From assembly GCF_021729155.1 (NCBI RefSeq), contig NZ_JAJQYA010000043.1, forward strand, positions 1 to 38,616: DNA of 38,616 nucleotides. Direction: 5' to 3'. How positions within the stretch are numbered: position 1 is the first letter of the stretch; every line of letters begins with the position of its first letter. The position numbers and the translations under genes were made by a program. This DNA comes from Membranihabitans marinus. GTDB lineage: Bacteria; Bacteroidota; Bacteroidia; Chitinophagales; Saprospiraceae. The notes under the pieces are model-generated. The model searched no databases and was not told where the DNA came from. It worked only from the letters and a program-made list of their open reading frames with translations. Below, in pieces: positions 1 to 38,616 of the stretch.

Positions 1-36
1 TAGTATTTCCTTTTCGTTTTTCTTCTCTTTTTTCAT
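1..36 (-). CDS. possible start of a gene running off the left edge
   Basis: An ATG on the minus strand at position 36 opens a frame that stays open for 12 codons to the window edge. The residues are very lysine- and glutamate-rich (begins MKKEKKNEKE). The piece is too short for any family call, and it could be a chance open frame in AT-rich spacer. It lies downstream of, and in the same direction as, the DUF1593 gene. Confidence 0.2.
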   Translation of the reverse strand, partial: MKKEKKNEKEIL

Positions 37-206
37 AGTTTGCTAAGATAAGTAGACACACTTAATTGAACAGTCTCCAAAGGTCGATTTACGATTTTTG
101 ATTGCATTAAGTAGGAATTTTCCTTATTCCCTCACACGTATTAAACTAAGTCCGTTTAGGGCTTTATATTTCTTATTCTGAGTGCTTCTGGTTATTTAGG
201 CAAGGA

Positions 207-1613
207 TTATTTTACCTCAATGATAATCCTTCGGTAGCTGGTTAATTGATGAGGGCCACTATCAGTTACCTCACAAATTAAATGAATAGTCTTACCTGAT
301 GAATCTGAAGGGGTTTTGAAGCGAATTTTAGGAGAAGAATCATCTTGAATGGGTATTTCTTGATTATAAGTGCCTGCTTCTGGAAGGATCCACCATTTAA
401 AGTGTATCTCATCTTCATCGATATCATAAGATTTTGACCCGTCGATAGTGATGGTTTTTCCTTTTTTGGTCTTGAGGTAAATTATTTCTTGGCTTTCATT
501 ACCATCGATAATGACTATTGGATTACGGTTTCCCTTTCCTTCAGCTGCCCAATCCATTCGAGCCGCAAAATTGTTGAAGGTGGCGGGGTAGAAATAGTTC
601 ACATACTTTCGGCATATATCATGGCTTCGTCCACGGTGATTGGTATATGCGTAGGTTTCTTTATCTGGACCTTCATCCCATTCGAAATATCCACCCCAGC
701 CCGTCTGATTTGGCAATATTGGGTCATTGAGTCCATTCGGTAATAGATGCAGAAAGGCTGGCGTATCTCCTTCTACACCGTATTTGTATTTGGGGTAAAC
801 CCTTCCGAGATGGCCATGTCCTTGTATATGTTCTGCATATAAGTCCCAATTCTTTTTTCCAGTCCCGTTTTGATATTTCCATGCACATTCATCCCAAATA
901 AATAATAGATCTTTTTCAAATTCTCGACGCATCCATTGATGAGCGCTAATATCGAAAGGAGTCCCTTTTTCATAGGATCGATCTTGATCAGTGATGGCGT
1001 AAGTGGGTATTTTTTTAAGAAATGTTTTTAATTCTTTTTCACTCCTCTCTTGTTGTACTTCCCAGATGGCTTGCGCCAAGGTATTGCCTCCGCCCCAAAT
1101 AGTAATCCATAGCGGGCGTTCGTCTTTTTCATCGGCAAGCTTGATAATTAAATCACTTCCCGGAGAGCTGTTGTTTGATCCAATAAATTTCATCCCCCTT
1201 TTTTTACTACCAAACATGGTGCGTTCTCTTAAATAATTAGGACTGGGCCAATAGCCAATAGATTGGTGATTTTCATCTTTTAAAAAGTCTTCTTGGTTAC
1301 ATCGTTTGAGGAGGTTGGGTAAATCTTTTTCATAGGCGTCGATGGCATCATGTATTAAATCAAAGAAGTCATCACGAGTTTCTTCTAGACTCCAACCTGT
1401 AGTGTAAATGATGCCTTCAATTTCGAATAAATCGGCATGTACCAATAACCTTACCAGTGATTCGCTATCATCAGTTTCCCAGGTTGATACATCGGTGAGA
1501 ATCACTAATCTGGGTTTTAATGAACTGGTTTTACTAGTTTCTTTTTTAATGGTTTGAGCCGTAAGTAGATAAGGTATTAGGCAAATTATTCCAAAAATAA
1601 CTGTGATTTTCAT
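207..1613 (-). CDS. secreted DUF1593 / Sde182-like nucleoside-hydrolase-fold protein
   Basis: A 468-residue protein with an N-terminal signal peptide (residues 1-20, ending LLTAQ). Residues 35 to about 340 look like the DUF1593 domain, which has a nucleoside-hydrolase-like fold. The acidic stretch ILTDVSTWETDDSESL (about residues 38-53) sits where nucleoside hydrolases carry their metal-binding aspartates, although the canonical DTDxxxDD spacing is altered. The C-terminal ~100 residues (from NPIVIIDGNE) look like the Ig-like domain found at the end of Sde182-type proteins. Relatives are often annotated as cellulose-binding, but their substrate is not firmly established. The likely place of action is the periplasm or outside the cell. 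It is a single gene with no clear operon partner, separated by 0.5 kb from the divergent methyltransferase gene. Confidence 0.8.
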   Translation of the reverse strand: MKITVIFGIICLIPYLLTAQTIKKETSKTSSLKPRLVILTDVSTWETDDSESLVRLLVHADLFEIEGIIYTTGWSLEETRDDFFDLIHDAIDAYEKDLPNLLKRCNQEDFLKDENHQSIGYWPSPNYLRERTMFGSKKRGMKFIGSNNSSPGSDLIIKLADEKDERPLWITIWGGGNTLAQAIWEVQQERSEKELKTFLKKIPTYAITDQDRSYEKGTPFDISAHQWMRREFEKDLLFIWDECAWKYQNGTGKKNWDLYAEHIQGHGHLGRVYPKYKYGVEGDTPAFLHLLPNGLNDPILPNQTGWGGYFEWDEGPDKETYAYTNHRGRSHDICRKYVNYFYPATFNNFAARMDWAAEGKGNRNPIVIIDGNESQEIIYLKTKKGKTITIDGSKSYDIDEDEIHFKWWILPEAGTYNQEIPIQDDSSPKIRFKTPSDSSGKTIHLICEVTDSGPHQLTSYRRIIIEVK

Positions 1614-2114
1614 GTGGGCAATTTTTATTTTGAAATTGATGTATCAAGTGGATTTGGGTTTACTGAATTTTTATTAGGTTTTAAACTTATATGGTTTTCT
1701 TATTTGCTGTTGATTCGGCTTGCGGAAATAAATTCATTGGGTATAATAGGATTGGATAAGCCAGATTTTTAATGATTTAGAAATACCTAGAAATTCATCT
1801 TTGATATTAACCAAATGAGTCATGGACTTATCGTTATATAAATGGATCTATTCTTTTGAACTTTTTATATAGACATAGGGTCTAGCCACGATATTATCGT
1901 TAAATAATTATGTCAAATTTTACGTGTTAAAGTTACACAAAATAATTATTATTCTATTGCTTAAATATTGAATATTTAAAATTTTATATTGCGCAACATG
2001 GAAAACAAAAAATAGGTCATGCGTAGCATAGTAAAAATATATAATATTTTCACTTGAAGAAATAAATCTTTAGTAATTGTATGATTGGTGGAAAAATTAA
2101 CTATATTTAATTCC
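1614..2114. other. AT-rich divergent intergenic region
   Basis: A 501-bp spacer between the divergent DUF1593 and methyltransferase genes, so it must carry both promoters. No exact Bacteroidota TAnnTTTG element at a sensible distance was found on either strand. The short open frames here lack codon structure or recognisable sequence. Nothing else is supported. Confidence 0.5.
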
Positions 2115-2627
2115 ATGGAACATAGAGGTTTAGTGCACAGTCCTGTTGGTGTAATTGAGCTGAAAGCCAGTGACCATGGTTTGCGGAGTTTAATTATTCG
2201 CCCCAAGGCCGGTATTGATCCTCTTATGGATTCCAATATTGATGAAGGTTGTGATAAGGCATTAGATCATGTTGTCGAACAATTACAGGCCTATTTTGAA
2301 GGAAACTTACATCGCTTTTCCATCTCAATTGATTGGGTGGGGTGGTCTCCCTTCTATATTGGAGTGTGGCGTTTATTACAGACCATACCATTTGGTAAAT
2401 TTCGCAGCTATCAACAAATAGCAGATTTTTTAGACCAGCCCAAGAGTGCACGTGCCATTGGCAATGCAAATAGTAAAAATCCTATTCCCATCATTATCCC
2501 TTGTCATCGGGTCATTGGCAGTAATGGTAAGTTAACGGGCTATATCTATGGCAAAGATATTAAGCGTCAATTGTTGTATCATGAAAATCGCAGTCATTTC
2601 TGTGAACAAGGTCAATTGTTTGTATAA
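2115..2627 (+). CDS. ogt: methylated-DNA--[protein]-cysteine S-methyltransferase
   Basis: A 170-residue O6-alkylguanine-DNA alkyltransferase, a suicide repair enzyme that moves an alkyl group from guanine O6 to its own cysteine. The diagnostic active site IPCHRVIG is present, with Cys130 as acceptor. Just before it come the helix-turn-helix (residues ~85-115, with IPFGKFRSYQQIADFL) and the conserved ARAIGNAN segment. After it comes the G-LTGY element. The ATG at 2115 gives the usual family length and begins at the expected substrate-domain strand (MEHRGLVHSPVGVIEL). An in-frame TTG at 2085 would add ten residues and is less likely. It acts in the cytoplasm. It is a stand-alone gene, convergent with susD1, and unrelated in function to the glycan genes around it. 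Confidence 0.93.
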   Translation: MEHRGLVHSPVGVIELKASDHGLRSLIIRPKAGIDPLMDSNIDEGCDKALDHVVEQLQAYFEGNLHRFSISIDWVGWSPFYIGVWRLLQTIPFGKFRSYQQIADFLDQPKSARAIGNANSKNPIPIIIPCHRVIGSNGKLTGYIYGKDIKRQLLYHENRSHFCEQGQLFV

Positions 2628-2630
2628 AAA

Positions 2631-2659
2631 AAAGGTCCGACTCATCGAGTCGAACCTTT
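2631..2659 (-). terminator. rho-independent terminator of the first susCD operon
   Basis: An inverted repeat AAAGGTcCGACTC/ATC/GAGTCGaACCTTT: a 6-bp outer stem, one C-A mismatch, a 6-bp inner stem and a 3-nt loop. On the minus strand the hairpin is followed by a run of eight T (complement of the A-run at about 2626-2633), so it should end the susC1-susD1 transcript. It also lies 3-4 nt after the methyltransferase stop codon, but on the plus strand only a short T-run is present, so it may be only weakly bidirectional. Confidence 0.8.
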
Positions 2660-2676
2660 GAAATCCTTGAGATCTT

Positions 2677-2696
2677 ATACCAAATGAATTTGGTAT
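2677..2696. repeat. 20-bp perfect palindromic element, copy 1
   Basis: ATACCAAATGAATTTGGTAT forms an 8-bp perfect stem with a TGAA loop. A closely related 20-mer lies at 13568-13587 with similar flanking bases. It sits between the susD1 stop codon and the terminator, so it would be inside the 3' end of the susCD1 mRNA. Confidence 0.6.
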
Positions 2697-2701
2697 TATA
2701 G

Positions 2702-4570
2702 TTATTGGACGATTTCTCCTTGTCCTTCACCATCTACCCATCTCCAAGATTGTTGTCTGATTTCCTGTCCGGGGTAACCTAGGTTTTGATTGATATGTCC
2801 CAATGTGTTGGCATTGATGGCACTAGCAGGAACTGGCCACAATACCAAGTGTGGAGCAGCTCGATAATTGTAGTGAGGCGCGCGAACTTCTTTCTGATAG
2901 AATACGTTTTTCTCCATTACTCTATCGTACCAAAAATTGCTTTGCGTCATGTTGTCCAAGCTATAGGTTTTGCCGTTGTAGGCGGTTTTGCCAGTTTGGG
3001 CATATATAAAGGCAATTCTTGTCAATTCTGTTTTTCGAGGTTCTTCGTAAAATAATTCACGAGCTCTTTCATTTAACAATACATCCATATTGAACTCACT
3101 GGCAGCAATAGGTGCAGCACCAGCTCTTGTGCGTACAGCATTTAAGTCTTGAGCGGCACTAGCTAAGTCACCTTTCCAGTAGTAAGCCTCAGCGCGAAGT
3201 AAGTATGTTTCAGCTAGACGATACAAGTACCAATCTCCTCTACCGCCATCTGGAGTTAAATCAGTTGGGTCAGCAACAAATAGTTTGTATCGAGGCCAGC
3301 CATACCAAGATCGGATAGTGTCTGTACACAATATACCACCATTGTCATCATAGAGTTGTAATGGCTTATTGTAATATGGATCATTACTTTCTTTAAGTGC
3401 AGGGTGATTATAGACCAAGTCTTCCATGTTTAACCAATTGCCTGGGGCATGTCTCAAATCATTGTCGTCTGTCCATATGTCGGTATGGTGGTAAGGAGTC
3501 TGTCGACATCTTCCAATTCCCCGCCCAATGGCTGATACAAGGTCAATCTCCACACCAGATGAGCCCAAAGGTACATCTCTCATACCAGCTTGACCGCTTG
3601 GGGTTTTAATTTTACCAGTACCACCCCAGAAAGGTGTGGTTTGACGCATAATAGAGATCCGGCTGTTGCCATCTTCTTCGAAACCTTCTCTGGCTACCAT
3701 GACATAAATGCGCTCTGTATTTTCTGAAAGGGATTTATTTTCAGCTTGGTGCAAATCCCAGATAACGTTTTTGCTAGGATCGTCTTTATCGATACCGAAT
3801 CTTTCTGTCATGAGTGCATGGTGGCCGTCGTTGATAATGGCCGATGAGGAAGCGATGGCATCGTCAAACTCACCCAAGGCCAGGTTGACTTTTGTAAGTA
3901 CATGGTTGACTGCTGCCTTGGTCACGTCACCTACAACTTCGGTTTCCCATTCTGGTTTAACCCATTGAGCCGCGAATTCCAAGTCTTTTTTACATTTTCT
4001 CAAGATGCTTTCTCGAGTCACGGAATAGAAATCGAGTCGAGGCGAAGTGATTTCTTCCAAAATTAAAGGCACATCTCCGAATTGGTGAACCAACCGGTAA
4101 TAGGTACGTGCTACGTGGAAATATGCCTTGCCCAATACGTGGTTTCGTTCGGCTTCACTACTGTATTCGGCGTCATCGATACGCGAGATTACTGCACTGG
4201 CATATCTAATTCTTCTGTAACCTTCTTTCCAAAACCAACCAATTCTATTGCAATCCGCACTGTTGAGGCAAGCATCGGGCAATATTTGGGCAGGTAAGTC
4301 CATGGCAGGCCCTGTTTTGTCTGTGGTTCCTTCTACGGCAACATCGGAGAAAATATTTTCGGTAATCATAGGATTGCCATCGCCATAGTATTCGTGGCGA
4401 ACATTTCTCAAACAAGCAACCAGGGCTGCATCGAAACCAGCAGCGTCAATAAATGCGTTTTCTGGAGCAAAGAAGGATAGAGGTTTAGGCTCTAAAAATT
4501 CTTTCTTACAGCTCACCAGAGTGACCAAAAAGGTCAAGGCGATTAAGCTATATTTATATATATTTTTCAT
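2702..4570 (-). CDS. SusD/RagB-family outer-membrane glycan-binding lipoprotein
   Basis: A 622-residue lipoprotein. Its signal peptide ends in the lipobox LVSC with the lipidated Cys21, followed by the usual SusD opening KKEFLEPKPLSFF. The helical TPR-like scaffold is visible in segments such as HVLGKAYFHVARTYYRLVHQFGDVPLI (about residues 145-171). The C-terminal SusD signature is RLAETYLLRAEAYYWKGDLASAAQDLN, followed by a segment rich in VRTRAGA and ERARELFYEE. SusD proteins sit on the cell surface as a lid over the SusC barrel and bind oligosaccharide. The gene follows susC1 after 26 bp, so it forms an operon with it. Substrate cannot be read from sequence. The nearby nag and anmK genes suggest an N-acetylated or amino-sugar glycan, but that is inference. 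Confidence 0.93.
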   Translation of the reverse strand: MKNIYKYSLIALTFLVTLVSCKKEFLEPKPLSFFAPENAFIDAAGFDAALVACLRNVRHEYYGDGNPMITENIFSDVAVEGTTDKTGPAMDLPAQILPDACLNSADCNRIGWFWKEGYRRIRYASAVISRIDDAEYSSEAERNHVLGKAYFHVARTYYRLVHQFGDVPLILEEITSPRLDFYSVTRESILRKCKKDLEFAAQWVKPEWETEVVGDVTKAAVNHVLTKVNLALGEFDDAIASSSAIINDGHHALMTERFGIDKDDPSKNVIWDLHQAENKSLSENTERIYVMVAREGFEEDGNSRISIMRQTTPFWGGTGKIKTPSGQAGMRDVPLGSSGVEIDLVSAIGRGIGRCRQTPYHHTDIWTDDNDLRHAPGNWLNMEDLVYNHPALKESNDPYYNKPLQLYDDNGGILCTDTIRSWYGWPRYKLFVADPTDLTPDGGRGDWYLYRLAETYLLRAEAYYWKGDLASAAQDLNAVRTRAGAAPIAASEFNMDVLLNERARELFYEEPRKTELTRIAFIYAQTGKTAYNGKTYSLDNMTQSNFWYDRVMEKNVFYQKEVRAPHYNYRAAPHLVLWPVPASAINANTLGHINQNLGYPGQEIRQQSWRWVDGEGQGEIVQ

Positions 4571-4596
4571 TGTTTTAGATTTTACTTTTGGAAATT

Positions 4597-7500
4597 CTAT
4601 AATGTCAAGTTCAATTTAAAGTTGTAAGATGATGGAGCATAGCCTTGTACTTCAGGGTCCATCCATGACCATGAAGGTGCCCATACGGTTGGGTTTTGCA
4701 TGACAAAAGACAATCTGGCTTGCTCAATATTCACTAGGTCTAGCCATTTGCTAGGTACAGAGTAAGACAGGGATACATTGTCTAATCGAATAAATGAATT
4801 GTTCTCATAGACGGTGAATCCAGTTTCATAACTTTCTACCCGTGCCCATTTGTTGCTTGGATTTTCCGGCGTCCAATAAGGGGCATTGTAAGAAGAACCT
4901 CTATCATAGAATACGTCGTTGTTTTTAAGATGGTTGTTGGCGGAGTAATAACCGAGATAGGAATAAAATTTCATGGAGAAATCCCAGTTTTTATAGGTGA
5001 TGTCGTTTCTCAATGATAGCCTTAATTGTGGTTTTTTATATCCTTGGAATGTTTTGTCGGCATTGGTGTATACTCCATCGTTGTTGACATCTTCCAATTT
5101 GAAATCTCCGGGAGCTCTTGAGTATTTAGTGGCTTCTTCGCGTTCGTCTTCTTGCCAGATTCCCAATACGTTGTAATCCCATATTTGATCTAATGCATGT
5201 CCAATAAACCAGCCATTGGATTCATCATCTATTTCACGTTGACCAATTACATTTCCTGCATCATCTAGCACATCTTCTGTGTCTCCGTATAGATGTACGA
5301 CTTCATTTCGATTAAAGGCCATAGAAAATCCGTTGGTCCAAGAGAAGTCTTTGTTGCTGATGTTTACGGTATTAAGGGTAAATTCAAAACCTCTATTGTC
5401 TACTTGTCCTAGATTGGAAAATACTAGGTCGTATCCTACTACATCTGGCAAACTTCTTTCAATCAACAAATCTTTGGTCTGCATATAATATGCCTCAATA
5501 TTACCATTAATCCTTCCGTTGAATAGGGAGTAATCTATACCTAAATTATAGGCCCCTGTTTTTTCCCATTTAAGGTCGGAGTTGGCTAGTCTATTCGAGT
5601 ACAATTGAGATACATAGACCGGCTGTCCATTGATGATTTGTACATAGTTTCCTGAACTAAGATCTGATAGGGCGGAATATCTTCCTATCGAGCGGTTTCC
5701 GTTGGTGCCGTAAGACAGTCTCAGTTTCAAAAGATCTATAGCATTGACATTGAAGAATGACTCTTCACTAATTAGCCAGCCCAAAGCTATAGAGCCAAAA
5801 TTGGCGTGAGGATTTTTTTGCCCAAAGGCTGAATAACCGTCTCTTCTAAAGGATCCAGTAACCATGTAGCGATCCATGAATACATAATTGAGTCGAGCCA
5901 TCAATGCATCTCCTGTTTCGTAGCCATCATCACTGGTGATTTCAACATCTTGCGTGGCCGCGCCAATTTGGTTGTAGCCCAATACATCACTGGGTAGGAA
6001 GTTGTTTCTACGTACCTTGTCAGACCAAGATTGGAACTTTTCAGCATTTTGGAGCAAGGTTAAATCAAAACGGTGAACACCAATCTCTTTATTCCATTTT
6101 AAGATATTGTTCATCTGCCATTCGTAGCTACTGTAATTTCTTCTTTCGGCTCTACCTCCTTCATTGCCCCAGTCCGGATGGTCAGAAGACCAGTGGTTGT
6201 ATTCTCTATCCCATTGGATTCGAGGGATGTATTCTGAAGTAAAGGTGAAGCCCAAAGGTAGAGTAACCGTTGCATATAGTTTAGTGTTAATAGCATTTCG
6301 ATTGTAGTATCTATCTCTATATACATAATCGAGCCATGGATGTCGTGAACTGGAAATATTGCCTGTAGGTGCATAGGCGATAGTGACGCCATCGTCTTCA
6401 TAGAATGAAGCGTATGGGGTTACGTTGAGCAAGTTGTTGCTAGACAATATAGGAGATTCATCCTTGGTTGAAAACTGGGTGTTGGTTCCCACTTTTAGAT
6501 AATCGGTAATGGTGGCCTCAAAGTTTAATCTAGAACGCAGTGCATTCCATCTGTCGTTGTACCGATGGCCTTCATTGTCTACATAGCCTAAAGACCAGTA
6601 ATAATTAAGTCGATTCGAACTTCCCGAAATGCTTATGTTGTGATCTTGTCTCATCCCGCTTTGGTATTCGTAATCTTTCCAATTGATAGTGGATCCACTT
6701 TCATAATTCGCAATTTCCACAGGGGAAAAACCAATTCTATTCAACCAAATACCGGTGAGATCGCTGGCTTGAGATGAACCGTCGTAAGCCTTCCATTGAT
6801 CTAATGATACACCTGAAGGTAAACTGTTGGGATCATCGTAATATCCTGGGTTGTCAAGGTGCTTGCGTTCGTTGGATTCAAAACCAGCAATACGCCATTC
6901 GATAAATTGTTCGCCGTTCATAGGGTCAATTTCTTGTCCAGATAGTCCTACAAAACCTACGCTAGAGGAAACATTAATTCGAGGTTTGCCCGATTTACCT
7001 CTCTTCGTAGTTATGAGGATGACACCGTTTGAGGCTCTTGAACCATAGATGGCTGCTGAAGATGCATCTTTTAAAATGTCGAAAGTAGCAATATCGCTTG
7101 GATTGATATCAGCCAGGTCGCCACCGTAGATCATACCATCTAAAACTACTAAAGGAGCATTAGCTGATTTGTTGGCGTCGCTGTCTTTTCGCACTGTGGT
7201 TTGTCCTCGTACTTCCAAGTCACTGGCGCTACTGATCCCTTTTGGTGATGTTGAAAAATTTACATTCAGTCCCGGCATACTCCCCCTCAACATATCGGTG
7301 ATGTTGTTGGTGGCTTCCTTATTTAGTTTATCCGCATCGATCTGAGAAACGGCTCCAGTTAAGTCCTTTTTTCTCACTGTTCCATAACCCACGACCACAA
7401 TTTCCTCTAATCCAATGGCGTCTACTTCGAGGACAACATCGATCTTTGAGCGATCATTAATCTCAATCGTTTGCGATGTATATCCCACATAGGAATAAAT

Positions 7501-7764
7501 CAACTTTGACTGATTGGCATCCAAGGAAATGGCGTATTTTCCATCGAAATCAGTAGCGGTTCCATTGGATCCATCTTCGACGGCAATGGTTACACCTATT
7601 AGTGGTGCTCCAGTGTTGTCGGTTACAGTACCTTCTATTGTTTTCATTTGGGCTGACAAATCGAATGCAGTCCAAATCAATAAGCCAAATACCCATATCC
7701 AAGATCTAACAACCTTGGTCTTTTGGTTTTGACTACTAAAAAATAATAAACGTTTACGCTTCAT
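4597..7764 (-). CDS. SusC/RagA-family TonB-dependent glycan transporter
   Basis: A 1055-residue outer-membrane transporter that takes up oligosaccharides using TonB-ExbBD energy. In order: an N-terminal signal with an unusually long basic n-region (cleavage probably near residue 38), a carboxypeptidase-regulatory-like beta-sandwich (residues ~43-117, IEGTVTDNTGAPLIGVTI), the TonB-box-like EEIVVVGYG (120-128), a plug domain (~133-258, ending DILKDASSAAIYGSRASNGVILITT), then the beta barrel to the C-terminus. There is no STN signalling domain, so this transporter is not expected to work through a FecR/sigma pair, unlike the second SusC. It is the first gene of the susC1-susD1 operon, with a 490-bp AT-rich leader region and the ROK regulator upstream in the same direction. 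Confidence 0.95.
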   Translation of the reverse strand: MKRKRLLFFSSQNQKTKVVRSWIWVFGLLIWTAFDLSAQMKTIEGTVTDNTGAPLIGVTIAVEDGSNGTATDFDGKYAISLDANQSKLIYSYVGYTSQTIEINDRSKIDVVLEVDAIGLEEIVVVGYGTVRKKDLTGAVSQIDADKLNKEATNNITDMLRGSMPGLNVNFSTSPKGISSASDLEVRGQTTVRKDSDANKSANAPLVVLDGMIYGGDLADINPSDIATFDILKDASSAAIYGSRASNGVILITTKRGKSGKPRINVSSSVGFVGLSGQEIDPMNGEQFIEWRIAGFESNERKHLDNPGYYDDPNSLPSGVSLDQWKAYDGSSQASDLTGIWLNRIGFSPVEIANYESGSTINWKDYEYQSGMRQDHNISISGSSNRLNYYWSLGYVDNEGHRYNDRWNALRSRLNFEATITDYLKVGTNTQFSTKDESPILSSNNLLNVTPYASFYEDDGVTIAYAPTGNISSSRHPWLDYVYRDRYYNRNAINTKLYATVTLPLGFTFTSEYIPRIQWDREYNHWSSDHPDWGNEGGRAERRNYSSYEWQMNNILKWNKEIGVHRFDLTLLQNAEKFQSWSDKVRRNNFLPSDVLGYNQIGAATQDVEITSDDGYETGDALMARLNYVFMDRYMVTGSFRRDGYSAFGQKNPHANFGSIALGWLISEESFFNVNAIDLLKLRLSYGTNGNRSIGRYSALSDLSSGNYVQIINGQPVYVSQLYSNRLANSDLKWEKTGAYNLGIDYSLFNGRINGNIEAYYMQTKDLLIERSLPDVVGYDLVFSNLGQVDNRGFEFTLNTVNISNKDFSWTNGFSMAFNRNEVVHLYGDTEDVLDDAGNVIGQREIDDESNGWFIGHALDQIWDYNVLGIWQEDEREEATKYSRAPGDFKLEDVNNDGVYTNADKTFQGYKKPQLRLSLRNDITYKNWDFSMKFYSYLGYYSANNHLKNNDVFYDRGSSYNAPYWTPENPSNKWARVESYETGFTVYENNSFIRLDNVSLSYSVPSKWLDLVNIEQARLSFVMQNPTVWAPSWSWMDPEVQGYAPSSYNFKLNLTL

Positions 7765-8254
7765 AGTAAAATTTTTTTCACATTAAAAATTCTTTACAAT
7801 TCAATTTTAGAAAAAACATTTTCAATTTATTAAAGCATAGAACAGCCCTATTATTTATAGTAAATAAATAATAATAACTAGTTAAAGAAGTACTAGTTTA
7901 TGGTTTAGCTTTAGTAATCGAATATGTTAATCTGGTTAATAAAAATCCTTCATCTTGATTTAGTCAAGCTAAAATAGTAAAAAAAACCAATCATGCAAAA
8001 TATAAAATGCATTTGAATCTATTGTTCGAACTATGTTATAGGGTAATTGTTCGGAGTTCGATATAAAAGACTTTTTTAATTGGGTTGTAAAAAATATTAT
8101 ATAGTTTTTAAACTATTTATTTATTAGTTGTTTTTTATTTGAATTATTTTTTAATTGTATTTTTTACAATAAAAAAAAGCTGTCGTTTGTGGTTTGATGT
8201 AAGATGGGTGTAAAATGATATTTTCAAAGTAAATGATAATGAAGTTGTGTTGTT
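7765..8254. other. AT-rich leader/promoter region of susC1
   Basis: 490 bp without a credible gene. It must hold the susC1 promoter. I found no exact TAnnTTTG on the minus strand; the nearest is TATATTTTG (complement of bases at about 7995-8005), with one extra T. Two symmetric elements are visible: ACTAGTT repeated at 7878 and 7892 (14-bp spacing, the first inside the palindrome AACTAGTT), and ATAGTTTTTAAACTAT at 8101-8116. Either could be a regulator site, for example for the adjacent ROK protein, but nothing in the sequence proves this. Confidence 0.45.
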
Positions 8255-9460
8255 TTAACTATTGGACAGGGTGTGAATTGAAGACCAATTAGTCGATTCG
8301 ATATTGTCCATGACGAGGGCAGCAGCACCTATCAATCCCGCTTGTTCACCGATGGTAGTGAGCTTCATGCTGGTGTCTTCTGATAGTATGGGAATGCAAT
8401 GTTCGTTGATGGCCTGTTGAATGGGTGCCAACCAAAGATGTCCTGCTTTAATGCCCAATCCTCCTAAAACGATGAGTTGGGGATTCATAAGATGGATAAG
8501 GATAGAAAGGCCACGACCGATGTTGTAGCCAATTTCATAGATTATGCTTATGGCAAATCGATCTCCTTTTGATGCAGCATGCATTACCGCTGAAGCTGCG
8601 GACAGATTATCTTCACCTTCATTAAATTTGATGATGGTTGATTGGCCTTCTTGGATACCTTGTCTTGCTTTGGTTACCATGACATTTAGAGAGCCTTCAG
8701 TTTCCAAACAACCCATTTTGCCACAACTACAGATCCTTCGGTTGTCAAAAAGTGGGATGTGACTAAATTCACCAGCAAAACCATTTTCTCCATTGTACAA
8801 TTGCCCTTTAAGGATGAGTCCTAGTCCTATTCCCCAACCAATATTGACGACCATAACATTCTTTTTGTTTTTGGCGGCTCCGAGCCTTAATTCTGCTAAA
8901 GCAAAAACGCTTGAATCATTGGCGATAAATGTGGGTAGTTGTGTGCTTTTTTTGAGGTAGGAAATTATATTCGATTTAGGAATGTGTAAAAAAGAGTAAT
9001 TAATGCCTTTTTTGGTGTTAATAAATCCCGGCATTCCAATACCCATTCCTATAATTTGTGATTTATTTATTCCTGAATTTGATATAAAATCGTTGACGGC
9101 ATTGCTCAAGGTGATTAAGGCGTCCGTGTTGTTGGCTAGAGGTAGTTCAATATTCTTTGGAGGGCAAACTTCTTGTTGGTGAAGATCGTAGAGTCCTACT
9201 TGGGTATTAAATTGATCCATGGCTACAGCAATAATATATTTTAAACCAGGGATAAGAGAGTAAGTTTGGGGTTTTCTACCTCCAGATGAATCCGCTAAAC
9301 CATTGTCAGTGATAACATCTTCGTCCAATAGAGCATTGATCAGTCGTGTAGTATAGGGAATACTTTTTTTTATCAAACTGCTAAGGTCGGTTGCCGATAA
9401 TACTCTTTCAAAGTATAATTGTTTGATTATGTTTTGTTTATATAATTCTTCTTTCGACAA
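8255..9460 (-). CDS. ROK-family transcriptional regulator (NagC/XylR-like)
   Basis: A 401-residue protein with an N-terminal winged helix-turn-helix (residues ~8-65: NIIKQLYFERVLSATDLSSLIKKS then a GGRKPQTY wing) followed by a ROK sugar-binding domain. The ROK zinc motif is present: His234 followed by CSCGKMGCLET (Cys244, Cys246, Cys251). The sugar-binding ANDSS with Asp182 is kept. The first glycine-rich phosphate loop of ROK kinases is degraded (AVAMDQFNTQ), so this is a regulator, not a kinase. ROK regulators such as NagC sense amino sugars or their phosphates. The start is a TTG at 9458-9460; no in-frame ATG exists until residue 81, which is inside the ROK domain. It is divergent from the Gfo/Idh-nagB-nagA operon and probably controls it, susC1, or both. 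Confidence 0.88.
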   Translation of the reverse strand: MSKEELYKQNIIKQLYFERVLSATDLSSLIKKSIPYTTRLINALLDEDVITDNGLADSSGGRKPQTYSLIPGLKYIIAVAMDQFNTQVGLYDLHQQEVCPPKNIELPLANNTDALITLSNAVNDFISNSGINKSQIIGMGIGMPGFINTKKGINYSFLHIPKSNIISYLKKSTQLPTFIANDSSVFALAELRLGAAKNKKNVMVVNIGWGIGLGLILKGQLYNGENGFAGEFSHIPLFDNRRICSCGKMGCLETEGSLNVMVTKARQGIQEGQSTIIKFNEGEDNLSAASAVMHAASKGDRFAISIIYEIGYNIGRGLSILIHLMNPQLIVLGGLGIKAGHLWLAPIQQAINEHCIPILSEDTSMKLTTIGEQAGLIGAAALVMDNIESTNWSSIHTLSNS

Positions 9461-9999
9461 TGCCTTTTGGTTTTCGGAGGTAACTTATTAAATATATTAT
9501 AAAGATGGTAAATTTTTTTTTATTTAGCTATTTTCACAAAAAAAATGTAGTAAATAGTTATATAAAAAATGGAATTCGTTCTCGATAAGCGAGATATTAA
9601 CAATAGTTTCTATTATTATATTATAAATATAGCAATTTTTTTTTCTCATGGATTTCTGTAGGAGCAGTATTCTCATTATGTAATTTCTTCAAAGTGAAGA
9701 ATTCTTTAAGTTTAATAAACCTATATAAAGTAGATTTAAATAAGCAGTTGGTTATGTAGTGATGATGGGGGTATTTTCAGTGAATGTAGAACTAAAATTC
9801 TACCTTTTTGTCGTTGGTATGTTTATTAAAACAATGGATTAAATTGGTCTTAAAACCGTGGTTGCCAATAATAATTTGCAGCCGTGTGAGCATTTTTTTT
9901 ATAAAATTATTAATAAATGATGGATTTATTGTATCTTCGGTAACGTTACCGCTATTTTTGATGATAATCTTTAATTTTTATTCAATAAAAACATAGGCT
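9461..9999. other. divergent control region between the ROK gene and the nag operon
   Basis: 539 bp, very AT-rich, with no credible gene; a 62-codon hydrophobic frame at 9808-9996 has no recognisable character. It holds the strong palindrome at 9938-9951 described separately, and a weaker inverted repeat TCTCGATAAGCGAGA at 9580-9594 nearer the ROK gene. The ROK promoter itself was not identified. Confidence 0.5.
9932..9951 (+). promoter_or_regulatory. LacI-type operator overlapping a probable promoter of the nag operon
   Basis: CGGTAACGTTACCG at 9938-9951 is a perfect 14-bp palindrome with the AACGTT centre typical of LacI/GalR-family operators. TATCTTCG at 9932-9939 resembles the Bacteroidota -7 element TAnnTTTG with one mismatch and overlaps the palindrome by two bases. 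The transcription start would then fall inside the operator, a classic repression geometry, about 50 bp before the Gfo/Idh ATG. I could not find a convincing -33 element. No LacI-family gene lies in the window, so the cognate regulator would be elsewhere, unless the ROK protein uses this site. Confidence 0.6.
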
Positions 10000-11352
10000 A
10001 TGGATGTTAATGACAGCTCAAGACGAAAATTTATAAAACGGTCTCTTTTAGGTTCTGCTGCCCTAACCATTGGTGGTGGATTACCTGGTTTTTCGGCTCA
10101 ATCTTATAACAATATCATGGGAGCAAATGAAAAGGTGAGAGTCGGGATGATGGGAGTAAATAGTCGAGGATTGGCATTGTCTAAAACTTATGCCATGCAG
10201 CCCAATTGTCAGATTGTTACGGTTTCTGATGTCGACAGTAGAGCGGCCGATAAATGTATTAATGTGGTGAATGGTATCCAAAACTTTAAGCCCGATGCAG
10301 TACCAGATTTTCGAAATGCACTAGAGCGCAAGGATGTAGATGCTTTGGTTATCGCTGCACCAGATCATTGGCATGCACCTGCTGCGATATTGGCTTCTCA
10401 AGCCGGGAAACACGTATATTTAGAAAAGCCTTGTAGCCATAACCCTCATGAAGGAGAATTGTTGGTGAAAGTAGCGGCCAAATATGGCAATGTTATTCAA
10501 ATGGGGAATCAGAGAAGGTCTTGGCCCAATGTCAAAGAAGGAATACAAGCCGTACACGAAGGAATTATTGGACGGGCATATTTTGCCAAAGGATGGTATA
10601 CCAACAATAGAGCTTCCATTGGAGTAGGCAAGGAAATAGCTGTGCCGAGTTGGTTGGACTATGAGTTGTGGCAGGGTCCTGCACCAAGAATGGCTTTGAA
10701 AGATAATTTGATTCATTACAATTGGCATTGGATGTGGAATTGGGGGACAGGAGAAGCATTGAACAACGGAACTCACATGATTGACTTAATGCGTTGGGGA
10801 TTACAGGTAGAATATCCCAACAGTGTAACTTCATCTGGTGGACGATTCCGATATCAAGATGATTGGGAGACTCCTGATACACAGGTTATTTCATTTACAT
10901 TTGACAACAATACTGCCTTGACTTGGGAGGGTAGAAGTTGTAATGGTAGAACCGTAGAAGGCAGTAGTGTAGGTGTGGTGTTTTACGGTGAGAAGGGTTC
11001 GTTAAAAATTACGGGAGGAAATTCTTACACAGTATACGATTTGAAAAACAATATCGTAAAACAAGTGGACAACGATATCCAAATCGATCCTAGGAATAAG
11101 GCCAATCCATCTCAAATATTAGATGCTATACATATTCAAAACTTCTTTGCTGGGATTAAATCTGGAGAAAAGTTGAATGCCGATATCGATGGAGGACATA
11201 TTTCTACCCTGTTGTGTCAATTAGGTAATATTGCTATTAGGTCTGGAGGTGCTTTAAAAACAGATTCTAGTAATGGTCATATTATTGGCAATAAAAAGGC
11301 AAAGAAACTTTGGAAGCGTGAATACGAAAAAGGGTGGGAACCGAAATTGTAA
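10000..11352 (+). CDS. Tat-exported Gfo/Idh/MocA-family oxidoreductase
   Basis: A 450-residue protein. It begins with a twin-arginine signal (SSRRKFIKRS, Arg8-Arg9, then a mild hydrophobic stretch to FSAQ at ~31-34), implying export of the folded, NAD(P)-loaded enzyme to the periplasm. The Rossmann motif GMMGVNSRG (49-57) and the catalytic YLEKPCSHN with Glu142-Lys143-Pro144 are clear. The C-terminal substrate domain contains the ALNNGTHMIDLMRWG segment typical of this family. Members oxidise or epimerise sugars, and some (GH109-like and 3-keto-glycoside pathways) cleave glycosides by a transient redox step. Being first in an operon with nagB and nagA (77 bp to nagB), it probably acts on an N-acetylhexosamine-containing substrate, but the reaction is not determined. 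Confidence 0.9.
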   Translation: MDVNDSSRRKFIKRSLLGSAALTIGGGLPGFSAQSYNNIMGANEKVRVGMMGVNSRGLALSKTYAMQPNCQIVTVSDVDSRAADKCINVVNGIQNFKPDAVPDFRNALERKDVDALVIAAPDHWHAPAAILASQAGKHVYLEKPCSHNPHEGELLVKVAAKYGNVIQMGNQRRSWPNVKEGIQAVHEGIIGRAYFAKGWYTNNRASIGVGKEIAVPSWLDYELWQGPAPRMALKDNLIHYNWHWMWNWGTGEALNNGTHMIDLMRWGLQVEYPNSVTSSGGRFRYQDDWETPDTQVISFTFDNNTALTWEGRSCNGRTVEGSSVGVVFYGEKGSLKITGGNSYTVYDLKNNIVKQVDNDIQIDPRNKANPSQILDAIHIQNFFAGIKSGEKLNADIDGGHISTLLCQLGNIAIRSGGALKTDSSNGHIIGNKKAKKLWKREYEKGWEPKL

Positions 11353-11429
11353 ACCTGTTTAAGGGATAAATACTGAAGCGATGCAGTTTTTATTAACTTC
11401 AAAATAAACTAATCAATAAATTATTAAAT

Positions 11430-12179
11430 ATGAATATATCAATATCTGATACTCCAAAAGAAATGGGCCAATTGGCTGGAAAAGCAGGTGCAGAAATTAT
11501 TAAGAATGCCATTGCTGACAAAGGTTATGCAAATATAATTATGGCGACAGGGACTAGTCAATTTGAAACCATTCAGGAATTGATTGCCGATAAGGATATC
11601 GATTGGTCTAAGGTGACTATGTTTCACTTAGATGAATATATTGGCATATCAATTGAGCACAAAGCCAGTTTTAGAAAATATTTACAGGAGCGATTTATCT
11701 CACAAATAGCCCCGCTAAAGAAATATTATTTGATAGATGGTGAAGCAGACCCAGTGGAAGAATGCAAGCGATTGAACACACTTATTGCTGACCATCCCAT
11801 CGATGTAGCCTTTGTTGGTGTGGGAGAGAATGGTCACTTGGCATTCAACGATCCACCAGCTGATTTTGAGACCAAAGACCCCTATTTAATTGTTAATTTG
11901 GACTTACCTTGTAGAGCACAACAATTCAACGAAGGTTGGTTTGAATCAATTGATGATGTTCCCAAGCAAGCGATTTCTATGTCAGTAAATCAAATAATGG
12001 CGACCGAATATTTAATTTGTTCAGTACCAGATGAAAGAAAAGCAGTAGCTGTTGCCAAAGCTTTAGACGGAGAAATCACTCCAGAATTGCCTGCAAGTAT
12101 ACTTCAGTCTCACGCGAACTGCGCCTATTATTTGGACAAAGCATCTGCTACAGTTTGGGAAGCTAGCAAGGTTAATTAA
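11430..12179 (+). CDS. nagB: glucosamine-6-phosphate deaminase
   Basis: A 249-residue cytoplasmic enzyme converting glucosamine-6-phosphate to fructose-6-phosphate and ammonia. The phosphate loop MATGTSQFETI (38-48), the FHLDEYIGI motif with Asp68, and the catalytic block GVGENGHLAFNDP (130-142, His136) are all in place. Compared with the usual GHIAFNEP, the ring-opening acidic residue is Asp141 rather than Glu, a conservative change that suggests a divergent NagB subgroup. Length is close to B. subtilis NagB (~240) and shorter than E. coli NagB (266), so the C-terminal allosteric extension is probably missing. It lies between the oxidoreductase and nagA (34 bp to nagA), so one transcript is expected. 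A 6-phosphogluconolactonase-type activity is less likely given the deaminase motifs and the partner nagA. Confidence 0.92.
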   Translation: MNISISDTPKEMGQLAGKAGAEIIKNAIADKGYANIIMATGTSQFETIQELIADKDIDWSKVTMFHLDEYIGISIEHKASFRKYLQERFISQIAPLKKYYLIDGEADPVEECKRLNTLIADHPIDVAFVGVGENGHLAFNDPPADFETKDPYLIVNLDLPCRAQQFNEGWFESIDDVPKQAISMSVNQIMATEYLICSVPDERKAVAVAKALDGEITPELPASILQSHANCAYYLDKASATVWEASKVN

Positions 12180-12213
12180 CACCTTTCGTTAATAACAGAA
12201 AAATCAAAGTCTA

Positions 12214-13404
12214 ATGGAGTATCGTGATATCGTCATATACAATGGTAATGTATTAACTTCTCATCGAGAGTTGCCTGGAGGAAGTATCTGGGTAAAGGAT
12301 GGAAAGATACAAGCTGTGTCTACTTCCAAACTCGAAGTGAATAATGCCCAATATATCGATGCTCAAGGACGATATATATCGCCGGGATTTATAGAGCTGC
12401 ACGTACACGGAGGTGGGGGATATGATTTTATGGATGGAACAATCGAGGCCTTTCTTGGAATTGCTAAAACTCACGCTCAGTATGGAACCACAGCCATGTT
12501 CCCCACGACTTTGTCTGGTGATTGGAAAGATTTTTTACAAGTATTGGATATTTACCCAGAAGCTCATCGACTAAATACTGAAGGTGCTCGGTTTATGGGT
12601 GTACATATTGAAGGGCCCTATTTGGCAATGAGTCAGAAAGGGGCTCAAGATCCGCGGTATATTAGGCCGCCAGTGAAGGAAGAGTATGAATATGTCATAA
12701 GAAATTATCCGTATGTAAAGCGATGGAGTATTGCACCAGAATTGCCTGGAGCCATCGAATTTGGTACATTTATGCGACAGCATGGTGTAATATCCGCCAT
12801 TGCACATACGGATGCTATTTATGAAGAAGTAATTGAAGCCCATGAGGTGGGTTTTAATTTGGCCACCCACTTTTATTCCGCCATGTCTGGAGTCACCCGT
12901 CGCAATGCTTATCGATATGCTGGTTCTGTCGAGGCAACCTATGCTCTAGATTCAATGGATGTTGAAATTATTGCCGATGGTGCCCATCTGCCCGGTTCTT
13001 TGTTGAAATTAATCGTCAAACAAAAAGGCGTAGACTCCATTGCCCTCATTACCGATGCTATGCGGGCGGCCGGTATGCCAGAAGGTCCTAGTTTATTGGG
13101 CACTAAGAAGAATGGATTGCCTTGTATTGTCGAAGATGGTGTAGCCAAATTGGTGGATAGGAGTTCCTTTGCCGGTAGTGTAGCCACCGCCGATCGATTG
13201 ATCCGAACCATGTTGGAAAAGACCGATGTTTCAATGGTAGAAGCCGTTCGAATGGCCAGTTTAGTTCCTGCCCGAATTATGAAAGTCGATGATGAAACAG
13301 GATCTATTACCGCTCAAAAAGATGCAGATATTGTATTGTTCGACGACAATATAGAAATATCTATGACCATGGTAGGTGGAAAGATTATTTACGAAAAAGA
13401 ATAA
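12214..13404 (+). CDS. nagA: N-acetylglucosamine-6-phosphate deacetylase
   Basis: A 396-residue amidohydrolase that removes acetate from GlcNAc-6-phosphate and supplies NagB. Metal and substrate residues are visible: HVH (His63, His65) in SPGFIELHVHGGGGYDF, Glu133 in GVHIEGPYL, His198 in IAHTDA, His219 in LATHFYSAM, and the catalytic Asp281 in ALITDAMRAAGMPEG. The N- and C-terminal beta-sandwich segments expected for the fold are present (VIYNGNVLTS at the start, ADIVLFDDNIEISMTMVGG at the end). Size matches the family. It ends the operon that starts with the Gfo/Idh gene; no clear T-rich terminator follows. Confidence 0.95.
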   Translation: MEYRDIVIYNGNVLTSHRELPGGSIWVKDGKIQAVSTSKLEVNNAQYIDAQGRYISPGFIELHVHGGGGYDFMDGTIEAFLGIAKTHAQYGTTAMFPTTLSGDWKDFLQVLDIYPEAHRLNTEGARFMGVHIEGPYLAMSQKGAQDPRYIRPPVKEEYEYVIRNYPYVKRWSIAPELPGAIEFGTFMRQHGVISAIAHTDAIYEEVIEAHEVGFNLATHFYSAMSGVTRRNAYRYAGSVEATYALDSMDVEIIADGAHLPGSLLKLIVKQKGVDSIALITDAMRAAGMPEGPSLLGTKKNGLPCIVEDGVAKLVDRSSFAGSVATADRLIRTMLEKTDVSMVEAVRMASLVPARIMKVDDETGSITAQKDADIVLFDDNIEISMTMVGGKIIYEKE

Positions 13405-13735
13405 ATAATCCTGTATTAAATAGTAAAAACGGGTAATTAACCTATCCTGCAATTTTCGATAGGGGCAGTGTCATGGACATTGCGGTTTTACTGCTGTTCA
13501 ATCTTCAATTATAAACCTATTTGGTATTAATTACACTTAATATATAGTATATCCCTTCCTTACACTTATATCAAATGCATTGGGTATTAGGTCGTCTTAT
13601 CGCAAATAATTGAAAGTCGGTTTAGAAAAAAGGAAAAATAAAATTTTATTTATTTGTAAAAACAATGCAATTATAAATGTAATTCGTATTAACCGAGGCT
13701 CTTACTTCCAATAGAATGATGACCTTGGTGATTGA
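13405..13735. other. convergent spacer after nagA
   Basis: 331 bp with no gene. A weak hairpin CCTATC...GATAGG (13441-13463) follows nagA but lacks a T-run. The palindromic repeat copy at 13568-13587 is listed separately. A 46-bp-offset imperfect direct repeat is visible: ACCGAGGCTCTTACTTCCAA at 13692-13711 and ACCGAGACTCTATTTCCAA beginning at 13738. The second copy encodes the last residues of the lipoprotein gene, so a small tandem duplication seems to have moved or copied its 3' end. Confidence 0.45.
13568..13587. repeat. 20-bp palindromic element, copy 2 (imperfect)
   Basis: ATATCAAATGCATTGGGTAT matches 17 of 20 positions of the perfect palindrome at 2677-2696 and shares the flanking bases (CTT before, TA after). 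Both copies lie in the spacer between convergent genes. A further partial match (ATTTGGTATTAA) occurs at about 13520. Confidence 0.5.
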
Positions 13736-14728
13736 TTACCGAGACTCTATTTCCAATTTAAGCTTTATCTTATTGAATAAGGTTTTGTAAACGGACTTGT
13801 CCGATAGCAATACAGCATTTTCGGCATAGTCAAGGGCTTGTTGATAATTGCGTTGGATATCGGCTATAACGGCCAAATTGTAATACAACTTCGGCTTGGT
13901 CTTTTCGTCGGCTGAAGACAAGGATCGATGATAAATATCCTCTGCATCATCCAATTTTTCAAGCTCAAAATATTTACTTCCCCTTTCTAAGGCATCGGAA
14001 CCTTTGGAGAAATAAGACCAAGTATCGTATATGCGAACAGGCATAATGTAGTTGGTCAATGACAGCGCTAGAGAATCCATAATATAATGCGGAACCCCTT
14101 GACCTAAGCTGTCCAATTTGGTGATGGTTTGATCTTTTTGTAATCCTTGGGTGGAAAATTTCTTTTCGCCCACATCTTCAAATCGGTCTAATAAGGCTCC
14201 GTTTTGTCCATTGTATAAACTCCATATTGCTTTTATGCGATAGTTTCTTGTGGATTGGTAGGCATCGATATAATAGTCCTTGCCCTGAGGGTCGAGTTGA
14301 TGTTTTCTTATTTTTTCAGATTTGAAATCGTAATCTGAATCAAAATCCTCCAAGACGATTAACACGTCATCGGAAGTCATATATTCTTTGGCATATTCAT
14401 CTTCCCAAATTCTACTGTTCGGTGTCCAGTTTACTTTTTTGACTAGGTAATATTTTCCGAGATTAAGCTTAGAGTAAAAGCGATCCATTAAATATTTAGA
14501 ATCTTGATACGATTCATCTACAGGTAAAGTCTGTCCATTATTTGTGTTTTTGTCTACCGTAGTGGTATTGGCATTGAGCAATACCAATTGCTTCGTGGTT
14601 TCCGGTAATTGATAGGGAGGGGCAATGACTTGATTGACGACCCGATAAGTCTTCATGGAAGAACATCCAGTTAAAAATAAGAGGGTGAAAAAAGTTGAAT
14701 ATAGAAAAAGAGATTTCAATATTTTCAT
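13736..14728 (-). CDS. lipoprotein with C-terminal TPR repeats, DUF6340-like
   Basis: A 330-residue protein. The ATG at 14728 starts a clean lipoprotein signal (MKILKSLFLYSTFFTLLFLTGC, lipobox LTGC). An in-frame ATG at 14785 would put 19 residues before it and is rejected. The segment APPYQLPETTKQLVLLNAN after the lipobox and the overall plan resemble the DUF6340 family of Bacteroidota lipoproteins. The last ~90 residues carry TPR-like helix pairs (GSKYFELEKLDDAEDIYHRSL and YNLAVIADIQRNYQQALDYAENAV). Function is unknown. It is a single gene in opposite orientation to both flanking sugar operons, so it may not belong to the pathway. Confidence 0.75.
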   Translation of the reverse strand: MKILKSLFLYSTFFTLLFLTGCSSMKTYRVVNQVIAPPYQLPETTKQLVLLNANTTTVDKNTNNGQTLPVDESYQDSKYLMDRFYSKLNLGKYYLVKKVNWTPNSRIWEDEYAKEYMTSDDVLIVLEDFDSDYDFKSEKIRKHQLDPQGKDYYIDAYQSTRNYRIKAIWSLYNGQNGALLDRFEDVGEKKFSTQGLQKDQTITKLDSLGQGVPHYIMDSLALSLTNYIMPVRIYDTWSYFSKGSDALERGSKYFELEKLDDAEDIYHRSLSSADEKTKPKLYYNLAVIADIQRNYQQALDYAENAVLLSDKSVYKTLFNKIKLKLEIESR

Positions 14729-14764
14729 TGTATAGCTGGTTTTGGGAAATATTCCAATGTGTGT

Positions 14765-14790
14765 TATAGTGTAAACTATAGTCAAATATA
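14765..14790 (-). promoter_or_regulatory. putative promoter and inverted repeat upstream of the TPR lipoprotein
   Basis: On the minus strand TATATTTG (complement of 14783-14790) fits the Bacteroidota -7 consensus TAnnTTTG exactly. TTTAG about 20 bp further upstream is a weak -33 match. Immediately downstream lies the inverted repeat TATAGTGTAAACTATA (14765-14780), placed about where transcription should start, so it could be an operator. The ATG follows about 55 bp after the -7 element. Confidence 0.4.
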
Positions 14791-15474
14791 ATAAAACCTT
14801 GGAATCTTTCTAAAAAGTGAATAAAATACTGAAACGAGCTAGAAATCCATGAAAAAATTAAAGGACATATTTTTTATTATAATTCTTATGCCTATGACCG
14901 ATAAAGCATATTTATAAATGTAAAAATTTGATTCGATAAATGTAATAATGAAAAGATTTTCTAATCCATCTTTGGCGACAGTAGTTAGACCTTGGATATG
15001 TGATAAGACCATGTATACCCAGGTGGTACAATCCATGATTATTCAATATCTTGATGGTCATATTAAATGAATGAATTATTATTTTTTGAGAGTTCAATGC
15101 TAATGACGTGTTTTCATTGACTTATTGCGGGTTAATATATTTTCCTAATCATTAATTATGTCCATTATTATTGTCAATTCATTACAAACTCTTCTAAAAA
15201 ATGGAGATTGATCGATGTGTTTCAAGCCGAAGCTAGATTTTTGACATATTATATGGGTTGATTTAAGGTTCAATTTTCCAGTTAACAATCTGGTTTAATT
15301 ATATTATTTATGTTTACATAATCTTATAATTGTATGAAAGAATCTATATAGAGTTGATATTATTGGGTGAAAAGTTTGACTATAAATGATATCTTTCCAA
15401 TTCTTGTCAAAGGTCAACTAACCACATCGTCAATCGATAGTGAACCTGAGTGTTATATTAAACCAGAAGAATAA
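14791..15474. other. long AT-rich spacer before anmK
   Basis: About 0.7 kb between the divergent lipoprotein and anmK genes. Two overlapping minus-strand frames of ~60 codons (14839-15097) show no signal, motif or start context worth calling. A near-consensus -7 element TATCTTTC lies at about 15389, some 85 bp before anmK, without a -33 partner at the right spacing. Nothing else is recognisable. Confidence 0.45.
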
Positions 15475-16665
15475 ATGAAAAACATTGATCGATTAATAAA
15501 GATCCAGCAGAAGTCTCAGCGGTATTTCCTCGGTTTGATGTCTGGTACTTCACTAGATGGATTGGATATAGCTCTGTGTCGTTTTGAGTATAGTGGATAT
15601 AAAACAAAATGGTCATTGGAAAATTTTATAACCCTACCATATACTGAAGAGTTTCGATACAAAGTGAGGAAGGTTTTTGCCAATGCCGATGCAAAAATGG
15701 AAGATCTTTGTTATTTGGACCGCCATATCGCCGAAGAACAAGGCAAACTAATATTAGAGGCCATGAGCCAATGGGGTTTGAGTGCTAAAGATGTAGATGT
15801 TATAGCCAGTCATGGACAGACCGTTTATCATGCACCCAGTCATCAAAGTAATGCTGAGTATAATGTAACCCTTCAGTTGGGCGATGGAGATTTTATTGCC
15901 CAAAAAACTGGAATACTTACCGTTAGTGATTTTCGGCAAAAACATATTGCGGCTGGAGGAGAAGGGGCTCCACTGGCTATGTATGGCGACGAATTACTGT
16001 TTGCCTCTCCTGATGAAGATAGGATATTGTTGAATATTGGCGGTATTGCCAATTTTACCTTTTTGCCCAAATTAAGTGGAAAAGACTTAAATCTATCTCC
16101 CTTGAGTTCTGACACCGGGCCTGGCAATACCATAATGGATGCCTTTGTGCTTCAACAATTCGGTCAACCCTACGATGTCAATGGTCAAATTGCCGATCGA
16201 GGAAGGGTAAATTTACAGTTATTGGATAATCTAATGTCTGACCCCTTCTTTGATTTACCCTTGCCTAAAACCACTGGTCCTGAGGTTTTTAATCTCGATT
16301 TTTTACAACGCAAAGGACTGACGAAAATAAATCAGTCCCTAAACCCGGAAGATGTTCTGGCCACATTGTCAAGCTTCTCGGCAAAATCTATGGCCAAAGC
16401 TCTTCGACCTTATTTGGATAAGGCAACAAGGATATATATTAGTGGAGGAGGAGGTCATAATCCTCATCTTCTTCGTGAATTGCAATCCTATTTACCAGAT
16501 ATTAAGCTTCATCAAAGTGATGAAATCGGGATACCAGGAGATGCCAAAGAAGCTGTACTTTTTGCGGTCTTGGCCAATGAGTTGTTGTTTGGTGATCCTC
16601 AGACCTATAGACCTTTAGGGGCAAAAATGCCTTCTTGTGTCATGGGTAAAATTAGTTTTCCGTAA
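15475..16665 (+). CDS. anmK: anhydro-N-acetylmuramic acid kinase
   Basis: A 396-residue cytoplasmic kinase that opens and phosphorylates 1,6-anhydro-MurNAc, a cell-wall turnover product, to MurNAc-6-phosphate. The signature FLGLMSGTSLDGLDIAL (residues 18-34) contains the nucleotide-binding GTSLDGLD. Further family blocks are DVIASHGQTVYHAP, GGEGAPLAMYGDE, LLNIGGIANFTFLP, SSDTGPGNTIMDAF and YISGGGGHNPHLL. Length is close to E. coli AnmK (369) with a short N-terminal extension. It is followed by an MFS permease gene after 64 bp, suggesting import and phosphorylation of the same sugar. The next enzyme, MurNAc-6-P etherase (MurQ), is not in this window. Confidence 0.95.
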   Translation: MKNIDRLIKIQQKSQRYFLGLMSGTSLDGLDIALCRFEYSGYKTKWSLENFITLPYTEEFRYKVRKVFANADAKMEDLCYLDRHIAEEQGKLILEAMSQWGLSAKDVDVIASHGQTVYHAPSHQSNAEYNVTLQLGDGDFIAQKTGILTVSDFRQKHIAAGGEGAPLAMYGDELLFASPDEDRILLNIGGIANFTFLPKLSGKDLNLSPLSSDTGPGNTIMDAFVLQQFGQPYDVNGQIADRGRVNLQLLDNLMSDPFFDLPLPKTTGPEVFNLDFLQRKGLTKINQSLNPEDVLATLSSFSAKSMAKALRPYLDKATRIYISGGGGHNPHLLRELQSYLPDIKLHQSDEIGIPGDAKEAVLFAVLANELLFGDPQTYRPLGAKMPSCVMGKISFP

Positions 16666-16729
16666 TTTTTAACTCTGGGTCAATCCTGTGAATATATTTT
16701 AGTATTATTGCAATAATTAAATAAATTTT

Positions 16730-17980
16730 ATGAAAAGGTCTATATTCTTAGTTGTCGTTATTTTGTTGATCTGGTTTGTGATTTCATTTGTTACCAATAT
16801 TCTTGGGCCATTGATGCCTTTAATCATAGAAACCTATCAGATTAATTTGACCATGGCTTCCTTTTTACCCTTTTCGTTTTTCTTGGCATATGGTATTGCT
16901 TCCATACCTGCGGGAACTATGATTGAACGCATCGGTGTGAAAAAATCAATTTTGGTAGCTTTTGGAATGAATCTTTTGGGTTCATTGTTGTTCGCTTGCT
17001 TCCCAATGTACTTGGTTGCCCTCCTATCTCTCTTTATAATTGGTATCGGGATGGCCATGTTGCAAGTTATTATCAATCCGCTAATGAGAACAGCAGGAGG
17101 GGAGGAAAACTTCGCCTTTTTTGCCGTTTTGGCCCAATTGGTATTTGGTTTGGCTTCCTTTGTGAGTCCTTTTGTGTTTACCCATTTTATGTCCTCCCTA
17201 TCACCGGAAGGTGGAGACAATATGATTAAATCTGTTTTTTCAAACCTAGTCCAACAAGACATTCAATGGACTTCTCTGTATTGGTTATTTGGTATCGTAT
17301 TTGTTTTAATGATTGCATTAATTACCTCCCTTAAGTTGCCAAAGGTTACCCTTAAGGAAGATGAGAAAACAGGTTCTTTGGCCGTTTATAAAACCTTGTT
17401 GCAGGATAGACAAGTGTGGATGTTTTTCTTGGGTATTGTAGCCTATGTGGGAACAGAACAAGCATTGGCCAATTGGATGTCAGAGTTTTTAAAAACCTAT
17501 CACGGATTTTCACCTGAGGTGGAAGGTGCTCAAGCTGTTGGTTGGTTTTGGGGATCGATGTCCATCGGATGTTTATTTGGTCTTTTAGCTCTGCGGTTGT
17601 TTGATGCCAAAATTGTATTGACGGTGGCTACTTTATTGTCGGGATTGACCTTGGCTATGGCCTTATTTGGATCGGCTAGTATTTCCTATGTATCCTTTCC
17701 TGCCATAGGGTTCTTTATTTCTGTTATGTTTTCTATTGTTTTCTCCATGGCCTTGAATACCATTACCTCTCATGCCGGTCCACTGTCAGGCATACTTTGT
17801 ACTGGGATTTTTGGTGGAGCCTTGGTGCCATTTGTAGTGGGTGCTATCGGTGATTTGGTTGGATTGCGCATGGCCTTTTTATTTTTGTATGTAACCTTTG
17901 GCTATATACTATATATTTCCATTGTGGCCAATCCGGTGATTAAAAATAAAACCATTAAAAGAAAGCCAGCGGTAACATAA
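16730..17980 (+). CDS. MFS sugar permease, FucP-like family
   Basis: A 416-residue inner-membrane protein with about 12 hydrophobic segments and a central cytoplasmic loop (about residues 198-222, KLPKVTLKEDEKTGSL). The first helices fit the fucose/glucose-galactose permease group: FVTNILGPLMPLIIETYQINLTMASFLPFSFFLAYGI, then GTMIERIGVKKS as the helix 2-3 loop. FucP relatives move L-fucose, and some (NagP type) carry GlcNAc. Placement directly after anmK makes anhydro-MurNAc or GlcNAc the best guess, while the fucosidase-like genes to the right keep L-fucose possible. Substrate specificity cannot be settled by reading. Confidence 0.85.
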   Translation: MKRSIFLVVVILLIWFVISFVTNILGPLMPLIIETYQINLTMASFLPFSFFLAYGIASIPAGTMIERIGVKKSILVAFGMNLLGSLLFACFPMYLVALLSLFIIGIGMAMLQVIINPLMRTAGGEENFAFFAVLAQLVFGLASFVSPFVFTHFMSSLSPEGGDNMIKSVFSNLVQQDIQWTSLYWLFGIVFVLMIALITSLKLPKVTLKEDEKTGSLAVYKTLLQDRQVWMFFLGIVAYVGTEQALANWMSEFLKTYHGFSPEVEGAQAVGWFWGSMSIGCLFGLLALRLFDAKIVLTVATLLSGLTLAMALFGSASISYVSFPAIGFFISVMFSIVFSMALNTITSHAGPLSGILCTGIFGGALVPFVVGAIGDLVGLRMAFLFLYVTFGYILYISIVANPVIKNKTIKRKPAVT

Positions 17981-18306
17981 AATTTTCGTCCGTTCTGGCA
18001 AGTAATAGGAAATCTCAAGGATTGAATATACTTTCATCCATCTTTGTCTGATGGCCTTACCTATTTTGGTATAGATGTTTAAAGGGCTATTAAGAGCGGT
18101 ATTTCGTATTATTAGAATGTGAGGTTATTTGATGATTGATTTATGAGTTGATTTTGATTTGTTTGTAAATGTGTTTGATATATGTGCAATGTGTTTAGTT
18201 GAATGATGAAATAGATTTTCGATGGTGTTTTATTTTATCTTTTGATAAATAATATAATATATTTAGTTTTTCTTAAGAATCAGATCATTATCGAAAAATA
18301 CATCTC
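17981..18306. other. intergenic region before the cytochrome lipoprotein gene
   Basis: 326 bp with no gene. TATCTTTTG at 18236-18244 resembles TAnnTTTG with an extra T and lies about 60 bp before the next ATG, so it may be a weak promoter. No clear terminator for the upstream permease gene is visible. Confidence 0.4.
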
Positions 18307-21039
18307 ATGGATATTATACTTCGTTTTCGAACTCTTATTTCAAATGCACATTTGTGGGCAATAATTTGCTTGATTTTTACCCTGCAAAGTTGTCAGCAAA
18401 AACCAAATACTTCGACCCTAGACCTCGATCCTGCCGAGCGCTTGGATCCCAATAGAGGGTTGCCTCCTTATCCTCAGATTGAAATTCCCGAACAAGCCGA
18501 TATGGAATCTCCAAGATGGAAGGGGATTGATTTAACTCCTGTCCCACCTGTTATTCCCAAATCAGTTAGAGAAGAGCAAGCAGATTTCGTATTGCGACCG
18601 GGCTATGAAATCCATCCCGTATTGACAGAACCCAATATCAAAGAACCGGCAGCCATCCAATTCGATGGCAATGGAAGAATGTATGTTTTGGAGTTGAGAA
18701 GTTATATGCAAGACATCGATGCTACCGATGAGCTTCAACCCATAAGTAGAATATCGCGATGGGAAGATACCGATAATGATGGAGTCTACGACAAAGGAGT
18801 GGTGTTTCTCGATAGTCTTGTCTTTCCGCGTTTTGTGGTTCCTTTTGGACCCAATACCATATTGACCATGGAGTCCAATGAAGATATTGTGTACAAATGT
18901 ATAGATACTGACGATGATGGAAAGGTGGATAAAAAAGAGGTTTTTGCCAGTGGATTGGGGCGGTCAGGAAATGTAGAGCATCAAACCAGTTTTTTAACAT
19001 GGACATTGGACAATTGGATGTACAGTACATATAATCCCTTGCGGATTCGATGGACACCGGAAGGAGTAATCAAGGAAGCCACTGGTGTTCCCTACGGTCA
19101 ATGGGGAGTGACTCAAGATAATTACGGTAAAATATGGTTTCAAGGTGGGGCTAGTGGAGTTCCAGAAAATTTTCAATTTCCAACCATTTATGGCAATTAT
19201 CGGGTCAAGGGGCAATTTAGAGATGGTTTTAGAGTGCCCTATAGTTTGGTGAAATTGGAGGATTTCGAACCGGGGATGAGGGAGGTAAAGCCAGATGGCT
19301 CATTGAGTAACGTTACTGGTGCAGCCGGAAATGATGTATATAGGGGGCATCGATTGCCCGAAGATTTAGTTGGAGAATATATATACGGTGAGCCCGTAGG
19401 TCGAATTGTGCGTAGAGTACATACAGAATTGGAAGAGGGCTTGACCTATATCCAAAATGTGTATGAAAAAGAAGAGGCCGAATTTATTCAGTCTCGCGAT
19501 CCACTGTTTCGACCGACTGATATAGCCACTGCCCCCGATGGTACATTGTATATAGTAGATATGTATAGAGGCATCATTCAAGAAGGCAATTGGACTCAGC
19601 AAGGCAGTTATTTGCGTACTAAGATCCAACAATATCAAATGGACGATATTATTGAAAATGGTCGAATTTGGCGATTGAGTTATCGTGGAATGGAAAGAGA
19701 CAAAACCCAGCCTCGAATGTTTGAGGAAACTACTGAGGAATTGGTTCAACACCTACATCATCCCAATGGCTGGTGGAGAGATAAGGCTCAACAATTGATT
19801 ATATTGCGCCAAGATAAATCAGTGGCAGAAACATTGAAGAAAATGGCATTAGAGCAGGACAATTTATTGGGTCGGATTCACGCCTTGTGGACTTTGGAAG
19901 GCTTGGGAAGTTTGGATTTGTCATTTATTCGCAAGCTTTTTGCAGATGCCGATCCGATGGTGAGGCAGCAGGCCATAAGAGCCAGTGAAACACTGTATAA
20001 ATACGGCAGTGTTGACCTTGTTGAGGACTATATAAAAATGGCTGAAGATGAGTCGGTAGAGGTAGCTATTCAGGCCTTGCAAACCCTGTATATTCTCGAT
20101 GTGAAAACGGCAGAGAAGGTTATCTCCACTAAACTAAAAGATGAATCATCTAAGGGCATCCAATTGGTCGGGCAGCAATTATTGGACAATATTGCAGAAA
20201 AATCTAAGCTTGCAGCCAGTCAATTTTCAATGTCAGAAAAAAAATTATTTGACAAAGGCAAAGAGATTTACAGTAGCTTTTGTGCGACCTGCCATGGGGT
20301 TCAGGGATTGGGCACACCTACTGGTAATGGAGATGTCATCGCTCCAGCTCTATCAGGATCACCGCGGATCGTGGGACATCCAGAATATATTGTCAAAACC
20401 TTGCTCCACGGTTTGACAGGAACCATTGAGGGCAAGACTTATGAAGGTATAATGGTGTCCATGGCTTCTAACGACGATGATTGGATCGCTTCGGTGACTT
20501 CTTATATTCGAAATGATATGGGAAATAAAGCTTCATTTGTATCTGAAGATTATGTGACTGAACTGAGATCTCAGACTCAAGATCGCACGGAGAGCTATAC
20601 CTTCGAAGAATTGTCTTCAGAAGTCCCTCAGCCATTGTTGATGGACAAAACCTGGAAGGTGACGGCCAGTAGCACGGCATTGCAAGGAGTGGGTTCAACC
20701 AGAGATCCCGGATACGGATTTGGGTATAAGGGTTGGAAATCCGATGAGGCCATAAAGTCGGGAATGTGGTATCAAGTGGAGTTTCCTCAACCCTATCTAT
20801 TGTCGACCATCAGTTTTGAATCCAATGATAAGAACCATCCCTTGGCCTATGCCATTGAGGTATCTAACGACGGTCAAAATTGGACAGAAAAGGCAAGTGC
20901 AAAAGGTCACAAAGGCAAGAATACGGTTGACATAAAAAATCCTATCCAAGCCAAATTTGTTAGATTTCTATCCAGTGAAGATGGCGAAGAGCAATGGGCT
21001 ATGAAAAGAATCCTGTTTTATGCGCGGGGAATAAATTAA
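18307..21039 (+). CDS. PVC-type membrane-bound dehydrogenase / cytochrome c lipoprotein
   Basis: A 910-residue lipoprotein (signal to Cys29, LQSCQQKP). Domains in order: a beta-propeller dehydrogenase of the PVC-type / soluble-glucose-dehydrogenase-like group (residues ~95-455; ALEKTGEP-like repeats, with two DxDxDG-like loops, WEDTDNDGVYD and CIDTDDDGKVD, probably calcium-binding); HEAT-like helices (~470-640); a class I cytochrome c domain with CATCH (Cys659, Cys662, His663) and a distal Met probably in EGIMVSM; and a C-terminal F5/8-type discoidin-like sandwich (~790-908). Relatives are thought to pass electrons from sugar-type oxidation to periplasmic carriers, but their substrates are largely unknown. 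It is followed at 65 bp by a DUF6807 gene, so the two are probably co-transcribed. The nearby exported Gfo/Idh makes an oxidative sugar route plausible. Confidence 0.85.
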   Translation: MDIILRFRTLISNAHLWAIICLIFTLQSCQQKPNTSTLDLDPAERLDPNRGLPPYPQIEIPEQADMESPRWKGIDLTPVPPVIPKSVREEQADFVLRPGYEIHPVLTEPNIKEPAAIQFDGNGRMYVLELRSYMQDIDATDELQPISRISRWEDTDNDGVYDKGVVFLDSLVFPRFVVPFGPNTILTMESNEDIVYKCIDTDDDGKVDKKEVFASGLGRSGNVEHQTSFLTWTLDNWMYSTYNPLRIRWTPEGVIKEATGVPYGQWGVTQDNYGKIWFQGGASGVPENFQFPTIYGNYRVKGQFRDGFRVPYSLVKLEDFEPGMREVKPDGSLSNVTGAAGNDVYRGHRLPEDLVGEYIYGEPVGRIVRRVHTELEEGLTYIQNVYEKEEAEFIQSRDPLFRPTDIATAPDGTLYIVDMYRGIIQEGNWTQQGSYLRTKIQQYQMDDIIENGRIWRLSYRGMERDKTQPRMFEETTEELVQHLHHPNGWWRDKAQQLIILRQDKSVAETLKKMALEQDNLLGRIHALWTLEGLGSLDLSFIRKLFADADPMVRQQAIRASETLYKYGSVDLVEDYIKMAEDESVEVAIQALQTLYILDVKTAEKVISTKLKDESSKGIQLVGQQLLDNIAEKSKLAASQFSMSEKKLFDKGKEIYSSFCATCHGVQGLGTPTGNGDVIAPALSGSPRIVGHPEYIVKTLLHGLTGTIEGKTYEGIMVSMASNDDDWIASVTSYIRNDMGNKASFVSEDYVTELRSQTQDRTESYTFEELSSEVPQPLLMDKTWKVTASSTALQGVGSTRDPGYGFGYKGWKSDEAIKSGMWYQVEFPQPYLLSTISFESNDKNHPLAYAIEVSNDGQNWTEKASAKGHKGKNTVDIKNPIQAKFVRFLSSEDGEEQWAMKRILFYARGIN

Positions 21040-21104
21040 AGGTCTAATTTTGTTTATATTCGACTTCCATTATATTACAGACATAAAGTTCTAAAAAATA
21101 AAAT

Positions 21105-22160
21105 ATGAATTGGTATTTGGTATTGGTTTTGGCCTTAGTGATGAGTTGTGGTCCAAGTAGTTCAGAAAAACAGACTGAGGAGGTGAATTCAAGTGTTGAA
21201 GTGATACACCATCCCGATGCTCAAAAGGTCGATGTAATGATAGACAATCAACTCTTTACATCATATTGTTGGCCAGATAAGGTATATAAACCGATATTTT
21301 ATCCAATTATGACGGCTGGAGGACATTTTGTTACTAGGGGTTATCCATTGGCCACCAGAGATGGAGAACGGGGTGATCACCGTCATCAAGTAGGGGCCTG
21401 GTTCAACTATGGCAGTGTCAATGGAAATGATTTTTGGGGCAATGGAGCTGAGGGATTGACTCGCAAAAACCTAGGTCAAGTTAAACTATTGGGTATAGAG
21501 TCGGTAGAGTCTATGGGGGATAAGGGCCTTATTGTGGCTCGATCTTCGTGGTTGGATTCAGTGGGGCAAGAGTTGTTGACTGAGCATTCTACTTTTGAAA
21601 TTGGCAAGGCTGAAAACTACAATTATATAGATCGTACCACAACTTTGACTGCGAGTAATGGTGACGTGGTCTTTGAAGATACCAAGGAAGGCAGTTTCGC
21701 GATTCGATTAAATAGACAGTTAGAACTGCCTACTGATGGAGATGTGACGGTATTGAGAAAACAAGCAAACGGTAGTTTTGAGGAAAGCAAAGATCTTGAT
21801 AACAGTACAGTTACGGGGGATTATTTAAGCAGTGAAGGAATTACAGGCTACGATGTATGGGGTACAAGAGCCAAGTGGATGCAGCTATCTGGTGAAATTG
21901 AGGGCGAGAAGGTGTCGGTAGTGATTTTTGATCATCCCAACAATGTTAATTATCCCACTTATTGGCATGCCAGAGGTTATGGACTGTTTTCAGCCAATCC
22001 TTTTGGAGTCGAAGATTTTGTCGATGGATCGGAGCCATTTAATTTTAGCCTTAAAAAGGGTGAATCATTTACACAAAATTATCGAATAGTCATTGGTAGT
22101 GATGTCGGTTTTACCCCTGAACAAATCAATCAAATCGCAGAGGACTTTAACAATAAGTAG
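21105..22160 (+). CDS. DUF6807 (PmoA-like) lipoprotein
   Basis: A 351-residue lipoprotein with a short signal peptide ending MSCG (Cys15). Residues ~60-345 fit DUF6807: after FYPIMTAGGHFVTRGYPL comes GDHRHQVGAWFNYGSVNGNDFWGNG, the family's HRxxxxxxGxVNGxDFW core, and near the end FSANPFGVEDFVDG and FNFSLKKGESFTQNYRIVI. The family was named through similarity to a PmoA annotation but is not methane monooxygenase. It is common in Bacteroidota and Planctomycetota loci next to PVC-type cytochromes and Gfo/Idh enzymes, and its activity is unknown. It ends the two-gene unit with the cytochrome lipoprotein. The fold is probably an all-beta sandwich that binds sugar (inference). Confidence 0.85.
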   Translation: MNWYLVLVLALVMSCGPSSSEKQTEEVNSSVEVIHHPDAQKVDVMIDNQLFTSYCWPDKVYKPIFYPIMTAGGHFVTRGYPLATRDGERGDHRHQVGAWFNYGSVNGNDFWGNGAEGLTRKNLGQVKLLGIESVESMGDKGLIVARSSWLDSVGQELLTEHSTFEIGKAENYNYIDRTTTLTASNGDVVFEDTKEGSFAIRLNRQLELPTDGDVTVLRKQANGSFEESKDLDNSTVTGDYLSSEGITGYDVWGTRAKWMQLSGEIEGEKVSVVIFDHPNNVNYPTYWHARGYGLFSANPFGVEDFVDGSEPFNFSLKKGESFTQNYRIVIGSDVGFTPEQINQIAEDFNNK

Positions 22161-22439
22161 GGTTGTGGAGTTGGAAAAATAATCATCGATAGCCATTTTT
22201 CTTCCTTTACCTGTTATAGTAATAGTGTTTTATCCTTTTTATATCCTACTTTATGCGTGATTAGTAAATGATTTAAGTGGTTGATGTTGAGCGAGTAGTG
22301 TAATTGGTGTTACTTCCTTATAGGAACTTTTTATGGGGTATATTCATATCTGTCTTTACAAGGGATAGTAAACAATTCACTATAGCCTAATATGTAATTC
22401 GTATAAGATGAAATAATATAAACCTCATCTATTTTTAGT

Positions 22440-22964
22440 TTAGACGAATAAGAGGATAAATATCAATAACTGGAATTCTTGATGACTCATTAAAAAATTT
22501 CTAATTATCTTCAAAGCTGCCACCATATGGTTTCTTACCGTATTGGTTGAGATATTTAACTCTTGACTAATCTCGATATAAGAAAGATTGTCTTCGCGGA
22601 TCATATTGTATATCCTCCATTGCTGTGGGGTTAGTTTTTTAAGAGCCAATCTAAAAAGTTCTCGAGTTTCTTTGTATTCTAGGTTTTGAGATACACTATT
22701 TTCGTCTTGCATATAGTCCCATAGATAGTGCATATACTTTTTGGAGTGAGCCACTTTTCGGTGATGATCGACTATGCTGTTTCGGGTAATTGTCCAGATA
22801 ACAGAACCCGAGTTGTTTAAGTCTTCTTCCGTGTACTTAGAATACAACTTAACAAATACATCATGGGTCAAATCCTCTGCCACTTCTTGACATTTGACAT
22901 GAGATAGGATAAAACCGTATATTTTTTCTTTATATTCTTTGTAAATGTCTATTTGCCAGTCCAT
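22440..22964 (-). CDS. ECF RNA polymerase sigma-70 factor
   Basis: A 174-residue sigma factor. Region 2 spans about residues 5-75, with the core-binding CQEVAEDLTHDVFVKLYSKY and the promoter-melting segment IWTITRNSIVDHHRK. Region 4 spans about 105-160, with LTPQQWRIYNMI followed by the helix-turn-helix LSYIEISQELNISTNTVRNHM. The short hydrophobic tail (LLIFILLFV) is common in Bacteroidota members of this group. The partner FecR gene starts 161 bp away on the opposite strand, and the STN-SusC follows FecR, so this sigma most likely drives the second susCD locus and its enzymes. The divergent position, rather than immediately upstream in the same direction, is a small departure from the usual order. 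Confidence 0.93.
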   Translation of the reverse strand: MDWQIDIYKEYKEKIYGFILSHVKCQEVAEDLTHDVFVKLYSKYTEEDLNNSGSVIWTITRNSIVDHHRKVAHSKKYMHYLWDYMQDENSVSQNLEYKETRELFRLALKKLTPQQWRIYNMIREDNLSYIEISQELNISTNTVRNHMVAALKIIRNFLMSHQEFQLLIFILLFV

Positions 22965-23028
22965 TATTGTGTTTTATATATGCTTTAAATAATGTAGCGT
23001 ATAGGTTCCAAATAAAAATTTAATAATA

Positions 23029-23060
23029 TTTCACTTTAGATATAGTCCTTATTAAATTTG
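23029..23060 (+). promoter_or_regulatory. putative housekeeping-type promoter of the fecR-susCD operon
   Basis: TAAATTTG at 23053-23060 fits the Bacteroidota -7 consensus TAnnTTTG exactly. TTTC at 23029-23032 lies 20 bp upstream, where the TTTG-like -33 element is expected. The GTG start of fecR follows 65 bp later. This would give basal expression of the sensor genes; an additional sigma-specific promoter could exist but was not recognised. Confidence 0.45.
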
Positions 23061-23125
23061 AAACGTCTACTAAGTATATTATTGCAAATAAAACCGATTA
23101 CAGACAATTAAAAGAATAAAACCGA

Positions 23126-24100
23126 GTGCAAGATAATATAAAAAAAAGGATTTTTGAGCTTTATGTAAAATATTTAGATCAAAATATAAGCCAAAGGGAA
23201 TACGAAGAGTTATTCTATTTGATTGGAGACGAAAGGCATAAACCCATTGTGGATTCTATAATAGATGAAGCCATTGAATTTGGCTCTCTATCCAATCAAA
23301 AAGTAAAAGAAGATCAGGGCTTCACCATAACCAGAAAGGAATTGAGACCGCAGGCCAAAGACAAGAAGATACTCAATTGGACTCGCATTAGTATTGCCGC
23401 ATCCATCCTCCTTTTGTTGGCCACTTTTACCATAATTTATTATTCAATGGATCATTATGTGGTCTATACTACAGGGTACCAAGAGACTAAAAATGTAGAA
23501 TTGCCAGATGGTAGTTTAATAGTCATGAATGCTCGTTCGGAATTAAAGTGGAAGCCCGGATTCGAAAAGGAAGAAGAAAGAATCGTATATTTTAAAGGAG
23601 AGGGATATTTTGATATTTCACATATTGATGGTAAGAAATTTATTGTTGAAACCGAAGGAATCGACGTCAATGTTATCGGGACGGAATTCAATTTGGAGTC
23701 GAGGCAAGATATTACCAATGTGTATTTAAAAGAAGGAAAGGTCGTTTTGAAAGGGGATAAAATAAAGCCTATAGAAATGGTGCCTGGAGATTTGGTGACC
23801 TATGACCAAAGGAGTAATCAAGTCAATGTGCTGTCCCAGCAACGAGCCGATGTCAATGAGTCATGGAAGGATGGACTGTTTACTTTTATGGACAAGACAG
23901 GGGTTCAGATTCTAGAAAAGATGACCGACATATACGGGAAAGAATTTGAGATTAGAGATTCATCTGGTCTAAAAGATATTATTGTAGTACAGGGTCTGCC
24001 CTATGCAGATTGGGATTTTACCAAAGTCGCCTTAGAGCTCACCTTAGGCGTAAAATTGACAGAGTCTATTTCAAATAAAATTATCGTCGAGAAAAAATAG
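23126..24100 (+). CDS. FecR-family anti-sigma factor / sigma regulator
   Basis: A 324-residue inner-membrane protein. The N-terminal ~80 residues are the cytoplasmic sigma-binding part, a single transmembrane helix covers about 87-106 (ISIAASILLLLATFTIIYY), and the periplasmic FecR domain follows (~111-210, with VELPDGSLIVMNARSELKW and VYFKGEGYFDIS). The last ~75 residues fit DUF4974, the STN-interacting domain. It holds the ECF sigma inactive until the STN-SusC reports substrate. The start is a GTG at 23126 (no ATG fits the start of the conserved N-terminus). It is followed by the STN-SusC gene after 27 bp, so co-transcription is expected. Confidence 0.93.
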   Translation: MQDNIKKRIFELYVKYLDQNISQREYEELFYLIGDERHKPIVDSIIDEAIEFGSLSNQKVKEDQGFTITRKELRPQAKDKKILNWTRISIAASILLLLATFTIIYYSMDHYVVYTTGYQETKNVELPDGSLIVMNARSELKWKPGFEKEEERIVYFKGEGYFDISHIDGKKFIVETEGIDVNVIGTEFNLESRQDITNVYLKEGKVVLKGDKIKPIEMVPGDLVTYDQRSNQVNVLSQQRADVNESWKDGLFTFMDKTGVQILEKMTDIYGKEFEIRDSSGLKDIIVVQGLPYADWDFTKVALELTLGVKLTESISNKIIVEKK

Positions 24101-24127
24101 CAATTTATAAATATTAAATTTTGATAA

Positions 24128-27100
24128 ATGAAATTAGGATTTTTACTTAAAAAGTGGTCCTTATATGGGATGTTTATGCTCTTACTTCTGAATATTCCCA
24201 TGACCTTGGAGGCCAAAGACCGAGGTAGGGAAATGAGTTTAGAGGAAGCAATACAGCAAATTAGCGTGCAGTATGGGGTATATTTTACCTATAATAAGCG
24301 ACTGATTAATGACTTTAGGGTGGACTTTGATGTCGACATGGAATTGAGCTTAGAAGATGCAGTCAATAAAGTATTGTCGAAGACTTCTCTACATTATAAG
24401 ATACACGCCGACAAATACGTAATCATATACAAAACGGATAGAGAAGGCATAGAATCATTGAAAGAGATGGTGAAACATCTCGAAATACTAATTGATTTAG
24501 AAGAGAAAAAGAATAGAAAAAGGATTTCTTTGCTTCCAACTAAATCTATTAAATCTTCTTTTGAAATCCGAAATAAGCGATTGGTGATTAATACTGCTGG
24601 AGTGGTGACCGATCAATCCGGTCAGCCCCTTATCGGAGTCAATGTTTTGGTTAAGGGAAGTGACATTGGAACGGCTACTGATTTTGATGGTCGATTTACC
24701 TTGGAAGATATCGATGAAAATGCCGTATTGGTAGTGTCTTATGTCGGTTATGTGACTCAAGAAATTCCCGTATTGGGAAAGTCCAACCTTCAAGTGGTTT
24801 TATTGTCGGATTCTGAATTATTGGACGAAGTCGTTGTCGTGGGATATGGAACACAGCGAAAAGGCGAGTTGACGGTAGCGGTTTCCCAAATAAAGGGAGA
24901 AGATATTGAATCCATTCAAGCCACTTCTTTTATGGATCTTATCGGTGGTCGAGCAGCTGGTGTTGATGTAGTGTCAGGTTCAGGCGCACCGGGTTCTGGA
25001 AGTACGATAAGAATAAGGGGAGCCAATTCTATTAATTCAAATTCTGATCCTCTCTATGTCATTGATGGATTTCCCGTAATTGAGGATGCCGAGGACAATT
25101 TTTCTAATTCGAAATTGGGAACCAAGACAGATCCATTGTCCATGATTAACCCCAATGATATAGCTTCTATAGAAATATTGAAAGATGCAGCTGCTACCTC
25201 CATTTATGGTTCGAGAGGAGCCAATGGAGTAATATTGATTACGACGAAGAAAGGAGGGGCTGGGAAAAGCGAGATTCAGCTGACGGCCAATGTAGGTATA
25301 CAGCAAATGTCCAACAACTATGAGATGATGAATGCTACTGATTTTTCACATTATCTATACGATGCCTATGATAGAGGTGGGATTGATATGGAAAATCTTG
25401 GTTTTGATCCATCTAGGCAATTGGCTATTCCAACGGATTACAATACTGATTGGGTAGATGAAATAACTCGTACGGCCAAAGTTCAGCAATACGATTTGTC
25501 TTTTAAAGGCTCTAATAATTCCTCTAAATACGGAGGGTCGATCGGCTACCTCAACAATGAAGGTATCATTAAATCCAATTTTTACGAGCGTTTTTCAGCG
25601 CGATTTAATGGAGATATTAAAGGTTGGGAGGACAGAATTGTCGTAGGACTAAACGTAAATATGTCCTATGTAAATCAAAATTCACATTATGGAGTCACAA
25701 ATACAGCATTAACCAATGCCTTGAGAAAGGCTCCTAATATTCCAGTTCGATTTCCAGCTGGTAGCAAATACGCGGGTTATTATTCTCATAGTGAAACTGA
25801 GGCCGAATGGGATGTGTTGTGGGGTGATGGATATGGAGTGGCTTCATCTACCGCTTTAAATCTCGCCTCTCCTTTTCAATATATTGACCATATACAATCC
25901 CCAGCTAACCAAGCTAGGTTGTTGACCAATGGTTATTTTAGTATTGAGCCCATAGATGGATTGGTTTTTAAAACATCGGCGGGTACAGATTTGAATTATT
26001 CTAAATCTAAGTTCTTAAATCAAAGTGATGGACCATTTAGGATACCGAATGGAGACTTACAACACGATCAAACCCAAACCACCAGTTGGTTGATAGAAAA
26101 TACAGTAACCTTTTCTAAGCAATTCGGTCAGCATTCTTTCAATTTATTGGGAGGACAATCGGCTCAAAAATACTACCAAGAAGGTCTGGGTTGGTGGGTC
26201 CAAGAGCAAACCGCTGGAGAAGTCTTGGTGGCCAATAATCCATTCTTTGTCGATGGTTGGTATTTTGATACTGGGGTAGAGGATCATTTGTCCTCCAATC
26301 ATAAATACGCCACCGTTAATGAATTTACTGTAGCCTCTTATTTCGGACGATTAAACTATTCATTTGACAACAAATATTTGTTGACAGCTACCTTGCGAAA
26401 GGATGGATCATCCAAATTTGGTAAGAATAGTAAATGGGGTACTTTTCCCGGATTGTCGATGGCTTGGAATATACATGAAGAGAACTTCTATAATGTCGAT
26501 TTTGTCGATCAGTTAAAAGTAAGAGGAAGTTGGGGTATCGTAGGCAACGGCAATATTCCACCCTATCTCTCTCAAGCTCTCTTGGTGAAGCGGCCGGCAT
26601 TTTTAATTGGTGCGGTGATTTCTGGCACAGGGATCTATGAGCAGAGTCTAGTAGACCCAGGTCTTTCGTGGGAATCGACACAGCAATATGATTTTGGTTT
26701 CGATGCCATTTTGTTTAATCGTTTAAGTGTAACTTCCGATATCTATTTTAAGAAAACCTTTGACTTGCTGTATCCTTTGATCTTGCCTCAATCCACTGGT
26801 TTCTCTAGTATTACCATGACAAATTTGGGGTCATTGAACCAAGTAGGTGTAGAACTAACTTTGTCGGGCGATATCATTCCTGCCAAGAGAGCCGACGGGT
26901 TTAACTGGTTTGCTTCTTTGAATATCGATCACTCAAAAGGAAAAATCACCGAATTGCCTGACAATGTTGATTGGGTCGGAAATAATATTAGAAGTTATCT
27001 CAATCAACCCATCGGTGAATTGTATGGATACAAAGTGGCCGGAATTTACAATACTCAGGCCGAACTCGACTCCCCTGACAATCCCTATTCCAATGCACAG

Positions 27101-27715
27101 TTGGGAGATTATAGGTATGAGGATATAGGGAGTACAGATGAAAATGGAAACTTTGTCAATTTGCCAGATGGCAATATTACTGCAGCTGATAGAACCAATC
27201 TAGGAAGTACAGTGCCCGTATTGAGTCTGGGTTTTCACAATTCGATATCCTTCGGAAATTTTGATGTAAACTTGTTTTTTAGATCTTCCATAGGTAATAA
27301 AGTGTACAATCAAGCCAAGAGGGAATTGTTAGATGCCAATGGCAGCTATAATTTGATGGCAGAGGCCGTGAATAGATGGACGCCGGAGAACCACAATCAA
27401 GAGATTCAAGCTGCCAATAGTAATCGAAGAAACCCCACTGGTTCAGCACCTCTGGATATCTTTATTGAAGATGGTTCCTATCTAAGACTTTCAAATGTAA
27501 ACTTGGGCTATAGTTTTCCGCAGAATATTCTCAAAAGTGTTGGGTGTAAATCTATTCGGCTGTATTTGAGTATCAATAATGCATTTGTGTTGACTGGATA
27601 TTCTGGCTTAGATCCTGAGATAAGTGGAGGAGATGTTTTGGTGTCAAGAGGTATTGACGTAACGACTTATCCGAAGACAAGGACTTATTCTTCTGGTTTG
27701 AGTATCAGTTTCTAA
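24128..27715 (+). CDS. SusC/RagA TonB-dependent transporter with STN signalling domain
   Basis: A 1195-residue outer-membrane transporter and signal transducer. In order: signal peptide (to about residue 29), STN domain (~37-101; MSLEEAIQQISVQYGVYFTY and LSLEDAVNKVLSKTSLHYKI), a charged linker (~103-150), a carboxypeptidase-regulatory-like domain (~157-228), TonB-box-like DEVVVVGYG (233-241), a plug (~247-375, with DAAATSIYGSRGANGVILITT), and the barrel. The STN domain reaches into the periplasm to contact FecR, so substrate transport is coupled to sigma release. It lies between fecR (27 bp) and susD2 (34 bp) on the same strand. The substrate is likely a fucose-containing or acetylated glycan, judging from the enzymes downstream (inference). 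Confidence 0.95.
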   Translation: MKLGFLLKKWSLYGMFMLLLLNIPMTLEAKDRGREMSLEEAIQQISVQYGVYFTYNKRLINDFRVDFDVDMELSLEDAVNKVLSKTSLHYKIHADKYVIIYKTDREGIESLKEMVKHLEILIDLEEKKNRKRISLLPTKSIKSSFEIRNKRLVINTAGVVTDQSGQPLIGVNVLVKGSDIGTATDFDGRFTLEDIDENAVLVVSYVGYVTQEIPVLGKSNLQVVLLSDSELLDEVVVVGYGTQRKGELTVAVSQIKGEDIESIQATSFMDLIGGRAAGVDVVSGSGAPGSGSTIRIRGANSINSNSDPLYVIDGFPVIEDAEDNFSNSKLGTKTDPLSMINPNDIASIEILKDAAATSIYGSRGANGVILITTKKGGAGKSEIQLTANVGIQQMSNNYEMMNATDFSHYLYDAYDRGGIDMENLGFDPSRQLAIPTDYNTDWVDEITRTAKVQQYDLSFKGSNNSSKYGGSIGYLNNEGIIKSNFYERFSARFNGDIKGWEDRIVVGLNVNMSYVNQNSHYGVTNTALTNALRKAPNIPVRFPAGSKYAGYYSHSETEAEWDVLWGDGYGVASSTALNLASPFQYIDHIQSPANQARLLTNGYFSIEPIDGLVFKTSAGTDLNYSKSKFLNQSDGPFRIPNGDLQHDQTQTTSWLIENTVTFSKQFGQHSFNLLGGQSAQKYYQEGLGWWVQEQTAGEVLVANNPFFVDGWYFDTGVEDHLSSNHKYATVNEFTVASYFGRLNYSFDNKYLLTATLRKDGSSKFGKNSKWGTFPGLSMAWNIHEENFYNVDFVDQLKVRGSWGIVGNGNIPPYLSQALLVKRPAFLIGAVISGTGIYEQSLVDPGLSWESTQQYDFGFDAILFNRLSVTSDIYFKKTFDLLYPLILPQSTGFSSITMTNLGSLNQVGVELTLSGDIIPAKRADGFNWFASLNIDHSKGKITELPDNVDWVGNNIRSYLNQPIGELYGYKVAGIYNTQAELDSPDNPYSNAQLGDYRYEDIGSTDENGNFVNLPDGNITAADRTNLGSTVPVLSLGFHNSISFGNFDVNLFFRSSIGNKVYNQAKRELLDANGSYNLMAEAVNRWTPENHNQEIQAANSNRRNPTGSAPLDIFIEDGSYLRLSNVNLGYSFPQNILKSVGCKSIRLYLSINNAFVLTGYSGLDPEISGGDVLVSRGIDVTTYPKTRTYSSGLSISF

Positions 27716-27749
27716 TTCAAATTATTGTATTCCATCAAAATATTAAATA

Positions 27750-29408
27750 ATGAAAAATTTATTATATCTATATATTTTATTCTTTCTATTTACGTCTTGT
27801 AGTACAGAGTTTTTAAAAGAGGAGCATCCGGTTCAGAGTACCAGTGAAACTTTTTTTACTTCAGATGCCGATGCGGAAGCTGCTGCTATTGGATTATACG
27901 AATACACGCGCAATCTTTATTTTGGTCGTGATATGGTAGAACACTTTGCTTCCAATTTCGATATATTTATGGGGGATAATGTGACCTTGCCTAGAAATTT
28001 TTATAAGAATTCTATTGTTCCATGGTTGACCTTAAATTTTAATCCCGAAAATGGATCTGTTCAGCAAGCTTGGGCTACGACATACACTACCATCTATCGA
28101 GCCAATTGGATTATTGAAAATCTGACCGACAACGACGCCATTTCGGAAGCTGTAAAGAACAAGGCTTTGTCTGAAGCCTATTTTTTTCGCGGTTTTTGCT
28201 ATTTTAATTTAACGAGGTATTTTGAAGAAGTTCCCATTGTGTTAGAAGTGACCAATGATGACAACTTGTATCCGGAAAAGTCGAGTAATGAGGAATGTTG
28301 GAATCAAGTCTTTACTGATTTTGAAAAATCCTTGTCCCTAGGAGGTCTTCCTGCACCGACCCAAAACTTTGTCGATGGTAGAATCAATACAGGTGTTGCC
28401 AATGCTATTATGGCTAGGGCGTATTTATATCGCACTGAGCCGGGATCGGACCAATATTGGGATAAGGTAAAAGAATATACTTCTGCTGTTGAAAATTTAG
28501 GCGCATATGATTTGGAACCCATTGATGATTTTTCTAAATATTTTGTTTACACCAATGGAGATAAATGGGTTGAAAATAGGGAAATGATATGGGTTCACGG
28601 TTTTAGTTATGGTTCGACCTATGGAGGATTGCCTTTCCTCTATGATGGTAAAAATTATGCTACTTTGGCTTACATGTCCATGCCTGTGGGATATAATACA
28701 GGACTGTTAAAAAATGATAAGGGAAAATCATATCTTGTGGGTAATGGATTGACTGGCCGAGCTTATTATGCAGCGAGTAAAAGTTTGTCTGATTTAATGA
28801 TCGATTATTTTAACAAGGGGGATCAGAGAACATCTGAATATTTAATGTATCCAAGTTTTAATAGTTATGCACTAGATGGTGATGCAGTCGTGGTAAAGGA
28901 GACAGTGGATAGTGATTCTCTTTATCAAAAACTGGTAGAGAGTAATGGCAGTGCAGGAGAATATATTCACGTGAAAAAATTTGAGATCCGTGAATTTGTA
29001 GGTGAAAATATATGGGATGGCGGATTTAATCATTCCATGGTCTTCCCCATCATTAGATATGGTGATATTATGCTTATGCGAGCCGAGGCTGAATATCATT
29101 TGGGCAATGAAGCCGAGGCTAGAAGTTATTTGAAATACATAACAGATAGAGCTGGTTTTGCTGCGGATTACTTAGATCAGTTTTCGGGGCAAGATTTGTT
29201 GGATGAGATCTTAAAACAGCGCAGGGTGGAGCTTTTTATGGAGAGCTTGAGAGTGCCTGATCTAAAGCGATTGGGACAGTTTAAATCGCCGAATATTGGG
29301 ACTTTTCCCGGTTCGGCCAATTTTGAGGAAAAATTTACTGTTTTGCCTATTCCACGACGTGAATTGGATGCCAATCCAAATCTTGTCCAGCACAGTTTAT
29401 GGAGATAA
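27750..29408 (+). CDS. SusD/RagB-family glycan-binding lipoprotein
   Basis: A 552-residue surface lipoprotein (signal ending FTSC, Cys17, followed by STEFLKEEHPVQST). SusD landmarks include NKALSEAYFFRGFCYFNLTRYFEEVPIV in the N-terminal TPR-like half, and the C-terminal signature IIRYGDIMLMRAEAEYHLGNEAEARSYLKYITDRAGF followed by LLDEILKQRRVELFMESLRVPDLKRLG. It pairs with the STN-SusC immediately upstream and would capture oligosaccharide at the cell surface. Sequence identity to the first SusD in this window is visibly low outside these signatures, so the two pairs are not a recent duplication and should have different substrates. Confidence 0.94.
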   Translation: MKNLLYLYILFFLFTSCSTEFLKEEHPVQSTSETFFTSDADAEAAAIGLYEYTRNLYFGRDMVEHFASNFDIFMGDNVTLPRNFYKNSIVPWLTLNFNPENGSVQQAWATTYTTIYRANWIIENLTDNDAISEAVKNKALSEAYFFRGFCYFNLTRYFEEVPIVLEVTNDDNLYPEKSSNEECWNQVFTDFEKSLSLGGLPAPTQNFVDGRINTGVANAIMARAYLYRTEPGSDQYWDKVKEYTSAVENLGAYDLEPIDDFSKYFVYTNGDKWVENREMIWVHGFSYGSTYGGLPFLYDGKNYATLAYMSMPVGYNTGLLKNDKGKSYLVGNGLTGRAYYAASKSLSDLMIDYFNKGDQRTSEYLMYPSFNSYALDGDAVVVKETVDSDSLYQKLVESNGSAGEYIHVKKFEIREFVGENIWDGGFNHSMVFPIIRYGDIMLMRAEAEYHLGNEAEARSYLKYITDRAGFAADYLDQFSGQDLLDEILKQRRVELFMESLRVPDLKRLGQFKSPNIGTFPGSANFEEKFTVLPIPRRELDANPNLVQHSLWR

Positions 29409-29476
29409 TGATTTAATAAATACAATAATACCTTTAAAGGAAGGAAAAATTAAGGGCTACTTATGCGCAAAGTAAG

Positions 29477-29527
29477 ATCTATCGATGGATGCTTTAACCG
29501 AAGTAATCGTCGATAGATTTTTTTAAA
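29477..29527 (+). terminator. hairpin terminator between susD2 and the enzyme genes
   Basis: A 9-bp perfect stem, ATCTATCGA (29477-29485) with TCGATAGAT (29510-29518), around a 24-nt loop, directly followed by a run of seven T and further T/A bases. It lies 69 bp after the susD2 stop and about 10 bp before the next ATG. It probably ends or attenuates the fecR-susC-susD transcript, lowering expression of the genes that follow, or protects the 3' end of a processed susCD mRNA. Confidence 0.7.
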
Positions 29528-29537
29528 TTTAATTACT

Positions 29538-30305
29538 ATGATGAAATTTTTATGTTTTCTTGTCTGTAGTCTATTGACTATTAGTATGCTTCGAGGACAA
29601 GATGATTCCAGTAAGTATTTCAAACTCGTAAATGGGGGAGAAGGATCGAATAAATATCGGATAGAGTTAAATTCCGATGTGGATACCAGTTGGAGTAAAT
29701 GGCATCATCGTGGCTATAGTTTTGGATTTGATCCCAGCCAGACTCCTATGTATACTCAAGTCAACGGAATATTGAGCACTCCCTATATGATACAGGTTCG
29801 GGGTAATGAAATGGAAAAAAACAAAAAAAGATGGGGATATCACGTCTTTGAAGGATTTGCTCAAGATGATAATTCCAGAATTACTATGTTGGTAAACAAA
29901 CATGTGGAGTTGGGTAAGCCCGTAGCAGAGATGTATTATTACGGAACGGAGTACAATCACTCGGCATTGGCCTATAATTGGTTTCGGATAGGTTCCGATG
30001 TTCGGCAACACTCCTATTTGTTTAGTCGGGATCAAGCCATATTCTATGGATCGCTGACCCTGTCTAATGCCCTTACCTTGGGGAGAATAGGAAGTGATAA
30101 TATCCTAGAGAAAGAACCGGAAGGAGATAGTGAAAAATATTATAAAGAGAGCGCTAAATATGTGAATTACTCTTCCCTCAAGGACAGTGAAGATGGGACA
30201 ATTTTTTATGACAAGGACAATGACATCGTCGTCATAAAGATAAAGGGGAAATGGATGAAATTGGCAGTAGAACCACTGCCAGAAAATATAAACTATAAAT
30301 TTTAG
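29538..30305 (+). CDS. secreted protein of unknown function
   Basis: A 255-residue protein that I do not recognise. It has a signal peptide (residues 1-21, SLLTISMLRGQ). The mature part is polar and aromatic-rich, with many short beta-like stretches. Residues ~155-185 (ALAYNWFRIGSDVRQHSYLF and QAIFYGSLTLSNALTLGRIG) have the rhythm of the beta-helical tail-fibre-like proteins seen in Bacteroidota, and the C-terminal IVVIKIKGKWMKLAVEPLP is a small beta sandwich-like end. A role in binding or holding the locus substrate outside the cell is possible, from its place right after susD2 and before the GH29-like gene, but no function can be assigned. The gene starts just after a strong hairpin. Confidence 0.75.
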   Translation: MMKFLCFLVCSLLTISMLRGQDDSSKYFKLVNGGEGSNKYRIELNSDVDTSWSKWHHRGYSFGFDPSQTPMYTQVNGILSTPYMIQVRGNEMEKNKKRWGYHVFEGFAQDDNSRITMLVNKHVELGKPVAEMYYYGTEYNHSALAYNWFRIGSDVRQHSYLFSRDQAIFYGSLTLSNALTLGRIGSDNILEKEPEGDSEKYYKESAKYVNYSSLKDSEDGTIFYDKDNDIVVIKIKGKWMKLAVEPLPENINYKF

Positions 30306-30309
30306 AATA

Positions 30310-30495
30310 ATGGATTTATTTCATTCTATAAATCGACTAACGGTAATAGCGGTATTGATTTGCACATTGTTATATTGGGCAATCAACTTAGGATGGAAGT
30401 TGTTTGATGATTTTATTTTATGGGCATTGAGTTTTAAAATTTTATCAACTGCTCTTTCTCTAGGAGGTGGTAATGGAGTGAAATTCAATTTTTAA
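30310..30495 (+). CDS. possible small membrane protein (doubtful)
   Basis: A 61-codon frame whose ATG lies 4 nt after the preceding stop codon, so it could be translationally coupled. It has a hydrophobic stretch at about residues 10-27 (LTVIAVLICTLLYWAINLGW) and a second weaker one. No family is recognised, and the coding character is weak. It may simply be spacer between the unknown secreted protein and the GH29-like gene. Confidence 0.2.
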   Translation: MDLFHSINRLTVIAVLICTLLYWAINLGWKLFDDFILWALSFKILSTALSLGGGNGVKFNF

Positions 30496-30537
30496 TCCAA
30501 AGGTGTTGCAATGCCATTTACTAAAAATATAAATAAT

Positions 30538-31908
30538 ATGAAAAATGTACTTTTTAGTCTATTGACTATGACTTGTATAATCACGGCTAATTCGTGTGTG
30601 GATGGGGGCCAGGAAGCAGACCAAAGTAATGAAGTCTTGCCTACTGCCGCACAAGTAGCTTGGGCAGAAGCCGAAGTAGGAGCGATGTTTCACTTAGACG
30701 TTCAGGTCTTTGAGCCCGATTACAAATGGAGGGAAACCAGGGACTATCAACCAGATCCTTCGGTTTTCAATCCCAAAGATCTCGATACCGATCAATGGAT
30801 ATCTACAGCCAAGGCAGGAGGAGCCAATTATGCTATTTTGGTTGCCAAGCACTGTAGTGGATTTAGTCTTTGGCCTACCAAGGCTCACGATTACAGTGTG
30901 AAGAGTTCACCTTGGAGGAATGGTGAGGGCGACATTGTTAGGGATTTTATTGAATCTTGTAAAAAATACGGTGTAAAACCCGGTTTATACGCCAGTGCTT
31001 CAGCCAATGCATATTATCATGTGGACAATCCAGGCTTAGTATTGTCCGGTGATTCTGCAGAACAAGAAATTTATAATGAAGTAGTCAAGACCCAATTGAC
31101 TGAATTGTGGAGTGAATATGGCGATTTATTTGAAATATGGTTTGATGGAGGTGTACTACCTCCAGAAAAGGGCGGTATTGATGTGCATACATTGGTCAAT
31201 AAGTATCAGCCTAATACCATTGCCTTTCAAGGTCCATTTGGTTATGAGAACAATATAAGATGGGTGGGCAATGAAGATGGAGTCGCCCCGTATCCTTGTT
31301 GGTCACGCGCCGACTCTACTACTACAGCTACTGGGATGATTCAGATCAAGGGCTTGAATGGCAATCCTGATGGTGCATATTGGTGTCCTGGTGAGGCGGA
31401 TTTTGCATTGAGGCAACACGCTTTTCAGGGCGGTTGGTTTTGGCATGAAGGAGAAGAGGATAAGATTAGATCATTAGATAATTTAATGGCGAGATATGTA
31501 GAATCGGTAGGCAGAAATACCAATTTGCTATTGGGAGTAGTGATCGATGATCGCGGATTGATACCGGCTGCAGATTCGATACGCATTGTCGAATTTGGAA
31601 AAGAAGTAGAACGAAAATTTTCTAATTCCTTGGCCTATGGAAGTGCAAAAGGCCCAAGCTTATCATTAGAATTTTCTCAAGTCCAACCTGTGAATTACGT
31701 AGTAATAGAAGAAGATATCTCTAAAGGAGAGCGAATCAGAGAATATAGTCTCTATGGTATGAAGGATGGAAACTGGGAATTGGTCAGCGAGGGAAGCTCT
31801 GTGGGCAATAAGAGGATAGAAGTGGTGAATGGAAGTAGCTATAGTGGAGTTAAAATGGAGGTGACCAAAATGAGTGCGGAACCTCATTTTGAAATTAATG
31901 TATACTAA
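30538..31908 (+). CDS. GH29-like alpha-L-fucosidase lipoprotein
   Basis: A 456-residue lipoprotein. The ATG at 30538 gives a clean signal ending ITANSC; an in-frame ATG at 30511 only adds nine residues. The catalytic barrel (~40-355) shows the GH29 order: DTDQWISTAKAGGANYAILVAKHCSGFSLWPT, YSVKSSPWRNGEGDIVRDFIESCKKYGVKPGLY, and the nucleophile in FEIWFDGG (Asp203). The family's usual KHHDGF is KHCSGF here, so one conserved histidine is replaced. The last ~95 residues form a discoidin-like sandwich (NYVVIEEDISKGERIREYSLYG). The same barrel plus sandwich recurs in the 1040-residue fusion three genes downstream. Expected role: removal of terminal alpha-L-fucose or a related 6-deoxysugar from glycan fragments at the surface or in the periplasm. 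Galactosidase-type activity in this clan is an alternative. Confidence 0.85.
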   Translation: MKNVLFSLLTMTCIITANSCVDGGQEADQSNEVLPTAAQVAWAEAEVGAMFHLDVQVFEPDYKWRETRDYQPDPSVFNPKDLDTDQWISTAKAGGANYAILVAKHCSGFSLWPTKAHDYSVKSSPWRNGEGDIVRDFIESCKKYGVKPGLYASASANAYYHVDNPGLVLSGDSAEQEIYNEVVKTQLTELWSEYGDLFEIWFDGGVLPPEKGGIDVHTLVNKYQPNTIAFQGPFGYENNIRWVGNEDGVAPYPCWSRADSTTTATGMIQIKGLNGNPDGAYWCPGEADFALRQHAFQGGWFWHEGEEDKIRSLDNLMARYVESVGRNTNLLLGVVIDDRGLIPAADSIRIVEFGKEVERKFSNSLAYGSAKGPSLSLEFSQVQPVNYVVIEEDISKGERIREYSLYGMKDGNWELVSEGSSVGNKRIEVVNGSSYSGVKMEVTKMSAEPHFEINVY

Positions 31909-31934
31909 ATATATTTTTCATTTTATTGCAATGT

Positions 31935-31970
31935 AATGTTTGGGAGATAATGTAAACATTGTTTTATATT
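31935..31970 (+). terminator. weak AT-rich hairpin after the GH29-like gene
   Basis: AATGTTT (31935-31941) pairs with AAACATT (31954-31960) around a 12-nt loop and is followed by GTTTTATATTT. The stem is AT-rich and the T-run interrupted, so it may be a weak terminator or an mRNA-stabilising hairpin within an operon. Confidence 0.3.
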
Positions 31971-31988
31971 TAAGTTAAAATAAATTTC

Positions 31989-33404
31989 ATGCGTATTTAT
32001 TGTTGGTGTAGACGGCTTGATGTTGAATTTTCTTCTGTCAAGAGTAGGATGGTTCTCATTTATTTGGCTGTATTGTTCTGTGGTGTGTTGAAGGGTCAGG
32101 AAGGTTTACGAAGTTTTCAAAATGATATTTGCCTTCCCAGTGTATTGTATATGTTATCGGAAACAGAAAATGATATTTTTGTGGAACCTCTAATGAAAAG
32201 GTGGAGGCCATACAACGATGTGGTGAGGTTTTCCGGTTCTGTTGACTACACGAGGCGATTGCAGAGAGTGGCCAGTATCCATGATCCAGAGGATGGAAAT
32301 ACGATTACCTTGGAATTGGTTAATCAAGATGAGTTTAAAACCCTAAAGTCAATCACATCTACCCTAGAAGTGGGAGTATCTGGAAAGGGAAGTTCTCCCG
32401 TGACGGTATCCATCATCGGAGATAGTTTTACCCATGGTGGATTTTTCAAAGAAGCCTTGTTGGAAGGTGGTCATGTACCTTATATAAAGATGATAGGATT
32501 GCGAGAAGTCAATAATCATCCCGGTCAGTTTGATGAAGGTCGTGGTGGATGGCGATTGCAAAGTTATTTTACGGTAACCTATAAAGAAAATCAAGCATAC
32601 AACGGATTTTGGCAGCCAGAGGGGGAGAATAAGTATTGGGGATCCACTGGATTTTGGAAATTGGTTATGGAAATTGATGCTCATCCCGATCGAGATTGGA
32701 GTTTTGGGCTTACCTATAATACCAGTCGATTTATTTCCAAAGCCAATCTCTATGATACTAAAACGGGATATAAAATCAATCCAGAACGTGGAGATATGAT
32801 GTACGACAACGAGGTGGATGCCTATGTGGCCTACAATGGGAAAACATGGAAGAAGGTAGATTATGATGATTTTACTTGGAGTTTTAATTACGGAAAATAC
32901 CTTTCCATGTGGGATCTAGAAAAACCGATGATATTAGCCGAATTTTTAGGTCTTAATGATTTTAGAGATCATCCAGACCCCATTAATATGGATTTTGAGA
33001 AGTGGAATGCACAAATGGAAGAAATGATAGCTTCTTATTTTAAAGCAGTGCCTGAGGGTAAATTTGTACTGATGATTCCCTCTTCTACCTGTGGTATTCT
33101 CGATAACAAGGCTGGTGATTTTACCACTAAGCAAAATGCAGCAATGTGGGAGGTTCGAAGGAATATTATAGAAAATTTTGATCATAGGCGGGAGGAAAAC
33201 ATCTTTATTGTCGATGCGGGAATTGCGATCGACAATGTGGATGGAACGAGGTTTTTGTCTGATTCTACCTACACCAAACCCTATGCCAGCTATGAAGGAG
33301 AGGAAAGGATAATGGTGCAGACAGGCAATCCCCATCCCTATCCCAATTATCCAACGATGGGAATATCCTTGGCTGCCTTTATTCAAAAACATCGAAACAA
33401 ATAG
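31989..33404 (+). CDS. secreted SGNH/GDSL-family hydrolase
   Basis: A 471-residue protein (451 if the ATG at 32049 is used, which would give a shorter, cleaner signal peptide MVLIYLAVLFCGVLKGQ; the choice is uncertain). After a ~120-residue N-terminal beta region comes the SGNH catalytic domain: block I SIIGDSFTHGG (Ser146), the Asn block AEFLGLNDFRDHP, and a C-terminal block with His in GNPHPYPNYPTMGISLAAF. SGNH enzymes of this size in glycan loci are mostly carbohydrate O-deacetylases. It lies between two GH29-like genes and before a second SGNH gene, so removal of acetyl or other ester groups that block fucosidase or transport is the natural guess. The substrate is not determined. Confidence 0.8.
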   Translation: MRIYCWCRRLDVEFSSVKSRMVLIYLAVLFCGVLKGQEGLRSFQNDICLPSVLYMLSETENDIFVEPLMKRWRPYNDVVRFSGSVDYTRRLQRVASIHDPEDGNTITLELVNQDEFKTLKSITSTLEVGVSGKGSSPVTVSIIGDSFTHGGFFKEALLEGGHVPYIKMIGLREVNNHPGQFDEGRGGWRLQSYFTVTYKENQAYNGFWQPEGENKYWGSTGFWKLVMEIDAHPDRDWSFGLTYNTSRFISKANLYDTKTGYKINPERGDMMYDNEVDAYVAYNGKTWKKVDYDDFTWSFNYGKYLSMWDLEKPMILAEFLGLNDFRDHPDPINMDFEKWNAQMEEMIASYFKAVPEGKFVLMIPSSTCGILDNKAGDFTTKQNAAMWEVRRNIIENFDHRREENIFIVDAGIAIDNVDGTRFLSDSTYTKPYASYEGEERIMVQTGNPHPYPNYPTMGISLAAFIQKHRNK

Positions 33405-33477
33405 TCATCTGTAAAAATTTTGCCATAGAAGATTACATGGCGATAAAGGTTGATATAGTAATTATAAAGTCAAAACC

Positions 33478-34335
33478 ATGGAAAATAGAAATTGTCGGAT
33501 TAATGGGTTTATGCGAGTTATAAATCTTCAATGGTTAATATTGATAGCCTTTTTATGTTTTGTTCTCCCCGTTGGGGCTCAGATTCAAAAGAAAGGAAAA
33601 GGTGTTGAATTGACTACAGAGGTCGAGAATTCTGCCATTATTCCCGTGTCTAAGTTGGAAGAGGATTCTTATGATTACTGGGATCGCCATCATGAAGTAT
33701 TGAGGATAAAGGATTCTATTAATCCAGAAATAGTGCTGATCGGGAATTCCATCACCCATTTCTGGGGAGGGGAACCAAAGCTGAAATTTGCCGACGGTAG
33801 GCCTAGAAAACCAAACGGTCCTACTTCTTGGAATTCGGTTTTTGGCCATCATCGATTGCTCAATTTGGGTTTTGGATGGGATCGTACGCAGAATGTACTA
33901 TGGCGGATAGATCAAGGTCAACTCGATGGAATTCAGCCCCAATTGGTCGTCATTCATATAGGAACCAACAATACCAGTGAAACCAAAAACGCCAGGAAGA
34001 ATACAGCTGTCGAAATTGTTGAGGGTATTGAAGCCATTTGTAATCGTGTGCAAAACAAGCTTCCTCAAGCCAAAATTGTTTTAATGGCCATCATGCCTAG
34101 AGAGGAGACCGCTCAACATGAACGGAGGATCTTGATCGATCAAACCAATAATTTATTGAAGGAATATGCCAAAAGGAATCAGATTACTTTGTTGGATATA
34201 GGACCTAGAATGTTGACGCCCGGGGGTGTTTTGACACGTGACATTGCCGGTGATTTTTGTCACCCTACGGATAAGGGCTATCAAATATGGGCCGATGCTT
34301 TGCGTCCCTATGTTGCTGAATTTGTAAAAAAATAG
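33478..34335 (+). CDS. secreted GDSL/SGNH esterase, PAF-acetylhydrolase-like
   Basis: A 285-residue protein with a signal peptide (hydrophobic core ~18-34, ending LPVGAQ; the ATG at residue 12 is an alternative start). The full SGNH set is present: block I IVLIGNSITHFWGG (Ser91), Gly in LNLGFGWDRTQNVLWRI, block III VVIHIGTNNTSE (Asn164), and block V DIAGDFCHPTDKGYQIW (Asp259, His262). This arrangement matches the PAF-acetylhydrolase beta/gamma-type lipase-GDSL family, which in Bacteroidota glycan loci acts as a sugar O-acetylesterase. It is 26 bp before the large fusion gene and on the same strand, so co-transcription is likely. Confidence 0.88.
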   Translation: MENRNCRINGFMRVINLQWLILIAFLCFVLPVGAQIQKKGKGVELTTEVENSAIIPVSKLEEDSYDYWDRHHEVLRIKDSINPEIVLIGNSITHFWGGEPKLKFADGRPRKPNGPTSWNSVFGHHRLLNLGFGWDRTQNVLWRIDQGQLDGIQPQLVVIHIGTNNTSETKNARKNTAVEIVEGIEAICNRVQNKLPQAKIVLMAIMPREETAQHERRILIDQTNNLLKEYAKRNQITLLDIGPRMLTPGGVLTRDIAGDFCHPTDKGYQIWADALRPYVAEFVKK

Positions 34336-34361
34336 AATATTAAAATATAAAAATTAAAGCT

Positions 34362-37300
34362 TTGAAAATCAAATCATTACCATTGAATTTATTTTTTGTT
34401 AAACAGAGAGGTTATCTGCTGTTGATATTGCTTCAATTGATAGGGTATAAGGGTGTTTCTCAAAATGAAATTCGAATTGCTTGTGTAGGCAATAGTATTA
34501 CTTACGGTGCCAAGGTTGAAAATAGGGAGGTCAATAGCTATCCTGCCCAGCTGGCATCAATGTTGGGAGAGGGCTATACCGTGGGCAATTTTGGACGAAG
34601 TGGAGCAACATTGTTGAAAAAGGGCGATTATCCATATTGGGAGACCAGTCAATATCAGCAGGCCCTGGATTTTAATCCCGATTATGTGTTTATTAAATTG
34701 GGGACGAATGATACCAAACCGCAAAATAGGAAATACATCGATGAAGATTATGTGAAGGATTACAAGGCATTGATTCATTCTTTTAAATCACTGTCGTCCA
34801 ATCCTCGGATTGTATTGTTGCTGCCCGTGCCGGTGTTTTCCAGTGATACAACTGGGATAACGGCCAAGGTGTTGACTGAAAAATTGATACTAATGATTCG
34901 CCAATTGGCTTATGAAACCGGTAGTGAAGTCATTAATTTATATAATTTAATGATAGACCAACCGGAATTGTTTCCAGATAAGGTACATCCTTCAGCAGCT
35001 GGGGCAAAGGTGATGGCTAGACGAATATACGATGTGGTGAAAATGCAGCCAGTATCCTATGACCTTTCTGCGGCCATACCTAAGGATGCTCAAACATTTA
35101 ATTTTCACGGATACCGTGGATTTGAGTATACATTTTCGGGAAGGACGGTTAAGGTGGTATTGCCAAAAGTGACGGCCAAGGGACATCCTTGGGTTTGGCG
35201 GGCTCGATTTTGGGGCCACGAACCACAGGCCGATATCGCTTTGTTGGAGCGAGGATATCACATTGCGTTTTGTGATGTTGCAGAGTTATTTGGCAATGAT
35301 GAGGCCATGACTATTTGGGATGGATTTTATCAGTTTTTGACCGGAGCTGGGTTGGCTAAAAAATCGATAATGGAAGGTATGAGCCGGGGAGGAGTATATA
35401 TCTATCGTTGGGCAGCCCGATATCCGGACCGAGTGGCTGGTATTTATGCCGATGCCCCAGTTTTGGATCTTAAGAGTTGGCCGGGAGGTCGGGGTTCCAG
35501 CAAGGGCAGTCCAGCGACATGGGAGACTTTTAAAAAGGATTTTGGATTTGATAGCGATGAAGAAGCTGAGAGATTTAATGGGAATCCTGTGGACTTGACC
35601 GAGGTTTTGTCGAAATCCGATATCCCGATGTTGCACGTAGTGGGAGATGCCGATGATGTGGTGCCAGTCGATGAAAATACTGGACCATTTGCCGAAAAAA
35701 TAAATGCCGGTGGTGGGTTAATCAATGTAATTCACAAGCCAGGTATTGGACATCATCCCCACAGTTTAGAAAATCCACAGCCCATTGTTGATTTTGCCCT
35801 AAGGTGTACAGACTATTTAACAACCAACGATTTGATTGCTAAGCCCTCTCAGCCACAACTGGATTGGTTTGATTACGAAAATTTAATGTTTATTCACTAT
35901 GCGCCCAATACGTGGACGGGATTGAGTCAGGATGACAATTCTCTGCCCTTGGATCGCATCAATCCCAAGAAAATGGATACTGACCAATGGTGTAAGGTAG
36001 CTAAGTCTTGGGGAGCGGAGATGATCGTATTTGTGGCCAAGCATTCTGGGGGATTTTGTTGGTGGCAAACCAATACTACGGAATACAGTGCTCGAAATAT
36101 TCCATGGGAAAATGGAGAGGGTGATTTGCTGGCCGATATATCGGCATCGTGCAAAAAATACGGATTGGAATTGGGGGTATATATTTATCCCGGTGATCGC
36201 CAATGGGGTGCAGGTCTAGGTAGTGGAGGGAAGACGGAAGATCCCAATAAGCAAGAGGCCTATAATGAAGTATTTAGAAAGCAATTGAAGGAGGTGTTGT
36301 CCCAATATCATCCTATGAAAGAGGTTTGGTTTGATGGGAGCTGTGTAATTGAAATCGGTGATATTTTGGAGGAGTATGCCAGCGATGCCGTAATATTTCA
36401 GGGACCGCAAGCCACCATCCGTTGGGTGGGCAACGAAAGGGGAATAGCACCTTACCCCAATTGGTACACGGTAAGTAATGCAGATATTAAGACGGGACGG
36501 GCAAATGCTTTAAATTCTGACCCTCGGGGTGAGTATTTTGCACCGGTGGAAATGGATGTTCCTTTTCTGATGAGTGGTAAAGGACATCGTTGGTTTTGGT
36601 CATCGAATACCGATAGTTTGATTTTGACTATTCCGGAATTGATGAATATTTATGACAAATCTGTGGGGCGGGGCGGTGTTCTGTTGTTGAATGCTACTCC
36701 TGATACTACTGGATTAATACCCAAGTCTCATGTGAAGCAATACAAGGCTTTTGGCAAGGCATTGAAAAAGCGGTTTTCAAAGCCATTGGCCTCTGGATCG
36801 GGATCCAATGTGATTACCTTGGATTTGGGCCGTGAAAAGATGGTGAATCAAGTGGTTATACAGGAAGATATCAGTGAAGGCCAATTGGTTATGAAATACG
36901 AATTGGAGGGATTTGCGAATGGCCAATGGCATAAAATCAAGGATGGTCAGTCTATTGGGCATAAACGTATTGATGAGTTTCCAGCCCAGAGTTTGTCAAT
37001 GATCAGACTTAAGATTACCGATGCTTTGGCCAATCCAGTGATTACTCATTTTTCGGTCTACAATAATGCCAAGATGTCTACGGGAAAGAAAGGTGAAGAG
37101 GGAAGTAAGATCTATTCAGTGGGCAATTGGTCGACGAGTGATTATACAGAGGAATGGCAGGAATACAGTTTTGATCTTACTCCATATTTGGAGGAGAAAG
37201 TAGGGCAATTTGAATTGAAGTTTATGAAAATCGATCACGACCGGGCTTTTGAGAAATCGAATACGGGTGGATATGGAATCGAATTTATGGATTGGACCTT

Positions 37301-37484
37301 GGAAGTTCACGGTACAGACAATCCACAGTCAGTTGAAAAGGTGGGGAATGGATTGTTTCACATCGACCATTCACAGCATATTACGGCAGACATGAAGGCC
37401 AAAATTTTATTTAAGACTAAGATTAAAAGGCGTCCTGGCAGGGCAGTTGGCGTCATTGATTTGAGGATGGTAGGGGTTAATTAG
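34362..37484 (+). CDS. three-enzyme fusion: SGNH esterase, alpha/beta hydrolase, GH29-like fucosidase
   Basis: A 1040-residue secreted protein. The start is a TTG at 34362, which alone includes the signal peptide (LLLILLQLIGYKGVSQ); the next ATG is at residue 67 or later, inside the first domain. Domain 1 (~36-230): SGNH hydrolase with Ser45 in CVGNSITYG, GTNDTKP, and Asp206/His209 in DKVHPSAAGA. Domain 2 (~235-490): alpha/beta hydrolase with the nucleophile elbow GMSRGG (Ser341), acid in VVGDADDVVP and His in GIGHHPHS. Domain 3 (~498-795): GH29-like barrel with the nucleophile in EVWFDGS (Asp658) and KHSGGF in place of KHHDGF. Then come a discoidin-like sandwich (~800-903) and a C-terminal beta domain (~905-1040). 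All three catalytic centres look intact. It would couple de-esterification with deglycosylation on one substrate. It is the last gene of the locus. Confidence 0.88.
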   Translation: MKIKSLPLNLFFVKQRGYLLLILLQLIGYKGVSQNEIRIACVGNSITYGAKVENREVNSYPAQLASMLGEGYTVGNFGRSGATLLKKGDYPYWETSQYQQALDFNPDYVFIKLGTNDTKPQNRKYIDEDYVKDYKALIHSFKSLSSNPRIVLLLPVPVFSSDTTGITAKVLTEKLILMIRQLAYETGSEVINLYNLMIDQPELFPDKVHPSAAGAKVMARRIYDVVKMQPVSYDLSAAIPKDAQTFNFHGYRGFEYTFSGRTVKVVLPKVTAKGHPWVWRARFWGHEPQADIALLERGYHIAFCDVAELFGNDEAMTIWDGFYQFLTGAGLAKKSIMEGMSRGGVYIYRWAARYPDRVAGIYADAPVLDLKSWPGGRGSSKGSPATWETFKKDFGFDSDEEAERFNGNPVDLTEVLSKSDIPMLHVVGDADDVVPVDENTGPFAEKINAGGGLINVIHKPGIGHHPHSLENPQPIVDFALRCTDYLTTNDLIAKPSQPQLDWFDYENLMFIHYAPNTWTGLSQDDNSLPLDRINPKKMDTDQWCKVAKSWGAEMIVFVAKHSGGFCWWQTNTTEYSARNIPWENGEGDLLADISASCKKYGLELGVYIYPGDRQWGAGLGSGGKTEDPNKQEAYNEVFRKQLKEVLSQYHPMKEVWFDGSCVIEIGDILEEYASDAVIFQGPQATIRWVGNERGIAPYPNWYTVSNADIKTGRANALNSDPRGEYFAPVEMDVPFLMSGKGHRWFWSSNTDSLILTIPELMNIYDKSVGRGGVLLLNATPDTTGLIPKSHVKQYKAFGKALKKRFSKPLASGSGSNVITLDLGREKMVNQVVIQEDISEGQLVMKYELEGFANGQWHKIKDGQSIGHKRIDEFPAQSLSMIRLKITDALANPVITHFSVYNNAKMSTGKKGEEGSKIYSVGNWSTSDYTEEWQEYSFDLTPYLEEKVGQFELKFMKIDHDRAFEKSNTGGYGIEFMDWTLEVHGTDNPQSVEKVGNGLFHIDHSQHITADMKAKILFKTKIKRRPGRAVGVIDLRMVGVN

Positions 37485-37485
37485 T

Positions 37486-37531
37486 AATGGTCAATTGTTA
37501 ATTGTTAGTTGTTGATTATCAATGGTCAATT
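37486..37531. repeat. TAATTG-rich simple sequence
   Basis: AATGGTCAATT occurs at 37486-37496 and 37521-37531 with TTAATTGTTAGTTG-like filler between. Such low-complexity TAATTG tracts commonly flank transposase-derived repeats in Bacteroidota; here it marks the boundary between the fusion gene and the RAYT repeat array. Confidence 0.5.
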
Positions 37532-37865
37532 AGAAGGATCGTAGAGGCGCAAAATCTTGCGTCTCCTCGTCTTGTTTTTCGTCCTGTCTGTCATTATTTT
37601 CAATCATGACAATACCATGAATGTGATTAGGCATTGTGATATGTGGACCCAATTGTACAAAAGGGAAATGATTAGGTATTTCGTGCCAACATGAATTCGC
37701 GATATGTCCAATAGCCGACATGGACATCTTTCCTTGGGATATATCACCAAAAAATAAATCTCGATTTTGTGTGCAAATGGTTATAAAATACGCAGCATTC
37801 CAACCATAGTTCCAAAAAGAAGCACGAATGGAGGCAATGCGATATTTATGTTGATATTTGCCCAT
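37530..37865 (-). pseudogene. internally deleted REP-associated tyrosine transposase (RAYT), copy A
   Basis: A 111-codon frame starting MGKYQHKYRIASIRASFWNY, with the Y1/RAYT landmarks AAYFITICTQNRDLFFG and the HUH motif MPNHIHGIV (the two metal-binding His). After IENNDRQDEKQDEETQD the frame runs straight through a REP-like hairpin (encoding QDFAPL) and stops. The C-terminal part of the family, with the catalytic-tyrosine helix (YYDHIIRNE type), is missing, so the protein should be inactive. An upstream in-frame ATG at 37901 is not kept in copy B and is not preferred. Confidence 0.8.
37544..37565. repeat. REP-like hairpin 1 (inside copy A frame)
   Basis: GAGGCGCAA/AATC/TTGCGTCTC forms a 9-bp stem with one G-T wobble and a 4-nt loop. 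It lies inside the reading frame of RAYT copy A, about 12 bp from its stop codon. Confidence 0.7.
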
Positions 37866-37924
37866 TATATTTAAACATAAGATGTCAATCACAAATTCCA
37901 TTATGACAAATTAACTACCCTATT

Positions 37925-37944
37925 AGACGCAAAATCTTGCGTCT
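37925..37944. repeat. REP-like hairpin 2
   Basis: AGACGCAA/AATC/TTGCGTCT, an 8-bp perfect stem with a 4-nt loop, followed by CTACAATGGG. It lies between the C-terminal RAYT remnant and the start of copy A, the normal place of a REP flanking its transposase. Confidence 0.75.
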
Positions 37945-37974
37945 CTACAATGGGTGATATGAAAAATGATAAAT

Positions 37975-38013
37975 CTATGTGTTATATATTTTATCTTCTA
38001 TCCAATGTAAATG
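37975..38013 (-). pseudogene. C-terminal RAYT remnant between the two truncated copies
   Basis: The minus strand encodes LHWIEDKIYNT and a stop at 37975-37977, identical to the end of the transposase fragment at the right edge of the window (38482-38616). A few codons before it (INNH in place of IDNP) are still recognisable, then similarity stops. This shows that copy B lost its middle and catalytic-tyrosine part but kept its last codons. Confidence 0.7.
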
Positions 38014-38017
38014 ATTA

Positions 38018-38371
38018 TTAATTATTAATGGTTAATTCAAAGCATCGTAAAGACCCAATGTCTTGCGTCTCCTCGTCTTGTTTTTCGTCTTGTCTGTCAT
38101 TATTTTCAATAATGACAATACCATGAATGTGATTAGGCATTATGATATGTGGATCCAATTGTACAAAAGGAAAATGGTTAGGGTTTTCGTGCCAACATGA
38201 ATTTGCGATGTGTCCAATAGCCGACATGGACATCTTTCCTTGGGATATATCACCAAAAAATAATTCTCGATTTTGTGTGCAAATGGTTATAAAATACGCA
38301 GCATTCCAAGCATAATTCCAAAAAGAAGCACGAATGGAGGCACTGCGATATTTATGTTGATATTTGCCCAT
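38018..38371 (-). pseudogene. internally deleted REP-associated tyrosine transposase (RAYT), copy B
   Basis: A 117-codon frame nearly identical to copy A (MGKYQHKYRSASIRASFWNY, AAYFITICTQNRELFFG, HUH motif MPNHIHGIV), again passing IENNDRQDEKQDEETQD and a degraded REP hairpin, then ending in ELTINN. The catalytic-tyrosine helix is absent. Differences from copy A are scattered substitutions, so the duplication is not brand new. Confidence 0.8.
38051..38070. repeat. REP-like hairpin 3 (degraded, inside copy B frame)
   Basis: AGACCCAA/TGTC/TTGCGTCT: the same 8-bp stem as the other copies with one C-C mismatch and an altered loop. It sits at the homologous place to hairpin 1 and is also read through by the transposase frame. 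Confidence 0.55.
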
Positions 38372-38431
38372 TATAATTTAAACATTAGTTGTCAATCACA
38401 AATTCCATTATGACAAATTAACTACCCTATT

Positions 38432-38451
38432 AGACGCAAAAACTTGCGTCT
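38432..38451. repeat. REP-like hairpin 4
   Basis: AGACGCAA/AAAC/TTGCGTCT, an 8-bp perfect stem with loop AAAC, followed by CTACAATGGG as at hairpin 2. It lies between the stop codon of the right-edge transposase and the start of copy B. Confidence 0.75.
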
Positions 38452-38481
38452 CTACAATGGGTGATATGAAAAATGATAAAT

Positions 38482-38616
38482 CTATGTGTTATATATTTTA
38501 TCTTCTATCCAATGTAATGGATTATCAATAATGTATGCTGATATTTTGTGATAGGATTTTTCATTTCGGATAATATGGTCGTAATATCCCGATTGCCACT
38601 GAAATTTTGGATTTAT
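38482..38616 (-). CDS. C-terminal end of a RAYT transposase (5' part beyond the window)
   Basis: The minus strand is open for 44 codons from the right edge to TAG at 38482-38484. It reads FQWQSGYYDHIIRNEKSY followed by HKISAYIIDNPLHWIEDK, the typical RAYT C-terminus with the catalytic-tyrosine helix (YYDHIIRNE). Whether this copy is full length cannot be seen; if it is, it would be the parent of the two deleted copies next to it. RAYTs are single-strand HUH enzymes that act on REP hairpins like those here. Confidence 0.8.
   Translation of the reverse strand: MNPKFQWQSGYYDHIIRNEKSYHKISAYIIDNPLHWIEDKIYNT

Follow-up and report, generated by a model that had tools for sequence, protein, structure and literature searches.

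A rare, predicted three-site enzyme joins SGNH, alpha/beta-hydrolase and GH29 modules in one chain in Membranihabitans marinus

Fused esterases are represented among PUL enzymes by BoCE6-CE1 and FjCE6-CE1, acetyl-feruloyl esterases in which two domains are present within one Bacteroidetes PUL protein, as presented in the sections of the source cited here (PMC7110780). The corresponding sections on BeCE15A-Rex8A present this CE15-GH8 protein as a rare fusion of an esterase with a GH domain in a PUL (PMC8417218). According to the same portions of these papers, synergy occurs in some fused PUL enzymes (PMC7110780) and is absent in others (PMC8417218). An esterase and a fucosidase are also brought together by a Xanthomonas xyloglucan locus, wherein, in the excerpt cited, a CE20 acetylesterase and a GH95 fucosidase share as substrate a glycan that is both fucosylated and acetylated (PMC8245568). 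For SGNH and alpha/beta-hydrolase (ABH) enzymes, the cited portion of a further source gives Ser-His-Asp triads as the catalytic machinery (PMC9487903).

The window analyzed here, by which we mean the whole stretch of 38,616 nucleotides, includes a gene whose predicted product combines both esterase types with a GH29 domain. The order of domains in this fusion protein is signal peptide, SGNH, ABH, GH29, F5/8C and a C-terminal beta-rich region (CT), with the following locations.

34362..37484, plus strand: SGNH-ABH-GH29-F5/8C-CT fusion gene, 1040 aa, putative TTG start
34362..34463, plus strand: candidate signal peptide, residues ~1-34, read by eye
34470..35051, plus strand: SGNH (GDSL) esterase domain, residues 37-230, with S45, G78, N116, D206 and H209
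35079..35819, plus strand: ABH domain, residues 240-486, with S341 in GMSRG, D431 and H465
35832..36797, plus strand: GH29 catalytic domain, residues 491-812, with D658 as putative nucleophile and E692 as putative acid/base
36798..37070, plus strand: F5/8 type C (discoidin-like) domain, residues 813-903
37074..37481, plus strand: C-terminal beta-rich region, residues 905-1040, without a Pfam match and with a low-confidence model

The plus-strand frame at 34362-37484 comprises 1040 codons with zero internal stops, and the remaining two forward frames hold 66 and 85 stops over the same interval. The putative TTG start is located 26 bases past the stop of the preceding gene, and no ATG is present in the six codons between this TTG and the upstream in-frame stop. 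By eye, the candidate signal peptide is a hydrophobic N-terminus ending VSQ in which a lipobox Cys was not seen; AlphaFold2 models this stretch at low pLDDT, with a helix at 15-26. Residues 1-490 and 485-1040 were modeled separately as two parts, because a joint alignment placed GH29 rows over the SGNH region.

A sequence-only reading of this DNA had proposed three apparently intact active sites in one secreted chain. Indeed, the continuous frame, the Pfam domains, the predicted folds and the conserved catalytic residues all agree with three intact-looking sites. Pfam matches SGNH, ABH and GH29 within the one ORF, and each of the three is folded in the two AlphaFold2 part models. The catalytic residues named at that time (S45, D206, H209, S341 and D658) were correct, and their partners can now be numbered as D431, H465 and E692.

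The SGNH domain matches Lipase_GDSL_2 at residues 41-216 (4e-25 in the Pfam scan of the whole protein) and carries SGNH family blocks I, II, III and V (Ser, Gly, Asn and DxxH) as S45, G78, N116 and D206/H209. It is weakly similar by sequence to acetyl xylan esterases (4oap, 5e-4), and residues 29-221 align with the C-terminal part (267-458) of the AxeA1 model NF042968 (8.8e-53), where a score of 179.2 bits against a cut-off of 700 bits places the protein outside AxeA1 membership. The ABH domain has the GxSxG motif, the Ser-Asp-His residues and the predicted fold of an alpha/beta hydrolase. Its match to Peptidase_S9 in the whole protein (334-480, 2.6e-4) reaches 21.0 bits versus a cut-off of 22.6, and the ABH piece scanned alone exceeds that cut-off with 24.7 bits. 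The model of residues 1-490 (37 alignment rows) has a mean pLDDT of 88.0 and comprises two well-formed domains, SGNH and ABH. Its best Foldseek matches, which by name correspond to the ABH part, are acylaminoacyl and other S9 peptidases together with acetyl xylan esterase 6fkx. By sequence, the ABH domain is without a close solved relative (best E 4e-4), and the beta-propeller of S9 prolyl oligopeptidases is not found beside it; the domain N-terminal of the ABH is the SGNH. Hydrolases of both the SGNH and ABH types act through acyl-enzyme chemistry.

Conservation of the esterase residues was evaluated with 32 natural-ORF rows that match at E<=1e-20 over 400 or more of the 460 query residues; from this alignment and the GH29 alignment below, shorter matches and rows contained in other rows were left out. 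With the target counted, S45, G78, N116, D206, H209, S341 and H465 are kept in 32/32 rows and D431 in 31/32 (Asn in L055). In both alignments, invariance near the search patterns is partly chosen, since sequence patterns (KKGDYPYW, WFDYENLM and KKMDTDQW among others) served to find many of the rows.

As judged from its sequence and predicted fold, the third catalytic domain belongs to GH29 and is nearest to subfamily-B structures, and the earlier label of GH29-like thus understates the assignment. The Alpha_L_fucos match at residues 531-803 (5.6e-27) scores 95.5 bits against a cut-off of 25.2. Foldseek identifies 3gza as the best match for the GH29 model (E 1.5e-44, TM by target 0.87), and values of ~0.79-0.81 are obtained for SpGH29 (6or4), 3eyp and the B. 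infantis structures 3mo4/3ues, all of which we take to be subfamily B. The GH29A structure 9eu1 is more distant, with a TM by target of ~0.60 versus ~0.79 for 3mo4/3ues. H561, D658 and E692 are kept in 50/50 rows of an alignment that counts the target and consists of natural ORFs with a match at E<=1e-20 over 380 or more of the 550 query residues, the second GH29 of the window having been left out. In sequence alignments, D658 and E692 line up with Asp and Glu in five PDB chains; they occupy the B-type catalytic positions, the correspondence to D172/E217 of B. infantis being by motif. Retention in GH29 enzymes proceeds via a fucosyl-enzyme on Asp.

Of the two C-terminal beta domains in the sequence-only reading, the first can be assigned as F5/8, whereas the second is just suggested. 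The F5_F8_type_C match at 816-887 (2.4e-6) scores 28.1 bits, just below the cut-off of 28.2, and residues 905-1040 match no Pfam model. In the AlphaFold2 model of residues 485-1040 (15 rows, mean pLDDT 75.8), GH29 and F5/8 are folded, with block means that are uneven in the barrel (49-97), 88-97 for F5/8 and 36-59 for the last 136 residues. The C-terminal region is partly common to stand-alone GH29 relatives, up to residue 1036 in L128 and L141.

A chain of this composition could also result from an assembly or sequencing error, or from a recently lost stop codon, that joins two neighboring genes, and the fact that the full architecture was met in a single genome is in keeping with such an origin. 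The ends of stand-alone relatives, compared with the junction in the window, speak against it. Stand-alone SGNH-ABH proteins terminate 1-5 residues beyond the aligned end in nine of ten cases (17 residues in L057), and all 11 stand-alone GH29-CT rows, taken as stop-to-stop frames, carry a leader of 29-50 residues ahead of their LAKPSxxQ start. In the fusion protein, about a dozen residues lead from the last ABH helix (to 482) to PSQ (495), with no second leader or spacer between ABH and GH29. Loss of a stop codon would be expected to leave behind both a spacer and another signal peptide, and the seamless junction therefore argues against it. Moreover, base composition is broadly even across the gene (GC 0.40-0.47, third-position GC 0.40-0.45). 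An artefactual joining of genes was rejected on the basis of the seamless junction and is, in our estimate, very improbable; this junction argues for a fusion that is clean and not very recent.

The full-length protein is rare. Whole-protein searches of sampled genomes covered 1 (the window's own), 60, 396, 394, 395 and 388 genomes in overlapping draws, with E limits from 1e-3 to 1e-90; the four large searches scored no more than two candidates from each genome. Within this scope, the full-length match was limited to the window's own genome. The two other drawn genomes of the genus (G001 and G002) are without a full-length protein. Among 92 dissected loci, including 42 from one GTDB contig scan, the three domains SGNH, ABH and GH29 share a single ORF only in L001, which is the window. 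Part of the fusion protein is matched by 273 plasmid records, none of which covers 80% of it, and two pattern matches in viral contigs include no relative. One 28-kb plasmid record (OY726026.1, Phocaeicola massiliensis) has an SGNH-ABH match at 10100-11482 (query 37-495, 50% identity). Sequence and models together describe a chain that is, by prediction, a genuine and rare three-site enzyme built of known modules.

The gene is the last in a cluster wherein a SusC/SusD pair adjoins CAZyme genes, an arrangement that defines a PUL. The genes that accompany it are as follows.

22440..22964, minus strand: ECF-type sigma factor
23126..24100, plus strand: FecR family regulator
24128..27715, plus strand: SusC/RagA TonB-linked outer membrane protein, with weak, sub-cut-off FecR_C/STN matches N-terminally
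27750..29408, plus strand: SusD family protein
29538..30305, plus strand: 255-aa protein without a Pfam match and without a PDB match at E<=1
30511..31908, plus strand: second GH29 gene of the cluster
31989..33404, plus strand: 471-aa protein without a Pfam match and without a PDB match at E<=1
33478..34335, plus strand: second SGNH esterase gene, with 27-31% identity to domain three of SGNH-ABH-SGNH proteins from other loci

No sulfatase match was obtained among the 21 window proteins scanned with Pfam (of 27 ORFs of at least 120 aa). The contig ends 1.1 kb beyond the fusion gene, and the cluster may therefore be incomplete. This terminal stretch (37509-38537) consists of two tandem ~500-bp copies, 92-94% identical and spaced by 506-507, that hold a short minus-strand ORF resembling, by eye, a REP-associated transposase. 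By eye, SGNH-like blocks (GDSFT, GRGGW, GLND and NPHP) can be made out in the 471-aa protein, which has no DxxH and is possibly a divergent esterase. A 61% homologue adjoins an SGNH-ABH gene in L057, and a search of 348 genomes sampled from the order at E<=1e-15 found homologues in no genome other than that of the window. Elsewhere in the window, genes of the ROK, Gfo/Idh, glucosamine-6-phosphate isomerase-like, amidohydrolase and AnmK types (8255-16665), adjoined by a second SusC/SusD pair (2702-7764), form by their content an amino-sugar or peptidoglycan-recycling cluster.

The protein is probably an exported multicatalytic PUL enzyme that strips esters and then alpha-L-fucose from a fucosylated, O-acylated glycan. 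SGNH and ABH would remove ester groups from the fucosylated glycan, most likely O-acetyl at two different positions. GH29 would then free alpha-L-fucose through a retaining double displacement with D658 as the nucleophile and E692 as the acid/base, and the F5/8 domain probably helps to hold the sugar. Together with SusC/SusD, the second GH29 and the second SGNH, the enzyme may strip side chains from one O-acylated, fucose-bearing oligosaccharide, and the simplest biology would be that two kinds of ester block fucose release until they are removed, much as an acetylesterase and a fucosidase are paired in the xyloglucan locus of Xanthomonas (PMC8245568). The continuous frame, the predicted folds, the conserved catalytic residues and the gene order are observed; the type and positions of the esters, the substrate, the linkage, the order of steps, co-transcription and any gain from fusion are our inferences. 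The coupled de-esterase/fucosidase of the sequence-only reading is retained as the likeliest interpretation, given the PUL context and the separate fusions to GH29- and GH95-like modules; its description as processive is unsupported.

Those separate fusions, wherein the same esterase domains are joined to DUF5703/GH95 (G347) and SGNH is joined to GH29 (L061), favor a fucosylated glycan, as do the L135 and L137 loci, where beta-helix-type proteins ending in this ABH adjoin GH29-CT and GH95 genes. The neighborhoods of SGNH-ABH genes count partly for and partly against it. A separate GH29 gene (E<=1e-10) flanks none of 21 SGNH-ABH loci in one set, although L096 among these has a weaker GH29 match in its flanks (2e-7). 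In another set such a gene flanks 8/10 loci, which speaks in favor, although this share may be inflated because GH29 peptides were among the patterns used to select these loci. Overall, 23/31 SGNH-ABH loci are without a separate GH29 neighbor, and a sulfatase is near 8/31. Conversely, none of 11 GH29-CT loci has an SGNH-ABH gene; GH95 is present in four, DUF5703 in three, RhaT in five and an ABH-bearing ORF in two. Thus, the GH29-CT branch accompanies RhaT-type transport and genes of the fucosidase type, and the esterase pair has a broader use; the absence of a GH29 neighbor from the 21 loci indicates that the link of this pair to fucose is not universal.

The absence of a GH29 neighbor from those 21 loci is consistent with an arrangement in which each of the three sites works on its own part of a complex glycan, and fusion secures only equal amounts and joint export, with no coupling of deacylation to fucose release. 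The SGNH-ABH pairs found by themselves or joined to different modules (a further SGNH or CE2-like domain, or a weak GH99-like match) also fit this arrangement, as does the absence of intramolecular synergy in some fused PUL enzymes, according to the cited part of PMC8417218. We nevertheless consider it unlikely, if a serious contender, given that three separate proteins (the one encoded in the window and those of G347 and L061) link these esterase domains to GH29- or GH95-like modules.

The activities themselves could also differ from those we propose, such that GH29 acts as an alpha-L-galactosidase or with another activity of its family, or that the esterases remove non-acetyl groups (for example, feruloyl or methyl esters). 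The exo-alpha-L-galactosidase 7ljj is among the PDB sequence matches of the GH29 domain and counts against the fucosylated-glycan reading, as GH29 is not a single-activity family; the distance of the ABH domain from solved relatives by sequence, and its nearest folds among S9 peptidases and an acetyl xylan esterase, likewise leave room for other esters. Against this stand the proximity of the GH29 domain to B-type alpha-fucosidase structures and the weak match of SGNH to acetyl xylan esterases and to the SGNH part of the AxeA1 model, and we regard such a change of activity as distinctly improbable. The likelihoods given to the alternatives are not mutually exclusive.

If esters and then fucose are removed by one protein, this order can be tested in that single protein via three point mutants. 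The wider family offers natural rearrangements of the same modules. The 32 SGNH-ABH rows comprise 10 pairs that stand alone, 14 with a further SGNH domain, which resembles the gene at 33478-34335 just upstream of the fusion gene, six with another C-terminal part, one with DUF5703/GH95, and the target, which forms a branch of its own in the tree. Among the six, a second GDSL stretch is present in L146, L149 and L059 and a weak GH99-like match in L147, to which L148 and L150 are akin in length and in their place in the tree. L158 comes from the window's family and lies outside the tree; it combines a second GDSL stretch with a weak CE2_N match. The protein with DUF5703/GH95 (L094:9028-12432, G347) is an ORF of 1135 aa with SGNH, ABH and DUF5703_N/GH95 matches, the last of these partial for GH95 (9e-12). 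In two further proteins, L135:12903-16139 (1079 aa) and L137:10855-14052 (1066 aa), this ABH forms the end of the chain (46-48% identity); both cluster with the beta-helix protein L051:821-3169, and their genes are near GH29-CT, GH95 and RhaT genes.

The target GH29 falls within the GH29-CT clade (100/100) as the sister of L141 (100/98). L061, an SGNH-GH29 protein from an Ignavibacteriales MAG, has its GH29 in a distant clade, and its fusion is therefore separate from that in the window. Other GH29 ORFs of 800-812 aa (L051, L052, L058 and L060) have an N-terminal part of ~360 aa; L009, which is similar to them, has weak GH43/GH130 matches in that part.

Tentatively, and at clearly less than even odds, SGNH-ABH may be a portable carbohydrate-esterase pair joined independently to several fucosidase-type hydrolases, marking a widespread glycan whose fucose release is gated by two distinct esters, and the ABH would found its own carbohydrate esterase family. 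The joins meant are those of the pair to GH29 here and to DUF5703/GH95 in G347, of ABH alone to a beta-helix-type protein, and of SGNH alone to GH29 in Ignavibacteriota. The natural rearrangements of these modules point towards an O-acylated glycan that contains fucose and is as yet uncharacterised, and towards an ABH domain without a close solved relative by sequence.

With GH29 subfamily-B structures (3mo4/3ues from B. infantis and, grouped here by fold, 3gza and 3eyp from B. thetaiotaomicron and 6or4, which is SpGH29), the protein shares a barrel plus an F5/8-like domain, the Asp in W(F/W/M)DG and the Glu in RWxG(N/S/T)E; aligned by fold, it is 31% identical to 3gza. It differs in its N-terminal esterases, which are described for none of the matched chains, and in its extra C-terminal region. 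With the AxeA1 model NF042968, the SGNH domain shares the C-terminal part, and the other half of the model is unmatched.

BoCE6-CE1 and FjCE6-CE1, as described in the cited sections of PMC7110780, are xylan-directed and combine CE6 with CE1 without a GH domain, and BeCE15A-Rex8A, according to those of PMC8417218, has two catalytic sites, a glucuronoyl esterase and an exo-oligoxylanase. In the Xanthomonas locus the activities reside in separate proteins and are CE20 and GH95 instead of SGNH-ABH and GH29, as far as the excerpt of PMC8245568 describes them. The open-licence PMC literature, searched by titles and abstract openings, contained no SGNH-ABH-GH29 enzyme among the matches listed and no DUF5703 paper. 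The earlier view that the architecture is undescribed holds within that scope, whereas enzymes of this kind are known from the cited parts of two reports (PMC7110780, PMC8417218). PUL enzymes that are multicatalytic, of the esterase-esterase and esterase-GH types, are thus already described, and the SGNH-ABH-GH29 combination itself is a rare addition to them.
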